Below, piece after piece: positions 1 through 64,000 of a stretch of 64,000 nt of DNA. The DNA comes from an uncultured Algibacter sp. (GTDB taxonomy: Bacteria; Bacteroidota; Bacteroidia; Flavobacteriales; Flavobacteriaceae): positions 186,001 through 250,000 of the forward strand of contig NZ_CANKXK010000002.1 in NCBI RefSeq assembly GCF_947487605.1. Reading direction: 5' to 3'. Below the pieces are notes generated by a model, which saw only the letters and a list, made by a program, of their open reading frames with translations, was not told the origin of the DNA and searched no databases. How positions within the stretch are numbered: the stretch's first letter is position 1; each line of letters opens with the position of its first letter. The translations under genes were made by a program, and so were the position numbers.

Positions 1-1545
1 TTGAGATCCTTCTAAATCAATTTTCAAAAAGTTTCCAGTGGCATTATTTTCATAAACAAAAGCAGCAGACTCCATATTATTGATGACAATGTCTAAATCG
101 CCATCATTATCTAAATCGCCATAGGCCATTCCGCTCGAAAAACTAGGCATATCGAAACCCCAATCTTTTGTTACTTTCTCAAATTTTAAATCACCGGTGT
201 TCTTAAAGGCATAATTTGCAAGTGGTACAGAAGGTGCTTTTTTAGCAATGGCATAAAAATCTTGAGAACCCTCTGCAAGTTTTGCATTCACGCCTGTTAA
301 AAAATCATTATTCCTAACATCCTTCTTAACACCATTTGAAATTATAATATCTCTATTTCCATCATTATTCAAGTCTACCAGAAGTCCCGCCCAACTCCAA
401 TCTGTTTTTGCAATACCAGCAATATTAGAAATGTCTGAAAAACTTTTGCCACCTATATTAATTTGTAAGGTGTTTGTCATGTATTGGTGGTGATCACCAA
501 TAGAAACCATTTCATTAAATTTTTCTGAGCTCATAGAACCCATATTAGTTTTAGATCTGTAATGGTCTGCAGCAGCCATATCTAAAGTAATGAAGTCTGT
601 AAAGCCATCGTTATTAATATCTCCAGTATCTGTTCCCATACTAAACTGCGAAATGTGTTTTACTTTTTCGTGAATCACATTTCTAAATGTTCCGTCCCCA
701 TTATTGTAATACAAGAAATCTGGATCATCGTAATCGTTGGCTATGTAAAGGTCTTCCCATCCGTCATTATTAAAATCGTCTGCACTAACACTTAAGCCAT
801 AAGACAACTCTCTAGAAATACCTGATACCGCGGAAACATCAACATACCTACCCCTTTCATTTTTGTACAGCTTATCGGAATAATACTTTTCACGCTCCTT
901 AGGAATGTTTATATACCGACTAAAAAGTCTTGCATCTGGAAGCTGATTTACTTGGTACATGTCTAAATCGCCATCATTATCCATATCGAAAAATACAGCC
1001 TGTGAAGAGAACCCAGCATCGGCTAGCCCATAAGCCATAGCAGATTCCGTAAAAGTAAGATCTTGATTATTGATATATAATTGATTTTTTCGCTCTTCAG
1101 GTACCATAGACTCACCGTTTCTTGAAACATATATATCTAAATAACCATCTGAATTTACATCTGCCATGGTAACGCCCCAAGACCAACCTGAGTTTCTTGC
1201 TGCTCTTGATTTTTTTGTGATGTCTTCAAACTGAAAATTTCCTTTATTTAAGTATAATCTATCTGACACCTGATTTCCGCAGAAAAAAATATCTGATAAG
1301 CCATCATTATTGATGTCACCAATGGCTACGCCCGCGCCACTATATATTTGATTATAATAGAGATGATTTACTTTTTCAGACTCCACAATGGCATTATTGA
1401 AGTCGATTCCAGTATGCTTTGAATCGTGTAAAGTGAATCCTTCGACAAGAGTTTCTGGGTATAAATCGCGTATTGGCCCTTCACAAGAACTTAAAAAAAG
1501 AACTAATAATACACCTATTTTGTATTGAATGCTATTCATCTTCAT
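1..1545 (-). CDS. FG-GAP/VCBS-repeat lipoprotein, partial (C-terminus outside window)
   Basis: This gene is absent from the ORF track because its stop lies left of the window. Reading the minus strand from the ATG at 1545 (a second ATG is at 1539) gives an uninterrupted frame of 515 codons to base 1. It starts with a short lipoprotein signal ending in LSSCEGP, so it is probably anchored in the outer membrane or periplasm. The rest is rich in Asp/Asn calcium-loop repeats such as DINNDG, DMDNDGD, DFNNDG and DLDNDGD, the signature of FG-GAP/VCBS beta-propeller blades. Bacteroidetes proteins of this type are usually around 1,100 residues and often end in an ASPIC/UnbV domain, so roughly half is visible here. 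They are common near SusCD loci, but the substrate is unknown. A TACTTTTG promoter-like element lies about 75 bp upstream, so it probably has its own promoter. Confidence 0.85.
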   Translation of the reverse strand, partial: MKMNSIQYKIGVLLVLFLSSCEGPIRDLYPETLVEGFTLHDSKHTGIDFNNAIVESEKVNHLYYNQIYSGAGVAIGDINNDGLSDIFFCGNQVSDRLYLNKGNFQFEDITKKSRAARNSGWSWGVTMADVNSDGYLDIYVSRNGESMVPEERKNQLYINNQDLTFTESAMAYGLADAGFSSQAVFFDMDNDGDLDMYQVNQLPDARLFSRYINIPKEREKYYSDKLYKNERGRYVDVSAVSGISRELSYGLSVSADDFNNDGWEDLYIANDYDDPDFLYYNNGDGTFRNVIHEKVKHISQFSMGTDTGDINNDGFTDFITLDMAAADHYRSKTNMGSMSSEKFNEMVSIGDHHQYMTNTLQINIGGKSFSDISNIAGIAKTDWSWAGLLVDLNNDGNRDIIISNGVKKDVRNNDFLTGVNAKLAEGSQDFYAIAKKAPSVPLANYAFKNTGDLKFEKVTKDWGFDMPSFSSGMAYGDLDNDGDLDIVINNMESAAFVYENNATGNFLKIDLEGSQ

Positions 1546-1619
1546 TTTTAAGGTTTAATTGAAAATTAGGCTATTTATAATATTAAAATAATCCGAATAA
1601 AACCATAAAGGTTATGAGG

Positions 1620-1627
1620 CAAAAGTA
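1620..1627 (-). promoter_or_regulatory. Bacteroidetes-type -7 element (TACTTTTG)
   Basis: Minus-strand TACTTTTG matches the TAnnTTTG -7 consensus exactly. It lies just past the stop of the GH17 gene and about 75 nt before the start of the FG-GAP gene, giving that gene a plausible own promoter. I see no clear -33 TTG at the ideal distance, so support is the -7 match and position only. Confidence 0.45.
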
Positions 1628-1630
1628 CTC

Positions 1631-2560
1631 TTAAAGAAATAATTTGCTGCCTTTTAATTTAAGTCGATTTGTATAAAACTTAGGGTTTTCATCTTTATCC
1701 CAAATACCCCAATATGCCCCTACATCTCCCTCGGTTCCAACTTTCCATGACTCATCAAAAGATGAAAAGTAAAAAACGTCTATCTCTTCTTCTTTGGACC
1801 ATAACTGCGTATTGATAAAATACTTTATGGCGTTTTCTTTTGAAGGAAATGCGCCATTTAAACCTTCTCCTTCACTAGGCCACCCTGTTTCGGTGATAAT
1901 AACCTTTTTACCTTTTCCTGCCTTAACCGCTTGGTGGTACATATCCTTCATGTAGATTAGGGAATATTCGATACTGCAACCTTCCCAATATGGATAACAG
2001 TTTGCTAAAATAACATCGCATGCCTCAGTAATTTTAGGCCTGTGGGCAAACTCGTAATAAGCATCTACGTAACCTACGGGCACATTTGTAATGTCTTTTT
2101 TAACATCGTAGATGAAATCTAATAACTCATCTTCTGTTAAATCACCTCTGTACATCACTTCATTTCCAACAGCTGCAACATCTACAAGTCCTTCATTTGC
2201 TAATCTCTTTAATCCTTCTATTTCCTTTGCATTAATCTTCGCATTGTCTCCTAACCATGCACCCACCATGGTTTTCATACCCATTTCCTTGGCGATCTTG
2301 GGTATTAGTTCATTGCCATCTGTACATGAAAAAGACCGCACCCATTCCGTATAGGGCTTAATAAGTTTCAAACGTCTTCTTATCTGTTTTTCGGTAAGCT
2401 GATCTCCAGGTTCTTGTCCTTCTTCATAAGGACTAAAGCCTATGCCATGCATACCTCTTTTTAAAATTCTTTTGAATACGTTCTCTAATCCTTTTGGTGT
2501 CTTGTTATCTAAATCATATCCAGATAATGACAGCATTTTATGTGATCTGTAAGACGACAT
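1631..2560 (-). CDS. Cytoplasmic GH17 beta-1,3-glucan hydrolase
   Basis: This 309-residue enzyme has the two GH17 catalytic motifs: the acid/base Glu in AAVGNEV (about residue 131) and the nucleophile Glu in ITETGWP (about residue 223), in a single TIM barrel. There is no signal peptide, so it should act in the cytoplasm on short beta-1,3-gluco-oligosaccharides brought in by the neighbouring transporter. It is the last gene of the glucan locus and follows the GPH-type transporter by 20 bp, so they are almost certainly co-transcribed. It is a close paralogue of the GH17 at 4033-4944, and each is paired with a transporter. Whether it is endo-, exo-acting or a transglycosylase cannot be read from sequence. 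Confidence 0.88.
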   Translation of the reverse strand: MSSYRSHKMLSLSGYDLDNKTPKGLENVFKRILKRGMHGIGFSPYEEGQEPGDQLTEKQIRRRLKLIKPYTEWVRSFSCTDGNELIPKIAKEMGMKTMVGAWLGDNAKINAKEIEGLKRLANEGLVDVAAVGNEVMYRGDLTEDELLDFIYDVKKDITNVPVGYVDAYYEFAHRPKITEACDVILANCYPYWEGCSIEYSLIYMKDMYHQAVKAGKGKKVIITETGWPSEGEGLNGAFPSKENAIKYFINTQLWSKEEEIDVFYFSSFDESWKVGTEGDVGAYWGIWDKDENPKFYTNRLKLKGSKLFL

Positions 2561-2580
2561 TTTATTCTGTAATTATTATA

Positions 2581-4008
2581 TTATATTTCGTTTTTTCTTT
2601 TATCTAGTTCTGCTCTAATCTCATTGGCGCGTTCTTCGGTAACATCATAATTACGCATAATATACATGGCAACAAGCGTGCCTGCCATAGGAAAAAAACA
2701 AAAGAAAGCATGAAGCCCATTCACAGCCAATTGTTGGTCTGTGGTAACAAGATCTGGATTGAACCCAACAATTGCAATAATAACACCGCTTAGACCTCCT
2801 GCAATGGCGAATCCTACTTTAACCATCCACCAATATATGGCGCCAAATATACCTTCTCTACGCAAACCCGTATTTAATTCGTCAATATCTATTACATCGG
2901 CAGTCATTGACATCATTATAGTAAATAAACTTCCAATTCCAAAGGAAAAAAAGGGTAGTGCTACAATGTATAACCATGGTTTGCCTGGAACAAATAAAAA
3001 CCAAAGCATGATATATCCTATAACCGATATTCCTTGAGACACCAAGAAAGCTTTTTTCTTTCCCATAACCTTAGACATCCTCGTTACTACTGGTATAACT
3101 ATAAATGTAGTGCCTAATGCGCCTAAACATCCAAATAACGACACCCAGATACCACTAGCACCCGTGTCTCCATTAAACAGTTTATATACAATGACAAAAA
3201 AAGTAAGTGATGCAACAGTATTGAATGCGTTAAATACTAAAAATGTCGCTGCACACAATTTCCTGAATGCTTTAATCTTAAATGCTTCAATAAAACTAAT
3301 ATATATGTTTTTTAAACTACTTCCTATATTCGATAAATTTAATGGCTTATAATTTTCATTTAAGGTAGATTTGCTCTTTATGAATATTGCAGGCACCATG
3401 GCACAAATGGTACAAGGTATAGCAACCCATACTGCCAATTGTCTGACAGCTACTTCTGCCGATGGGAACCATTCTGGATCATACATAATAATCCAAAATA
3501 AAGGCGCTATTACCCAAGCCCATTGTCCAATCCATTGTGCCACCGCCATAATACTTGTGCGCTCATGAAAATCGTCACTCATTTCATAACCCATAGCTAC
3601 ATATGGAACACTAAAGAGTGTAAGTCCTAAATAAAAAACTACAGACCAAATAAAGAAATACCAAAAATTAAATTGTAATGTGTTCTCTTTAAAAAGTTGC
3701 CACATAAATATGTAAGCAATGCCCATCATTATTCCGCCAATTAAAACATATTGTCTTCTACGACCCCATTTTGATTTTGTGTTATCAGAAATATAACCCA
3801 TTATTGGGTCTGTAATGGCATCAAAAATTCTTGGGAAAAAATAAATAAGAGACCACATCCAACCTGTAAAGCCTAAATCTTGCACTAAAACAACCATAAA
3901 TATCCCTAAAATTGCAGGAAACATTTGGTTGGCTAACATGCCTACTCCAAATGCTACTTTTTGCCCTAAGGGAACTTTATCTTTTGATGTTATATTTATT
4001 AGTGACAT
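2581..4008 (-). CDS. MFS transporter, GPH (glycoside-pentoside-hexuronide) type
   Basis: This is a 475-residue inner-membrane protein with about 12 hydrophobic segments. The motif ITDPIMGYISDNT followed by KWGRRR in the first cytoplasmic loop and the MTADVIDIDEL segment in the second half are typical of GPH cation-sugar symporters (MelB relatives). It lies between two cytoplasmic GH17 genes with gaps of 20 and 24 bp, so its likely cargo is a short beta-glucan oligosaccharide released by surface or periplasmic enzymes. The family is clear. The substrate is inferred from context only. A paralogue lies at 5677-7107. Confidence 0.85.
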   Translation of the reverse strand: MSLINITSKDKVPLGQKVAFGVGMLANQMFPAILGIFMVVLVQDLGFTGWMWSLIYFFPRIFDAITDPIMGYISDNTKSKWGRRRQYVLIGGIMMGIAYIFMWQLFKENTLQFNFWYFFIWSVVFYLGLTLFSVPYVAMGYEMSDDFHERTSIMAVAQWIGQWAWVIAPLFWIIMYDPEWFPSAEVAVRQLAVWVAIPCTICAMVPAIFIKSKSTLNENYKPLNLSNIGSSLKNIYISFIEAFKIKAFRKLCAATFLVFNAFNTVASLTFFVIVYKLFNGDTGASGIWVSLFGCLGALGTTFIVIPVVTRMSKVMGKKKAFLVSQGISVIGYIMLWFLFVPGKPWLYIVALPFFSFGIGSLFTIMMSMTADVIDIDELNTGLRREGIFGAIYWWMVKVGFAIAGGLSGVIIAIVGFNPDLVTTDQQLAVNGLHAFFCFFPMAGTLVAMYIMRNYDVTEERANEIRAELDKRKNEI

Positions 4009-4032
4009 GAATTAGTATTAGTTAGTCTATAC

Positions 4033-4944
4033 TTAAAATTTCAGATTCTCATGTTTATCCCACAACCCCCAATAAGCACCAACATCTCCTTCATCCCCAG
4101 TTTTCCATGACTCATCAAATGATGAGAAATAAAATAAAGGAATCTTATTTTCTTTAGTCCATCTTACTGTGTCTATAAAGTATTTCATAGCTGCAGTATC
4201 GCTAGCAATAGCCCCATCAAGACCTCCGCCTTGACTTGGCCACCCCGTCTCTGTAATAATTATAGGCTTTCCTTTTGCTGCATCTACAACAGAGCCAAAC
4301 ATGGCTTGCATATGCCCTAATGCATACTCTATTGGACATCCTTCCCAATAGGGGTATAAGTTAGCCAAAACAACGTCTGTGCTTTCAACTAAAATAGGGT
4401 GTCTAGAAAATTCGTAATAGGCATCTACATAACCCACTGGAATATCTAATCCTGCTAAAGCTTCTTTAACACGATTGATATACCCTACTAACTCATCCAA
4501 AGTCAAATCGTTTCGATATAACACTTCATTACCTACAGCTGCAACATCTACATTGCCCGCCTTAGCCAGTGTAATTAAACCTTGTATTTCTCTTTCATTA
4601 TCTTCTTTATCATCACTTAACCATGCGCCAACTAATGTTTTAAGGCCATGCTTTTTTGCCATTATTGGTACATATTCATTTCCTTCAATACAAGAAAACG
4701 AACGGATAGCACCTACATAAGGTTTTAATATTTTTACACGTTGCTCTACCTGCTCCATACTTATGTCATCTCCTGGCGATTGCCCGTCCTTATACATGCT
4801 AAAACAGATACCATGAAACCCTTCTTGTATGGTTTTATGCCATAAAACTTTTAACTCCTCTAATGAATAATCTGAAAGATTAATACCTTGGGTAGCTATT
4901 TGGCTGTATTTTGATTTATAATAAGACTCTTCTCTATAAGACAT
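4033..4944 (-). CDS. Cytoplasmic GH17 beta-1,3-glucan hydrolase (paralogue)
   Basis: A 303-residue GH17 enzyme without a signal peptide. Acid/base motif AAVGNEV lies near residue 138 and nucleophile motif ITETGWP near residue 231. It aligns along nearly its whole length with the 1631-2560 enzyme, including the shared end GDVGAYWG followed by WDK. It stops shortly after that point, so it lacks the basic C-terminal tail of its paralogue. It probably cleaves imported beta-1,3-gluco-oligosaccharides. It sits upstream of one GPH transporter and downstream of the 204-residue membrane protein, all on one strand and consistent with one operon. The two GH17 copies may differ in chain-length preference. 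Confidence 0.87.
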   Translation of the reverse strand: MSYREESYYKSKYSQIATQGINLSDYSLEELKVLWHKTIQEGFHGICFSMYKDGQSPGDDISMEQVEQRVKILKPYVGAIRSFSCIEGNEYVPIMAKKHGLKTLVGAWLSDDKEDNEREIQGLITLAKAGNVDVAAVGNEVLYRNDLTLDELVGYINRVKEALAGLDIPVGYVDAYYEFSRHPILVESTDVVLANLYPYWEGCPIEYALGHMQAMFGSVVDAAKGKPIIITETGWPSQGGGLDGAIASDTAAMKYFIDTVRWTKENKIPLFYFSSFDESWKTGDEGDVGAYWGLWDKHENLKF

Positions 4945-5014
4945 GCTTTTCTTGTTTATTTATTCAATTTAAAAACCAACTATTTAACTACTTTTTGTAA
5001 AAAACTATGAGCAT

Positions 5015-5629
5015 CTAAAAGACGCCTCTACAATTTTTTCTTGTATATATTTTTATTTTATCTACTTCCTTAGCTCCAGATGGTATTTCTTCAAGTTTTA
5101 ATCCTGGATAGTCTTCAGTTTCTTTCCATTTTGCTATCGTAGAACTAAAAAATGATGAAGCCGTAGAATCTGCTTCGTAAATAATCAAATCATAGGCCTC
5201 GCCTTTATCTCCACCAAAACGTGTAACAACTTGCCATTGACCATCTCTTTTATAGGAGGTATTTGTATGATCTGATTGCGGGTAATAACGATCGTCTGTT
5301 GGGCGAATTAACACCCAAATATCATTTTTATTGGACTCTGGATAAACCCCCATTGTTAATATTCTACAATCAACAGAATCTTTATCTATTGGAGACACCA
5401 CTTTCACAGCATTTACTGGTTCGCTAATTATTAACTTATTTCCTGTTGAAACTTGTTCAATTTGGCTATTATAATTGACTAAATCTGACGAATAACTACC
5501 AAAAATCATCATTAAAATACCAAGGATTCCTAAAGGGATTCCTAATTTGGAACTGCCTTTTTTACTTGCGAGTAGCGCAAATAAGACAAATAAAACGCCT
5601 ATTATTAGTATTACTATTTTAGTTGACAT
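5015..5629 (-). CDS. Small membrane protein of unknown function inside the glucan locus
   Basis: I do not recognise this 204-residue protein. Two hydrophobic segments lie at the N-terminus (about residues 4-22 and 30-48), followed by a soluble domain of about 150 residues rich in Asp, Ser and aromatic residues. By the usual topology the soluble part could face the periplasm, but this is not certain. Two Cys residues are present in the soluble domain. It sits between a GPH transporter (47 bp upstream) and a cytoplasmic GH17 (70 bp downstream), so it is probably co-transcribed and may assist transport or simply be carried along. No catalytic motif is visible. Confidence 0.7.
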   Translation of the reverse strand: MSTKIVILIIGVLFVLFALLASKKGSSKLGIPLGILGILMMIFGSYSSDLVNYNSQIEQVSTGNKLIISEPVNAVKVVSPIDKDSVDCRILTMGVYPESNKNDIWVLIRPTDDRYYPQSDHTNTSYKRDGQWQVVTRFGGDKGEAYDLIIYEADSTASSFFSSTIAKWKETEDYPGLKLEEIPSGAKEVDKIKIYTRKNCRGVF

Positions 5630-5676
5630 ATTATTATTTTTTTAGTTATATAAATTCACTTAACAATTCAAGATTG

Positions 5677-7107
5677 TTATAACACGCCTCTTCTTTCTTC
5701 TAGCTGCGCTTTAATATCTTTTGCTCTTTCTTCAGATAAGCCATACTTCCACATAATCCAAATAGCTAAACCTGCAGTTACAACAGGAATAACGATATCT
5801 GCAATTCTTAACTTTGTTAAAGTATCCACTGTCTGTGTAGCTGCATTGCCGTCAAAGCCTATTAGTTTTAATACTAAACCTCCTAATACGAGAGCTAATC
5901 CTTGTCCAAGTTTTACAACCCACCAGTATAAGGCACCAAAAGTCCCTTCTTTCCTTGGCATTCCATTAACCAGTTCGTCTAAGTCACAAACATCGGCAGT
6001 CATACTCATCATTAGTGTAAATAAACTTCCTAAACCAAATGACATTAGTGGTATTGGAACAAAAGAAAGCCAAATATTGTCGGGAGTAAAAGCCCACCAC
6101 TTCATGGCGTATCCAACTATAGAAAGCGCTGTTGAAATAAGGAAGGCATTCTTTTTTCCCCATTTGGTTGCCATTTTTGAAACAATTGGAATTACTAAAA
6201 ATGCTGAGACTAGAGCTCCTATAGAGCTAAACCATGCTGGCCACGTTGAGGTAGCTTCATAACTTCCATTAAAAATATAAAAAACAAAAATGAAAAAACT
6301 GAAGGAAGCTACAATTTGATAACCGTTAAATATTAAAAAAGTAGCACCACACAATTTCATAAAAGGTTTGTTTTTTACAGCTTCTTTTATACTGACTATC
6401 AAATCTTTTAAATTACTAAATACAGTCTTAAAACTTAATTTCTTTCTATTTCCCATATTAGCAGAGTCCATACCTCTACAAAAAATAGCAGGTAAAAGCC
6501 CTAGAAGCAAACAAGCAACTCCAACATACAAGGCCATTGTTCTTACACCTTCAGCTTGATTGCTAAAAAAATTTGGGTCAGCAATAATTACCCAAAACCA
6601 AGGCACTATTACCCATGCTAATAGTCCAACCGTTTGAGAAAACGCCATTAAACGAGTACGTTCGTTATAATCTGAAGTCATTTCGTAACCTAAACCAACC
6701 AAAGGCGTAGCGAACATGGTATTTCCAATAAGAAAAACCATGGACATAATTAGAAAGTACCAAAAATTGTAGTCTGCTGAATTATTTTCATCAAGTTGCC
6801 AAAGTAGAACAAATGTGATAGCACTTAAAACACCTCCTACCAGAATGTATGGTCTTCTTCTTCCCCATTTAGAGCTAGTATTATCGGAAATAAATCCCAT
6901 AATTGGGTCGGTTACTGCATCAAAAAATCGAGGCAGTCCTCCTAAAAGCCCCGCTAGAAATGGATCCATTCCAAAAGCTGTTAGTAAAAAAAACATAAAG
7001 AAACCCAAGGCTCCTGGATATAAATTCAAAACCAAATGGCCAGCTCCAAAAGCTGCTTTTTGACCAAGTGGTACCCTATTTGTTGCGGCTGTTTTTACGT
7101 TTGACAT
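5677..7107 (-). CDS. MFS transporter, GPH type (paralogue)
   Basis: A 476-residue, roughly 12-segment inner-membrane protein that is clearly paralogous to 2581-4008. It has VTDPIMGFISDNT followed by KWGRRR, and MTADVCDLDEL in the second half. Its N-terminus carries the same RVPLGQKAAFG stretch as its paralogue (KVPLGQKVAFG). GPH symporters couple sugar uptake to a cation gradient. Here the cargo is probably a beta-glucan oligosaccharide left by the GH30 and GH17 lipoproteins encoded just upstream. The gap to the GH30 stop is 30 bp, which fits one operon. Two GPH carriers in one locus suggest different oligosaccharide lengths or linkages, but this is inference. Confidence 0.85.
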   Translation of the reverse strand: MSNVKTAATNRVPLGQKAAFGAGHLVLNLYPGALGFFMFFLLTAFGMDPFLAGLLGGLPRFFDAVTDPIMGFISDNTSSKWGRRRPYILVGGVLSAITFVLLWQLDENNSADYNFWYFLIMSMVFLIGNTMFATPLVGLGYEMTSDYNERTRLMAFSQTVGLLAWVIVPWFWVIIADPNFFSNQAEGVRTMALYVGVACLLLGLLPAIFCRGMDSANMGNRKKLSFKTVFSNLKDLIVSIKEAVKNKPFMKLCGATFLIFNGYQIVASFSFFIFVFYIFNGSYEATSTWPAWFSSIGALVSAFLVIPIVSKMATKWGKKNAFLISTALSIVGYAMKWWAFTPDNIWLSFVPIPLMSFGLGSLFTLMMSMTADVCDLDELVNGMPRKEGTFGALYWWVVKLGQGLALVLGGLVLKLIGFDGNAATQTVDTLTKLRIADIVIPVVTAGLAIWIMWKYGLSEERAKDIKAQLEERRGVL

Positions 7108-7137
7108 AATTTTATTTTTTTAGTTAGTTAGGTTAGT

Positions 7138-8649
7138 TTATGATTTAGGAATGACAATAGTTTGAATAGCTTTCGCATCTATTGAAATGTCTATTGCTTT
7201 TTCGTTTAATGATAGGCTAATACTTATTGGAGTTTTATATTGATTAAATAACACCACTGCAATAGTCCCATCTGGGTTTTGAGCTGCTGTAGCCATAAGC
7301 GAATTATCAGAACTCTCTAACCCAATGACTTTAGCATTTGGTCTTATGTACTTACTAAAATGTGCCATGGTATAATACAAAGGTGTAAAGTAAACTTCAT
7401 CAGTATCTGGGTTAACAATCACAGGCGCAATACACCAGTTTTTAAACCAATTAGGACCTCCTTTTGTATCTAACACCATATTCCAATCTACCCATCCGTC
7501 AACCCAATTATTTAGGCAACCAATGATATCTCTAGCGTATCTATTAACTGGTGCATACTTGGGGTGCCTGTGCTTATCTTCTTCTGGAGCCCATTGAAAG
7601 CCCCAATCAGTCGCTTCTTTTTTCCAATACCATGCATCGTCTTCCCAAACAGGAACTTCGGCATCCACACAAGCTTCAGATTGAATTAAAAGTTTATTTG
7701 GTGCTTTATTATGGGCATATTGTAATTCTTCAGGAAACACTTCAAAAGTACTTGCATACCAATGAATAGCTGTTCCATCAAAATACTTTGATGTTTCTTC
7801 ATTTTTATATTGAGAGTCAACCCATTCTTTTAAATGTTCTCTATTTTGGTCATATCCTAAAATTTTCAAATCGCCTTTACCGTCTGCTTCTAGTTTTGGT
7901 CCCAAATGATTTTGAACAAAATTGGTCATTTCGTTTGGTGAATAATGCATGCTTTCCCAGTTATTGCCATTACCTAAAGGTTCATTTTCAACTGTAAAAC
8001 CCCATATATCAATCCCTTCTGCTTTGTAAGCATCTACATATTTTGAGAAGAATAACGCCCAGGTATCATAATATTCTGGTAGTAGTTTGCCGCCAACCCA
8101 TTTGTTATTATCTTTCATCCAAGGAGCTGCTGTCCAGGGAGAGCCAAAAATTTTAAATCCATCTGTGGAAGCCGCCATAGCTTCTTTTATAAATGGGATT
8201 AAATCCTCTTTATCTTCTTCAATAGAGAAATGCTCCAAATTTTTATCCCCTTCAACAGGTGTATATGAATAATTACTTACTGAAAAGTCGCAGGAATTCA
8301 TGTGTGTTCTTGTTAATGAATAATGTGCACCATCTTCACTAAAATAAGCGTCAATAATCTTCTTGCGATTTTCTTTACTTAGCTTATTCAATAAATATGC
8401 TGAAGACTCTGTAAACGCTCCTCCAAAACCTGTAATAGTTTGAAATGTTTGTTTTGGATTTAATTTGATAGTTACTAAACTATCGGTTTTTACAAACTCA
8501 GAAACTTTTGTTAGTTTATTACCTTTTGCTGAAGTTTCATATACATCAATCTGTAAATTATGGTTTGCTTGTTTATTAGTTTCTTTACAACTCATAATGA
8601 CTAAAAAAAGACAGGCTATATTTATTTTTAAAAACTTCATTTTATACAT
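7138..8649 (-). CDS. GH30 lipoprotein, probable beta-1,6-glucosidase
   Basis: This 503-residue protein starts with a lipoprotein signal ending in VIMSCKE, placing it in the periplasm or outer membrane. The early ITGFGGAFTE motif, the acid/base Glu in TVENEP (about residue 221) and the nucleophile Glu in QSEACVD (about residue 324) identify the GH30 family. The C-terminal beta-domain follows. In marine flavobacterial laminarin loci, GH30 enzymes remove beta-1,6-linked glucose side chains, and that is the likely role here. The start could be the ATG at 8649 or the one at 8640 (MKFLK); both keep the signal. It is separated by 3 bp from the GH17 lipoprotein gene upstream, so translation is probably coupled. 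Confidence 0.9.
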   Translation of the reverse strand: MYKMKFLKINIACLFLVIMSCKETNKQANHNLQIDVYETSAKGNKLTKVSEFVKTDSLVTIKLNPKQTFQTITGFGGAFTESSAYLLNKLSKENRKKIIDAYFSEDGAHYSLTRTHMNSCDFSVSNYSYTPVEGDKNLEHFSIEEDKEDLIPFIKEAMAASTDGFKIFGSPWTAAPWMKDNNKWVGGKLLPEYYDTWALFFSKYVDAYKAEGIDIWGFTVENEPLGNGNNWESMHYSPNEMTNFVQNHLGPKLEADGKGDLKILGYDQNREHLKEWVDSQYKNEETSKYFDGTAIHWYASTFEVFPEELQYAHNKAPNKLLIQSEACVDAEVPVWEDDAWYWKKEATDWGFQWAPEEDKHRHPKYAPVNRYARDIIGCLNNWVDGWVDWNMVLDTKGGPNWFKNWCIAPVIVNPDTDEVYFTPLYYTMAHFSKYIRPNAKVIGLESSDNSLMATAAQNPDGTIAVVLFNQYKTPISISLSLNEKAIDISIDAKAIQTIVIPKS

Positions 8650-8652
8650 TTT

Positions 8653-9951
8653 TTAATGAGATTGATTAATTTCTGCCACAGTTGGAGGCACTAACACCTC
8701 TTTCATTAAAGCTTCTTTATCTCCATTATATGTTTTTGTAATTGGATTGCCATTTCTTGTTAATCCTTTAAAAGTGCCATTATCTACTTCATTCCAAAGC
8801 GCATATTTTGCTTTACCATCTACTGTAAATAATCCAAAATGCTTTTCGGAATTCCCTGGATTATCGCCACCTTTCCATGGTTCGTCAAATCCTTCAAAAT
8901 AAAAACACGACATACCAGCTTCATTGGTCCAATCTCTCATGTGTTTGTAATACAATGCTTCTTTATACTCATCGCATGCTTTGGAACCCTTTGCTCCATA
9001 TTGCCCAGAAGAAAAGCTTGCCCATCCTGTTTCGCCTATATGAATTGGTTTATTAACACCTAGGCTCTCCATGTATTTCTTTACATTTCCTGCTTGCATT
9101 ATGGCATAATCTTTTGCGCTTAACATGGCTATTTCAATTTTTTCCATATCGGTTTTACCTTCCAAACCTTCTTGATTTAACCAAAATTCTGGTTGATAGT
9201 GTGTATCATGCATAGGGTAGGTGTGTACCGAAAGAAAATCTACTGCTTTGATTAATTTATTTAAATCTTCAACGTGGTATTCTTCGCCACCGCCACCCCA
9301 AGAGGCAAAATTATCAGAGCTTGTTACCCATAAATCTTTAGGTAGCTTTCCTTCTTTCTTTAAATCTTGAAGGTGATTAACCCATTTTAAGATTACCCAA
9401 GGTTCCACATAATAAGTTGCAGCCCATTTAACCATAGCCTCGTTACCAACCGCAATAACTTTTACGATATCTGGGTATTGATTTGTTAATGCCACTACTT
9501 TTTCAATTTGTGGTTTGTTGTCTTCGCTTTCTTCGTTATGAATAGGCTCTTGATCTGTCCAAGCGTTTTTACAGTCTATCCAAGCTCCAAGCATGACATA
9601 CATTTCAAAATTTGAGTCTTGTTGTTTTAACTCATGAATCACTTTCAAAAGATTTTCAGCCTGAGGTAAATGCACTTTATACGTACGAAGCATCCTAACA
9701 CCTAAAGCATGTAAAAGTTTTACATCTTCTTGTAACTCTTCTAATGTAGGTTCTATACTATGATCTGCATGTCGGTAAGCCCCAAAAGACATGGCTAAAT
9801 AATCTGGGTTTCCTAAAATATCTTTGGCAGAAACTTCTTTATTTGAAAGGTCTTCTTTCACGTCGTTCTTTTTAACTTTACCACAAGACCATGCTATACA
9901 GATTAAAACAATCAGCAAGCAATTTCTTATGATTGATCTATAATTTTTCAT
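8653..9951 (-). CDS. GH17-type lipoprotein beta-glucanase
   Basis: A 432-residue protein with a lipoprotein signal ending in IAWSCGK and a TIM-barrel domain carrying AVGNEAM (acid/base, about residue 169) and IGETGWAS (nucleophile, about residue 307). These are GH17 catalytic signatures, although the sequence differs strongly from the shorter GH17 pair at the left end of the locus. It probably acts in the periplasm or on the cell surface on beta-1,3-glucan chains and oligosaccharides. It is paralogous over nearly its full length to the unsignalled protein at 9970-11133, so the same fold is deployed in two compartments. The gap to that gene is 18 bp. Confidence 0.82.
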   Translation of the reverse strand: MKNYRSIIRNCLLIVLICIAWSCGKVKKNDVKEDLSNKEVSAKDILGNPDYLAMSFGAYRHADHSIEPTLEELQEDVKLLHALGVRMLRTYKVHLPQAENLLKVIHELKQQDSNFEMYVMLGAWIDCKNAWTDQEPIHNEESEDNKPQIEKVVALTNQYPDIVKVIAVGNEAMVKWAATYYVEPWVILKWVNHLQDLKKEGKLPKDLWVTSSDNFASWGGGGEEYHVEDLNKLIKAVDFLSVHTYPMHDTHYQPEFWLNQEGLEGKTDMEKIEIAMLSAKDYAIMQAGNVKKYMESLGVNKPIHIGETGWASFSSGQYGAKGSKACDEYKEALYYKHMRDWTNEAGMSCFYFEGFDEPWKGGDNPGNSEKHFGLFTVDGKAKYALWNEVDNGTFKGLTRNGNPITKTYNGDKEALMKEVLVPPTVAEINQSH

Positions 9952-9969
9952 AATTAATAATTTAACTAA

Positions 9970-11133
9970 TTACTGTGCTAACGGAGGAACAAGAGCCTCC
10001 AATAGTAAATCTTCTTTAACACCCATAAACGTTTTAGATATAGGTTGTCCGTCTCTAGTTAAGCCTTTAAACACACCTTTGTCAACTAAATCCCAAATAG
10101 CATATTTTGCTTCTCCTTTAAGGTTTATTAATCCGAAATGATTTTCAGAACCTTTTTCGTTTTCTGCATCCTTCCATTGTTCATCAAAAGCCTCGAAATA
10201 AAAACAAGTCACTTTTTCTTTATTACTCCAATCTCTAATGAGCTTAAAATACTTTCCAGACTTATACTCGTCAGCAGCTTTAGATCCATCGGCTCCATAA
10301 GAATCATTAGAAATTGTTGCCCAACCCGTTTCTCCGATATGAATAGGCTTATCTACTCCTAAGCTTTTAACATAGTTTGTAACATCCTCATATTGCTTTG
10401 TAGCAAAGTTTAAAGCGCGTTGCATACTAGACTCCATTTTCTGATTATTGGACAACCCGATTTCATTATTAGGAACCAACCAAAAGGCAGGATTATAGTG
10501 AGAGTTATGCATTGGGTATGTATGCATAGAGATATAATCTACTGCCTTAATTAGGTTAGTTAAGTCTTCACAGTGATAACTCGGATCGCCAGCGCCCCAT
10601 GATGAAAAATCATCGGAACTTGTAATCCATAAGTCTTTTGAAAGCGCTCCTTTATGTTTTAATTCTTGTAAATGATTTACCCATTTTAAAATTACATTAG
10701 GACGCACAAAATAACTTGTTGCCCAACGTACCATAGCTTCATTACCAACCGCTATAATTTTAACAATGTCTGGATACTGTTTAGCCAAAGCTACTGCTCG
10801 ATTAATTTCTCCAGCATTCTGTTCGCTTTCAACTTCATGATTAGGTTCTAATCCTGTCCATGCATTTTTGCAATCAATCCAAGCGCCTAACATGACATAC
10901 ATTTCGAAAGAAGTATTTTCTTTTTTTAACTCCGTTATAGCTTTTAACACATTTGATGCCTGAGCTAATTGAACATTATATGTTCTTAATATTTTAATCC
11001 CCATTGCAGCAAGGATTTTCATATCTTCCTTTAACTGCTTTATTGTAGGTTGATCATCACGCGTTTTACTACGGTAACCTCCATAAGAAATAGCTTGGTA
11101 TTCTGGATTTCCTAATATTTCGGCTGCTGTCAT
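9970..11133 (-). CDS. Cytoplasmic GH17-type beta-glucanase
   Basis: A 387-residue protein beginning MTAAEILGNPEY, with no signal sequence, so it is predicted to be cytoplasmic. The catalytic motifs AVGNEAM (about residue 130) and IGETGWAT (about residue 268) match those of the adjacent lipoprotein paralogue, and the two share ILGNP at the start of the domain and GLTR-GPI-KT near the end. It lies 5 bp downstream of the GH149-type phosphorylase, so the two are probably made together. It could shorten oligosaccharides for the phosphorylase or clear residual disaccharides. The exact specificity is unknown. Confidence 0.8.
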   Translation of the reverse strand: MTAAEILGNPEYQAISYGGYRSKTRDDQPTIKQLKEDMKILAAMGIKILRTYNVQLAQASNVLKAITELKKENTSFEMYVMLGAWIDCKNAWTGLEPNHEVESEQNAGEINRAVALAKQYPDIVKIIAVGNEAMVRWATSYFVRPNVILKWVNHLQELKHKGALSKDLWITSSDDFSSWGAGDPSYHCEDLTNLIKAVDYISMHTYPMHNSHYNPAFWLVPNNEIGLSNNQKMESSMQRALNFATKQYEDVTNYVKSLGVDKPIHIGETGWATISNDSYGADGSKAADEYKSGKYFKLIRDWSNKEKVTCFYFEAFDEQWKDAENEKGSENHFGLINLKGEAKYAIWDLVDKGVFKGLTRDGQPISKTFMGVKEDLLLEALVPPLAQ

Positions 11134-11138
11134 TTAAT

Positions 11139-14100
11139 CTACTTGTTTACTGAAACTATAATTTGATTTACTGCTCCTTTTCTTTCAAATATTGAACTCG
11201 AAGTTTCTACATCTAAGCTCGAACTGTCTATCTTTTTAATGTTTCCATTATTATAAATAATTTCTACACCCCTATCTGAGGCTTTTTTATAAATAATGGG
11301 TACTTGGCAATAGGTAAAACCAAGTGTATCATTATGCAAATGAATCTCTTGCGATTCACCTTGAGCATTAGTTAATTTAAATGTTGAAGGCGTGTTTAAA
11401 AATTCTTTTGTTTGAAGTAAACTTGGATTGAAAATTAACTTTCCATCTTCTACAAAGACCCCTAATTCACCAAAACGACTCAAAATGTCTTCCTTAACCT
11501 GCCCTGTCATTCCTGGTTGCTGAGCGCCTTTGGTTGCTGGTGTATGCGAATACGGGTCTGTTGGGAAAGCACCGTAAAGCTCAGGTGATTTATGCACGCC
11601 TATGCCAGCATTTATTTCGTAATAATGATCCAACAGTTTCCCAATTATTGCTTCGCTTTCTCCAGTATTAATTGCTAACAAACAGTTTTCTTGCACAGCG
11701 AGTAATAGCTTTGAAACCATGTGCCAATAAATGGATCCAAGACCTTCATAGCCAAAGAATGTTCCTGAGCGACCTGTAAATGATTTGTGGTCGAAAATAT
11801 CCTCAAAAATTTGAAGCACTTGTTCTTCTTCCAAAGCAATTAAGTTATCGTATTTCGAGTCTAAATTATCTAATGCCTGTTTTAAACTACTCGCGTTGTT
11901 GAAATTGCTATTAAAATGATAGTCTCCTTTAATGTCTTGCTCTACAATATGACGATTTCCATCTGCTACAAGTTGTTTAAGAAGGTTCGAGTTTTCAAGT
12001 TTTTCTTTCGGAATATTATTCTTTTTTGTGAACCTTGGCAGGTCTTTATCTGGATATAAAATATAGCTGTATTGGTCGTCTCTAAAAAGTGCGCTGTTTT
12101 TGAGTCCATCTAACAAACTTAAGGCTTGAGTAGGAGAGAGGTAGCCCGCACTTAATGCAGCCACTTGGCCTTCCAACATTTCGCTTAAGTAGGAAATGGA
12201 CACTTCTGTATCACTTTCAACGGTCATTAAGTTATAAGCATGATACATACTATCGTCACGCTTATTAGCATCAATACTTTGCTCTAAATACGCCTTAGTT
12301 ACCTCAATAAACTGAGCAACATCTTTAAGAGCTATTGACGATTTTCTATTTTTAAATCCGTTGTTATAAATAGTGGTTCGATAATCGCTACCCGCTTTAC
12401 CTAAACCATCTAATACTGTTTTTCGGTCTGTATCTGAAATAGCTCCAGATAATATATGTGCATTATTATTCAAGGTATTCACGATGCTATCAAAAAACGT
12501 CTTTAGTTCTTCTGAAATCTCTACGTTATCAAGATTAGACTTCGCAACTACTTTTTCAAAGAAATCTAAAAATCTATATAAATAGTAAAGCGTTACCATA
12601 GACACCCCATTCCCAACAAGGGCGTTATTAGCGTCGTTCCATTCTGGACGTTGCGTGTTTAACCAAATACCACCTTCTGGAATAAAGTTTGATACTTTAG
12701 AAAGTACTGTTGCCAGTAATTTTTCAATAAGATTAACACGATAAATAGCATTGTTCTTATCCATTAATAAGGCGCCATCTACACCAATTTCAGTTCTTCT
12801 TTCATTTATTTTATGGTCTAATTCATGATTAAAATCAATCGTATCTTTAGGGTTTTTTAAGGTATCTTCATAACTTTTAATCACATATGGCACATTTGCA
12901 TAAACAAATAGGTCTTGATTAAATCGCTTTTCTAACGCTCTTGGGTAGTGGTCTTCTATGAATTCTAAGAACTTAAGCAAGTATATTATTTGATGATCTC
13001 CCCAATACCCAATGTAAGACCATGGATCGTTTTCTTCAATCACTTCCCAATCGAAACCGCCTTTAGTCACACGATACGGATTGTAGCCCTCAAAAGTTGT
13101 GGCATTTAAAAACTTATGAATCATGCCTTCTATATACTCGGGATAGGCATGTGCTAACGCTTCCCAATTTTGGAAAATATCTCTCCAGTTTCCTTCGTAA
13201 TCCAAAACCTTAGAGCCATCTATTTCACTTCTTGTATTAATAGAAAACTTATTCCATGGTCTGCTTGGATCGCCATGTCGTCTACTGAATTTTAATGGTA
13301 GATACTCAAAACATAACCGTTGAAAATCTTTATTCTCATCATCTTCAGCAAGTTTTTGAATTTCTTCCAATGTAAAGGTGTCTCCTAATCTATTTAAAAG
13401 GGAAACCTTTTCTTTAAAAACCTCTTTATTTGCTTTGGAAATATATTTAACAAAATCACCCTTTTCAATAGTATAAGCATCGTCAAAAATACCACCTCGC
13501 ATGATATTAAACAGCGTATTTGAGAAATGCCTCATATTTGTTAGCGGATCTTCTGTAAGCTGTAAACCATCTGAAGCTGCTGTTAATTCTATAAGATTTT
13601 TTGTTCCTAATTCAATATCTTCTTGGATTAATTGCTGAATTTTATTGTTTGCTTTTATAAGTTCAGAAATTTTCACTACATCTGAAATGGACTGATTTAC
13701 ATTCATAACAAACATCCAGTCTTCTTTTGCTCCAGCAAAAATTTCTATATCTGTTGAAACAAAGTAAGCCCCTTTTTCAGCTTTAATATCAACCTCTTGC
13801 TTTACTGTTTCACCTCTTCTAAAATTATCTAACTGTAATGATGACAATAAATAAGTTGCATTAGTTATGCCCGTAGACCAAACAATATTGGACTTTAAAG
13901 ATTCACTTGGCTCCGCTTTATCAACAATAACGGCACTTAAGGCATAAATACCCAAACCAACCTCTTCTTGTAGCTCGTTTCTCTTGTAGGCGTCTACTAA
14001 ATTGCTTCTACTATTCTGTAAATCGGAAGTTACGTTGCTAGGTAGTATGTTTTGAACACCATCCAAAATCCTAATCTGAACTGAAACATCTGATTCGTTA

Positions 14101-14594
14101 ATTAAAGTCGACTTCTTAACAAACCCAAATTTATTACTTGAGTTCCACTCGTAGCGATAGCTTAATGCTAAATCTAAATTCTTTTCTTCAAAGACAATTT
14201 TATTCCCGTAGATGTTTTTATAAAGATTTATTTCCGTTTTATAGATCCCCATTTGTCGAATTGAAAACGGTTCCCAAAGCTTAATACTCCCTTCTTTTTT
14301 AACTTGAAAAACAGCTTTACACCCTGTGGTTTCTGCCATTTCATTAATTTTATCATCTGTATAATAAGGAAATAGTGAAGATTCCGCATTTTTTCTTCCT
14401 GCGGTTAAGCCTCCATTACTTGAGATAAACATCCAATGATTAGAATCGCTTACAATGCTCATAAAAAATGGGCGCATCAAGTTGCTATTGGAAATCTTAT
14501 AGAATCGTTCTCCGTTAAGATTTACTAATTTTCCCTTTACCTCTCTCATTTGGTTAGAAAATTTTGGTTTGTCTTTAAAAATTGTTGTACTCAT
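11139..14594 (-). CDS. GH149-type beta-1,3-glucan phosphorylase
   Basis: A 1,151-residue protein without a signal peptide, predicted to act in the cytoplasm. Its size and motifs resemble GH149 phosphorylases, which cleave beta-1,3-glucan oligosaccharides with phosphate to give alpha-glucose-1-phosphate. The segment PEWNDANNALVG near residue 650 corresponds to the WND catalytic region of the related GH94 phosphorylases. QPGMTGQVKED (about residue 1,028) and the N-terminal SSNGGLTAGR fit the same superfamily. Its place between GH16, GH17 and GH30 genes agrees with a beta-1,3-glucan substrate. GH161 is an alternative, but the length favours GH149. It starts only 13 nt after a strong intrinsic terminator, so its expression may be reduced relative to upstream surface proteins. 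Confidence 0.75.
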   Translation of the reverse strand: MSTTIFKDKPKFSNQMREVKGKLVNLNGERFYKISNSNLMRPFFMSIVSDSNHWMFISSNGGLTAGRKNAESSLFPYYTDDKINEMAETTGCKAVFQVKKEGSIKLWEPFSIRQMGIYKTEINLYKNIYGNKIVFEEKNLDLALSYRYEWNSSNKFGFVKKSTLINESDVSVQIRILDGVQNILPSNVTSDLQNSRSNLVDAYKRNELQEEVGLGIYALSAVIVDKAEPSESLKSNIVWSTGITNATYLLSSLQLDNFRRGETVKQEVDIKAEKGAYFVSTDIEIFAGAKEDWMFVMNVNQSISDVVKISELIKANNKIQQLIQEDIELGTKNLIELTAASDGLQLTEDPLTNMRHFSNTLFNIMRGGIFDDAYTIEKGDFVKYISKANKEVFKEKVSLLNRLGDTFTLEEIQKLAEDDENKDFQRLCFEYLPLKFSRRHGDPSRPWNKFSINTRSEIDGSKVLDYEGNWRDIFQNWEALAHAYPEYIEGMIHKFLNATTFEGYNPYRVTKGGFDWEVIEENDPWSYIGYWGDHQIIYLLKFLEFIEDHYPRALEKRFNQDLFVYANVPYVIKSYEDTLKNPKDTIDFNHELDHKINERRTEIGVDGALLMDKNNAIYRVNLIEKLLATVLSKVSNFIPEGGIWLNTQRPEWNDANNALVGNGVSMVTLYYLYRFLDFFEKVVAKSNLDNVEISEELKTFFDSIVNTLNNNAHILSGAISDTDRKTVLDGLGKAGSDYRTTIYNNGFKNRKSSIALKDVAQFIEVTKAYLEQSIDANKRDDSMYHAYNLMTVESDTEVSISYLSEMLEGQVAALSAGYLSPTQALSLLDGLKNSALFRDDQYSYILYPDKDLPRFTKKNNIPKEKLENSNLLKQLVADGNRHIVEQDIKGDYHFNSNFNNASSLKQALDNLDSKYDNLIALEEEQVLQIFEDIFDHKSFTGRSGTFFGYEGLGSIYWHMVSKLLLAVQENCLLAINTGESEAIIGKLLDHYYEINAGIGVHKSPELYGAFPTDPYSHTPATKGAQQPGMTGQVKEDILSRFGELGVFVEDGKLIFNPSLLQTKEFLNTPSTFKLTNAQGESQEIHLHNDTLGFTYCQVPIIYKKASDRGVEIIYNNGNIKKIDSSSLDVETSSSIFERKGAVNQIIVSVNK

Positions 14595-14607
14595 TATAAT
14601 TTTGGTG

Positions 14608-14645
14608 AAAAAAGGCTAGCCAGTTAACTTGAGCTAGCCTTTTTT
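14608..14645 (-). terminator. Intrinsic terminator/attenuator ahead of the GH149 gene
   Basis: A 13-bp perfect inverted repeat (AAAAAAGGCTAGC paired with GCTAGCCTTTTTT) with a 12-nt loop ends in a T-run on the minus strand. It lies between the stop of the modular lipoprotein gene (14671) and the GH149 start (14594), with only 13 nt after the hairpin. Symmetry means it could also act on the plus strand, but no plus-strand gene needs it. Confidence 0.85.
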
Positions 14646-14670
14646 TATATATTCATTTGATTAATTATTA

Positions 14671-16866
14671 TTACTCCAATCTTATATCATCGAAATAGTG
14701 AATAGCGCCTACACTCACCGTATCGCTTCCTTCATCATCTGGCTTAATAACAAAATTGTTATGACCTCCAGGAGGGACATTAGGAAAAGTAACCTGTACT
14801 TCTGTCCATTCATTCGCATTTGCAACAACTATTGGAATTCCTGCTGGGTTTCCAACACCATTATCGTTTGGATCATTAGAGATTTCAAATACATATCTTA
14901 CATTCGGTTTTGTTGTATAAATCTTCACCTTAAATGTTAATGAAGAATCAAAATCTGTAGGAAAGCCATTTTGAACTCCTTCCCAATGGCTTGCTCCTGC
15001 TGGTTTATCAACTTTTAACACAAAATCTGATGTATTAATGCCAGATTGTGAAGGATTAGCAGCTAATTCTGCACTAATAGCATCCCCAAATTTAACAGAT
15101 CCGTCTGTAGCCATAAAAGTTTCACATCCTTCAAAGTTTACTGGAAAACCAGTAGCGCTAACAAGTGTACCAGTACATCCGCCGGTACCACCTCCACCAC
15201 CGCCGCCTCCACCTCCGGAGCCACGGTTAAGTTTCAAGTCATCGAAATAATAGGTGTTTCCATTCTGAGTTTCTAGATCAAAGAATATAACAATTCTATC
15301 GTATTCATCACTCTTTAATTCTCCAACATTAAATGTTAGTTCCTCCCATTCATTGGTTTTAGTTGTAGCTGATGTTGATGGTATATCGCCAGAATTTATG
15401 TTTTGCCCATCTAATTTGTTTTCAAGCTTAATTGTTACCTTATAACCAGACTGTGGAGAATATACCTTCATAGTGATATTATCGCCAGACGAAAAGGTAA
15501 ATTTATCAGCAAAATTCATTTGTAAATTATCCCAAGCGTTCTGATTACCATTTGTTACTTTACCTACTTTACATGAGGTATTTACACTTCCGCTAAAATC
15601 TGGATTGTCAGCATATTCATAAACAACATCGTCTTGAAAAAACTGATTAACGCCATTATCTTTATCTGCAGTAGTAGCTGGATCAGACATAAAGGTTATA
15701 TCCAGATTCGAAGAATTTATTTCCTGCATAGTCTCTGGAACGCAGTTGCCTCCACCACCTCCACCGCCGGAGTTTAGTTTTAAATCATCAAAATAATAGG
15801 TATTTCCATTCTGAGTTTCTAAATCAAAGAATATGACAATTCTATCGTATTCATCACTCTTTAATTCTCCAACATCAAATGTTAGTTCCTCCCATTCATT
15901 GGTTTTAGTTGTAGCTGATGTTGATGGTATATCGCCAGAATTTATGTTTTGCCCATCTAATTTGTTTTCAAGCTTAATTGTTACCTTATAACCAGACTGT
16001 GGAGAATATACCTTCATAGTGATATTATCACCAGACGAAAAGGTAAATTTATCAGCAAAATTCATTTGTAAATTATCCCAAGCGTTCTGATTACCATTTG
16101 TTACTTTACCTACTTTACACGATTTGTTTACATCGTTATCTACATCTGGATTATTGACATACTCATAACCAACATCGTCTTGAAAAAACTGATTTACACC
16201 ATTATCCTTATCAGTGGTAACACCTGGATCAGTTAAAAATGTTATGTTAAGGCCTGCTGCACTTAGGGTTTGTTCTGTATCATCCTCACATGCTATAGCC
16301 GAAACGATAACCGTTCTCTCAACTTCTATTGCTGCGTTACCTTGTGCATCAGACACATTATACGTTATTACATAAGTACCCTCTGTACTAGTGTCTACAG
16401 TATCGCCTCCAACAACGATATTTGCCGTTATATCACCATCAACTTCATCAAGAGCTGTAGCGCCTGGATCTGTAAAAGTATCGCCTAATGTCAAATTTAT
16501 TGTTGCATCTCCTAATAAAGCAATTAGCGGTGCATCTTTGTCTAATACCATTATTGTTGACTCAAACGTGTCAGATGAACCTGCGACATTGATTGCAGTT
16601 AATTTTACCGTGTAAGATCCAACAGCATAAGCAAAAACAGGATCAATTAAACTTGAGGCAGTATTGTTTTGATCACCAAAACTCCAAGTATACTTATTAG
16701 CATTCTCTGATATGTTAATAAATGTAGCTACCCCTGCATCGCTTAGCGTATAAGTAAATCCTGCAGTAACTGTTGGTAAAGCCGCATCGTCATCTTCGCA
16801 ACCAATAAAAGCTATCGCCAAAATTAGTATTGAAATTTGTTTAAATTTTCTAAATAATTGTTTCAT
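14671..16866 (-). CDS. Surface glycan-binding lipoprotein with PKD, Ig-like and three binding modules
   Basis: A 731-residue lipoprotein (signal ending in AFIGCED). In order: a PKD domain (about 30-108, with YTWSFGD), an Ig-like DUF5011/HYR-type domain (about 112-190, with GDTFTDPGATA), two nearly identical beta-sandwich modules of about 180 residues ending in YYFDDLKLN, and a third, divergent module ending in HYFDDIRLE. Poly-glycine linkers (up to ten Gly) separate the modules. No catalytic residues are recognisable, so it probably binds glucan at the cell surface and helps hold it near the GH16 enzyme encoded 18 bp upstream. The module family (CBM4/CBM22-like fold) is a guess from pattern. 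The internal duplication is recent, see the repeat entries. Confidence 0.8.
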   Translation of the reverse strand: MKQLFRKFKQISILILAIAFIGCEDDDAALPTVTAGFTYTLSDAGVATFINISENANKYTWSFGDQNNTASSLIDPVFAYAVGSYTVKLTAINVAGSSDTFESTIMVLDKDAPLIALLGDATINLTLGDTFTDPGATALDEVDGDITANIVVGGDTVDTSTEGTYVITYNVSDAQGNAAIEVERTVIVSAIACEDDTEQTLSAAGLNITFLTDPGVTTDKDNGVNQFFQDDVGYEYVNNPDVDNDVNKSCKVGKVTNGNQNAWDNLQMNFADKFTFSSGDNITMKVYSPQSGYKVTIKLENKLDGQNINSGDIPSTSATTKTNEWEELTFDVGELKSDEYDRIVIFFDLETQNGNTYYFDDLKLNSGGGGGGGNCVPETMQEINSSNLDITFMSDPATTADKDNGVNQFFQDDVVYEYADNPDFSGSVNTSCKVGKVTNGNQNAWDNLQMNFADKFTFSSGDNITMKVYSPQSGYKVTIKLENKLDGQNINSGDIPSTSATTKTNEWEELTFNVGELKSDEYDRIVIFFDLETQNGNTYYFDDLKLNRGSGGGGGGGGGGTGGCTGTLVSATGFPVNFEGCETFMATDGSVKFGDAISAELAANPSQSGINTSDFVLKVDKPAGASHWEGVQNGFPTDFDSSLTFKVKIYTTKPNVRYVFEISNDPNDNGVGNPAGIPIVVANANEWTEVQVTFPNVPPGGHNNFVIKPDDEGSDTVSVGAIHYFDDIRLE
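15245..15573 (-). repeat. Near-identical tandem module, copy 2
   Basis: This segment aligns without gaps to 15791-16119 at an offset of 546 bp (182 codons). I count about six mismatches over roughly 330 bp. It encodes the second of two beta-sandwich modules of the lipoprotein. The high nucleotide identity points to recent in-frame duplication or gene conversion. Confidence 0.85.
15791..16119 (-). repeat. Near-identical tandem module, copy 1
   Basis: Partner of 15245-15573 at a 546-bp offset. Outside this block the two modules diverge in sequence but keep the same length, including the shared DKDNGVNQFFQDD stretch at the module start. Confidence 0.85.
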
Positions 16867-16884
16867 TGTTCTTTTTTTTAGTTG

Positions 16885-17742
16885 TTACTGTTTGTATACT
16901 CGTACATAATCCACAAGCATTGTTTGTGGAAATACTGTTTCGTCGTTAGGAGCACCCGGTAAAGCACCGCCTACAGCCATATTTAATATGATATGAAAAG
17001 GTCCTCTGTTAAACACCCATTCTCCAGGAACATCTTCTGGCGTAATTTGGCTATATAAATCGCCATCTACATACCAATTGATATAATCTGGACCCCATTC
17101 TATTCCAAAAATGTGGAAACCAGCATCAAACCTGTCCCCTTCTAATTCATAAGATTTACTTATTGATTCACCTCCAGAGTATCCCGGTCCATGTACTGTG
17201 CCAAATACTGTAGTAGGTTCATCTCCTACGTATTCCATAATGTCTATTTCGCCAATTTGTGGCCAAATCTCTGTACCATTGGAATCATCGCCTAAAATCC
17301 AAAACGCTGGCCAAATACCTTTCCCATTAGGTAATTTAATTCGTGCTTCAAAACGTCCATACGTTTGCTCGAAATTTCCTTTAGTAAGTAATCTTGCTGA
17401 AGTATAGCTTGATCCTTGAAATTGCTCCTCTTTGGCAGTTATAATCAACACACCATTTTGAACTGTTACATTTTCTGGGCGATCTGTGTAGTATTGCAAC
17501 TCATTATTACCCCACCCGGCTGGTAAACCATTTGCTGTGCCGTCTCCAATATCATAATTCCAAATAGCACTATTAGGCGCACCGTCTACATCAAACTCAT
17601 CTTGCATAACAAGATTGCTAAAAGTGGCAACCGTTTGTGTTTCATCTGTTTCACAACTATAGATAACTAAAACTGCTACCAATAGAAAAGACATAAACAG
17701 CAAGGTTTTTTCTTTTATTTTATATTTTATTGTTTTATTCAT
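16885..17742 (-). CDS. GH16 laminarinase lipoprotein (endo-beta-1,3-glucanase)
   Basis: A 285-residue protein with a long N-region and a lipoprotein-like signal ending in IYSCETD. The single catalytic domain contains GEIDIMEYVG near residue 164, which is the GH16 ExDxxE active-site motif in the form typical of laminarinases. Flanking signatures are GKGIWPAFWILG and FHIILNMAVGG. It should cut internal beta-1,3 (or mixed) linkages at the cell surface and release oligosaccharides for SusCD. Unlike many marine laminarinases it has no attached binding modules. The neighbouring lipoproteins on both sides provide such modules as separate chains. Confidence 0.92.
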   Translation of the reverse strand: MNKTIKYKIKEKTLLFMSFLLVAVLVIYSCETDETQTVATFSNLVMQDEFDVDGAPNSAIWNYDIGDGTANGLPAGWGNNELQYYTDRPENVTVQNGVLIITAKEEQFQGSSYTSARLLTKGNFEQTYGRFEARIKLPNGKGIWPAFWILGDDSNGTEIWPQIGEIDIMEYVGDEPTTVFGTVHGPGYSGGESISKSYELEGDRFDAGFHIFGIEWGPDYINWYVDGDLYSQITPEDVPGEWVFNRGPFHIILNMAVGGALPGAPNDETVFPQTMLVDYVRVYKQ

Positions 17743-17775
17743 CTTTTATCTTTTTGAATTTTATATTATCTAAGC

Positions 17776-19227
17776 TTATTCTTTGTAGAAGTAAATGTTA
17801 TCTAAAATGAAGTCTGGTCCTCCAGCTAATATTAATGCTCCAAGATTATTTCTTTGCGTGGCTAAATCCCCATCTAATGGAATATCTATAGATGTCCAAG
17901 CTCCAACAGTTAAACCAGTAGCATCAAATCTTTTATCCTTATCATCTCCATCTGGGAAACCAGTAAAAATATTTGTTTCTATTTCACCGTTAGCTCCAAC
18001 ATCTCTAATTTGTATGTTGATATTGGTTCCCGGTTCCTCTGTATAAATATCTACATGCATGTGTGTTAGAGTTGTGGCGTCTACCGGATTATTAAAGATA
18101 ATTCCTGTAAAATTATTATTGGCATAAACTTGAACCAACTGTCCTGGAGGTCCAACCTCTGTAACCTCTGTGGTTGAACCGCCAAAACCAGGGTTAAAAC
18201 TACTTTCAGTGACCACTGTATAAGCATCACTATATATAGATTTAACATTGGCAGCTGGTCTCATTGGCACTGGAGCTAGAGGCAACGCACCGCTAGAGGT
18301 TACGGTTAAAGAACCTTCTGCTTCTACACCTGTTAGCTCTGCTGTTATTTCAGTCGCTCCTTCTCCTATAACATTAGCAATACCAAATTGGTTTACAATA
18401 GCAACGTCTGTGTTTGAGGAAACAAAATTGAAATAAGCAGGAGCCCCACTAACTTCTATATTTTCCCCAGCAACATCATATTTTATTGATAGACCTTGCG
18501 ATACAATATTTATTTCGCTTCCAGTAAACGTTTGTTGCGCTATATTTTGACCATTGAAGATGATTGGTCTTGGTTGAGAAACCGTTCCTAGTTTTTCAAA
18601 TTTTAACTCATCGATCCAGAATGTCCAAGCTATTTCATTTCCATTAGGGCCATCTCCAAGAGGGTCAAAACCGCCCGCAGCAAAGAAGAACATTCCTGTT
18701 TCTTGAATTAACTTTGAAGCATCTGGTATTGGAATGACATACTTCTTCCATCCAGATGTCATTTGTACAGAGGTAGCAACATCGTAAGAAGGCTCACCTT
18801 CCAATGTATCAAAATCGGTTCCAAAACCAACTGCTATGGTTCCAGATGTAGTTCCTTGTGCCCAAAACGTCAGTGCGTCGTATCCTGTAAGGTTTCTTCC
18901 TGCTCCACGGTCTTCAAAAACCCCTCCTATAAAGTTTCCATTAGGGTCATTAGAAGAAGGTACATCAATTCTGATAGACGTAGTTCCTTCGTAGAATGTA
19001 TTATTATCCACTCCAAAACCGCTAGTATTTGCGCCCGCTGCCGGATCAAAAGATCTAAAAAATTGATCAGTAAGCCCTACTGGAGCATCTATAAAAACTT
19101 CTGCTGTTGTTGGAAATGTGGCAAATGTTGCTTCATCTGAAAGTTCTCTATCACAACTTAAAACAAGAGCAAATACACATCCTAAAAAGAATGTTAATTT
19201 TATATATGTGAGTTTTATATTTTTCAT
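17776..19227 (-). CDS. Modular glycan-binding lipoprotein with Ig-like domain
   Basis: The ORF track starts at 19299, but that start overlaps the upstream gene. The ATG at 19227 begins a proper lipoprotein signal (MKNIKL to VLSCDRE) and leaves a 7-bp gap, giving 483 residues. Domains seen: an N-terminal jelly-roll module (about 30-200, ending in FWIDELKFEKLG), a bacterial Ig-like Big_2-type domain (about 220-305, with SSNTDVAIVNQFGIANVIGEG), and a C-terminal module (about 325-483, ending in FILDNIYFYKE). Such C-terminal modules often accompany GH16 enzymes in Bacteroidetes. No catalytic motif is visible, so a surface binding role is likely. It lies between the fusion glycosidase and GH16. Confidence 0.78.
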   Translation of the reverse strand: MKNIKLTYIKLTFFLGCVFALVLSCDRELSDEATFATFPTTAEVFIDAPVGLTDQFFRSFDPAAGANTSGFGVDNNTFYEGTTSIRIDVPSSNDPNGNFIGGVFEDRGAGRNLTGYDALTFWAQGTTSGTIAVGFGTDFDTLEGEPSYDVATSVQMTSGWKKYVIPIPDASKLIQETGMFFFAAGGFDPLGDGPNGNEIAWTFWIDELKFEKLGTVSQPRPIIFNGQNIAQQTFTGSEINIVSQGLSIKYDVAGENIEVSGAPAYFNFVSSNTDVAIVNQFGIANVIGEGATEITAELTGVEAEGSLTVTSSGALPLAPVPMRPAANVKSIYSDAYTVVTESSFNPGFGGSTTEVTEVGPPGQLVQVYANNNFTGIIFNNPVDATTLTHMHVDIYTEEPGTNINIQIRDVGANGEIETNIFTGFPDGDDKDKRFDATGLTVGAWTSIDIPLDGDLATQRNNLGALILAGGPDFILDNIYFYKE

Positions 19228-19234
19228 TTTCGTC

Positions 19235-22200
19235 TTATTTTCCAATGTTAATATGTATGTATGTTCTAATCTCCCACTCGTTTCCATCATCGAATCCAAC
19301 AGGGCTTAAAACCGGAAGTGCTGGAACCGTATTTGGTGGAACTGCAGTAGGTGCATATCTTGGCGAGAACTCATCAAGTGATCTCCATATACCGCGAATA
19401 CCAATTTTGGTCGCTGGCATAATAAACCAATCTGGTTTGCTAATTGAGGTGGAAATATCAATCATGTTCTGCACAGGGAATGTTAAGTTGAAATCACGAT
19501 GGTAATCGAAAGGTCCCCAATCGTTAATTTTACAACTATATTCTACTTTCCACTTTTTGTAAATCATTTTAATATCACCTCCAAAGCGATCTATAGTTCT
19601 ATCACTATCACCTAAGGCCTGTGCTGTACCACCATAGAAATTACCAATAATTCCAATATCTGGACTTATTTTAGATACCATTCGTGAGCTTATCTCCCAT
19701 AAATCTTGTGCCGGAGCTGCCTGTGGAAACGCAAAAAACTGTCGATTGGCCAAAAACCCAATATGTGCATCTTGTGCTGTTGGATGGTGTCTGTAAACAA
19801 AACCAAGATTGAAAGCAAACTTAGCATCTTCCGCTCTATCGTTATCCCATTCGTAGAACCATGATCCTGGTGTTGGGTCGAAGGTTAAAAGTAACTCTCC
19901 TGCTGTTGTCTCTCTATTTCCTCTTACTGCAAAAGGGTCGTCAATAAAGTTTCTTAATCTTCCTGGAGCAGAAACATCACTTGGCATTGGGTCTACCAAA
20001 GGTTTTTGCCAAAGGAAGTTTGGCGCTATTTGCCAATTACCTGTTAAAAATGTGAAACCTGTAAGGATATTGGTTTGGTTTCCGCTTCCAGAATCCTTTA
20101 GTTTCCAACCAGTAAATGTTCTTGTTGCATCTGCTCCTCCGCCTGCAACTAAGCCCATATAAGCCGCTTGCCCATACCAGTTGAACTTTCCTCCTTCATA
20201 AGTTATCTTTGCTTTCCCACCCCAGTTATCGTCTGAGTTTATTTTATCTTGATACACCACATAGTTGCCTGGGCCTCCCGTGACATCTTGGAACGTACTC
20301 CCATTTAAAGGGCTTCCTCCCCAAATACCACCAAGCGAAACACCAAATTTGCCAAATTCCTTTTCAATAGCTATAGTTGCTCGTTCTGTTGGCCATGGTG
20401 GAATCACACCTGATCTAACCTGATTTGCGTCCAAAATTCGACGACCGTTTTCGTCAAAACTTAACGAAGTATTTAAGTCTCTGTGATAAATCCCTGTGAT
20501 ATCCCAGTGTTTAAAATGTGTACGGTATTTTAACAGAACCGTTGGATTTGCACCCCACCATAATTGAGGACCAAAGGCCGCTTTTAAGCCTTTAAAAGCA
20601 CGCTTTCCGTCTATTTCCACACCTAAAATCTCACCGTTATAAATATCTAAATTAGGACCGTAATTAGCTTCTGGGTATAAGCCAAAGAAATCCCCTTCAT
20701 AACCCCAATGGTAATGACCTGTTCGGTAAAACCCTCTAACATCGGCATGTTTTGTTTGCCAATCAAATTCGGCATTGTATACTCTTAAGCGATTGTTATC
20801 TGTAATGACAACTTCTTCACCATTACTATTAACCACACTAACAGGGCGCCCCACATTTTCATAGAAAATTTCATTTATGGGATTCTGAGCCACATTGCCC
20901 AGAATGTTGAAGTTGACCTCGGCTGTCATATTTGACGTTGGCTTACCTTCAACACCTACAAAATAAGATTGCATGTGATCGAAACCAAGCTGATTAGGAA
21001 ATGTATTTGCATCAGGACCCACATTGTCTGGGGTAGTAATTAAGCTCCCTCCTGTGTTAAATGTTGTAAACTCTGCTCTAAGATTGCTTAGTTTAATTTT
21101 TGCGCCATCCTTAGCATCAAGAGCTGCTTTATCACCTCGGGCTCTTAAAACGGCATCCATTAATTCAATACCATTAAAATGATTTTGAATAAAATCGGCA
21201 TCAACGCCTTCTCTGTAAGGATCTAATTGATGTGCTTCTTTTAAGGCATAATATGCTGCACGCGGATATAAATCGTATAAACCTCTTGAACTTGTTGGGC
21301 CTTTGGCACAAATACCAAACCACTCCTCATTCATGTTATTTTCACCTGGCGCCAAATCAATACCATATCCTCCGTTAGCCCATGATGCATTATTATCGTG
21401 TACATCTGCATTTTCTCTTTTATCAAACCCATATTTCCACCAGCCATCACTAAACTGAAAAGTAAAACCACCAAGGGAATTTTGTGCTTTTCCTAAACCG
21501 GCTGCATTTGCATAAATCTCTCTCCAATTCTCAACCATATAATAAGCCTGTGCTTTTTGATCTTCCTTGTCCTCAACAGCATTATAAGCATCTGCACCAA
21601 ATTCTGTAAACATGATAGGCTTGTTAAGCTTCTTTTTTACTACATCGAACATATCGGTAAAAGAGGCTCCACGATACGAGTTAACCCCATAGATATCTAC
21701 ATCCTTACATTCTTCTGCAACGATGTCAATAAATAGTACATCTCCATTACATATAGCAACAGGGTGTGAAGGATCCATTTCCTTAATCATTTTAGACACC
21801 TCGTTCATCAACCTATACATGGGCCGCCCTCGACTTTCCCCTATAAAATTTATTCGACCTTCATCATCTGGAAAATCTTCGGTTTCTGCACCTGCCCAGA
21901 ACAAGCCATAATTGTTTTCGTTTCCTAATAAGTAGAGTAGTAGTCCTGGTGTGTTTTTATAACCTTCAACCAAATTCTTCATGTCTGTTACTAATTGATC
22001 TTTAGTAACGGGGTCGTCGTAAATGGTAACAGGTGTCCAAACCCCATTCAACGTTAATCCGTAACGACCAAACGAATGGTTAAGCATGGTATAAATACCA
22101 TATTTTTCGTAGATGTATTTAATCCATCTTGCTGGCACACCAGTATATTGACGAATTACATTTACATTCATATTTTTTAAAAGCGACATTTCGGTATCTA

Positions 22201-22423
22201 ATCCCGCTTTTATAACATCGTCTGATTTGTTCCAAAAATCAGCATTTACAGTATTGGTTCCAATAGGGATATAATCCCAGTTCATACCATTAATCATGAA
22301 GTCTTTGCCATCGACAACCAATTTCTGGCCTTCTTCATTATTAACAACCTCTACCTTACTTGCCTGAGCAAAAACAGCACATGTGAACAAGAAGAAAAAG
22401 AATCTTAGAAATTTGTTTTTCAT
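19235..22423 (-). CDS. TIM-barrel glycosidase fused to a predicted outer-membrane beta-barrel
   Basis: The ORF track begins at 22474. The ATG at 22423 starts a clear signal peptide (MKNKFLRFF to AVFAQA), leaving 1,062 residues. The first part (about 25-430) is a clan GH-A-like TIM barrel resembling GH2/GH5 domains, with a probable acid/base Glu in LLGNENN (about 168) and a probable nucleophile Glu in FTEFGAD (about 273). From about residue 450 to the end the sequence shows many short amphipathic strands with alternating hydrophobic and aromatic residues and polar turns, as in porin-like barrels. This would tether the enzyme directly to the outer membrane. The family assignment of each half is uncertain. 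It has its own promoter region upstream with operator-like repeats. Confidence 0.72.
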   Translation of the reverse strand: MKNKFLRFFFFLFTCAVFAQASKVEVVNNEEGQKLVVDGKDFMINGMNWDYIPIGTNTVNADFWNKSDDVIKAGLDTEMSLLKNMNVNVIRQYTGVPARWIKYIYEKYGIYTMLNHSFGRYGLTLNGVWTPVTIYDDPVTKDQLVTDMKNLVEGYKNTPGLLLYLLGNENNYGLFWAGAETEDFPDDEGRINFIGESRGRPMYRLMNEVSKMIKEMDPSHPVAICNGDVLFIDIVAEECKDVDIYGVNSYRGASFTDMFDVVKKKLNKPIMFTEFGADAYNAVEDKEDQKAQAYYMVENWREIYANAAGLGKAQNSLGGFTFQFSDGWWKYGFDKRENADVHDNNASWANGGYGIDLAPGENNMNEEWFGICAKGPTSSRGLYDLYPRAAYYALKEAHQLDPYREGVDADFIQNHFNGIELMDAVLRARGDKAALDAKDGAKIKLSNLRAEFTTFNTGGSLITTPDNVGPDANTFPNQLGFDHMQSYFVGVEGKPTSNMTAEVNFNILGNVAQNPINEIFYENVGRPVSVVNSNGEEVVITDNNRLRVYNAEFDWQTKHADVRGFYRTGHYHWGYEGDFFGLYPEANYGPNLDIYNGEILGVEIDGKRAFKGLKAAFGPQLWWGANPTVLLKYRTHFKHWDITGIYHRDLNTSLSFDENGRRILDANQVRSGVIPPWPTERATIAIEKEFGKFGVSLGGIWGGSPLNGSTFQDVTGGPGNYVVYQDKINSDDNWGGKAKITYEGGKFNWYGQAAYMGLVAGGGADATRTFTGWKLKDSGSGNQTNILTGFTFLTGNWQIAPNFLWQKPLVDPMPSDVSAPGRLRNFIDDPFAVRGNRETTAGELLLTFDPTPGSWFYEWDNDRAEDAKFAFNLGFVYRHHPTAQDAHIGFLANRQFFAFPQAAPAQDLWEISSRMVSKISPDIGIIGNFYGGTAQALGDSDRTIDRFGGDIKMIYKKWKVEYSCKINDWGPFDYHRDFNLTFPVQNMIDISTSISKPDWFIMPATKIGIRGIWRSLDEFSPRYAPTAVPPNTVPALPVLSPVGFDDGNEWEIRTYIHINIGK

Positions 22424-22548
22424 AGTTATAGTTATTTTAAGTTGTTCGTTTTTAATGAATATTGTAATTCCCAATTATATCTATTAATTGAAATTATATA
22501 GCTTGTTAAAACTATCTTAAAAATTTAAGGATTCCTTAAAAAACACCA

Positions 22549-22566
22549 CAACAAAAAACATACATC
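22549..22566 (-). promoter_or_regulatory. Conserved promoter/leader block A, fusion-gene copy
   Basis: The 18-nt plus-strand string CAACAAAAAACATACATC occurs here and, identically, at 30542-30559 upstream of susC. On the transcribed strand it contains TATGTTTT, one base from the TAnnTTTG -7 consensus, so it may include the core promoter. Flanking sequence (poly-A on one side, AAGnAATnC on the other) is also similar at both places. Confidence 0.6.
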
Positions 22567-22670
22567 GCAAAAAAAGAGACGGTAAATTGTTAGAACCCTA
22601 ATAAAAACACTATTTGTTAGTTACTTGATTTATAAAAACACTACATGCTTTAGAAGCAAAAAGCACGTTT

Positions 22671-22689
22671 TGTATTGGTGTTGTATAGG
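22671..22689 (-). promoter_or_regulatory. Tandem operator-like boxes upstream of the fusion glycosidase
   Basis: TGTATTGG at 22671 and TGTATAGG at 22682 are direct repeats with an 11-bp period. The same arrangement occurs upstream of susC and upstream of the regulator gene. They lie about 250 bp before the ATG at 22423. Confidence 0.55.
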
Positions 22690-22878
22690 TATATTACTAC
22701 TGTGTTGTGTTCTTAAAATGAACTGATTATATAAAAACATCTAGAAACAATGATGTTTTACCTATTATCTTAAAACCATGTTGCATATCTTATATTTTCA
22801 AAAAAAGTGTTTACCCCTATTGACTTGAGAAATAAAAGGATAGAGACAGTAAAAATATTTTTGTTGTGTCTTTAAATA

Positions 22879-22913
22879 AACAAGGAGGAGCTAGTTAATA
22901 ATTCCTCCTTGTT
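22879..22913 (-). terminator. Intrinsic terminator of the susCD transcript
   Basis: An 11-bp perfect stem (AACAAGGAGGA paired with TCCTCCTTGTT) with a 13-nt loop lies 36 nt after the stop of the 312-residue lipoprotein gene. The tail on the minus strand (TATTTAAAG) is only moderately T-rich, so termination may be partial. Confidence 0.75.
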
Positions 22914-22948
22914 CGTTGATCTTAAATTTAGTTTAAATAACTTAACTT

Positions 22949-23887
22949 TTACCGTACTGGTTTCTCCGTTTGAAATTTGCAATACCATGCATTATCTGTA
23001 ACAGCAGCGTCTAATACTCTCACTTCAAGTGTTGATGATGTTAATTTTATAATTTCAAACTTACTAACACCTGAATACCAAGACATAAAACCATCATTCG
23101 AAAAACTCATGGTTGTCCCTCTATACTCTCCATCAATAGTTGCTACAGAAGAAGATGGAATCATAGTTACCGTTTTTACTCCAACAAGAGACGGCGCTAC
23201 ATCTTCACCATGACAAGACTCTCCATCAACTCCAATCGTTGCGGCAAAATCTCCAGGGGTATAAGCAGATCCTGCTGTTTGTTCGTATAATAGCTCTCCT
23301 TCTGTAATCTGTGAAAAAACAAATTCTGCATCATACATACACAATTTATCTTCGTGCCATGGATTCGATCTAAACCTTTCAGGGAAAGTATGTCTGTTTT
23401 CAATGTCTGGTGTATTCGTACCCAAACCAATATTTACTGCTTTATCTGCAGCCCAATACCATGTTTTACTAAAACCCGTTCCACCACTTAGCAAATCTTT
23501 AGCTTCTTGGTCTTCAAATGTACTAAGAACATCTAATTGCATTGATTGGCTAGAAGTAATACCGCCTGCCCCAAAAGCTAATGCTGTAACGGTATATGTA
23601 TTAACGCCTAATTCGGCAAACACAAAACTTGCGTTTCCCTGAGGTGCAGCAATTCTTTCTCCATTTATCATGTATTGATAAGAAAGCGCATTATCTGCAG
23701 TAACACTAAAGTTTACCATGCCGCTTCCGTCTCCGTTAGGATTGCTAGCATCTGCACCAACAATACTTGACGTTATTTGAATATTTGTAGGTGCTACAAT
23801 ATCACCTACTTCATAATCATCTTCTTGACATCCTATAAGAGTTCCTGATAATAAAATAAGCGCCATTAAAATATTAATATTTTTCAT
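22949..23887 (-). CDS. Surface glycan-binding lipoprotein of the SusCD operon
   Basis: A 312-residue lipoprotein (signal ending in LIGCQED). The first part (about 30-125) is an Ig/PKD-like domain with APTNIQITSSI and FAELGVNTYTVTA. The second part (about 135-312) is a separate beta-rich domain with KTWYWAADKAVNIGLG and NPWHEDKLCMYDAEF. Its many Trp and Tyr residues suggest a carbohydrate-binding face. This domain type recurs in Bacteroidetes proteins near laminarinases. It is the last gene of the susC-susD-SGBP transcript, 17 bp after the preceding gene and just before a terminator. No catalytic residues are recognised. Confidence 0.75.
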   Translation of the reverse strand: MKNINILMALILLSGTLIGCQEDDYEVGDIVAPTNIQITSSIVGADASNPNGDGSGMVNFSVTADNALSYQYMINGERIAAPQGNASFVFAELGVNTYTVTALAFGAGGITSSQSMQLDVLSTFEDQEAKDLLSGGTGFSKTWYWAADKAVNIGLGTNTPDIENRHTFPERFRSNPWHEDKLCMYDAEFVFSQITEGELLYEQTAGSAYTPGDFAATIGVDGESCHGEDVAPSLVGVKTVTMIPSSSVATIDGEYRGTTMSFSNDGFMSWYSGVSKFEIIKLTSSTLEVRVLDAAVTDNAWYCKFQTEKPVR

Positions 23888-23904
23888 AATAATTAGTTTT
23901 TAAA

Positions 23905-25938
23905 TTAATTTGTAAGTTTAAACTCATCAAAATAATAGACCGTACCGTCTCCTGGGTTATTAGGGTCGAAATCAAAGAATAATACAATTCTATCATAGTT
24001 AAAAGACTGAGCATCTGTAAAATCGAATACTAATTCTTCCCAAGAATTTGCTACCGTTGTAAGAGCATCTATTTCATGAAATTCATCACTATTGTTCGAG
24101 TTTTCTATTTTTAAACGAACATTTACTCCTGTTCTTGGCGACCATGTTTTAACACTTATACTTTTGAAGGTGTCTAAATCTAATGGTTCTGCTAACCCAA
24201 AAAACGTTCCTCCCCAAAACTGAGCCCCTGAAGACTTAGTAAACTGTGCTACATTAGCACTTGAGTTTATTCCTGAAGCATCCGGATTCGCTATTACCTC
24301 GGTTGGCGCGATATCTCCAAAATCGGTAAAAGCTGGTGCAACTCCTTCAAAATCTTGTAAAGGAAAATCTAATACTGTTGCTACGAGTTGTATTTCATCA
24401 AAATAATAAACCGTACCGTCTCCTGGATTATTAGGATCGAAATCAAAGAATATTACTATTCTATCATAATTAAAAGGTTGTGCATCTGTAAAATCGAATT
24501 CCAATTCTTCCCAAGAATTTGCGACCGTTGTAAGTGCATCTATTTCATGAAACTCGTCTGAATTATTCGAGTTTTCTATTTTTAGACGAACATTTACACC
24601 TGTTCTTGGAGACCAAGTTTTAACACTTATGCTTTTGAAAGTATCTAAATCTAAAGGCTCGCTTAAACCAAAGAATGTACCTCCCCAGAACCGAGCCCCT
24701 GAAGACTTTGTAAACTGTGCTACATTAGCGCTCGTATTAATACCTGAAGCATCTGGATTTGTTATCACCTCTGTTGGAGCTATATCTCCAAAATCTGTGA
24801 AAGCTGGTGGAGTTCCCTCAAAATCTTGAAGCATCTGAGACACCACAACGCCAGCGAAATCTTGTTTAATATTATCTACATAGAACGTCCAATCTGCACT
24901 TCCATCACCTGCTGTCCCAAAATCAAAGAACCAAACTAATTTTTGATATGTTTGAGATGTGTCAATATCGCTAAAGTCTATAGTAACCTCTTCCCAGGCG
25001 CTATTACCTGTTAATGTAACTTCTTTTTCAATAAAAATATTGGCATCGTCAAGGTTTTCTAGCTTGAACAGTAATTTGCCTCCAGCTCTTGGGGACCAAA
25101 CATTTAATTTAATAAGCTTCTTAACACTAAAGTCTATAGGAGCAGAAGCTACAATTACGTTACCAGCCCAAACTTCTGGCCCTCCCTTAACTATTTTTGC
25201 CACTTTAGCTGATGAATTACCATTTGTATCTGGGTTATCTATAACTTCTCCTGAAGCACCATCAAAGCCAAAGAATACAGTGGTGTCAAAAATTTCAAAA
25301 TCTATTGGTAATTTTGTTGGTGTTGTAACTGAAATCACAACTTCTACTTCCGTGGTTTCAACGCCACCACTTAAAGCAATAACTTTTATAGTGTAATCGC
25401 CCACCAAAGGATACTCAAAGCTTACTGTTTCGCCTAAAGCTAAATCTGTAGCTACTTCGTCTACATTTGATGCGTCGAAAAACACTTGAAAAGCGGCTGC
25501 ATAATCTGCAGTAGCAGACACGTTAACTTGAAATGGGTTAGCAGGGTCTATCTCTGCTTTAATTTCTAGGTTCTCTGGAGCTCGAAAAGAAACTACTAGT
25601 TCTTTAGTAACTTCTTCACTAACCAAACCTGTTATACCGACTGCAACAAAACTAACGGTGTAAACTCCTTCTTCATAAATGTGCTCAGCAGATTCGCCTT
25701 GCATTACGACTTCGCTTACATCTGAGCCATCACCAAATGAAGTTATGTTATAAGATGCAGCACCCTCCGCATTAGGTGTTATTTTTACAAGTCCTGAGTT
25801 GTCTGGTATTAACCTAAAGTCTACTGATACATTTGTAGGCGCAACAACTTTATCGACAAATCCTAAATCGTTATCATCTTCGGCACAACTTACAAGAAAA
25901 ACCAAAGCTAAACTTAATATGTATTTTAATGTTTTCAT
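23905..25938 (-). CDS. Surface glycan-binding lipoprotein with Ig/PKD-like domains and three binding modules
   Basis: A 677-residue lipoprotein (signal ending in FLVSCAED). Two Ig/PKD-like domains (about 30-120 and 120-205) are followed by three beta-sandwich modules. The first ends in WTFYVDNIKQDF and the other two end in YYFDEIQL and YYFDEFKLTN. The last two modules are near-duplicates. It occupies the SusE/F position directly behind SusD (17 bp gap) and so is probably a surface glycan-binding protein that feeds the SusCD complex. The modules resemble those of the 731-residue lipoprotein in pattern (WEEL-F, YDRIV-FFD), suggesting shared ancestry and substrate. Confidence 0.82.
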   Translation of the reverse strand: MKTLKYILSLALVFLVSCAEDDNDLGFVDKVVAPTNVSVDFRLIPDNSGLVKITPNAEGAASYNITSFGDGSDVSEVVMQGESAEHIYEEGVYTVSFVAVGITGLVSEEVTKELVVSFRAPENLEIKAEIDPANPFQVNVSATADYAAAFQVFFDASNVDEVATDLALGETVSFEYPLVGDYTIKVIALSGGVETTEVEVVISVTTPTKLPIDFEIFDTTVFFGFDGASGEVIDNPDTNGNSSAKVAKIVKGGPEVWAGNVIVASAPIDFSVKKLIKLNVWSPRAGGKLLFKLENLDDANIFIEKEVTLTGNSAWEEVTIDFSDIDTSQTYQKLVWFFDFGTAGDGSADWTFYVDNIKQDFAGVVVSQMLQDFEGTPPAFTDFGDIAPTEVITNPDASGINTSANVAQFTKSSGARFWGGTFFGLSEPLDLDTFKSISVKTWSPRTGVNVRLKIENSNNSDEFHEIDALTTVANSWEELEFDFTDAQPFNYDRIVIFFDFDPNNPGDGTVYYFDEIQLVATVLDFPLQDFEGVAPAFTDFGDIAPTEVIANPDASGINSSANVAQFTKSSGAQFWGGTFFGLAEPLDLDTFKSISVKTWSPRTGVNVRLKIENSNNSDEFHEIDALTTVANSWEELVFDFTDAQSFNYDRIVLFFDFDPNNPGDGTVYYFDEFKLTN
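23917..24345 (-). repeat. Tandem binding-module repeat, C-terminal copy
   Basis: This aligns to 24388-24816 at a constant offset of 471 bp (157 codons). Most differences are third-position changes, and only about nine residues differ over the module. It encodes the last beta-sandwich module of the 677-residue lipoprotein. Confidence 0.82.
24388..24816 (-). repeat. Tandem binding-module repeat, preceding copy
   Basis: Partner of 23917-24345. The mostly synonymous differences suggest an older duplication than the one in the 731-residue lipoprotein, with purifying selection on the protein. Confidence 0.82.
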
Positions 25939-25955
25939 ATTGTCTTTTTTTAAAA

Positions 25956-27425
25956 TTAGTAATTAGGGTTTTGCTCCCATCTATTACCTGCTAATTGAAT
26001 TTCAATTAATGGTATTGGAAATACTTCGTGCTTTCCAGACACAAATCCGTCTATTTCATTTGCAGCTCTTCCTGTGCGGACTAAATCAAAGAAACGATGG
26101 CCTTCACCAACTAATTCTACACGACGTTCTTTATATATATCATTGGTTAAATTAGATCCTGAAGTAGAAACAGCTTCAAGCATAGCTCTTGTTCTTACTC
26201 TATTTAGATAAGTTCTAGCTCTTTCGTCGCTAATACTCCCTCTATTTAATGCCTCTGCAGCCATTAACAAAACGTCTGCAAAACGAATAGCTCTATAATT
26301 ATTGGGGTTTGTTAAGTTGGCGTCTCCCGTATTTAGGTCGCCTTGGCGCGAAATGTATTTTCTATTAAAATACCCCGTATGTTCATTGCCTTTCCCAAAA
26401 GTAGCGCCAGTTTCTAGTGCCCATGCCTCAATATCTAATATGGAATACTCTAAACGGATATCTCCGTCTTCGAATGCGTTAAACGCCTCCTGCGTTGGTA
26501 CATTGAAACTAAATCCAGATTCGAATTCTGGACCATCATATTTTCGTATGCCATTAAAACCTACAGCAACATTACCTTCGCTACATTGTAAACACTCAAA
26601 ACTTGCTCCTTCTTCATCAGTATATTGTACCTCGAAAACAGATTCTATGTTATTTTCATTGTTGTTTTCAAACATAGTTTTTGCTAGTTCTGATGACAAT
26701 AAATCCATAGGTATTGAGGGTGCGTTGCCAATTAAATCCTCAAGTACTGTTCCTGCCTCGGTAAATTTATCTTGGTATAAATAAGCTTTACCCAACAACG
26801 CTTGTGCTGATGCCTTAGTTACTCTACCTTTTTGAGCTTGCGTATAAGGTAAGTTTGACACTGCAAATTTTAAATCGTCTTCTATTAGAGCATAAACATC
26901 TGCTTTAGGCGATTTATCAATGGTGGTTTCTTCTCCAAATTGAACTCTTTTATCAATAATTAATGGAATGTCACCAAACCATTTTACTAATTCAAAATAA
27001 TAATAGGCTCTTAAAAACCTTGTTTGAGCTAGCACATTATTTTTATTAGGAAAATCTGTTTTGTCTTGAAACTCCATTATATAATTAGTTCTACTAACTC
27101 CACCATACATCCACGTCCAGATATCTCTTAATTGTGCATTTATTGGAGTGTGAATCATATCGTCTATTTCTTGAATTCCAGGAACATCTGTTGCGCTCTC
27201 ACCGCCTGCAAGTGTATTGTCTGAAGCAATCTCACCAAGCATAACATTTAGGTAGGTTGATTGCAACACATCATACGCACCAATTAAAGCATTTTGATAA
27301 TCTTCTTCTGAATTGAAGAATTCATCGGATATCTCGTCTGGAGATGCTACATCTACAAAATCGTCACTACATGAAAATGTAAGAACAAAGACGATAAGTA
27401 TATATTTTAGTTTTAAATTTTTCAT
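25956..27425 (-). CDS. SusD-like outer-membrane glycan-binding lipoprotein
   Basis: A 489-residue RagB/SusD-family lipoprotein with a signal ending in LTFSCSDD. Family hallmarks are the early SPDEISDEFFNSEEDYQNALIG-like helix, the TRFLRAYYYFELVKWFGDIPL segment (shown here as two overlapping motifs of the family), and the C-terminal RRVELVGEGHRFFDLVR followed by PIPLIEI. SusD lids the SusC channel and captures glycan at the surface. It lies 8 bp downstream of susC, as usual. A CLQCSEG Cys pair is present within the domain. Substrate is inferred as beta-1,3-glucan from the adjacent enzymes. Confidence 0.95.
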   Translation of the reverse strand: MKNLKLKYILIVFVLTFSCSDDFVDVASPDEISDEFFNSEEDYQNALIGAYDVLQSTYLNVMLGEIASDNTLAGGESATDVPGIQEIDDMIHTPINAQLRDIWTWMYGGVSRTNYIMEFQDKTDFPNKNNVLAQTRFLRAYYYFELVKWFGDIPLIIDKRVQFGEETTIDKSPKADVYALIEDDLKFAVSNLPYTQAQKGRVTKASAQALLGKAYLYQDKFTEAGTVLEDLIGNAPSIPMDLLSSELAKTMFENNNENNIESVFEVQYTDEEGASFECLQCSEGNVAVGFNGIRKYDGPEFESGFSFNVPTQEAFNAFEDGDIRLEYSILDIEAWALETGATFGKGNEHTGYFNRKYISRQGDLNTGDANLTNPNNYRAIRFADVLLMAAEALNRGSISDERARTYLNRVRTRAMLEAVSTSGSNLTNDIYKERRVELVGEGHRFFDLVRTGRAANEIDGFVSGKHEVFPIPLIEIQLAGNRWEQNPNY

Positions 27426-27433
27426 AACTAATA

Positions 27434-30400
27434 TTAAAATTTTAAGTTAATTCCTAATAAGAATGTTTGTGCGCTAGGATAAAAACCTTGATCTACACCG
27501 CCGCCAATTGGAGCACCTGATGATGCTGTTGGATCGTAACCTCTATATTCGGTTAAAGTCACCAAATTGCTTGCAGACACATATAACCTTAACTTACTTA
27601 TTTTAGAATTCTCCAGAGCTTTGTCTGAGAAATTATACCCCAATTGTACATTCTGTAATCGAACAAAAGACCCATCCTCTACAAAATAATCTGAAAACAA
27701 GGTGTTTGAAGTAGCCGCTGTTGTTACTCTAGGTGTGGTGTTTGTTGTGCCCTCACCGTTCCATCTATCTAAGAAATAAATAGGTTTATTTACCTTGTTT
27801 TGATTTCTTTCATAATTACGAACAATTTCATTTCCTAGAGAAGCAAATGCATAAGCAGCGAAATCGAAGTTTTTATAATCTAGCGAAATATTAAGACCCA
27901 TAGTGGCGTCTGGAATTGGATCTCCAAGGTATACCCTGTCGTCTGCATCTATTATATTATCACCATTTTGGTCAACAAAACTTAAATCTCCAATTTGAGG
28001 CGGGTTTTTTTCTGTTGGTACAGAGTTGTTAAAATCTTCTTGGTTTTGAATTACACCATTCGTTTGTAAACCATAGAAAAAGCCAATTGGAAACCCTGCT
28101 TCCATTCTTGATGGTCCAAATTCTTGACCTACTCCAAATGTACCTCCTTCAATAAAACCACCATCACTTGTTACTGAAACAACCTGATTGTCTATAGCTG
28201 TCACATTGTATTTAATGCTAAATTTAAAGTTGTCACTAAAATTATCTGAATAACCAATAGCAAACTCTAATCCTTTATTTTCAACTATTCCCGCATTAAC
28301 AAATGGAGATGCAGACCCTGGAGCAGAAGCCCCTAATATACCTGATACTTGCGGTTGTACTAACAAGTCTTCTGTTCTCTTGTTAAAATAATCTATCGTA
28401 ATATCTACCTTGTTGTTTAAAATTCGTGCATCTAATCCTATATCTAAAGTTTTTTGTTTTTCCCATTTAATTTCTGGGTTTGAAAGTCCGCCAATAGATG
28501 ATCCGAACACCACTTCATCGTTATTATCAAAGGTATAAGTAGCCTCCCCATTATTAAGTGATACAAATCCATAATCATCGATTCTGTCATTACCAAGAAC
28601 ACCATAAGAAGCTCTAAACTTTAATAAATCGAATACAGCGCTGTCTTTTAAGAAATCTTCATCTGAAACGACCCAACCAATAGATCCTGAAGGGAAAAAA
28701 CCAAACTTGTTTTCTGGTCCAAATTTTGTAGAACCATCACGACGAACCACGGCTGATAAAAGATATTTTCCTTTATAGTCATATTGAATTCGCGCGAAGT
28801 ATGATAACAATCTTGAATCGAAAATAGCATTTCTTCCCGTAGCTTGATTAATGTTTTCAATCTCAGAAGCTTCTTCAATAGAGGCGTTAATGATATTGTT
28901 GTCTATTATATTAAAACCCTTAAGTCCAGTAAATTCACCTGTTGTTTTAAAGACAGACATACCTAGTAAAACGTTAATCTTATGAGTGTCATTTAATAGG
29001 TTGTCATATTTAAGAAACGCATCGAACGTATAATCCCTAAAATAATCTAGTCCTTCAAAAACTTCGCTTCTGTCATTATTAAACACTTTGCCGCTACCAT
29101 AATCAACTTCAGGACTAAATACCTTTGATGACACTTCAGAATAATTAAACTGAATATTAGATTGTGCTGTAAAGTGCTCTAAGAAATTATAAGATAATCC
29201 TGCATTACCACTCAATCTAATAACTTTACCTCTATTGTAGGTGTTAGCCATCTGAGCTACTGGATTTATTACTTCATTGCCTAAGCCTTCTGCAATTGTA
29301 AACGCTCCAGTCTCATCTCTAACGCCTTTGGTTGGATCCATATTTAATGCATTAAATAGAATAGATCCAAGATCATTTTCGAGAAGATTTCTTTTATTCG
29401 TTCTCATTAAGGTTAAACCAGAAGTTAGCTTAAAGTTTTCAAGAAAATCTAGATTGTATGTTACTGCATTAGTAAAACGTGTAAAATTTGATTTGCTTCC
29501 CCCTACAATACCATCTTGAGTTAAAAATGAACCACTATAAGAGTATGATGATTTTTTACCACCTGCTTTAAATAAAATACTGTGATTTTGTATTGGTGCA
29601 CTTTCAAACACTTGGTCTTGCCAATCAGTTCCTTGCCCTAAAACAGATAAATCAGGAAAAGGAAGCGCGCTTCCCCCTGAAGCAAAAGCTTCATTTATAA
29701 TTACTGCATATTCTGTGGCATTAAGCACTGGTATTTTTCGTGTAGTTTCCTGAAAACCTCCATATGCATTATATTCTACCGTAAGAGGCATGTTTTGACG
29801 CCCTTTTTTAGTGGTTATTAAAATTACACCGTTTGCAGCTCTAACACCATAAATACCAGCAGTCGCATCTTTAAGAATGTTCATGCTTTCAATATCGCTA
29901 GGGTTAATAACACTTAAGTCCTCAATAACATTGCCATCAACAAGTATTAATGGTCGGCTATCTCCATTTGTAGACACCCCTCTAATACTAATAGTTGCTG
30001 CTCCACCTGGCGACCCTGACTGCTGAGTTATATTTACACCCGCAACCTGACCTTGTAATGCTTGTTCAACTCTAGTTGGTTTTAGCGCTTCAATAGTTTC
30101 TGCGCCAACTACAGATACAGCACCTGTAATCTCTTTTTTGGTTTGTGTACCATAACCAATAACAACAACTTCGTCTAGTTGCGCAAGGTCTTCTTCTAAT
30201 TGAATGGTTAATGTTGAGCTATCTGTTATCGCTTGCTCGTAGGTTGTATAACCTATATAACTGAAGGATAATATTGAGCCAATCTCAACATCTGAAATTG
30301 TAAAATTGCCGTCAAAATCTGTAACAGCTCCTTTACTTGTGTTTTTAACTATAATGTTTACTCCAGGAATAGGAAAACCTGTATTATCTTGAACAACCCC

Positions 30401-30475
30401 AGACACACTAACATTCTGTGCGCCTGAATATGTAATAAGAAAAAACATTAAGATTTTAAAAAATGTGTGTTTCAT
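27434..30475 (-). CDS. SusC-like TonB-dependent outer-membrane transporter
   Basis: A 1,013-residue protein with signal peptide (ending in TYSGAQN), a CarboxypepD_reg-like domain (about 22-95, with GVNIIVKNTSKGAVTDFDG), the plug domain (about 110-225, with ALQGQVAGVNITQQSG and the DATAGIYGVRAANGV motif), and a long beta-barrel ending in LLGINLKF with the usual terminal Phe. It imports oligosaccharides across the outer membrane, powered by TonB, together with the SusD partner. It is the first gene of its operon, with 240 bp of regulatory sequence to the regulator gene. Start ATG at 30475 fits the signal peptide. Confidence 0.96.
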   Translation of the reverse strand: MKHTFFKILMFFLITYSGAQNVSVSGVVQDNTGFPIPGVNIIVKNTSKGAVTDFDGNFTISDVEIGSILSFSYIGYTTYEQAITDSSTLTIQLEEDLAQLDEVVVIGYGTQTKKEITGAVSVVGAETIEALKPTRVEQALQGQVAGVNITQQSGSPGGAATISIRGVSTNGDSRPLILVDGNVIEDLSVINPSDIESMNILKDATAGIYGVRAANGVILITTKKGRQNMPLTVEYNAYGGFQETTRKIPVLNATEYAVIINEAFASGGSALPFPDLSVLGQGTDWQDQVFESAPIQNHSILFKAGGKKSSYSYSGSFLTQDGIVGGSKSNFTRFTNAVTYNLDFLENFKLTSGLTLMRTNKRNLLENDLGSILFNALNMDPTKGVRDETGAFTIAEGLGNEVINPVAQMANTYNRGKVIRLSGNAGLSYNFLEHFTAQSNIQFNYSEVSSKVFSPEVDYGSGKVFNNDRSEVFEGLDYFRDYTFDAFLKYDNLLNDTHKINVLLGMSVFKTTGEFTGLKGFNIIDNNIINASIEEASEIENINQATGRNAIFDSRLLSYFARIQYDYKGKYLLSAVVRRDGSTKFGPENKFGFFPSGSIGWVVSDEDFLKDSAVFDLLKFRASYGVLGNDRIDDYGFVSLNNGEATYTFDNNDEVVFGSSIGGLSNPEIKWEKQKTLDIGLDARILNNKVDITIDYFNKRTEDLLVQPQVSGILGASAPGSASPFVNAGIVENKGLEFAIGYSDNFSDNFKFSIKYNVTAIDNQVVSVTSDGGFIEGGTFGVGQEFGPSRMEAGFPIGFFYGLQTNGVIQNQEDFNNSVPTEKNPPQIGDLSFVDQNGDNIIDADDRVYLGDPIPDATMGLNISLDYKNFDFAAYAFASLGNEIVRNYERNQNKVNKPIYFLDRWNGEGTTNTTPRVTTAATSNTLFSDYFVEDGSFVRLQNVQLGYNFSDKALENSKISKLRLYVSASNLVTLTEYRGYDPTASSGAPIGGGVDQGFYPSAQTFLLGINLKF

Positions 30476-30541
30476 ATGAGTTTAGTTTTTTAGTTTGATT
30501 AAAACTAATATTTATAGATGTGGAATTCTTATTATAAACCT

Positions 30542-30559
30542 CAACAAAAAACATACATC
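30542..30559 (-). promoter_or_regulatory. Conserved promoter/leader block A, susC copy
   Basis: Identical over 18 nt to 22549-22566 and 67 nt upstream of the susC start. An AACCTAATA block 46 nt further upstream is matched by AACCCTAATA at the equivalent distance at the other locus, so the whole leader architecture is shared. Confidence 0.6.
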
Positions 30560-30662
30560 ATAAAAAAAACAATAAAGTTTTTTGAAAAACCTAATATTTA
30601 CAAGTGCTTTTTACGAATTTAATAGTAGATAAAATAAAGAAACGTGCTAAAAAAACTATAAA

Positions 30663-30681
30663 TGTTGTGGTATTGTATAGG
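30663..30681 (-). promoter_or_regulatory. Tandem operator-like boxes upstream of susC
   Basis: TGTATAGG at 30674 is preceded exactly 11 bp earlier by the degenerate TGTTGTGG at 30663. The TTGTATAGG core is identical to the one upstream of the fusion glycosidase and sits 127 bp from block A here against 128 bp there. Confidence 0.5.
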
Positions 30682-30715
30682 AAATTTTGATACCTGTATT
30701 GTGGCTATTATAATT

Positions 30716-33529
30716 TTATATTTCTAAAATATAGTCCGTTAGGCTAGATTTATGACTTAGGTCTATTTTTTTTCTTAGTCTATAGCGTTTAACCTCTACG
30801 CTTCTAGGAGATATGTTAAGAAGTGGTGCTATTTCTTTAGATGATAAATTCAATCTTAAGTAAGCACATAACCTAAGGTCGTTTGAAGTTAGGTTAGGAT
30901 GTAGTTCTTTTATTTTTTTAAGAAAATCTTTATCTGCATTGTTAAAAGCCTCTTGGAATAAATTCCAGTCATCATTATTATTTAGATTTCTATCTATTAT
31001 TTTAACAATCTGTTTTAGGCTTCTTGTTCCATCTGAATCCATTAATTCTTTTTTAATAGATCCTAAAAACTCATTCTTCTTTATTAGATTCATGGTTGAA
31101 ATACCCAATTCTCTGTTTTTATTCTCTATGTCTTCTCTAAGTTTTTCATTTCTAAAACGCATGAGTTGTTGCTTGTTTTCTAACTCCTTCAATTCTAACT
31201 CCCTACTAGCCTTTTGCATTAATCTTTTACGTTGGTTTCTATAATAGGTTGTGTAAATTTTGTGTGTTAAAAATGAAACTACAATAACACCTAATAGGTA
31301 TAGCCCAATGGCAACATTTGATAAAAACCATGGTCTATTGATACTAAAAGAATAGCTTTCTGTGTTTAAAGTTGTTTCATTGCCTACGCGACCATTTACA
31401 AAAAAAGTATACTCTCCATAGGGTAAGTTTTCAAACAGCACACTACCTGTTGTTGTCCACTCACTCCAAGATTCATAAATTCCTTCTAGTTTGTAACGAT
31501 ATTCTGGTTTTTGGGTTTTTGAAAATTCTGAAATACTATAAGAAAACTTTAAATTATTTTCATTATTCTTAAGCTCTACGTTTTTTGTTAAATCGACTAA
31601 ACTACTTTCGCTATCACTTTTAAGCTTACTAACGGTTATTTGATTGATATTTATTTTGTGTTTATGCTTATTATTTTTGTTTAAATTAAAAATAATATAG
31701 CCCGCAGAAGACCCTAATAAAAATTTTTCGTCTTCTACATGTGTTACACTTTCGTATCCTATTACATCTTTCCTAATATCTACAGGAAAAGGAATTCTAA
31801 TAATCTTTTTTTCTCCTATTAGATTAGACTCGGTTAAAAAATTTATTCCTTTAGAAGAAAAACTCCATAATTTTTTAGTTTTTTCTTCCCAAACTAATTT
31901 TCCAGATGTAAAATGTTCTTTATCTATAAGCCTACTTAAAATCGTGTCTTTTTTAAATTGCTTTGAAACATAATCAAACTTAAATATTCCTTTTCTATTT
32001 GTGTAAAGTAAATCTTTATTGCTTTTTATTAAACTAGAATACAACCCTTTTTCTAATTGCTTGTCTTGATTATAAGTTTCTACCTTAGTTAATTCTTTAT
32101 CTACCTTTAACTTAAAAAGCCCCTTATATTCATGATTAACATAAATTTCTTCTTTGTTTATAAATTCGAAAAAACGGCTTGAAATATTAAAACCTTCTAG
32201 TTTATTTCTCAATTTCCATTTTCCGTCTAGTTTATGAAGTATATGTAAGCCGTTATAATTTCCTTGAATTAACAAATTTGTGTCGCTACTCAATTTTTTA
32301 ATTAGCCACGCACCTTGAATATCTACAATCTTTTCGGCTTGCGTATCATTAATAACGAAAGTCCCTGAATTATGTCCGCAAAAAAGAACCCCATCAATTA
32401 CCTTTAAAAACCAAACTTGACCTTGAGTATTTTCAATAAAATTAAACTTATTTTTACTATATAAATCTCTATAAAACAACCCTTGATTTGTTCCTAAGTA
32501 TAAAACACCATTATTAATTACTGAAGTATAAACACTCCCAATATCTCCATTAGTGTCATAATAAATATTATATGGTGATTTAATATTTATACAATTAATC
32601 CCATTATCTAATCCTAACCAAATATTATTATCTAGATCCTCATGTAAAAATAAAACGGTATTGTTGCTTAAACCATCAGACTGATTTATTTTATAATTAA
32701 TTGTACCATCCGTTTTAAGGTGTATTATTCCATCAGAAATGGTTCCTAACATAAAACTTCGGTCTCTCATCTCAATAGCACTAAATACACTTACTTTTGC
32801 TAAATCTGACTTAGCTGATATATCCCATGGTGATAAACTATTGTCTGTAAGATTATAAAAACCACTGTCTTGAGTTAATATTAAAATACTATTAGTGTGG
32901 TTAAAAATATTAACTATTACATTGTTTCTTATTACCTCATCTTCTGAAACCAAAATTTCTGTTCCGTTTTCAATTCGATATAAGCCATTATTTAAGCTTT
33001 GGAAAAAAAACATTTCATCAACCTTAAATAATCTGGAAATTTTAGTTTTAGAATTTACAACGCTGTAAACTTTTGTTTCTTTATTATAAATATGAATTCT
33101 GTCTAATGATTGAAAAAGTATCCAGTTTTCATGATTTAAGATATTCCAAAACTCTTCATCTTCGAGAAATTTAATATCAAGTACATCTGAAAGAGAGGTA
33201 TAATTTAACACACCATAATTATCTTTTTTCCAGTAACCAAATTCATGATAACTACCTGTGAAGATTAAATTATCTATTACTTTTACTGCACGAATAATCG
33301 TTTTATTTGGTGAATTATATAAGGTCCAATTTGCACCGTTAAATTCTAAAAGGCCTTTATTATTAGCAGCATAAATATATCGATCCTTTGATTGAGAAAT
33401 AGACCAATTTTGAGATTCTCCATGATAATCGCTAGGCAAAAAAACATTTATAGGGAATCTTTCTTGTGTATGTAGTATAAGTGAAACACACGCAAATAAC
33501 CAAAACAGATGTCGGTGTATAGGTTTCAA
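30716..33529 (-). CDS. Membrane-spanning propeller/Y_Y_Y/LuxR-HTH transcriptional regulator
   Basis: A 937-residue protein with an N-terminal signal (MKPIHRHLFWLFA), a large periplasmic region of beta-propeller repeats (about 25-630), a triple-tyrosine (Y_Y_Y) domain (about 655-720, ending before RPWFLS), one transmembrane segment (about 736-757), a cytoplasmic coiled coil (about 760-815) and a C-terminal LuxR/GerE-like helix-turn-helix (about 880-925, LTSNDLRLCAYLRL and SSKEIAPLLNISPRSVEVKR). No histidine kinase or receiver domain is present, so sensing and DNA binding are in one chain. It resembles SusR-type regulators in logic. It lies next to susC and probably senses imported glucan fragments in the periplasm and controls this locus. 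Confidence 0.9.
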   Translation of the reverse strand: MKPIHRHLFWLFACVSLILHTQERFPINVFLPSDYHGESQNWSISQSKDRYIYAANNKGLLEFNGANWTLYNSPNKTIIRAVKVIDNLIFTGSYHEFGYWKKDNYGVLNYTSLSDVLDIKFLEDEEFWNILNHENWILFQSLDRIHIYNKETKVYSVVNSKTKISRLFKVDEMFFFQSLNNGLYRIENGTEILVSEDEVIRNNVIVNIFNHTNSILILTQDSGFYNLTDNSLSPWDISAKSDLAKVSVFSAIEMRDRSFMLGTISDGIIHLKTDGTINYKINQSDGLSNNTVLFLHEDLDNNIWLGLDNGINCINIKSPYNIYYDTNGDIGSVYTSVINNGVLYLGTNQGLFYRDLYSKNKFNFIENTQGQVWFLKVIDGVLFCGHNSGTFVINDTQAEKIVDIQGAWLIKKLSSDTNLLIQGNYNGLHILHKLDGKWKLRNKLEGFNISSRFFEFINKEEIYVNHEYKGLFKLKVDKELTKVETYNQDKQLEKGLYSSLIKSNKDLLYTNRKGIFKFDYVSKQFKKDTILSRLIDKEHFTSGKLVWEEKTKKLWSFSSKGINFLTESNLIGEKKIIRIPFPVDIRKDVIGYESVTHVEDEKFLLGSSAGYIIFNLNKNNKHKHKININQITVSKLKSDSESSLVDLTKNVELKNNENNLKFSYSISEFSKTQKPEYRYKLEGIYESWSEWTTTGSVLFENLPYGEYTFFVNGRVGNETTLNTESYSFSINRPWFLSNVAIGLYLLGVIVVSFLTHKIYTTYYRNQRKRLMQKASRELELKELENKQQLMRFRNEKLREDIENKNRELGISTMNLIKKNEFLGSIKKELMDSDGTRSLKQIVKIIDRNLNNNDDWNLFQEAFNNADKDFLKKIKELHPNLTSNDLRLCAYLRLNLSSKEIAPLLNISPRSVEVKRYRLRKKIDLSHKSSLTDYILEI

Positions 33530-33581
33530 ATTATTCTTATTTATTAGTTGTTGCGGTACTAATGTACTAAAAATAAAGACT

Positions 33582-33589
33582 CAAATGTA
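33582..33589 (-). promoter_or_regulatory. -7 promoter element of the regulator gene (TACATTTG)
   Basis: Minus-strand TACATTTG is an exact TAnnTTTG match 53 nt before the regulator ATG. It is immediately downstream of the tandem TGTATGGG boxes, which would cover the -33 region. That placement suits autoregulation. Confidence 0.65.
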
Positions 33590-33592
33590 AAT

Positions 33593-33613
33593 TGTATGGG
33601 TTATGTATGGGTT
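33593..33613 (-). promoter_or_regulatory. Perfect 10-bp tandem repeat at the regulator promoter
   Basis: TGTATGGGTT occurs at 33593-33602 and again at 33604-33613, an 11-bp period. The boxes abut the -7 element and are related to the TGTATrGG pairs upstream of susC and the fusion glycosidase. Confidence 0.6.
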
Positions 33614-33633
33614 TAATACGATTTTTAGGAACA

Positions 33634-33663
33634 AAAAAAACCACTATAAATAGTGGTTTTTTT
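33634..33663 (-). terminator. Intrinsic terminator after the GIN-domain gene
   Basis: AAAAAAACCACTA pairs perfectly with TAGTGGTTTTTTT around a 4-nt loop, 21 nt beyond the stop of the GIN-domain gene. It insulates the regulator gene from the genes to its right. The symmetry would allow function on either strand. Confidence 0.85.
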
Positions 33664-33684
33664 ACCTTAAGATATTTATGTTAT

Positions 33685-34362
33685 TTATTTTTTTATACGT
33701 TTTATTCTACCTCCAAGAACTCTATTTTCATTTACTATTTCTGGGTCTCCATAAATAAACACATCACCTCCAGCTCTAATTTTGACATCAACTAATTTTG
33801 ACGCATTAACATATGCCTCTCCTGCTGCATTAATAGAAACTTCTGTCTTATGGGTTAGAAGCTCTGCTCCTTTATAAACACCACCTGTACTTAATACTAT
33901 TTTTTGACTTTCTGATTTTCCAGATGTTTTAACTACACCCCCAGTAACTGATTTAATATTTGCATAAGTTACTTTTAAATCTAAATTAATATATCCGCCT
34001 TCTTGAGCTTTTAAGTCAATTTCAAACTGTTTTAATTTATCTTTAGAATGTACCTTAGCGCCTTCATTTACATCAATAATATCAACTCCTGAATAATATA
34101 ATACAACCTTTGTCTTATTACCATCAAAAATTTCTTCAAGATTCATTTTTATTTTTAACTTACCATTTTTGTTATTAACTAGAACATCATTTGCGTTTTC
34201 TCCTGTAATAACCACTTTGTTTTCTTTAGACTTAACGAGTTCTACTTCGATTAAATCATAAACCTTAAGTTCACTAAACTCGCCTATAGATTTTTCAATT
34301 GGATTTTGTGCTGTTAATACTATTGATATTAAAAATGTGAGGGATACTAATAATTGTTTCAT
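33685..34362 (-). CDS. Exported GIN-domain (DUF2807) protein
   Basis: The ORF track starts at 34401. The ATG at 34362 begins a clean signal peptide (MKQLLVSLTFLISIVLTAQ), giving 225 residues. The mature part is a repetitive beta-helix-like sequence with evenly spaced Val/Ile and Gly-Gly turns (VTGGVVKTSG, LSTGGVYKGAE, SINAAGEAYV, IRAGGDVFIYG), typical of head-GIN domain proteins that are abundant in Bacteroidetes. The molecular function is not established. It is probably secreted or attached to the envelope. The C-terminal tail is very basic (GGRIKRIKK). A terminator follows. Confidence 0.85.
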   Translation of the reverse strand: MKQLLVSLTFLISIVLTAQNPIEKSIGEFSELKVYDLIEVELVKSKENKVVITGENANDVLVNNKNGKLKIKMNLEEIFDGNKTKVVLYYSGVDIIDVNEGAKVHSKDKLKQFEIDLKAQEGGYINLDLKVTYANIKSVTGGVVKTSGKSESQKIVLSTGGVYKGAELLTHKTEVSINAAGEAYVNASKLVDVKIRAGGDVFIYGDPEIVNENRVLGGRIKRIKK

Positions 34363-34445
34363 CTGTTTGATTGTTTTCTTAATAAAACGTAAAATTATCA
34401 ATAATTATTCCGTTATACTTTTTCTTTATGAAAATATTATAATTA

Positions 34446-34739
34446 TTAAACAACCTTTACAGCTGTTCCTGTAATAGAAACAAAAAAATACGAAGTAGAC
34501 GAAGTTTCAATATCTATTGAAATACCTACTACAGCATTAGCTTTTAGTTTATTAGCATTTTCTTTTAAACTCTGAAAAGCTTCTTCTTTTGCTTGATTAA
34601 TAAAATCTTCGTAAAGCTTTTTGTTTTTTGTTGTTTTAAATGAAAAAGAGGTTTTTACATTCGTAGAAACCCCAGTAACAATACCCAAATAATCTTGAAT
34701 TGGATGTCCCTCAATAGAGTTTGTTGTACTTAGTATCAT
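34446..34739 (-). CDS. YbjQ/UPF0145-like small protein
   Basis: A 97-residue protein that fits the YbjQ (DUF74) family: short N-terminal strand MILSTTNSIEGHP, a GIVTGVS turn, a helical segment with AKEEAFQSLKENANKLKANAVVGI, and the closing strand FVSITGTAVKVV. The family forms compact, often pentameric proteins. A metal-binding role has been suggested for relatives, but function is unclear. It is followed by the GIN-domain gene after 83 bp, so a shared transcript is possible. Confidence 0.82.
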   Translation of the reverse strand: MILSTTNSIEGHPIQDYLGIVTGVSTNVKTSFSFKTTKNKKLYEDFINQAKEEAFQSLKENANKLKANAVVGISIDIETSSTSYFFVSITGTAVKVV

Positions 34740-34877
34740 AATATTGTTTATTTATTGGTATTAAAAGTATTTATAATGTTACGAAAATAAATCAATTAAC
34801 ATCTCATCAATTCTAATTGAGTTTATGTCTAACATATTAAAATTTATACTTCTAAAAATTTCCTTTATTTTTATAGG

Positions 34878-35444
34878 ATGGATTTATTCAACTATATCTC
34901 AATTGCCTTTTCTTTTGTTTATACAGCTGCAGCGCTTAGGCTTCTTGGTGGTATATCTTCAGCTACTAATAAACAAAGTAGATACTTAGTTCATTTATTA
35001 TTTATCGTAATCCAGTTAATTAGCATAATCACCAGTTTTTGGGGTGCTTGGGCATTAAGAGATTTAGAAGGTTGGAAGCTTTATAAATTTCTTATTGTTT
35101 TAATGGATGGAGCATTGTATTATTTTATTGCTACAGTATTAGTCCCTGAAAACCCAAACGAAATTAAATCTTGGAAAGACTACTATTATAAAAACAAGCA
35201 TAAGTTATACTATGCTATACTTACATTTTTAGTATATATTCAATTAAATGCGTATGTGTTGACTGACCAAAAACTTTTCCATCCAGCACAATTTTTCCAT
35301 TTAATTGGACTCTTTCCTATTTATTTTGGCTTGAAAAGCAAAAACCATAAAGTTCATGTTGTAATTTCTCTTTATTATTTAATACTAGTTTTAACAATGA
35401 TGTTTACTGTTGCTTCTAAACCTGGATGGATAGACCAATTATAA
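34878..35444 (+). CDS. Multi-spanning membrane protein of unknown function
   Basis: I do not recognise this 188-residue protein beyond being an integral membrane protein with about six hydrophobic segments (roughly 5-22, 35-57, 68-87, 108-128, 137-150 and 155-175). A charged loop (KSWKDYYYKNKHK) separates the two halves. No signal, catalytic or transporter motif is visible. It is transcribed toward rnr in a convergent arrangement with a 33-bp gap and has no obvious operon partner. Confidence 0.72.
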   Translation: MDLFNYISIAFSFVYTAAALRLLGGISSATNKQSRYLVHLLFIVIQLISIITSFWGAWALRDLEGWKLYKFLIVLMDGALYYFIATVLVPENPNEIKSWKDYYYKNKHKLYYAILTFLVYIQLNAYVLTDQKLFHPAQFFHLIGLFPIYFGLKSKNHKVHVVISLYYLILVLTMMFTVASKPGWIDQL

Positions 35445-35477
35445 AATAACGAAAGCACAACAACATATTAATAGATA

Positions 35478-37715
35478 TCAACTCTCAAGCTTCCTAACTA
35501 AATTAAAATCTAAGTGTTTTTTAACCAAATCGGTGTTTTTAACTTTTACAATTACTTCATCTCCAAGTTGGTAAATTAATCCATTGTTTCTACCAACCAT
35601 AGCATATAAATCTTGATCAAAGGCATAATGGTCGTCTTTCATATCTCGAACACTTACCATTCCTTCACATTTATTGGAAATAATCTCGACATAAATTCCC
35701 CAATCTGTAACACCTGAAATTACACCTACAAACTCTTGGTCTTTATGGTCTTCCATAAAACGAATTTGCATATATTTTATAGAATCACGTTCAGCTTTTG
35801 TTGCTAAATTTTCCATATTACTAGAGTGGTTGCACTTTTCTTCGTAATCTTCTTCATTGGCTGATTTCCCACCATCTAAATAGTGCTGTAATAAACGATG
35901 TGCCATGACATCTGGATAGCGACGAATAGGCGACGTAAAATGACTATAATAATCAAACGCTAATCCATAATGCCCAATATTATGCGTGGTATATTCGGCT
36001 TTACTCATACTTCTAATAGTAAGCGTATCTACTAAGTTTTGTTCCTTTTTACCATTTACTTCTTGCAATAAGTTATTTAATGAAGCTGTGGTACTCTTTC
36101 TATCTTTAAAATTAAGTTTATACCCAAAACGACTTACTACATTTTGTAATGATGCTAATTTACTTTCGTCTGGTTCATCATGTACACGATATACAAAGGT
36201 TTTTTTCGGACTTTGCTTTCCTATAAATTCAGATACTTTTCGGTTTGCTAAAAGCATGAATTCTTCAATAAGCTTATTAGCATCTTTACTAGTTTTAAAA
36301 AACACACCTGCTGGATTGTTATCTTCATCCAAATTGAATTTTACTTCCACTTTATCAAAAGAAATAGCACCATCTTTCATGCGTTTTCTTCGCATAATTT
36401 TAGCGAGTCTGTCTAGTGTTAAAATAGCTTTTGCTAACTCTGGTGTGGTATTGTATGGTTTTCCTGTAAGCGCAACTTCTTGAGGAATTTGAGTGTTAAT
36501 TTGAGACGTTTCGATTGCGCTCAACGTGACATTTGTATTATTTTCTATAACGGCTTGAGCTTCTTCGTAAGCATAACGTGCATCACTATAAGTTACTGTA
36601 CGACCAAACCACTGGTTTTTAATTTCAGCTTTATCATTTATTTGAAAGACAGCAGAAAATGTATATTTCTCTTCATGCGGACGTAATGAACAGGCATTGT
36701 TTGATAATACTTCAGGAAGCATAGGTACTACACGATCAACTAAATATACTGATGTTGCACGTTCATAAGCCTCATCATCTAAAATGGTACCTTCTTGTAA
36801 ATAATGAGATACATCGGCAATATGGATTCCTATTTCGTAAAGTCCATTATCTAAGACTTCAAAAGACAATGCATCATCAAAATCTTTAGCATCTTTTGGG
36901 TCGATGGTAAAGGTTAAGTCTTTACGCATATCGCGCCTGTTTTTAATTTCTTCTTCTTTAATAGAAGTATCAATTGTATTAGCAAAAGCTTCAACCTCAT
37001 GAGGAAATTCATGAGGTAAACCATACTCAGCTAAGATTGCATGAATTTCGGTATTATGATCTCCTGGTTTTCCAAGAACTTGCACCACTTTACCATAAGG
37101 CGAATCTGCTTTTTCTGGCCAATCTTCAAGCTTTACTAAAACTTTATCACCATCTTCGGCTTTATTAGTTTTATTAATAGGTACAAAAATGTCTTTATAC
37201 ATTTTATTACTATCTGGTACTACAAAAGCAAAATTCTTATTATTCTGCATTTGAATTACACCAACATATTCCGATTTAGCGCGTTTTATAATATTTGTAA
37301 TTTCGCCTTCTAATTTACCACGTCTTCTTCGTTTGTATGCATAAAATTCTACTTCATCACCATGTAATGCTTTATTAATATTGTTTGAAGCAATAAAAAC
37401 ATCATCTTCAAAATCATCACTTATAACATATCCTGATCCTTTAGCTGACATATCTAAAATACCTGTATGATATTCTGTGTTTATAACTGCCTTAAACTTA
37501 CCGCGATCTACTTGTATAATTTCTTCTTTAGCAGCAAGTTTAGCTAAGGTTTTTATAATTTGATTTCGACTACTAGCGTCGTTAACCCCGAGTTTAGCGG
37601 CAATTTGTTTATAATTAAAAGCTTGATTTCTATCTTTTTTTAAAATACTTAAGATTGTATTTGTAAAGTTGGAAATACCATTCTTTTTGGATTTCCCTTT
37701 TCTTTTTTTACTCAT
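35478..37715 (-). CDS. rnr: Ribonuclease R
   Basis: A 745-residue RNase II/R-family 3'-5' exoribonuclease. It has a basic N-terminus (MSKKRKGKSKK) followed by a winged-helix-like region, cold-shock-type OB folds (about 75-230), the RNB catalytic domain with the metal-binding DPKDAKDFDDAL motif near residue 277, and a C-terminal S1 domain (about 655-735, VGVISGVTDWGIYVEI). The order and length fit RNase R rather than RNase II. It degrades structured RNA and takes part in RNA quality control. Its promoter lies in the AT-rich region shared with the divergent rpiB. Confidence 0.95.
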   Translation of the reverse strand: MSKKRKGKSKKNGISNFTNTILSILKKDRNQAFNYKQIAAKLGVNDASSRNQIIKTLAKLAAKEEIIQVDRGKFKAVINTEYHTGILDMSAKGSGYVISDDFEDDVFIASNNINKALHGDEVEFYAYKRRRRGKLEGEITNIIKRAKSEYVGVIQMQNNKNFAFVVPDSNKMYKDIFVPINKTNKAEDGDKVLVKLEDWPEKADSPYGKVVQVLGKPGDHNTEIHAILAEYGLPHEFPHEVEAFANTIDTSIKEEEIKNRRDMRKDLTFTIDPKDAKDFDDALSFEVLDNGLYEIGIHIADVSHYLQEGTILDDEAYERATSVYLVDRVVPMLPEVLSNNACSLRPHEEKYTFSAVFQINDKAEIKNQWFGRTVTYSDARYAYEEAQAVIENNTNVTLSAIETSQINTQIPQEVALTGKPYNTTPELAKAILTLDRLAKIMRRKRMKDGAISFDKVEVKFNLDEDNNPAGVFFKTSKDANKLIEEFMLLANRKVSEFIGKQSPKKTFVYRVHDEPDESKLASLQNVVSRFGYKLNFKDRKSTTASLNNLLQEVNGKKEQNLVDTLTIRSMSKAEYTTHNIGHYGLAFDYYSHFTSPIRRYPDVMAHRLLQHYLDGGKSANEEDYEEKCNHSSNMENLATKAERDSIKYMQIRFMEDHKDQEFVGVISGVTDWGIYVEIISNKCEGMVSVRDMKDDHYAFDQDLYAMVGRNNGLIYQLGDEVIVKVKNTDLVKKHLDFNLVRKLES

Positions 37716-37807
37716 TTAATTTTTGTAATCATTTTCAATTCCTAAAGTATAGGAAATTTTATTATTAAATAGCATTGTACAGGTGAAGAAATTGCTATTT
37801 GTTTTTA

Positions 37808-37815
37808 CAAAGCTA
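37808..37815 (-). promoter_or_regulatory. -7 promoter element of rnr (TAGCTTTG)
   Basis: Exact TAnnTTTG match on the minus strand, about 93 nt upstream of the rnr start. Confidence 0.5.
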
Positions 37816-37858
37816 CAATTAATTATTTTAATCATATTTATTCAGTGTTAAATTGAAG

Positions 37859-37867
37859 TTATCCACA
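37859..37867 (+). other. DnaA box (TTATCCACA)
   Basis: A perfect match to the bacterial DnaA consensus in the AT-rich rnr-rpiB gap. A TTATTCACA variant lies in opposite orientation at 37931-37939, 72 bp away. Confidence 0.5.
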
Positions 37868-38294
37868 TTATATATAATACAATCATTTTTCTTTTAAAAT
37901 TTAAAAAAATAAATGATGGTTATTATTGTTTGTGAATAACGGTATAACTTTTTTATAATTTATTTTGATATATATCTTATATAATGTTGTTGATATATAA
38001 TGAACAGTTTTTAAATGATTAACTTGTTTAAATAGAAGTATTTTATAAAATCTATTAACAATTGTTAGAAACCTATATTAACAAGTATTTTTAATAAGTA
38101 TTATAAATAATATGATTAACAACTATACTTTTTAGTGCTTATAAATTAACTAAAAATTTACGTTAACTTATTTGCATGTTAATTAAATGTTATGGATTGA
38201 AAAATTAATTTAATTCTCCTAATTTTAATTTTAGAAACTAATAAACAGTTATTAACAACTAATGAATATACTAATACACATTGTTTATAATTAC

Positions 38295-38302
38295 TACCTT
38301 TG
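38295..38302 (+). promoter_or_regulatory. -7 promoter element of rpiB (TACCTTTG)
   Basis: Exact TAnnTTTG match 27 nt upstream of the rpiB ATG, implying a leader of about 22 nt. This is the best-placed promoter element in the region. Confidence 0.65.
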
Positions 38303-38329
38303 TAAAAGGATATAATTATAAATAAAATC

Positions 38330-38764
38330 ATGACAATTTCTATAGGAAACGACCACGCTGGTACAGAATATAAATTTGCAATTAAAGCATTTTTAGAAGA
38401 AAAAGGAATTACCATTAATAATTACGGTACTGATGCTAATGATAGCGTTGATTATGCTGATTTTGTTCATCCTGTTGCAGATGATGTTGAAAACAATAAA
38501 GCCACATATGGTATTTTAATTTGTGGAAGCGCTAATGGTGTTGCTATGACAGCTAATAAACACCAAAAAATACGTGCTGGTTTATGTTGGACTAATGAAA
38601 TAGTAGAACTTATAAGACAACATAATAATGCTAATATATTATGTATTCCTGCTAGATTTACCGCTATCCCTCAAGCATTAAAAATGGTAGAAACTTTTTT
38701 AAACACAGAATTTGAAGGAGGTCGCCACCAAAATAGAATAGATAAAATTCCTTTATCTTGTTAA
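38330..38764 (+). CDS. rpiB: Ribose-5-phosphate isomerase B
   Basis: A 144-residue LacAB/RpiB-family sugar-phosphate isomerase interconverting ribose-5-phosphate and ribulose-5-phosphate in the non-oxidative pentose phosphate pathway. Visible signatures are the N-terminal GNDHAGTEYK and the active-site loop LICGSANGVAMTANK, which carries the family's catalytic Cys, followed by GLCWTNE. Length matches the family. The stop codon is directly followed by the ATG of the cation-efflux gene with no gap, so the two are probably translated from one mRNA, although no functional link is obvious. Confidence 0.95.
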   Translation: MTISIGNDHAGTEYKFAIKAFLEEKGITINNYGTDANDSVDYADFVHPVADDVENNKATYGILICGSANGVAMTANKHQKIRAGLCWTNEIVELIRQHNNANILCIPARFTAIPQALKMVETFLNTEFEGGRHQNRIDKIPLSC

Positions 38765-39682
38765 ATGGGTCACAACCATTCTCATAATCATTCACATTCT
38801 CATAACGATTTAAAAGGTCGAAATCTTTTCATATCTATTTTATTAAATATTCTTATTACGGTTTCGCAAGTAATAGGTGGTGTAGTTTCTGGTAGTTTAG
38901 CACTTTTAAGTGATGCTTTACATAATTTTAGCGATGTTCTTTCTTTAGTTGTAAGTTATATTGCTAATAAACTGTCTAAAAAAAAAGCATCTATCCATAG
39001 AACATTTGGTTATAAACGTGCAGAAATTTTAGCTGCTTTTATTAATGCATCTACATTAATTATTGTTGCGGTATTATTAATTATAGAAGCTATAAAGCGT
39101 TTTCAAAACCCACAAGAAATAGAATCTAATTTAGTTATTTGGTTATCGTTAATTGCTATTCTAGGAAATGGTTTTAGTGTGTTGTTGTTAAAAAAAGATG
39201 CTGAAGCTAATATGAATATGAAAAGTGCTTATTTACATCTTTTTACAGATATGATGGCTAGTGTTGCTGTTTTAGTTGGAGGATTATTAATGAAATACTA
39301 TGGCATGTTTTGGGTTGATAGTGTTTTAACTTTTGCAATCGCTATATATTTAATTTGGATGGGTTTTGATTTATTAAAAAACTCAACGAAAGTACTTATG
39401 TTATTTACTCCAGACGATATACCTATACAAAAAATTGTAGACGAAATTAACGCTTTTAAGAGTATAAAAAATGTTCATCATGTGCATGTTTGGCAATTAA
39501 ACGAAGATGAAATTCATCTAGAAGCTCACATCGATTTTAATAATAATATAACTCTTTCAGAATTTGATATTATTTTACATAAAATAGAAAATTTAGTTTT
39601 TAATAAGTATGATATTAACCATGTAAATATTCAACCTGAATTTGGAAAGGACGACGCTAAGGAGGTTATTGTACAAGATTAA
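38765..39682 (+). CDS. Cation diffusion facilitator (Zn2+/divalent metal efflux)
   Basis: A 305-residue CDF transporter with six predicted membrane segments and a cytoplasmic C-terminal domain. The His-rich N-terminus (MGHNHSHNHSHSHND) and the metal-site residues in LLSDALHNFSDVLSL (segment 2) and HLFTDMMASVAVL (segment 5) are typical of ZitB/CzcD-type zinc exporters. The C-terminal domain has the NVHHVHVWQLN strand of the family. It exports Zn2+ and perhaps Co2+ or Cd2+ in exchange for protons. Metal choice cannot be fixed from sequence. It is tightly coupled to rpiB and is followed by a terminator hairpin overlapping its stop codon. Confidence 0.93.
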   Translation: MGHNHSHNHSHSHNDLKGRNLFISILLNILITVSQVIGGVVSGSLALLSDALHNFSDVLSLVVSYIANKLSKKKASIHRTFGYKRAEILAAFINASTLIIVAVLLIIEAIKRFQNPQEIESNLVIWLSLIAILGNGFSVLLLKKDAEANMNMKSAYLHLFTDMMASVAVLVGGLLMKYYGMFWVDSVLTFAIAIYLIWMGFDLLKNSTKVLMLFTPDDIPIQKIVDEINAFKSIKNVHHVHVWQLNEDEIHLEAHIDFNNNITLSEFDIILHKIENLVFNKYDINHVNIQPEFGKDDAKEVIVQD

Positions 39683-39709
39683 TTTCTTTTATAGAAATTA
39701 ATTTTTTTT
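39678..39709 (+). terminator. AT-rich intrinsic terminator after the CDF gene
   Basis: ATTAATTTCT pairs with AGAAATTAAT around a 5-nt loop and is followed by seven T. The stem is 10 bp but almost all A-T. It overlaps the CDF stop codon and precedes the acetyltransferase gene. Confidence 0.55.
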
Positions 39710-39734
39710 AGTTAAGGTGTTTATTTTTTATAGG

Positions 39735-40178
39735 ATGATAAAAATTAAAGTAAAATCTTTTGATGAACTCACAAAACAAGAACTATACGATTTATTACAA
39801 CTTCGTAGCGAGGTTTTTGTTGTAGAACAAGATTGTGTATATCAAGATATTGATGGTAAAGACCAAAAAGCATTACATGTTTTAGGTATAAAAAAAGATA
39901 AACTTATTGCTTATACACGTATTTTTAAACCAGGCGATTATTTTAATGAATCAAGCATAGGAAGGGTTGTGGTTTCTAAACAAGAACGCCAATATAAATA
40001 TGGGTATAATATTATGATTGCTTCTATTGAAGCAATAAAAAAATATTATAACACAACACTTATTAAAATTTCAGCTCAGTGCTACTTAAAGAAGTTTTAT
40101 TCTAATTTAGGTTTTAAAATAATAGGAGAGGAGTATTTAGAAGATGGTATTCCGCATATTGCGATGATAAAACACTAG
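39735..40178 (+). CDS. ElaA-type GNAT acetyltransferase
   Basis: The ORF track starts at a GTG (39717). The ATG at 39735, preceded by AGG, is preferred and gives 147 residues. The sequence fits ElaA-like GNAT enzymes: LYDLLQLRSEVFVVEQDCVY at the N-terminus, the acetyl-CoA-binding region IGRVVVSKQERQYKYG, and SAQCYLKKFYSNLGFKIIG near the end. It should transfer an acetyl group from acetyl-CoA to an unknown acceptor. It stands alone on the plus strand and converges on the OmpA gene with a 2-bp gap. Confidence 0.88.
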   Translation: MIKIKVKSFDELTKQELYDLLQLRSEVFVVEQDCVYQDIDGKDQKALHVLGIKKDKLIAYTRIFKPGDYFNESSIGRVVVSKQERQYKYGYNIMIASIEAIKKYYNTTLIKISAQCYLKKFYSNLGFKIIGEEYLEDGIPHIAMIKH

Positions 40179-40180
40179 TT

Positions 40181-41023
40181 TTATTTTACATAAGTAATTA
40201 ATATTTCTACTCGTCTATCAAATTTAGGGTCACCACCAAGTGGAAATTTACGACGCATTCCCACATATTTCATACGTTTTTTATCAACACCTTTTTTAGC
40301 AAAATAATTATAAACATATTTAGCTCTTGCTACAGAAAGGTTTCTTTTTTTTGTTTTCTTATCAATAGCGTCTCGACTAAATTTAGTACAACACACATGC
40401 CCTTGAATGGTAAAATAAACATCTTTGCGATCCATTAGAGACTTTGCTATATTCTCAAGTGTTTTTTTAGAGTCTTTAGTAACAGTACTGTAACCAGTTT
40501 TAAATAAAATATTATCGAAAACAATTTTATCGCCAATTTTTAATTCACCTTTAATAATTTCTGGAATATCTCTCTTTTTTTCAACCTCTTTTAGTTTTCC
40601 TTCCTTGGTTTTAGGTGGTTTTGGTTTTACAATAATTTCAACCTTTCTATTAAGACCTCTAATTTTTGCAATGTTTTTTTCATTAACTATTTTTAATAAA
40701 ACCTCACCTTTTCCGTCAACATTTGTTATTAGAGATTCGCTTATTTCATTATTAGAAAAAATAGTTTTTATAGCATCTGCACGTTGTTGTGAGAGATTTA
40801 AATTATAAGTATCAGCACCTCTATCATCACAAAAGCCAAATATTGAAATGGTTTCAATATCTACATCTACTAAATTAGAAATAAAAAGCAATAAGCGGTT
40901 TTCCTCTGTTATAGGCACCTCGTATTTATCAGTATTAAAATAAACTTCATGAACTAGTTTATTTTGAGAAAAAACAAAACATGTATCTAAAATTAATATT
41001 AAAGAAATAATTAATTTTTTCAT
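40181..41023 (-). CDS. Periplasmic protein with two OmpA-like domains
   Basis: A 280-residue exported protein (signal ending in CFVFSQN). It carries two OmpA-C-like peptidoglycan-binding domains: the first about 30-132 (VYFNTDKYEV, GFCDDRGADTYNLNLSQQRA) and the second about 160-278 (ILFKTGYSTV, GHVCCTKFSRD, LSVARAKYVYNYFAKKG, DRRVEI). A basic linker (KPKPPKTKEGKLKEVEKKR) joins them. There is no beta-barrel or lipobox, so it is probably a soluble periplasmic cell-wall-binding protein. Two tandem domains without a barrel are less usual than the single-domain form. Confidence 0.85.
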   Translation of the reverse strand: MKKLIISLILILDTCFVFSQNKLVHEVYFNTDKYEVPITEENRLLLFISNLVDVDIETISIFGFCDDRGADTYNLNLSQQRADAIKTIFSNNEISESLITNVDGKGEVLLKIVNEKNIAKIRGLNRKVEIIVKPKPPKTKEGKLKEVEKKRDIPEIIKGELKIGDKIVFDNILFKTGYSTVTKDSKKTLENIAKSLMDRKDVYFTIQGHVCCTKFSRDAIDKKTKKRNLSVARAKYVYNYFAKKGVDKKRMKYVGMRRKFPLGGDPKFDRRVEILITYVK

Positions 41024-41086
41024 CGAGCTATTAATGGAAATAAGTTTTTAAATATACTCTTTTTTAGTGTTACTAAAAACACTTCG

Positions 41087-42721
41087 TTATCTTAAGTAAT
41101 TTAAATAAGCAAGTGGATTATTCAATATTTCTGTTGCTTTTTTAATAGGATCGTCGTGTGTTTTATAGTAATCATATAAACCTTCTCTGTAAACATATCG
41201 TTTTACAATTTCGTCTGTTAGCGCTTTTAATAAGTATGCTTTATTTTCATCAATAATACTGTTTTTTGAAATGTTTAAATTTTGTATTAAGGTTTGAAAA
41301 TCTTTTTCTATATCATCATCTAATTCTTCTTTTTGGGCAGTTTCAAGTGCCTTGTAAAGGCTTTTTTCTGTGTCAGTTTCAAAAGAATAGTTATTTGTTT
41401 TTAAGTAGCTTTTAAAATTAGAAAAATCGGAAGAAGAAAGCTTAAAGCTATTTATGTCTTCAATTTTATGGTTGTAATAATAATTGGTTGCATAGTTAAA
41501 AATTAGGTTTTCTTTTTCGATGGAGTTAACAATTGCAGCATTTTTAGATGCGCCTAAATTCACATCTGGAAAAACACCACCACCATCAAAAACCTTACGC
41601 CCGTTTTTTGTTTTAAACTCATTATAGTTTTCTTGTTTTACCCTTACCGCTTCACCTTTATTGTTTCTATTCCAATAATCTAAAGCTTGAATACAACGAC
41701 CAGAAGGTGTGTAATATCTAGAAATGGTAATTTTAACTTGAGTACCATAGGTTAGTTGTTTTGGTCGTTGAACCAAGCCTTTTCCAAAACTTCTAGAACC
41801 AACCACAACCGCACGGTCTAAGTCTTGCAACGACCCTGAAACAATTTCGCTAGCCGAAGCGCTTCCTCCATCAATTAAAACTACAATAGGAATCTCTGTA
41901 TCAATAGGGTTGTTTTTTGTGTAATAGGTTCTATTATATTTTTTTACCTTAGATTTTGTGGTTACTACCAACTGGCCTTTTGGAACAAAAAGGTTTACAA
42001 TGTTTACTGCTTCATTTAATAAACCACCAGGGTTTCCTCTTAAATCTAATATAATACGTTCTGCGCCTTGAGCTTTTAAATCACGAAGTGCGTAACTAGT
42101 TTCAGAAGATGCTTTTCTGTTAAAGCGACTTAAAACAATGTAACCAGTTTTTTCGTTAACTAAAGAGAAATGAGGCACTGCTTTAATTTCTACCTCGGCT
42201 CGTTTAATAGTGGCAGTTTGTTGTTTACCTTGTCTGTTAAAGGTCACGTTTATTGACGATCCAGGAGTACCTTGAAGCAAATTACCAGCTTCGTCTTTAT
42301 AGGTTTCTACAACAACATCACCAACCTTAACAATCTCGTCTCCTGCTTTTAAACCAGCTTCATCGGCAGGATATCCTTTGTATGGTTCAACAATAACTAA
42401 CTTATCTTTAAATGTTCTTACTTTAGCTCCAATCCCAGTATAATCACCAGTATTATTAATTCTTGCAGCTTCCACATCCTGTTCATTCATAAATCGTGTA
42501 TACGGATCTAAACCATCAAGCATACTTTTAATAGCATGATCCATTAAATCACCAGGATTTGTTTCATCAACATAATTCATGTTGAGTTCTTTAAACAAGG
42601 TGGTAAAAATTTCTATTTGTTTTGCGATTTCAAAAAAATCGTTCTTGAATGCGGTTGTGCTTAAAAATATAATTCCAGCAAATACAGGAACTATAATTCT
42701 TTTCTTAAGTAGTAATTTCAT
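41087..42721 (-). CDS. S41 carboxyl-terminal processing peptidase
   Basis: A 544-residue protease with a signal or membrane anchor at the N-terminus, a PDZ domain (about 85-170, with GIGAKVR and ADEAGLKAGDEIVKV) and the S41 catalytic domain. The nucleophile Ser lies in DGGSASASEIVSG (about residue 286) and the general-base Lys in SFGKGLVQ (about residue 312). It cleaves C-terminal tails of envelope proteins. It is located 12 bp after rnpA, an arrangement I know from Flavobacteriaceae, so the two share a transcript. The region after about residue 390 is a helical C-terminal domain seen in flavobacterial homologues. Confidence 0.93.
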   Translation of the reverse strand: MKLLLKKRIIVPVFAGIIFLSTTAFKNDFFEIAKQIEIFTTLFKELNMNYVDETNPGDLMDHAIKSMLDGLDPYTRFMNEQDVEAARINNTGDYTGIGAKVRTFKDKLVIVEPYKGYPADEAGLKAGDEIVKVGDVVVETYKDEAGNLLQGTPGSSINVTFNRQGKQQTATIKRAEVEIKAVPHFSLVNEKTGYIVLSRFNRKASSETSYALRDLKAQGAERIILDLRGNPGGLLNEAVNIVNLFVPKGQLVVTTKSKVKKYNRTYYTKNNPIDTEIPIVVLIDGGSASASEIVSGSLQDLDRAVVVGSRSFGKGLVQRPKQLTYGTQVKITISRYYTPSGRCIQALDYWNRNNKGEAVRVKQENYNEFKTKNGRKVFDGGGVFPDVNLGASKNAAIVNSIEKENLIFNYATNYYYNHKIEDINSFKLSSSDFSNFKSYLKTNNYSFETDTEKSLYKALETAQKEELDDDIEKDFQTLIQNLNISKNSIIDENKAYLLKALTDEIVKRYVYREGLYDYYKTHDDPIKKATEILNNPLAYLNYLR

Positions 42722-42733
42722 AAGCTATAAGTA

Positions 42734-43120
42734 TTATGATTTGGAAGTTTTATTTAAAAACTTTTCAAACAACGTATTCATTTTAGTTTCAACCTCAACA
42801 AAAGAAGGTTTGTCTTTGCCAATGTACAAAATCATAAACGCATATTGTGTTGTAATGTTGTTAAAATACACTGATTTATTTAAGCGATAAGCCTCTCTTA
42901 ATAAACGTTTTATACGATTTCTATCAACAGCACTTTTAAAGTTTCGTTTACTTACCGAAACGCTAGTTTTAGCAATTATATCTTCCTTAAAATCTGTTGG
43001 TAAGTAAACTAAACGAAGCGGGAAAGTAGAAACAGATTGTCCATGAGTAAATAACGCATCGATAAGCTTTTTGCTTTTTAACTTTTCTTTTTTAGAATAT
43101 GTTTTAGACAATGTTTTCAT
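42734..43120 (-). CDS. rnpA: Ribonuclease P protein component
   Basis: The ORF track begins at 43186, but the first 22 residues have no counterpart in RnpA. The ATG at 43120 (MKTLSKTYSKKEKLK) gives 128 residues, the normal size. The basic protein has the RNA-binding RNR motif in DRNRIKRLLREAYR and the FTHGQS region. It assists the RNase P RNA in 5' maturation of tRNA precursors. A perfect -7 promoter element lies only 8 nt upstream of the ATG, so the transcript may be nearly leaderless. It is followed by the S41 protease gene. Confidence 0.94.
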   Translation of the reverse strand: MKTLSKTYSKKEKLKSKKLIDALFTHGQSVSTFPLRLVYLPTDFKEDIIAKTSVSVSKRNFKSAVDRNRIKRLLREAYRLNKSVYFNNITTQYAFMILYIGKDKPSFVEVETKMNTLFEKFLNKTSKS

Positions 43121-43127
43121 GCAGTTA

Positions 43128-43135
43128 CAAAAGTA
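43128..43135 (-). promoter_or_regulatory. -7 promoter element of rnpA (TACTTTTG)
   Basis: Exact TAnnTTTG match on the minus strand, ending 8 nt before the rnpA ATG. If used, transcription would start within a few bases of the start codon. Confidence 0.5.
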
Positions 43136-43247
43136 GCAATAAGAATTAACAACATTGAGGCTTCTTGTTGGTATGATAAAAATCATAATTTATAAAGCTG
43201 CAATAGAGTAATTTCATATCCTAAAAACACCTAAAAAATAAGGCGTC

Positions 43248-45098
43248 ATGGGAGAATTAAATGTAACCAAGCTTTCAAAAAAGAAAGATCGAGCAAATTA
43301 CATTCATCATTTATTAAATGATATTAAGGCACTTGATATTATGATTAATAAAGGTATGATTGAAGAAGCCCCAATAAGAATAGGAGCAGAACAGGAGTTT
43401 TGCCTTGTTGATAATACATTTTTACCTCATAATAACGCGCTAAAAATATTAGAAAACATTAATGATGACCATTTTACTACCGAGATAGGAAACTATAATT
43501 TAGAAGCAAATTTAGACCCACTAAAACTTGAAGGGGATTGCTTTAGCAAACTACATAAGCAGTTAAATTTGTTGATTAAAAAAGCTAAAACAGCAGCTGA
43601 AAAAGAAGACACAAAAATTGTATTAGCAGGAATTTTACCGTCATTAACTTTAGACAGTGTTAGTTTAGATAAAATGACACCAATAAAACGTTACGAAGTA
43701 TTAAATGAAGCCATAAAAGGAACTAGAAAAGAAGATTTTAATATTCATATAAAAGGGGTCGATGAAATTAATTTTTTACATGATTCTGTGATGCTTGAAG
43801 GCTGCAATACTAGTTTTCAAATGCATTTACAAGTTAACCCTAAAAATTTCACAGATACATATAATTGGGCGCAAGCAATTTCAGGACCTGTTTTGAGTGC
43901 TTGTACAAATTCACCTATGTTGTTTGGTAAAGAGCTTTGGAACGAAACAAGAATAGCCTTGTTTACGCAGAGTATAGATACGAGAACAAACTCATTTGTT
44001 TTAAACGAAAATCAATCGCGTGTAAGTTTTGGAAATAAATGGCAAACAGGAAGCGTTACAGATATATTTAAGGATAATATTTCAAGATTTCGAAGTTTTT
44101 TAACCACAGAGTTTACAAAGAATAGCGTGGATATGATTGACAAAGGAGAAATGCCAAAACTTAGAGCTCTGGGTCTTCATAACGGAACGGTGTATCCTTG
44201 GAATCGTGTGTGCTACGGTGTTTCTAAAAACAAGCCACATTTACGTATTGAAAATAGATATATTCCAGCTGGACCAACAACAGCCGATGAAGTTGCAAAC
44301 ATGGTGTTTTGGGTTGGAATTATGCAAGGAAAACCAAAACGCTATAACAACATTCATAAAACATGGGATTTTAAAGACACTAAGTCTAATTTCTTTAATG
44401 CTGCGCGTTATGGAATGGCGACCCAATTTTATTGGGATGGCAAATACGTGTCAAGTCATAATTTAATTTTAGATGAGTTATTACCTATGGCATATAAAGG
44501 GTTATACAGCATGGGTGTTTCTCCAAAAGATGCCGAGTATTACTTAAAAATTATAAAAGACCGTGTTAGGGGTTTAAATGGTTCGGAATGGTTAATTAGA
44601 AGTTATCGTCATTTAAAGAAATCCCATAAGCGTTACGAGGCTATGCAAATACTTACCTCTAAGTTACACGAAAAACAAGAAAGAGGTTACCCTGTTTCAA
44701 CTTGGCGTGTGCTTGACGAAAGAGAGGATTTACCTTCTGAAAAAGATCGTATTGTAAAACATATTATGAATACCGATATTTTTTCAGTCGATAAAGACGA
44801 TAGTGTTGAACTGGTATTAAATATGATGCAATGGAAAGAGATTCATCATTTACCTGTTATTAATCAGGAAAAAGAAATTATTGGCGTATTGTCTTGGAGT
44901 GATGTGAAACCACTTTTAGATCAAAAAAGTAAACACGACATGTCTGTTGGTAGAATTATGAAGCAAGACTTAGTAATCATTAAAGAAGACTGTTCTGTAA
45001 GTGAAGCAAAACAACTTATGAAAAACTACGACATTAATTTTCTTCCAGTAACAAAACATAATAAATTAATAGGGCTTATAACCAATAACGATTTATAA
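43248..45098 (+). CDS. Glutamate-cysteine ligase-like (GCS2) protein with C-terminal CBS pair
   Basis: A 616-residue cytoplasmic protein. The first 420 or so residues resemble GCS2-type carboxylate-amine ligases: IGAEQEFCLVD at residue 45 gives probable metal/ATP ligands, with TEIGNYNLEANLDP and CNTSFQMHLQVNP further on. The last 110 residues form two CBS domains (from about 506; IHHLPVINQEKEIIGVLSW and INFLPVTKHNKLIGLITNND), which usually bind adenine nucleotides. The amide bond it forms is unknown; calling it glutathione synthesis would go too far. An aspartoacylase-like gene follows after 7 bp, suggesting opposing amide-forming and amide-cleaving roles. Confidence 0.82.
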   Translation: MGELNVTKLSKKKDRANYIHHLLNDIKALDIMINKGMIEEAPIRIGAEQEFCLVDNTFLPHNNALKILENINDDHFTTEIGNYNLEANLDPLKLEGDCFSKLHKQLNLLIKKAKTAAEKEDTKIVLAGILPSLTLDSVSLDKMTPIKRYEVLNEAIKGTRKEDFNIHIKGVDEINFLHDSVMLEGCNTSFQMHLQVNPKNFTDTYNWAQAISGPVLSACTNSPMLFGKELWNETRIALFTQSIDTRTNSFVLNENQSRVSFGNKWQTGSVTDIFKDNISRFRSFLTTEFTKNSVDMIDKGEMPKLRALGLHNGTVYPWNRVCYGVSKNKPHLRIENRYIPAGPTTADEVANMVFWVGIMQGKPKRYNNIHKTWDFKDTKSNFFNAARYGMATQFYWDGKYVSSHNLILDELLPMAYKGLYSMGVSPKDAEYYLKIIKDRVRGLNGSEWLIRSYRHLKKSHKRYEAMQILTSKLHEKQERGYPVSTWRVLDEREDLPSEKDRIVKHIMNTDIFSVDKDDSVELVLNMMQWKEIHHLPVINQEKEIIGVLSWSDVKPLLDQKSKHDMSVGRIMKQDLVIIKEDCSVSEAKQLMKNYDINFLPVTKHNKLIGLITNNDL

Positions 45099-45105
45099 TA
45101 ATTAG

Positions 45106-46293
45106 GTGAATATAAATTATACACAAACGAAGAAAGAAGAAGCTTCTGTGAAAAGAATTATCAAAGAAATTCATGGTGAAGAAAAAGGGCCAACCTTGGT
45201 TTTTTTTGGAGGTATTCATGGCAATGAAAAAGCAGGTGTTATTGCATTACAAGAGGTTTTAAAAAACATAAAACCAGATGAATTAAACGGTTCTATTTAT
45301 GCTATTTCTGGTAATTTGAAGGCTTTAGAAAAAAACCAGAGATACATTAATCAAGACTTGAATAGGCTATGGACTAGAGATAATATAAACACCATTAAAA
45401 ACAAAAACACTTTAAATAACGAAGAAAAAGAGCTTTTAAAACTGCTCTATTTTTTAGAGCGTATTTTAAAAATTAAATCTGGACCATTTTATTTTTTCGA
45501 CCTGCATACAACTTCAAGTAAAACACTGCCATTTATAACTATTAACGATGCTTTAATAAATCGTAAGTTTTCTAAATTATTTCCAGTACCTATTGTTTTA
45601 GGAATAGAAGAATATTTGAATGGGCCCCTTTTAAGTTACATCAATACATTAGGCTATCTCTCGTTGGGTTTTGAGTCTGGCCAGCATGTCGATGTTCGTT
45701 CTATAGAAAACAACTTAGCGTTTATTAATTTAGTATTGCATTACACAGGCGCAATAAATAAAGCAGAAGCATACAATCTTGAGTATTATAATCAATTAAA
45801 AGAGGAAAGTAAATCGTTAAATCGTTTTTTTGAAATCACACACTTGCACAGCATAAACAAAAAAGACTCTTTTAAAATGTATGAAGGCTTTAAAAGCTTT
45901 CAAAAAATTAATAAAGGGGCTAAAATAGCCAGAAACAATAAAGAGGATATCTATTCAAAACACGATGCGCGTATTTTTATGCCACTATATCAAAAAAAGG
46001 GAGCCGAAGGCTTTTTCATTATTAGAGATATAAAACCATTTTACTTAAAAATGTCTATTTTTTTAAGACGCATAAAAATTGACAACTTACTAGTGTTGTT
46101 TCCAGGTATTTCTTGGCAAAATAAAAGAGAAGGTGTTTTAAAAGTTAATTTGAAGGTGGCAAAGTTTTTTGCGAAACCCATATTTCATGCATTAGGCTAC
46201 CGAAACAGACAAGTAACTAAAACACATATGAATTTGTATAATCGAGAACGAGTTGCTAAAACTAGGATGTATAAAGAGGAATCTTGGTATTAA
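45106..46293 (+). CDS. Succinylglutamate desuccinylase/aspartoacylase-like zinc hydrolase
   Basis: A 395-residue M14-like hydrolase starting at a GTG codon 7 bp after the preceding stop. Zinc ligands are suggested by GGIHGNEKAG (His and Glu, about residues 36-41) and FDLHTTSS (about residue 131), as in the AstE/AspA family that removes acyl groups from amino acids. The C-terminal 60 residues are very basic. Its coupling to a GCS2-like ligase suggests that both act on the same acyl-amino acid or small peptide. The exact substrate is unknown. Confidence 0.83.
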   Translation: MNINYTQTKKEEASVKRIIKEIHGEEKGPTLVFFGGIHGNEKAGVIALQEVLKNIKPDELNGSIYAISGNLKALEKNQRYINQDLNRLWTRDNINTIKNKNTLNNEEKELLKLLYFLERILKIKSGPFYFFDLHTTSSKTLPFITINDALINRKFSKLFPVPIVLGIEEYLNGPLLSYINTLGYLSLGFESGQHVDVRSIENNLAFINLVLHYTGAINKAEAYNLEYYNQLKEESKSLNRFFEITHLHSINKKDSFKMYEGFKSFQKINKGAKIARNNKEDIYSKHDARIFMPLYQKKGAEGFFIIRDIKPFYLKMSIFLRRIKIDNLLVLFPGISWQNKREGVLKVNLKVAKFFAKPIFHALGYRNRQVTKTHMNLYNRERVAKTRMYKEESWY

Positions 46294-46332
46294 GTAATTG
46301 GCTTAAATGGTTTTATATATAAATGATTAAGT

Positions 46333-48168
46333 CTACTTTTTATTATTTTCTCTATTAACATCCGCCATTAAATGATTAGGGTCAATTTCAACAGATTTAA
46401 CCGCTTTTGAAGTTTCAAAAGTATAGGTTGGGTATGCCCACGCCCAATCTTTAATTAGGGTTGCTGTGGTTGGTTTTTCTCCACGCATTATTTGTAATGG
46501 GATATAAAAATTTTCAGTAGAATCATCTGTATAAGTTACTTTTAAATCTATTGGCATTGGCATTAACCCCAAACGCTCTAAAGTAACAGATTTGTCTTCA
46601 ACAGTTTTTACGCCATAATCAATAGTATTTGTGGTTTGTGTCCAATCAATTAAATACCAATCTAGTTCTAAGCCTGAAACTTTTTCTGCTGTACGGATAA
46701 AATCAATAGGTCTTGGGTGTTTAAATGAAAAATCTGTAAAATACTGTTTAATTGCTTTTTCTTGATTTTCTTGACCAATCACATAAGCCAATTGTTTTAA
46801 AAACACATAACCTTTGTAGTATGCTGAAATAGAATAGGCCTGATTAAAATTATATCTATCGGAATGAGTAGTTTGTGGCTGCTCTTTTCCTGATTTAGCT
46901 AAATAGGTATAAATCCCAAATACACGTTTTGAAAGCTCTTCAAAATCTCTATTGAAAATATGACTTTCAGCAAGTGTCCCAATATATTCTGTAAAACCTT
47001 CGTCCATCCAAGAATGTCTTGCTTCGTTAGTGGCTAATACGAATTGAAACCATGAGTGCCCCATTTCATGAGCTGTAACTCCAAATAATCCTTCAAAATT
47101 ACCTTCACCTAAAATAAGTGTACACATACCGTATTCCATACCGCCATCACCACCTTGAATGACAGAGTATTGTTTGTAAGGATACATACCAACATGCTCA
47201 CTATAAAACTGCATTAATTCTACCGCTTTAGGTTGTAAGTTTTTCCAGTTTTCTAACTTTTCCTGAGGCATAGTACTTTTATATAAAAAGTGAAGTAACG
47301 GGCCATCTGGAACTTGTGCAGAATCATGAATATAATCTGGGTCTGCAGCCCATGTAAAATCGTGTACGTTAGGCGCTACAAAATGCCATGTTAGTTTATC
47401 TCCAGAAGGACGATTTACTTCTCCTGTTTCATAACCATGACCTATTTCGTTTGGGTTTTGTAAATAGCCTGTACCACCAACTACGTAGGTTTTATCAATG
47501 GTTAGTTTTACATCAAAATCGCCCCAAACACCATGAAATTCACGTCCTATATAGGGGTCTGCATGCCAACCTTCAAAATCATATTCTGCTAATTTTGGAT
47601 ACCATTGTGCCATAGATAATGCCACGCCTTCTTTGTTATTTCTTCCAGAACGACGAATTTGAACAGGTACTTGCGCCTCAAAACCCATATTAAAAGTTAC
47701 TTTTTCTCCTGGCTGAATGGGTTTAGCGAGTTCAACTTCTAGAACAGTTCCAACCGTTTCATGTTTAAGAACAACGCCATTTTGCTTTAAAGAATTTACA
47801 CGAATATACCCAATTTCGTTGGGTTGTAACTTGCCAATTCTATCACCAATTCTGGCGTCTGAATCAGGAATATTTTGCGCTCTAGTATCCATTTCGCTAC
47901 CTGGTTGGAAAGCGTTTAAATATAAATGATAGAAAACCTTGTTTAAAACATCGGGTGAATTATTTGTATACACCAACGTTTGTTTTCCTTTGTATTGATA
48001 GGTGTTAACATCCATATCAATCTCCATTTTATAATCAACATGCTGTTGCCAGTATCCAGGTTTTATAACATTATTATAATGAGTCTGACTAGAAACAGAT
48101 TCGTTTTGAGTTATACAGGAATTAATAACGCTTGTAAACCCTATTAAAAATAGAATAAGACGTTTCAT
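46333..48168 (-). CDS. M1-family zinc aminopeptidase, lipoprotein
   Basis: The ORF track starts at 48207, inside the upstream gene. The ATG at 48168 begins a lipoprotein signal (MKRLILFLIGFTSVINSC) and leaves a 4-bp gap, giving 611 residues. Zinc-binding HEMGH lies near residue 366, with the third ligand Glu in MDEGFTEYIG about 20 residues later. GDGGMEYGMC stands in place of the usual GAMEN exopeptidase motif, so true aminopeptidase activity is uncertain. It probably digests peptides in the periplasm or at the cell surface. It ends an operon with a metallo-beta-lactamase-fold hydrolase and a subtilisin. Confidence 0.9.
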   Translation of the reverse strand: MKRLILFLIGFTSVINSCITQNESVSSQTHYNNVIKPGYWQQHVDYKMEIDMDVNTYQYKGKQTLVYTNNSPDVLNKVFYHLYLNAFQPGSEMDTRAQNIPDSDARIGDRIGKLQPNEIGYIRVNSLKQNGVVLKHETVGTVLEVELAKPIQPGEKVTFNMGFEAQVPVQIRRSGRNNKEGVALSMAQWYPKLAEYDFEGWHADPYIGREFHGVWGDFDVKLTIDKTYVVGGTGYLQNPNEIGHGYETGEVNRPSGDKLTWHFVAPNVHDFTWAADPDYIHDSAQVPDGPLLHFLYKSTMPQEKLENWKNLQPKAVELMQFYSEHVGMYPYKQYSVIQGGDGGMEYGMCTLILGEGNFEGLFGVTAHEMGHSWFQFVLATNEARHSWMDEGFTEYIGTLAESHIFNRDFEELSKRVFGIYTYLAKSGKEQPQTTHSDRYNFNQAYSISAYYKGYVFLKQLAYVIGQENQEKAIKQYFTDFSFKHPRPIDFIRTAEKVSGLELDWYLIDWTQTTNTIDYGVKTVEDKSVTLERLGLMPMPIDLKVTYTDDSTENFYIPLQIMRGEKPTTATLIKDWAWAYPTYTFETSKAVKSVEIDPNHLMADVNRENNKK

Positions 48169-48172
48169 AAAT

Positions 48173-49780
48173 TTATTTAGAAAGTTTTTGTGCCATAACA
48201 AGAGCATTATAGGCGTTAACCATTTTACCCGAACGTGTTAATTCGGAGAAAGGTTTAATGTTTGATGTGTCGCCACCTACAATAACTTTGGTTTTTACCT
48301 CAAGACCAGAATCCATTAATATTTTTTTCACCTGTGCAGCACTTAAGCTAGGGTAATATGATCTTATTAATGCAGCCACACCCGCAACGGCTGGAGCCGC
48401 CATAGATGTTCCTCCTTGGAATTCATATTCATTTTCTGGCATTGTTGAATAAATTTCTCCTCCTGGCGCAAAAACATCTACATTCTGTTTTCCATAATTA
48501 GAGAAATTAGCGACCATGTTTGTACCATATTTTGGTGCTAATGCGCCTACTCTAATATAGGTGTTTGAAATTTCAACTCCGTTTACATTATCATCTGGAA
48601 AATTAGGCTTCACATCTATATTATTACTATCATTACCTGCTGCATGAACAAAAAGTACATCTTTATCGCTTGCATATTTAATAGCATCTCGAACCCAATC
48701 GCTATGTGGTGAGTAACTTTTCCCAAAACTAGCATTGATAATTTTAGCTCCATTATCAACAGCATATCGAATAGCTAAAGCCACATCTTTGTCATATTCG
48801 TCTCCTCGAGGCGTGCTTCGAATAGACATAATTTTCACATTGTTAGCAACACCTTTAACCCCTTTATTATTTTTGCGTTCTGCTGCAATAATACCTGCGA
48901 CATGTGTACCATGGCTTTCATCTTTTTTCTTAGGTTTCACATTACCATCACCATAAGGACGATCATTATAATCGTCTGGATTGTCACCTGTTAAACGCCC
49001 TTTATGATTAACATTTAAATAATAGTTTAGACGGTCATTAAATTGTTCTACTCCATCTTTAAGTTGTTGTTTAAATTCACTTACAGAACCAGCGTCTAAA
49101 CTGTAAACATATTGAATTATGGACTTAGATTGTTGTAGCCCTTTGTCTTCTGTTTTAATAGCATTAACTTCTGCTTTGGTGTAGTCTTTTTTACCTAAAT
49201 GCTTTGAGATGGTCTCGTCGGCGCTTGATAATTGCAGTAAAAACTGATCGTAATTAGTTTTAAGTTCAAGATACTTTTGACGCTCTGTTTCCAGTTCTGC
49301 TTTTGCTTCTTGGAATCTCGGATTACTTGTGTCTCCACTTGCAATAATACGCACATATTCCAGTTGCTCGTTATAGCCATCACCAACAAAATTCCATCCA
49401 TGTACATCGTCAACATATCCGTTATTGTCATCGTCTTTTCCGTTATTAGGAACTTCGTCGGTGTTTGTCCAAATAACATCATCTAAATCTTCATGATCGA
49501 TATCAATACCTGAATCAATTACAGCAACAATAACTGTTTTTCCTTTTTTGTTTTTTATAATTTCAGAATACGCTTTATCGACACTCATACCAGGAATAGT
49601 ATCTCGCACAAGGTCTAAATGTCCCCATTTCTGTTTTTCGGTTTCTGTAAGCTCAGAAACTTTTAAAGGAAGTGTATCAATATTTTCTACTGGAGTTGCT
49701 AAAATATCTGCTGTACTTCCGCAGCTTGAGACTAAAATAGCAGCAAGGGCTAATAAGGGTAAAAATTTTATTGTTTTCAT
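48173..49780 (-). CDS. S8 subtilisin-like serine protease, lipoprotein
   Basis: A 535-residue lipoprotein protease (signal ending in LVSSCGS). The catalytic triad is visible: Asp in VIDSGIDIDHEDL (about residue 88), His in SHGTHVAGI (about 290) and Ser in GGTSMAAPAVAGVAA (about 457). The roughly 200-residue spacing between Asp and His is longer than in classical subtilisins because of a helical insert (about 150-260, with repeated Lys/Glu/Gln). Such inserts are common in Bacteroidetes homologues. It should degrade proteins at the cell envelope. The gap to the M1 gene is 4 bp and to the MBL gene 9 bp, so they form one operon. Confidence 0.93.
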   Translation of the reverse strand: MKTIKFLPLLALAAILVSSCGSTADILATPVENIDTLPLKVSELTETEKQKWGHLDLVRDTIPGMSVDKAYSEIIKNKKGKTVIVAVIDSGIDIDHEDLDDVIWTNTDEVPNNGKDDDNNGYVDDVHGWNFVGDGYNEQLEYVRIIASGDTSNPRFQEAKAELETERQKYLELKTNYDQFLLQLSSADETISKHLGKKDYTKAEVNAIKTEDKGLQQSKSIIQYVYSLDAGSVSEFKQQLKDGVEQFNDRLNYYLNVNHKGRLTGDNPDDYNDRPYGDGNVKPKKKDESHGTHVAGIIAAERKNNKGVKGVANNVKIMSIRSTPRGDEYDKDVALAIRYAVDNGAKIINASFGKSYSPHSDWVRDAIKYASDKDVLFVHAAGNDSNNIDVKPNFPDDNVNGVEISNTYIRVGALAPKYGTNMVANFSNYGKQNVDVFAPGGEIYSTMPENEYEFQGGTSMAAPAVAGVAALIRSYYPSLSAAQVKKILMDSGLEVKTKVIVGGDTSNIKPFSELTRSGKMVNAYNALVMAQKLSK

Positions 49781-49789
49781 TTTTAAAAT

Positions 49790-50650
49790 TTAAATAAATA
49801 TGTCTTTTGTAGTGTATGTGTCTTTTAATCTGACCCCTTTTTCGGTATGAGTCACAGTTATAACTTCATTATGCGCATCGTGTTCTAGGAATAGATAATA
49901 ATTTTTGTCTGCGGCTAAATTTAGAAACTTTTCTTTTTCATTTAAGGTAAGCAAAGGACGCGTATCGTAACCCATAACAAATGGTAGCGGTAAATGCCCA
50001 ACGGTTGGCAGCAAATCTGCCATGAAAGCAATAGTTTTTCCCTTGTATTCAATTAGCGGAATCATTTGCTTTTCGGTATGGCCATCGGCGAAAAAGATAT
50101 CAAAACCTAATTCGGAATTTCTTAATAAATCATTCTCAGGGATTTTGGTGAATTTTAATCGCCCAGTTTCTTTCATAGGTAGTATATTTTCTTTTAAAAA
50201 GGACGCCTTTTCTCTTTTATTGGGTTGTGTTGCCCATTGCCAGTGATTTTTATTACTCCAAAAGTTTGCGTTTTTAAAAGCTGATTCGGAGCCTGTTCTG
50301 TCTTTATTCCACTTTATGCTTCCACCACAATGATCGAAATGCAGGTGCGTCATAAACACATCGGTAATATCGTCAGGATGAAACCCATATAGTTTTAATG
50401 AGTTATTTATAGAATCGTTTCCCCATAAGTGATAATAGCCGTAAAATTTTTCGGATTGTTTATTTCCCATTCCTGTATCAATCAGGATAAGGCGGTTACC
50501 ATCTTCAATAAGCAAGCAGCGCGCTGCAATATCAATCATATTATTTGCGTCTGCTGGATTCGTTCTTTGCCATAAAGATTTTGGTACAACGCCAAACATG
50601 GCACCACCATCTAGCTTAAAATTGCCTGCATTAATTGGGTATAAATTCAT
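49790..50650 (-). CDS. MBL-fold metallo-hydrolase
   Basis: A 286-residue metallo-beta-lactamase-fold enzyme with the zinc motif HLHFDH near residue 103, IDTGMG before it, FADGHTEKQ and FLEHDAH later. No signal peptide is seen, so it should be cytoplasmic. The layout fits the lactonase/quorum-quenching-like branch of the superfamily, but the substrate cannot be named. It is the first gene of an operon with the S8 and M1 proteases. An imperfect -7 element (TTAATTTG) lies 8 nt before the start. Confidence 0.88.
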   Translation of the reverse strand: MNLYPINAGNFKLDGGAMFGVVPKSLWQRTNPADANNMIDIAARCLLIEDGNRLILIDTGMGNKQSEKFYGYYHLWGNDSINNSLKLYGFHPDDITDVFMTHLHFDHCGGSIKWNKDRTGSESAFKNANFWSNKNHWQWATQPNKREKASFLKENILPMKETGRLKFTKIPENDLLRNSELGFDIFFADGHTEKQMIPLIEYKGKTIAFMADLLPTVGHLPLPFVMGYDTRPLLTLNEKEKFLNLAADKNYYLFLEHDAHNEVITVTHTEKGVRLKDTYTTKDIFI

Positions 50651-50743
50651 AGGGATTGCAAATTAAGAAATCTCTTTAAAACACTACGAATTGTTAAGAA
50701 TATATTAAGAGTAGTATTTGTAACTTTATCTTATAATAAAAAG

Positions 50744-52942
50744 TTATGTTGTAGCAATAACATCTTTAAGTCGCTTACCGAAATCGAATAATGCCTTTAT
50801 TTCCTTAACACTTGCTAAACGTTCTTTTCCAAAAATTAATAATGCGTCACCATTAGATTCAACATGGAAATAAGGATTACTTTCAAAAAAGTGGGTAACA
50901 TCATCATTAAAAAAAGCACCGATTTCTGCTACATTTTCACCTAATAGATAAAAACGTTTAGAAAAATCTTCATGATTTTCAATGGGGATATCTTTAAAGC
51001 CAGCAAATGCAGAAACTTTTTCTAAAAAGCCTTCTCTGTCTAAGGTGAATTCTGGAATGCTCTGTTTTAAATCAATATAAAGCATAGTTGTTCGCACAAC
51101 TTCTTTCGCAATAAATTCACCTTCAGAAAATTCAATATCAAATAGCTTTATCGCTTTATCGTTATGTGATAATTCGTTGTATATATGATTGATTTGTTTG
51201 GTTCTAAAAAAGAAAAAATTATTTAAAAAAGACACTTCTTTTTTCTTTTCGGCTCGATAATTTAGATCATAGTCTTTTGCTAAAACCTCCATACTTGTTT
51301 GGCGTCTTGTAAGACTGTTTTTTATAATCTTAGGTACTGGTAGCAGACGTCTGGACGCGAAAGGATGTTTAGAATCGGTATCGTGTAAGTCTAAACCAAT
51401 AACATCGAAATGACCACCACGTTTTGCAAATAACTCCTGATAGTTATTAATATTTTCCATGATGGTATCGTCCACAAACTCACACATTGAAAAATCAACG
51501 ATGACATCCTCATTTTCTGGAACAGCATCTAAATGTTTTTTTAATCTAAAATAGTTTAGAAAACTACAAAAGTGTTTAACACTTACATAGAAGTTGCCGC
51601 CCGCTTCTTCTTTAAACATAAGTACATTTGGCTTTAATACATTTCTTAAAAATAATCCTGCGCTTTTATTTAAAACAATGTGAATAATAAGTGTTGTTAT
51701 AACGCCAGCAACAATACCTGTAATTAAGCCAATTTTTAAGGTAACAATAAGGGTTGCAAAGAATATGATAAGCTGTTCTTTTCCTATAGAAAACATTTTT
51801 GTAACAACTTTAGGTGATGCTAGTTTGTAACCAGTATAAACTAAAATTGCCATTAAAGCAGGAAGCGGAATTCTAGTTAACTGTGTGCTAAAAAAGATTA
51901 TAAATATTACTAAAAACAGAGCATGAAAAAAATTGGAAGAACGGTTGCTTGCACCATTATTAACGTTTACCGAACTACGTGCAATAACCGTTACCACGTT
52001 TAAGCCACCTAAAAACCCGCTACCTATAGTTGCGACGCCCAGAGCTTTTAGATCTTTATTTACATTAGAACGTCTTTTTTCGGGGTCTAACTTATCAACC
52101 GCCTTAATACTAAGTAGTGACTCAATACTAGATATTAATGTGAGAGCCAGAACGCTTCCTAAAAAAGATAAACTTAAAATGCCACTAAAATCTGGACTAG
52201 GTATATCTGCAATAATTTCTTGAATATTTGGAATACCAGAAATCATATATTCTTGCGATATAGGGTTAGGTTCGTGAAGCCCTAATTCGAAATAGTAACT
52301 AAATCCAATAGAAAGTATTACTATCCACATGGGTGCAGGAATAAGTTGTAGATATTTGTTTCTAATTTTAGAATAAAACATCATAATAGTTAAACTCAAA
52401 ACACCAGCTAATGCAGCATATATAAGACTTTTATTTCCATAATGAATCGCGTCGTTTATGGTGTATGGAATTTCTAAAAGATAATCTACTGTGTCCTCTC
52501 TATTTATTTTATGCGCTAACATAATATGAAATTGTTTGCCGAGAATAATTAAGCCAATAGCCGCTAACATGCCTTGAATTGCTGAAGAAGGGAAAAAGTC
52601 TGCTAAAGCCCCCATTCTAAAAAAACCTAATAATAAAAGTAAAACACCAGAACAGATAATAGCTACGTAAGCAGTTTCTAACCCTAAAGTGGTAATAGCA
52701 ACAAGTAATACGCCAACAAGACCGTTACCAGGGCCAGAAATTGTAACATGGCTACCACCTAATATAGAAACAACAATACCACCAACAATAGCAGCAATAA
52801 CACCAGAAATAGGTGGGGCGTCACTAGCCATAGCAAGGCCTAAACCCAAAGGCAAAGCAATAAGGCTCACCACAAAACCAGAAAACATATTTTTAGGCAA
52901 GGACTTAAAAAAGTCTTTTATGTTGTTTTTTCTTGGACTCAT
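50744..52942 (-). CDS. SulP-family anion transporter with STAS domain and long C-terminal extension
   Basis: A 732-residue inner-membrane protein. The SulP transport domain with many hydrophobic segments fills about residues 12-430 (GGSHVTISGPGNGLVG is the family signature), followed by a STAS domain (about 450-525, VIVDFSMCEFVDD). About 200 further residues follow the STAS domain; I recognise no known domain there. SulP proteins carry sulfate, bicarbonate or related anions, and the substrate here is open. The start codon overlaps the stop of the Usp gene (ATGA), so the two are translationally coupled and may be functionally linked. Confidence 0.9.
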   Translation of the reverse strand: MSPRKNNIKDFFKSLPKNMFSGFVVSLIALPLGLGLAMASDAPPISGVIAAIVGGIVVSILGGSHVTISGPGNGLVGVLLVAITTLGLETAYVAIICSGVLLLLLGFFRMGALADFFPSSAIQGMLAAIGLIILGKQFHIMLAHKINREDTVDYLLEIPYTINDAIHYGNKSLIYAALAGVLSLTIMMFYSKIRNKYLQLIPAPMWIVILSIGFSYYFELGLHEPNPISQEYMISGIPNIQEIIADIPSPDFSGILSLSFLGSVLALTLISSIESLLSIKAVDKLDPEKRRSNVNKDLKALGVATIGSGFLGGLNVVTVIARSSVNVNNGASNRSSNFFHALFLVIFIIFFSTQLTRIPLPALMAILVYTGYKLASPKVVTKMFSIGKEQLIIFFATLIVTLKIGLITGIVAGVITTLIIHIVLNKSAGLFLRNVLKPNVLMFKEEAGGNFYVSVKHFCSFLNYFRLKKHLDAVPENEDVIVDFSMCEFVDDTIMENINNYQELFAKRGGHFDVIGLDLHDTDSKHPFASRRLLPVPKIIKNSLTRRQTSMEVLAKDYDLNYRAEKKKEVSFLNNFFFFRTKQINHIYNELSHNDKAIKLFDIEFSEGEFIAKEVVRTTMLYIDLKQSIPEFTLDREGFLEKVSAFAGFKDIPIENHEDFSKRFYLLGENVAEIGAFFNDDVTHFFESNPYFHVESNGDALLIFGKERLASVKEIKALFDFGKRLKDVIATT

Positions 52943-53787
52943 TGAAGAATTAGTACGTCGGTTGGTAATTCGGTTAAAATATGCTCTATATCATGTGGAA
53001 ATAGTCTATCCCAAAATGTCATTTTTGACGGTGCATTCATTACCAATAAATCTGCACGAGTTATTTGAGCATAATGACCAATAGAATACCCTTTTTTGCC
53101 AAAAATAGGTTGTAATTTTATGGTTTTTTTATTTGTGAACTCTTCTGGGATATGACTAATAATTTCCTTTATTCTTGAATTTTCTCGTAGCTTTATACGT
53201 TCTTTTATAATATTAGCCCGCCTTAAAGATTTATCATCTTCGACCTTTACAGAAATTTGTTCCTCCTTAATCTCTTCAACAATGGTAATTTTTTCAGAAT
53301 TCAATTTATTGGCAACATAAAAAGCAGCTTTTATGGTTTGTTCGGTTTTAGGATCTTTTAAACCGTTTACAACAATATGTTGACAAGCTATTCGGTCTAC
53401 AGAAGGTTTAATAAGAAGTAATATCGAGCAATTAGCACGACGTGTAATTTTTCGAGCAATAGAACCTACATAGTATCTTAATAAGCGCTCTCTTTGTACG
53501 GCACCTAAAATCAATAAATCAATTTTTTTTTCTTCGGATGTTGATAAAATAACATCAACAGGATCACCAGTTTTAAAAACAACTTCGTAATCTAAATTAT
53601 CTTGCTTAAACGTGTTAAGTATAACCTTTAATGCTTTTATTTTATCTTCGGAAGACGCACCAACATGTATTAGAAATAGTTTCGATTGGAAAAATACCGA
53701 TAGTCTTGCTGCTTCATAAAGGTTTGCTTTTAGATTTGGTGAAAACGCAATCCCAATCCCGATACTATTAAATGGTTTTAAAGACAC
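52939..53787 (-). CDS. Universal stress protein with two Usp domains
   Basis: A 282-residue cytoplasmic protein made of two UspA-like halves (about 1-135 and 140-282). The first has ILGAVQRERLLRYYVGSIARKI, close to the ATP-binding G-2x-G-9x-G(S/T) pattern, and the second ends in DVLILQ as is usual for the fold. The second domain is degenerate at the nucleotide site. Because it overlaps the SulP gene by 4 bp and faces a cation/proton antiporter gene across 99 bp, a role in adjusting ion transport to stress is plausible, but this is inference. Confidence 0.88.
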   Translation of the reverse strand: MSLKPFNSIGIGIAFSPNLKANLYEAARLSVFFQSKLFLIHVGASSEDKIKALKVILNTFKQDNLDYEVVFKTGDPVDVILSTSEEKKIDLLILGAVQRERLLRYYVGSIARKITRRANCSILLLIKPSVDRIACQHIVVNGLKDPKTEQTIKAAFYVANKLNSEKITIVEEIKEEQISVKVEDDKSLRRANIIKERIKLRENSRIKEIISHIPEEFTNKKTIKLQPIFGKKGYSIGHYAQITRADLLVMNAPSKMTFWDRLFPHDIEHILTELPTDVLILQ

Positions 53788-53886
53788 ACTATATTCTTTT
53801 GTTGGAAAAGTTGAAAGATAGCATTTTTTAAAAACATGGAATCATCTGTTTTGCGTAAATTGGTCTTTTAAAAATAAAAACAGCTT

Positions 53887-55716
53887 ATGTTAGAGTTATC
53901 GGGCATCATTATTTTAGGAATATTAGCACAATGGGTAGCTTGGAAATTGAAAATCCCTGCTATTTTACCTTTAATATTAATAGGGTTATTAGTAGGGCCG
54001 GTAGCGGCTGAATTTTTATCTGAAGATGGTACAAAATGGATTGAACCCATTTGGAATGGTGAAAAAGGATTGTTCCCTGGCGAAGGCTTATATTATTTTG
54101 TTTCATTAGCAATTAGTATTATCCTTTTTGAAGGAGGGCTAACATTAAAACGATCAGAAATAAAAACTGTGGGACCTGTAATTACAAAATTAATTACACT
54201 AGGCTCTGCAATTACATTTTTTGGTGCAGGTTTGGTTGCGCATTTTATATTTAACTTAAGCTGGGAGTTATCTTTTTTGTTTTCGGGATTAATAATTGTA
54301 ACAGGACCAACGGTTATTACGCCTATTCTAAGAAACATTCCACTTAAAAAAGATATTTCAACCGTTTTAAAGTGGGAAGGGATATTAATAGATCCAATAG
54401 GTGCTTTGGTAGCTGTTTTAGTATTTGAATTTATTAGTGTTGAAGGTGATAGTGGCTTCACCAAAACAGCCTTAATGGAGTTTGGTAAAATTATTTTATT
54501 TGGAACCACCTTTGGTTTTACATTTGCTCATGGTTTAGCATTTGCAGTTAATAAAAAATTAATTCCTCATTATTTATTAAATGTTGTATCGTTGTCAACG
54601 GTATTATTAGTTTTTGTTGAATCTGAAATTTTTGCGCATGAATCTGGACTATTGGCGGTTGTGGTTATGGGTATGGTTTTAGGAAATAGTAAATTGGAAA
54701 ATATAAAAGAACTTCTATATTTTAAGGAATCTTTGAGCGTGCTACTAATTTCTATTCTTTTTATTTTATTAGCAGCCAATATTAATATTGAAGATTTGCT
54801 ACTATTATATACTTGGAAAACGGCTATTATATTTGCTATTATTGTTTTTGTTATTAGGCCATTAGGTGTTTTTTTAAGCACATCTGGATCAAAACTAAAG
54901 TTTAATGAAAAGCTTTTTATAAGTTGGGTTGGACCACGAGGAATTGTTGCTGCAGGTATCGCATCTCTTTTTGGAAGTAAACTAATTAAACAAGGGGTAG
55001 AAGGTGCAGAATATATTACACCTCTAGTTTTTACAATTGTATTAGGAACCGTTTTGCTTAATGCAACAACGGCTCGTTTGTTTGCGAAATGGGTTGGTGT
55101 GTTTCTTAAAAAATCTGAAGGCATTTTAATTATTGGAGCTTCAAAAGTATCTCGATTGTTAGGGCATTACTTGGTTACCAATAACAGGCACGTGGTACTT
55201 ATAGACAGTAATGAGTCTAATATTGAAGCTGCTAAAGAGCTAGGTTTAGAAGCTATAAGCACCAATATATATTCTGAAACGCTTACAGATAATATAGAAT
55301 TGAACGATGTAGGATATTTAATGGCGTTAACAGGAAATCCAGATATTAATAAATATGCTATAAATAAGTTTAGTGAGCAATTTGGTGAAAACGGCGCTTT
55401 TAGATTAGTGAGTGCTAAAGAGATGGAAGACGATAACAATAATCCAAAGGAAGGTTTGTTTTCGCATACAGATGATTATAATACATTGCTGGAGTTAACA
55501 GAAAAATATCCTTCGATAAATGAAATAACCCTAGAAGACAAGGAGCATTACCTAAGGTTAATTGAAATAACTAATAAGGATAAGGATATTATCCCTCTAT
55601 TTATAAAAGACACGGAAGGCGAATTACATATAATTTCCTCGTATAATTTAGATGTTGAAACTATTGAGGAAGGTTTTCAATTGGTTTACTTAGGAAAACT
55701 TTTTGATGAACAATAA
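53887..55716 (+). CDS. Cation/proton antiporter with C-terminal TrkA-N/RCK-like domain
   Basis: A 609-residue membrane protein with about 12 hydrophobic segments (residues 1-400), followed by a TrkA-N-like nucleotide-binding domain (about 415-540, GILIIGASKVSRLLG and VVLIDSNESN). The core has FEGGLTLKRSEIK and WVGPRGIVAAGIASLFG, typical of NhaP-type CPA1 exchangers. It should exchange Na+ or K+ for protons, perhaps gated by NAD(H). It is divergent from the Usp-SulP pair and converges on a membrane protein gene. The ion cannot be named. Confidence 0.9.
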   Translation: MLELSGIIILGILAQWVAWKLKIPAILPLILIGLLVGPVAAEFLSEDGTKWIEPIWNGEKGLFPGEGLYYFVSLAISIILFEGGLTLKRSEIKTVGPVITKLITLGSAITFFGAGLVAHFIFNLSWELSFLFSGLIIVTGPTVITPILRNIPLKKDISTVLKWEGILIDPIGALVAVLVFEFISVEGDSGFTKTALMEFGKIILFGTTFGFTFAHGLAFAVNKKLIPHYLLNVVSLSTVLLVFVESEIFAHESGLLAVVVMGMVLGNSKLENIKELLYFKESLSVLLISILFILLAANINIEDLLLLYTWKTAIIFAIIVFVIRPLGVFLSTSGSKLKFNEKLFISWVGPRGIVAAGIASLFGSKLIKQGVEGAEYITPLVFTIVLGTVLLNATTARLFAKWVGVFLKKSEGILIIGASKVSRLLGHYLVTNNRHVVLIDSNESNIEAAKELGLEAISTNIYSETLTDNIELNDVGYLMALTGNPDINKYAINKFSEQFGENGAFRLVSAKEMEDDNNNPKEGLFSHTDDYNTLLELTEKYPSINEITLEDKEHYLRLIEITNKDKDIIPLFIKDTEGELHIISSYNLDVETIEEGFQLVYLGKLFDEQ

Positions 55717-55726
55717 GCCAATAGGT

Positions 55727-56425
55727 TTAGATAAGTTTCTGTATAAGCTGTTTTATGTCAGCAATAGCTTTTCCTTTTATTATCCACGAAACCCCAAAGG
55801 CTATAACAGCAAATGTTTCAAAAATGTAAACATAATGCCTAAAAAACCAGCCACTTAGTTCTACTCCAAGTTTTTCAAGACCAATTAAAGAAATTATTAT
55901 TCCCACAGAAAGAAAAACTATAGTGCCACAGATACGATATAGTTTATTATTTGAGTCATCTGGATTTCTGGTGAATTTATATCTTGACATCCAACCCATT
56001 GCAAGAACAAAAACGCCGGCAGCACCAAGGTGAATTCCACTTTTACACATAGAATTATGCCCAAATAACGGATAATTTCCGCTTTTGCATATCAAATCTA
56101 TTGCAATACTTGTACTATCCATACACCTGGTTGGTATAAATACAACTACAAGTGCGGCTAAACCACCTATGTTAGTAATGAAATCATCACTTATTACTTC
56201 GGTAGTTGCGTCTTTTTTATATCCTTTATAAGACAACAGGAATAAACCAAATGCCGATAAAATAATTATAAAAAACAAAGACGAAAGCGTACTGTAGTAA
56301 TAATGGCTTATAGAAGCTAAAACTTCGCCTTTGGCAATAAATAATATGAAGGGAAGACACAAGCCTAAAACACCCACTAGTTTTCTGATTCTATAGTCTG
56401 AGTTTTGAAGTTCTTGATGTACCAT
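55727..56425 (-). CDS. DUF998-like multi-spanning membrane protein
   Basis: A 232-residue integral membrane protein with about six hydrophobic segments. The opening RIRKLVGVLGLCLPF and ASISHYYYST followed by FFIIILSAFGLFLL recall DUF998-type proteins. Three Cys residues are clustered in a loop (MDSTSIAIDLICK and NSMCKSG), possibly extracytoplasmic. Function is unknown. It stands alone, convergent with the antiporter. Confidence 0.7.
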   Translation of the reverse strand: MVHQELQNSDYRIRKLVGVLGLCLPFILFIAKGEVLASISHYYYSTLSSLFFIIILSAFGLFLLSYKGYKKDATTEVISDDFITNIGGLAALVVVFIPTRCMDSTSIAIDLICKSGNYPLFGHNSMCKSGIHLGAAGVFVLAMGWMSRYKFTRNPDDSNNKLYRICGTIVFLSVGIIISLIGLEKLGVELSGWFFRHYVYIFETFAVIAFGVSWIIKGKAIADIKQLIQKLI

Positions 56426-56476
56426 TAGAGTTTTATTATGTTGGTTATAAATACAATATAGAAAAAGTTTTTTGCA

Positions 56477-56507
56477 ATAAAAAAGCCTCGCTTTATAAAA
56501 ACGAGGC
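56477..56507 (-). terminator. Intrinsic terminator after the GH31 gene
   Basis: A GCCTCG/CGAGGC stem with an 11-nt loop, then CTTTTTTATT on the minus strand, 26 nt beyond the GH31 stop. The stem is short but the T-run is good. Confidence 0.75.
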
Positions 56508-56532
56508 CTTAAAATATTAAAAGCAAATTGTC

Positions 56533-58935
56533 TTAACCAATAATATGAAGTTCTGAAAATTCTTTAGTAAGAACCAGTGTATTGTCGCCATTAAGTTTTA
56601 TGTCTTTAAAAGCAATTTCTTCATTATCGATTTGCACTTTAGAAATTTTAAAAGGCAATCCGTGTAAATTCAATTTGAACGTTTTATAAGTAGTTTCAAA
56701 CTTTCCAGATTTATGTTGCTGGATAATAAGCTCATCTTTTTTACCGTGTAGTTTAAAGTTTCTTAAACTATAACGCCCTTTGATATAGTCGTAACCGTCA
56801 GTAGCATCTTCATAAACCATCGATGTTTCTTTGCCTTGTTTATAGAACACATCAAGTAACAACTCGTCAATAATTTTTTCGCCAACATATTGTTGGATTG
56901 GATATTTAGGAATAATAGCGCCTTCTTTTACAAAAATTGGCATACTATCTAAATCTGCCTCTACCCATTGTTCTGTTCCGCCTTCAACCAATTCATCAGT
57001 CCAGAAGTTATACCATTTCCCAAGAGGAATATACATGCGCCTTCCTTTTTGGTTTGGCCCTGTTATTGGGCAAGCTAATATTTTTTCACCAAAAATAAAC
57101 TCATCATTTCTGTAATGCGTTTGAGGGTCTGCCTGATCGTAAAGCACTAATGATTTTAAGATTGGAATACCTTCTTCTGCATATCGCCAGAAAGCTGTGT
57201 ATAAGTAAGGTAATAATTGATACCTTATTTCAATAAACTTTCTTACTACATCTGTAATGGTTTTTCCAAATGCCCAAGGTTCTTGGTCTCCATGATCTCC
57301 AGAAGAGTGTGTTCTACAAAATGGATGGAAAATACCTAATTGAATCCAGCGTGCGTATAATTCGCCATTAGGCTGTTCAGCAAATCCACCAATATCAGAC
57401 CCAATAAAAGAGAACCCAGACATGCACATACGTTGTGCTTGTAAGTTTGCAATGTTTAAATGATCCCATGTAGCTACATTATCTCCTGTCCAGCTAGAGG
57501 TATAACGTTGCGTTCCAGAATAAGCAGCTCTTGTAATTACAAAAGGACGTTTTGGGTACGAGAATTTCTTTAACCCTTGGTATGTAGCACGAGCCATTTG
57601 CATGCCATAAATGTTATGTGCTTTTCTATGACTACAAGGGTTTCCGTCGTAATCGTGTCTTACATCGTTAGGGAATGTTTTCCCTGGAACGTCCATTACT
57701 GCTGGCTCGTTCATATCATTCCATACGCCTTTAACTCCTATATCTTCAATAAGTTCCTTAAATAAATTAGACCACCAATCTCTTACTTCTGGGTTTGTAA
57801 AATCTGGAAAATAACATTCCCCAGGCCAAACCTTGCCTTTCATATATGGTCCATCTGCTCGTTTACAGAAATAATCTTTATCTAGTCCTTCTTTAAACAC
57901 AGAATACTCCATGTCTATTTTAATTCCTGGATCAATAATAACAATAGTTTTAAATCCATCGTCAGCAAGCTCCTTCACCATTCTTTTCGGATTAGGGAAA
58001 TACTCATTACTCCATGTAAAACACCTAAAGCCTTCCATGTAATCAATATCTAAATAAATAGCATCGCATGGAATTTGCAATTCTCTAAATTTAGCAGCGA
58101 CTTCTTTAACGTTTGATTCTGGATAATAACTCCATTTACATTGGTGGTAACCTAATGCCCAAAGAGCTGGCATTGCATGTGGCTTGCCTGTTAAATCTGT
58201 ATAATTTGCTACAACATCAGACATTTCTGGGCCATAGATGAAATAGTAATTCATTTCGCCTCCGTGTGCCCAAAAACTAGTGATATTTCTGCGTTCACTA
58301 CAAAAATCAAAAAACGATCTAAAAGTGTTATCGAAAAATATTCCGTAAGCCTTTTTGTTGTGTAAAGCAGTATAAAATGGAATTGTTTTATAAATAGGAT
58401 CGGTATCTCTACCATAGGCATAAGAATCTGTTACCCAGTTTTCAAAACGTTTCCCTTTTAAGTTGTTATCTACAGGCTTGTCTCCTAAACCATAGTAGCT
58501 TTCACCTGGTTGAGCCGTTTTAGACATTTTAACAACATCACCACCATATTCATAACTTTCTTCCCAATGAAAACCAAGTTCGTCTTCACAAATTAAACTT
58601 TTGTCTTTGGCATCAAAAATGGATATTCTTAAATCTTGTTTTGAAACTTTACAGATTAACTTTTTGGTGGTTATTATATAATTATTATCATCTTCGGTTA
58701 CTTCAAGATGGTTATAACCTCTACTTGCATATTTTGTTATGGCATACGAAAAATCATTCTCAAAAATTCCAGTGGTAGTATATCTAAACCTTAAAATACT
58801 ATCTCTTCTTACAGTAACCTGTAAAAGAACACCATTTTCTGCTTTAAAAGACAGGACGTTTAGGTTTTTTTCGTACTTAATTATTTTAGAAGGAAATAGA
58901 TTTCCCTTATATTCTAATTCGGTATTTAATATCAT
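56533..58935 (-). CDS. GH31 alpha-glucosidase
   Basis: An 800-residue enzyme without a signal peptide, so it is predicted to be cytoplasmic. An N-terminal beta-sandwich (about 1-230) precedes the GH31 TIM barrel. The nucleophile Asp lies in GVWNDMNEPAVMD (about residue 407) and the acid/base Asp in SWTGDNVATWDHL (about 482). YLDIDYMEGFRCF is a further family signature. It should release glucose from maltose-type oligosaccharides, in line with the adjacent glycogen genes. It has its own promoter element and lies after the glgB terminator, so it is probably regulated separately. Confidence 0.93.
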   Translation of the reverse strand: MILNTELEYKGNLFPSKIIKYEKNLNVLSFKAENGVLLQVTVRRDSILRFRYTTTGIFENDFSYAITKYASRGYNHLEVTEDDNNYIITTKKLICKVSKQDLRISIFDAKDKSLICEDELGFHWEESYEYGGDVVKMSKTAQPGESYYGLGDKPVDNNLKGKRFENWVTDSYAYGRDTDPIYKTIPFYTALHNKKAYGIFFDNTFRSFFDFCSERRNITSFWAHGGEMNYYFIYGPEMSDVVANYTDLTGKPHAMPALWALGYHQCKWSYYPESNVKEVAAKFRELQIPCDAIYLDIDYMEGFRCFTWSNEYFPNPKRMVKELADDGFKTIVIIDPGIKIDMEYSVFKEGLDKDYFCKRADGPYMKGKVWPGECYFPDFTNPEVRDWWSNLFKELIEDIGVKGVWNDMNEPAVMDVPGKTFPNDVRHDYDGNPCSHRKAHNIYGMQMARATYQGLKKFSYPKRPFVITRAAYSGTQRYTSSWTGDNVATWDHLNIANLQAQRMCMSGFSFIGSDIGGFAEQPNGELYARWIQLGIFHPFCRTHSSGDHGDQEPWAFGKTITDVVRKFIEIRYQLLPYLYTAFWRYAEEGIPILKSLVLYDQADPQTHYRNDEFIFGEKILACPITGPNQKGRRMYIPLGKWYNFWTDELVEGGTEQWVEADLDSMPIFVKEGAIIPKYPIQQYVGEKIIDELLLDVFYKQGKETSMVYEDATDGYDYIKGRYSLRNFKLHGKKDELIIQQHKSGKFETTYKTFKLNLHGLPFKISKVQIDNEEIAFKDIKLNGDNTLVLTKEFSELHIIG

Positions 58936-58967
58936 AAACTTGTAAATTTATCAATTAACGAAAATAA

Positions 58968-58975
58968 CAAATATA
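58968..58975 (-). promoter_or_regulatory. -7 promoter element of the GH31 gene (TATATTTG)
   Basis: Exact TAnnTTTG match on the minus strand, 32 nt before the GH31 start. It lies just after the glgB terminator, so the GH31 gene has its own transcription start. Confidence 0.6.
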
Positions 58976-59006
58976 TTAAGCTTAAAGAGTTTATTTTATG
59001 CAAAAA

Positions 59007-59047
59007 TACCATTGATTGTTTGTGTAAAAACCAAACAATCAATGGTA
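59007..59047 (-). terminator. Strong intrinsic terminator after glgB
   Basis: A 16-bp perfect inverted repeat (TACCATTGATTGTTTG and its complement) with a 9-nt loop, followed by TTTTTG on the minus strand. It ends the glgC-glgE-glgB operon 28 nt after the glgB stop. Confidence 0.85.
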
Positions 59048-59074
59048 TAATTATAAAATCGCTAATTTATGTAA

Positions 59075-60982
59075 TTATAGAAACTTGAATACGGCTACAG
59101 CTAATGGCGGTAGGGTTATTTCAGCAGAATAATCCTTTCCATTCCAAGATTCTTTTTTAACCGTAATTTGTTTGGTATTAGAAACACCGCTACCCCCAAA
59201 TTCTTTGGCATCACTATTAAAAATTTCTTTTATTTTGCCTTTAACAGGAATACCTATTTTGTAATTCTCTCTTACCGTTGGTGTTAAATTACAAACAACT
59301 GCGACATAGTCTTTAGGGTCATTTCCTTTTCTAATATAGGAGATAACACAATTTTGGTGGTCGTCGTAGCTAATCCACTCGAATCCTTCTTGACTAAATT
59401 GCTTTTCAAAAAGCGCAGGTGTTTCTCTATAGAATTTATTTAAACTTTTAAAGTAATTTTGGAAACTTTTATGAGAATCATATTCTAGTAAATTCCAATC
59501 TAAGCTACCCTCGAAATCCCATTCGCTATATTGTCCAAATTCACCACCCATAAAGAATAAGTTGGTACCAGGGTGTGTAAACATGTAACCATAAAGTAAG
59601 CGAAGGTTTGCAAAACGTTGCCACTCATCGCCAGCCATTCTTCCTAAGATAGAGTTCTTGCCATAAACAACTTCGTCATGAGACAGCGGAAGCATGAAAT
59701 TTTCCGTAAAAGCATAAGCCAAACTAAAGGTGATGTCGTTTTGATGATATTGCCTATAAATAGGATCTTTTTTAAAGTATTCTAAAGTATCGTGCATCCA
59801 GCCCATCATCCATTTCATACCAAATCCTAGACCGCCTAAAAATACGGGTTTAGAAACTCCAGTAAAAGCAGTAGATTCTTCGGCAATAGTTTGTGTGTCT
59901 GGGAATGATTTATAAATTTCTTCATTAAGCTCTTTTAGAAAAGCAATGGCATCAAGATTTTCTCTACCACCATAAATATTTGGTTCCCACTCGCCCTCTT
60001 CTCTAGAATAATCTAAGAAAAGCATAGACGCTACCGCGTCAACACGTAAGCCATCTGCATGATATTGATCCATCCAGAAAGCTGCATTACTTATTAAGAA
60101 AGATTTTACCTCGTTTCGACCATAATTAAAAATTAAACTTTTCCAGTCTTGATGATATCCTTTTCTTTTATCTGGGTGTTCATATAAGTTTGAACCATCA
60201 AAAAACCCTAGCCCATGAGCATCCTCTGGAAAGTGAGATGGTACCCAATCTAAAATAATTCCAATGTCGTTTTGGTGTAATTTATCTACTAAATATTTGA
60301 ATTCTTCTGGATAACCAAATCTTGATGAAGGAGCAAAATAACCCGTAACTTGATAACCCCATGATGGGTCATAAGGGAACTCCATAATTGGCATAAGCTC
60401 TACGTGTGTAAAGTTCATTTCTTTTATATAGTTAACCAGCTCATCTGCAAGTTCGAAATACGAAAGAAAACGATTTTCTTCTACATGCCTTTTCCAGGAG
60501 CCTAAATGAACTTCGTAAACAGAATAAGGAGCGTCTAAGGCGTTGTGGTCTTTACGCTTTTTCATCCATTTTGTGTCTTTCCACTTATAAGTGTCGTCCC
60601 AAACTATCGAGCCTGTTTTTGGCGGGTGTTCTGCACGTCGGGCATAGGGATCTGCTTTTTCCGTTTTTATATCATTATTGTGGCTTTGAATTTTGTATTT
60701 GTAAATATCGCCTTTTCCAACCGTAGGAATAAAGCCTTCCCAAATACCACTTTCGTCCCAACGAACATTTAATTGGTGTTCACCTTCAATCCAATAGTTA
60801 AAGTCTCCAATTACAGAAACTTGCTTTGCGCTTGGCGCCCAAACTGCAAAATAGGTACCTTCAATACCATTTACGGTTACCAAATGCGAACCAAATTTTT
60901 CATAAAGACGATAATGTTTACCTGCTTTAAAAAGGTTAATATCGAATTCTGAAAATAAACTGTGAACTTTTACTTGTGCCAT
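59075..60982 (-). CDS. glgB: 1,4-alpha-glucan branching enzyme
   Basis: A 635-residue GH13 branching enzyme. An N-terminal CBM48-like domain (about 25-125, with YFAVWAPSAKQVSVIGDFN) leads into the catalytic barrel with nucleophile Asp in GLRVDAVASML (about residue 314), acid Glu in AEESTAF (about 369) and LPLSHDEVVYG. It cuts alpha-1,4 chains and re-attaches them by alpha-1,6 bonds in glycogen synthesis. It follows the glgE-like gene by 51 bp and is closed by a strong terminator. Length fits the shorter bacterial GlgB form that lacks an additional N-terminal domain. Confidence 0.95.
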   Translation of the reverse strand: MAQVKVHSLFSEFDINLFKAGKHYRLYEKFGSHLVTVNGIEGTYFAVWAPSAKQVSVIGDFNYWIEGEHQLNVRWDESGIWEGFIPTVGKGDIYKYKIQSHNNDIKTEKADPYARRAEHPPKTGSIVWDDTYKWKDTKWMKKRKDHNALDAPYSVYEVHLGSWKRHVEENRFLSYFELADELVNYIKEMNFTHVELMPIMEFPYDPSWGYQVTGYFAPSSRFGYPEEFKYLVDKLHQNDIGIILDWVPSHFPEDAHGLGFFDGSNLYEHPDKRKGYHQDWKSLIFNYGRNEVKSFLISNAAFWMDQYHADGLRVDAVASMLFLDYSREEGEWEPNIYGGRENLDAIAFLKELNEEIYKSFPDTQTIAEESTAFTGVSKPVFLGGLGFGMKWMMGWMHDTLEYFKKDPIYRQYHQNDITFSLAYAFTENFMLPLSHDEVVYGKNSILGRMAGDEWQRFANLRLLYGYMFTHPGTNLFFMGGEFGQYSEWDFEGSLDWNLLEYDSHKSFQNYFKSLNKFYRETPALFEKQFSQEGFEWISYDDHQNCVISYIRKGNDPKDYVAVVCNLTPTVRENYKIGIPVKGKIKEIFNSDAKEFGGSGVSNTKQITVKKESWNGKDYSAEITLPPLAVAVFKFL

Positions 60983-61033
60983 ATTAGTTTAGTTATTTTT
61001 TTATAATTGTTTAGCAGTTTATGCTAAATGTTA

Positions 61034-62971
61034 TTATTTGTTAATTTTGAAAATATGAAAGGGCAATGTTGGGTGTAACTCTACAAAGTTCCATTCGTTA
61101 TGCCAATTGTATCGGCTATCTGTAATTAAATCATGCATTTCAAGGTTGTGACCTGCAGGAACACCTAGTTCGTATAATGGTAATTGTACGGTTCCTTGTT
61201 GTGAATTGTATGCATCTAAACTAATAATGACGAAAATTCCATTCGTTCTGTCATCATTCCACTTATAAAACGCCAAAAGGTTATCGTTTTCTATGTGACA
61301 AAATTTAATATTATTGGTTTGTTGTAATGCTTCATTGTGATTTCTTATATAATTAATCTTAGCGATTATAGTAATAAGTTTATTTTGAAGCGACCAATCA
61401 TAATTTGTTATTTGAAATTTTTCAGAATTTAGGTATTCTTCTTTACCTAGCAGAGAATCTGACAACATATATTCAAAAACAGGCCCATAAATTCCTATAC
61501 TGGAACTTAATGTTGCAGCAAGAGCATAACGCTGAATATGTTTGGACTCATTAGAACCTTGTAAATGATAAGGGTTTATATCTGGTGTGTTTGGCCAGAA
61601 GTTAGGTTGCATATATTCTTTTAACTCGCTTTGAGTAAGTTCGGTAATATATTCAATTAGTTCGTGCTTAGAATTACGCCATGTAAAATACGTATAAGAC
61701 TGTGTATAACCTTGCTTTGCTAATTGCTGCATTACTTTTGGAGCAGTAAACGCTTCAGCTAAGAAAATAACATCAGGATGGTTGGCTTTTACATTTTTAA
61801 TAATCCAGTTCCAGAATAGGAAAGGTTTTGTGTGCGGATTATCGACTCTAAATACTTTAATACCGCAATCTATCCAGTATAACAAAATATCTAAACACTC
61901 GTTCCAAAGTGCTTTATAATCTTCACTTTCCCAATATATTGGTAAAATATCCTGATATTTTTTTGGTGGATTTTCTGCATATTGAACAGTACCATCTGGT
62001 CGCCATTTAAACCATTTTGGATGATCTTTAACCCAAGGATGGTCTGGAGCGGCCTGTAACGCATAATCCATCGCAATTTCTAAGTTATTTTCTTGAGCTT
62101 TTTGAATTAAGGATTTAAAATCATCAAGAGAGCCTAATTGTGGGTGGATATCTTTATGTCCTCCAAATCTAGACCCAACACCCCATGTGGAGCCAACGTC
62201 TCCTTCTTTAGCTTCGGTAGTATTGTTTTTACCCTTTCTATTAACTTCACCTATTGGATGAATAGGGGGTAAGTAAACAACATCGAATCCCATATTTTTT
62301 ACTCGAGGAAGCAAACGTTCGCAATCTTTAAACGTTCCATGCACACCTTCTTTTTCTGAAGCAGAACGAGGGAAGAATTCATACCAAGTACTAAATCGTG
62401 CTCGTTTTCTATCTACATAAACCTGGTATTCTGCTGATGTATTGTCAAGGATTTTTATTGGATTATCATAAAAAAGTTGATATAGTTTCTCTGAAGCGGC
62501 TTCGGTTATGGACTCACCATAATGAGTTTCATTTTTAAAAATGTTATACAAGTGATCCAAATAGGTTTTATTCTTAGCACTTACTTTTTTTGAGATAGCT
62601 TTTACATACTCGGCCCCTTCTAATAACTCTGAAGACACATGTTGCCCGTCTTCAATTTTTCTAATAAGCCCATGCCTCCAATTAAGTGCATAATCTACCC
62701 ATGCCTGAACCTTATAGCTGTAAAAGCCTTGTGTCTCAACTTTAAACGAAGCTTTCCACTCATCATTTGAATCAAGTGACATTCTAACTTCTTTCCAGCT
62801 TTTGCCACTCTCATGCTTAAATAAAACAGAGACTCCAAGCACATCGTGTCCATCTGCAAGAATATGAGCTTCTACATTAAAAATTTCGTTAACTACACGT
62901 TTTACAAAAAATTTACCACAATTAACACTTGGCGACACATAATCAATAACAACTCTTTTTTGGTCTTTCAT
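61034..62971 (-). CDS. glgE: GH13_3 alpha-1,4-glucan:maltose-1-phosphate maltosyltransferase (GlgE-like)
   Basis: A 645-residue protein matching GlgE: MDYALQAAPDHPWVKDHP and YAENPPKKYQDI are characteristic, followed by the nucleophile Asp in FRVDNPHTKP (about residue 375) and the acid Glu in LAEAFTAPK (about 404). GlgE extends alpha-1,4-glucans using maltose-1-phosphate as donor. No treS or pep2/mak gene (the usual makers of that donor) is in the window, so either they are elsewhere or a GlgA/GlgM-type enzyme supplies it. The gene is 32 bp after glgC and upstream of glgB, consistent with one operon. Confidence 0.92.
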   Translation of the reverse strand: MKDQKRVVIDYVSPSVNCGKFFVKRVVNEIFNVEAHILADGHDVLGVSVLFKHESGKSWKEVRMSLDSNDEWKASFKVETQGFYSYKVQAWVDYALNWRHGLIRKIEDGQHVSSELLEGAEYVKAISKKVSAKNKTYLDHLYNIFKNETHYGESITEAASEKLYQLFYDNPIKILDNTSAEYQVYVDRKRARFSTWYEFFPRSASEKEGVHGTFKDCERLLPRVKNMGFDVVYLPPIHPIGEVNRKGKNNTTEAKEGDVGSTWGVGSRFGGHKDIHPQLGSLDDFKSLIQKAQENNLEIAMDYALQAAPDHPWVKDHPKWFKWRPDGTVQYAENPPKKYQDILPIYWESEDYKALWNECLDILLYWIDCGIKVFRVDNPHTKPFLFWNWIIKNVKANHPDVIFLAEAFTAPKVMQQLAKQGYTQSYTYFTWRNSKHELIEYITELTQSELKEYMQPNFWPNTPDINPYHLQGSNESKHIQRYALAATLSSSIGIYGPVFEYMLSDSLLGKEEYLNSEKFQITNYDWSLQNKLITIIAKINYIRNHNEALQQTNNIKFCHIENDNLLAFYKWNDDRTNGIFVIISLDAYNSQQGTVQLPLYELGVPAGHNLEMHDLITDSRYNWHNEWNFVELHPTLPFHIFKINK

Positions 62972-63003
62972 ATTTAAATTGGTTATGCTTTAAAAATAAA
63001 AGT

Positions 63004-64000
63004 TTATATAACAGTTCCTCTAGGTATTGTTGCGTCTTTCTTGATTACCACAATACCATCTTTAATTAAATAGGTGTCCGTTTCTGTATCTTCTAAATGC
63101 TTTCCGCCATTTATTCTTACATCATCACCAATACGACAGTTCTTGTCTATAATGGCGTTCTTTATAAAGCAGCGTTCTCCTATACCCATAAGAATATCTA
63201 TTTTGTTGCTATCAATTTCTGCTAAGGTTTCGTAATAATCACTTCCCATCATGTAGGTATTGATTATTGTAGATTCGTCTCCAATTCTTGAACGGATACC
63301 AATTACAGATTGTTCAATTTTTGCAGCACTAATAATACATCCTTCAGAAATCACTGCTTTTTCTAACATGGTTCCAGAAACTTTTGTGGTTGGCAACATT
63401 CGCGCTCTGGTGTAGATGCGTTTTTTCTTATCGTATAAATCAAATTTTGGGATATCATTGGTTAAGCCAAGATTGGCTTCGAAAAAGGAGTCAATGTTTC
63501 CAATATCTGTCCAATAGCCTTCATATTGGTAACTTACAGTTTTATGTTTGTCAATAGCCTGAGGAATAATTTCTTTGCCAAAATCATTTGTGTCAGGGTT
63601 TTTCATTAAGTCTGTTAACAAATCTCTATTAAACACATAAATACCCATAGATGCTAAGTAGTGACGCCCTTCGTTTTTCATTTCATCACTTACATCTGAT
63701 GTCCACTCTGGCAATAAACTAGCATCTGGTTTTTCTATAAAGGAAGTGATGACATTTTTATCGTCAGATTTTAAAATACCAAATTCTGTAGCGTCTTTTG
63801 CATTAACAGGGATGGTGGCTATAGATATTTTGGCTTTGCTTTTTTCGTGTTCATTAATTAAATGGTCATAATCCATTTGGTACAATTGATCACCAGATAG
63901 GATTAAGAAATAATCAAATTCATGACTTAAGAAATGATGCATACTTTGGCGAACAGCATCTGCTGTTCCTTGAAACCAGGTCTTGTTATGTGGGGTTTGT
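63004..64000 (-). CDS. glgC: Glucose-1-phosphate adenylyltransferase, partial (N-terminus outside window)
   Basis: The ORF track starts at an internal Met (63942), but the frame stays open to the window edge, and the added residues (TPHNKTWFQGTADAVRQS) are the conserved GlgC/NTP-transferase motif, so the real start lies to the right. About 332 residues are visible: the nucleotidyltransferase domain (GDQLYQMDYDHLI, FIEKPD, GYWTDIGNIDSF) and the C-terminal left-handed beta-helix with regular hexapeptides. It makes ADP-glucose from glucose-1-phosphate and ATP, the committed step in classical bacterial glycogen synthesis. The first gene of the visible glg operon. Confidence 0.94.
   Translation of the reverse strand, partial: QTPHNKTWFQGTADAVRQSMHHFLSHEFDYFLILSGDQLYQMDYDHLINEHEKSKAKISIATIPVNAKDATEFGILKSDDKNVITSFIEKPDASLLPEWTSDVSDEMKNEGRHYLASMGIYVFNRDLLTDLMKNPDTNDFGKEIIPQAIDKHKTVSYQYEGYWTDIGNIDSFFEANLGLTNDIPKFDLYDKKKRIYTRARMLPTTKVSGTMLEKAVISEGCIISAAKIEQSVIGIRSRIGDESTIINTYMMGSDYYETLAEIDSNKIDILMGIGERCFIKNAIIDKNCRIGDDVRINGGKHLEDTETDTYLIKDGIVVIKKDATIPRGTVI

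Follow-up and report, generated by a model that had tools for sequence, protein, structure and literature searches.

RESULTS AND DISCUSSION

A fusion gene in a laminarin locus

The window analyzed here is a 64,000-nucleotide stretch from an uncultured Algibacter species, a member of the Flavobacteriaceae (assembly GCF_947487605.1, contig NZ_CANKXK010000002.1, positions 186,001 to 250,000), and coordinates given without a locus or genome name refer to it. The gene of interest, at 19235-22423, is present in one copy in the source genome. An initial annotation, made from the sequence without database searches, had read it as a single uninterrupted frame, and both the coordinates and the open frame (1,062 codons followed by a stop) held up. 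However, the strand had been missed. The gene is encoded on the minus strand; the plus-strand reading of the same interval is full of stops and is not coding. The N terminus of the predicted protein (about residues 1-22, MKNKFLRFFFFLFTCAVFAQA; 22358-22423) is a signal peptide, recognized from the sequence in the initial annotation as well as here, and the structural model has an N-terminal helix at residues 2-17. The signal peptide is followed by a clan GH-A TIM-barrel catalytic domain (residues 23 to about 430; 21134-22357) and by a predicted outer-membrane beta-barrel (residues 444-1061; 19241-21094) that ends in RTYIHINIGK. It is nearly certain that an enzyme and an outer-membrane-type barrel are joined in this one protein.

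The neighboring genes are consistent with the beta-1,3-glucan locus that had been proposed. The gene for a 483-amino-acid lipoprotein (17776-19227, minus strand) starts 7 nt past the stop codon of the fusion. Downstream of this pair are minus-strand genes for a GH16 laminarinase-like lipoprotein (16885-17742; Pfam match, with PDB laminarinases at an E value of ~1e-75) and a GH149 beta-1,3-oligosaccharide phosphorylase (11139-14594; match to 6hq6 with 1614 bits), as well as GH17, GH30, and MFS genes. An upstream operon on the same strand encodes a SusD/SusC pair (25956-30475; SusD at 25956-27425 and SusC at 27434-30475), and a Y_Y_Y/LuxR-type regulator is encoded at 30716-33529, also on the minus strand (Pfam matches in each case). 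The gene order fusion, lipoprotein, GH16, GH149, GH17 recurs in distant families. A Muricauda laminarin PUL has been described as containing a "GH2 beta-glycosidase," without reference to any barrel (PMC13188888); judging from position and cluster content, this "GH2" is apparently the fusion gene. Within 1631-11133 the window has an operon that contains four GH17 genes along with two MFS carriers, in which some of the GH17 proteins have no obvious signal peptide and are likely cytoplasmic and others have a lipobox. In genome G112 a Porin_O_P family gene (locus L204, 7370-8428) is immediately upstream of the fusion.

The suggestion that the fusion has its own operator-bearing promoter was borne out by an 18-nt word, GATGTATGTTTTTTGTTG (22549-22566, minus strand), which is found in identical form upstream of SusC (30542-30559) and is kept in most of the approximately 15 flavobacterial relatives that were aligned. 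The same alignment revealed a second conserved block, CCTATACAACACCAATACAA (22668-22689, minus strand), which is CACCTATACAATACCACAACAT in relatives. The GATGTATGTTTTTTGTTG and CACCTATACAATACCACAACAT blocks apparently form a pair of TGTTGxGGT half-sites that point in opposite directions and are separated by about 100 nt. A homologue of the Y_Y_Y/LuxR-type regulator was near the fusion in 60 of 109 homologous loci, and upstream of it in the loci displayed. A regulator of this type likely reads the shared promoter words.

The catalytic domain is remotely similar to GH158 endo-laminarinases

In Pfam, residues 33-283 fall into the GH2 TIM-barrel family PF02836 (E, 8e-9; 35.5 bits versus a cut-off of 21). 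The best match in a profile search was BuGH158 (6pal; E, 2.3e-9), with GH2 at 7e-8 for the same profile. Foldseek with the full-length model also placed the BuGH158 endo-laminarinase first (E, 4.7e-12); next came GH158(Pro) 9oro, and then GH2 enzymes and TonB-type barrels. The clan GH-A-like TIM barrel of the initial annotation was recovered, but its kinship to GH158 had not been spotted. The two glutamates previously singled out as probable catalytic residues, E169 in GNENN (21917-21919; predicted acid/base) and E274 in TEFGAD (21602-21604; predicted nucleophile), did not vary among 68 homologues. They align with E137 and E220 of BuGH158, in an arrangement with an N-E acid/base after strand 4 and a glutamate nucleophile after strand 7. 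Replacement of E137 and E220 with alanine abolished BuGH158 activity (PMC7157763).

Membership in GH2 was rejected because, despite a Pfam match above the cut-off, the domain layout is wrong. The N-terminal, sugar-binding jelly-roll and the Ig domains of GH2 enzymes are absent, and the TIM domain comes directly after the signal peptide. The positions of the N-E pair and the nucleophile, and the location in a beta-1,3-glucan locus, are features in common with GH158. However, BuGH158 carries a C-terminal Ig-like domain on its TIM barrel, where the fusion has a linker and 24 strands. From the conserved positions and the alignments, we infer that the fused domain is a catalytic GH-A enzyme nearest to the GH158 endo-laminarinases; its similarity to GH158 is remote, and it probably represents a family of its own in clan GH-A.

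That remote similarity, close in strength to the similarity to GH2, is compatible with other activities. The domain might be a glucan transglycosylase, a beta-1,6 branch-specific enzyme, or a binding domain rather than an endo-beta-1,3-glucanase, with the barrel serving as a specific porin for the product. For example, MlGH17B, from the same type of loci, is a transglycosylase (PMC13188888). We consider this unlikely, because the whole catalytic apparatus is invariant and the fusion is consistently found inside beta-1,3-glucan operons.

The C-terminal half is a predicted outer-membrane-type barrel with no Pfam family

The C-terminal half had been described as about 600 residues of porin-like amphipathic strands with aromatic girdles. 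When it was modeled alone with AF2, 24 antiparallel strands were obtained with moderate confidence (pTM 0.73, mean pLDDT 73), and the full-protein model contained the same 24 strands. Short turns (after strands 2, 4, 8, 10, 12, and so on) alternate with long loops, a strand order that puts both predicted barrel termini in the periplasm. The facing alternation of the strands was 2.75, compared with 1.45 (standard deviation, 0.22) for shuffled strands and a maximum of 2.27 over 2000 shuffles. The inside of the barrel is polar, and I, F, W, Y, and V face outward. The aromatic girdle is weak, with W and Y accounting for 0.12, 0.06, and 0.21 of outward positions in the periplasmic, middle, and extracellular thirds, respectively. 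All of the top 50 Foldseek matches to the C-terminal half were outer-membrane barrels, with TM-scores of only ~0.2 to 0.4; TonB receptors (BtuB-type leading), MOMP, AlgE, OccK, maltoporin, and PapC were represented. The predicted fold class is therefore clear. With a model of only moderate confidence and low TM-scores, it is uncertain to which family the barrel belongs, how many strands it has, and how wide its pore is.

The initial annotation had pointed to a soluble beta-sandwich array as the outcome that would count against a barrel. The moderate AF2 confidence and the lack of any solved sequence relative are what could be said for a soluble all-beta array. It is nevertheless highly improbable when the uniform fold matches, the alternation of long loops and short turns across 24 strands, and the polar-in, aromatic-out facing are considered.

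No sequence relative of the barrel was found in the PDB at E values up to 10, and neither Pfam nor PHROGs yielded a match. The C-terminal half defines an outer-membrane protein family of ~620 residues that has no Pfam model. Pore-facing residues are better conserved than lipid-facing residues (P = 4e-4; ~46 effective sequences), and the loops between strands 5 and 6 and between strands 21 and 22 are among the most conserved parts of the barrel. The plug domain PF07715 had no Pfam match in the fusion protein, whereas the neighboring SusC does match. Therefore, identity as a TonB receptor was rejected.

The fusion is old, and the barrel has probably been lost repeatedly

There are at least 583 homologues in the genome collection; the best 80 are all full length, 68 to 94% identical, and nearly all from Flavobacteriaceae. 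Kordia algicida OT-1 (locus L071), a flavobacterium that can be cultured, also has the gene. Of 396 genomes sampled across the phylum, a match was present in 45 and the full fusion in 33; none of the 45 had the two halves as separate intact genes. This result disposes of the hypothesis, raised in the initial annotation as a threat to the fusion, that homologues are split into two genes. A barrel-only profile search found no intact barrel outside an enzyme-bearing frame. The fusion is real and old, not a chance join.

Although the fusion proposal stands, forms in which the enzyme stands alone had been missed. The standalone enzyme is a secreted protein or a likely lipoprotein, often with a lipobox-like N terminus, and is encoded beside GH149, GH17, and GH30 genes. 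A maximum-likelihood tree of the enzyme domains intermingles fused and lone forms, with 8 changes between them, at least 6 of which are forced by supported branches. A single origin of the standalone form was rejected, as 0% of bootstrap trees had one change. In genome G119 (locus L120), behind the lone enzyme frame, there is a remnant that covers ~60 residues from the start of the barrel and contains a stop (G119:C314:3453-3629), a trace of barrel loss. Because the tree mixes fused and lone forms and this remnant exists, we infer a direction of change from fused to lone, with repeated loss of an ancestral barrel as the simplest history. In genome G235 (locus L122, 1271-3225) the fusion gene is split by stops into several frames, apparently reflecting a decaying copy or assembly errors. 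Genome G419 has a standalone enzyme plus a fused copy (C219:5254-6456 and C41:22684-23886).

A lipoprotein partner travels with the barrel

The lipoprotein encoded next to the fusion has CBM-like and Big-type Ig domains (weak CBM_11 match) and a lipobox, LSC|DRE. The N terminus after the lipobox is of the CER(D/E) type, and the protein is predicted to be on the cell surface. Its gene directly follows the fusion in 100 of the 101 fused loci with enough flank and was at none of the 29 testable standalone-enzyme loci. In the sole exception, G478, the contig ends 2.4 kb further on, and that stretch holds no partner; in G144 a diverged partner-like gene is upstream of the fusion instead. This distribution indicates that the partner belongs with the barrel, not with the enzyme, and points to a working barrel-lipoprotein complex. 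The fusion had been proposed as a component of the glucan system without recognition of this partner. In seven loci from several distant families (L206, L207, L208, L209, L214, L215, and L219) the partner is longer (~630 to 850 amino acids), and in some of these long partners the query aligns with a second stretch as well, an indication of additional binding domains.

Comparison with described systems

The SusC/SusD and BtuB/BtuG systems, in which a TonB-dependent barrel is paired with a surface lipoprotein lid, resemble the fusion and its partner in that a barrel has a dedicated, co-encoded lipoprotein. BtuB-type structures also lead the matches to the C-terminal half. However, the fusion has no plug, has 24 predicted strands (moderate confidence) rather than 22, and carries an N-terminal enzyme, and its partner is unrelated to SusD. 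Type V autotransporters, including the esterase and patatin types, have an N-terminal enzyme and a C-terminal barrel in one chain. They differ from the fusion, which has ~24 strands over ~620 residues rather than 12 to 16 (12 in type Va), a conserved pore, and a fixed lipoprotein partner; no sequence relationship was found.

A polysaccharide hydrolase is also paired with an outer-membrane barrel in the PgaA/PgaB, PelA/PelB, and AlgE exporters, but there the components are encoded by separate genes, belong to other families, and function in export, whereas the fusion is associated with degradation. The presence of AlgE among the fold matches, and the periplasmic hydrolases that accompany exopolysaccharide exporters (PMC9384988), might suggest a role of the barrel in exporting or remodeling a beta-glucan made by the cell itself, in the manner of PgaA/PgaB or AlgE. 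There is very little prospect of this, because no synthase is near any examined locus and all the neighbors are degradative, with import carriers.

No description of a glycosidase-barrel fusion was found in the literature searched, which comprised the main texts of openly readable papers. The parts are of known kinds (a clan GH-A enzyme, an outer-membrane barrel, and a surface lipoprotein), but for the combination, the barrel family, and the fixed partner, the libraries and papers searched contained no matching system.

Possible function in glucan import

The reading that we favor, with a probability a little short of even, is that the fusion is an endo-beta-1,3-glucanase joined to an outer-membrane channel and acts together with the lipoprotein whose gene starts 7 nt downstream. 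The CBM-like lipoprotein would bind laminarin at the cell surface, and the glucan, or fragments of it released by GH16, would enter the wide barrel. The GH158-like domain, tethered at the periplasmic start of strand 1, would cut the emerging chain, and cutting would make passive entry one-way. Periplasmic GH17 and GH30 enzymes, an MFS carrier, and cytoplasmic GH149 would complete the breakdown. Catalysis by the enzyme, its position in the periplasm, and transport through the barrel are each predictions of this scheme.

The main alternative is that the barrel serves for anchoring or self-export, in the manner of an autotransporter, and displays the glucanase outside the cell beside the CBM lipoprotein, with the products entering via SusC/SusD or other TonB receptors. 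The two readings differ in the membrane side on which the enzyme resides. Surface display, which we regard as possible but on balance doubtful, would be in accordance with the type V order of an N-terminal enzyme and a C-terminal barrel, with the short helices ahead of strand 1, and with the fact that the first cuts by PULs are usually made at the surface; BuGH158 is itself a predicted cell-surface enzyme (PMC7157763). SusC/SusD genes also adjoin the fusion in the window and in all five sampled Flavobacteriaceae. However, a classical autotransporter has half the number of strands predicted here. For display a lipoprotein anchor would suffice, and such an anchor seems to be used by the standalone forms. 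There is no SusC/SusD to take up the product at several loci and in three genomes, and the pore side is strongly conserved.

Import through the barrel is favored over display because the fold and the GH-A catalytic pair are accompanied by a strand order that places both termini in the periplasm, and because the pore side and loops 5-6 and 21-22 are conserved beyond the needs of an inert anchor. It is further favored because the barrel was never found apart from the enzyme, because the partner tracks the barrel rather than the enzyme, and because standalone enzymes with a lipobox need no barrel for anchoring. The moderate confidence of the model, with its low TM-scores, and the presence of SusC/SusD in the window weaken the case.

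Loci and genomes without SusC/SusD

The proposed role in a glucan system was supported, but loci without SusC/SusD had been missed in the initial annotation. SusC/SusD is next door in the window and likewise in 5 of 5 Flavobacteriaceae of the SusD sample. Outside the Flavobacteriaceae, none of 18 fused loci with a located SusD had it within 25 kb, a count made from listed positions, with those of three further genomes unlisted and the single weak SusD-like hits of G191 not fully placed. Three genomes that are 99 to 100% complete (G256, G051, and G066) had no SusD match with two Pfam families, and each carries the fusion, partner, GH16, and MFS genes together in one operon. The retention of the operon core (fusion, lipoprotein, GH16, GH149, and GH17) in distant families without adjoining SusC/SusD, and the presence of the module in these three genomes, also favor import through the barrel. 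Because the module is found in laminarin operons without SusC/SusD, the barrel is the best candidate for the entry point at such loci, short of proof.

The SusD-less genomes have 16 to 36 TonB plug matches elsewhere, the nearest ~20 kb from the module, and thus other import routes exist. Furthermore, family f30 has the standalone enzyme in genomes without barrel, partner, or SusD, which suggests that the locus can work without the barrel. Both observations weaken the case for import through the barrel. A one-for-one replacement of SusC/SusD by the barrel was rejected as not clean: both systems occur in the window and in the sampled Flavobacteriaceae, and f30 combines a standalone enzyme with the absence of SusD.

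A stronger proposal is that the GH158-like enzyme, the plug-less ~24-strand barrel, and the CBM lipoprotein are together a complete glucan importer, independent of TonB and SusC/SusD, in which periplasmic hydrolysis makes diffusion one-way. We put this forward tentatively, as conceivable but rather less than probable. If it is true, many Bacteroidota families would share a new class of machinery for polysaccharide uptake, and the chance of such a new class is a real one. Laminarin is among the most abundant marine energy stores, and Bacteroidota are described as importing it via SusC/SusD. The module in loci without SusC/SusD would add a different entry route and would account for laminarin operons with seemingly missing parts. 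A question raised by the module is whether cutting drives transport.

In families whose sampled genomes gave no SusD, a gene for a protein of ~420 amino acids is conserved between the partner and GH16 (L208, 14759-16030; L214, 16048-17313; L215, 5272-6519), and it has no match to genes in the window.
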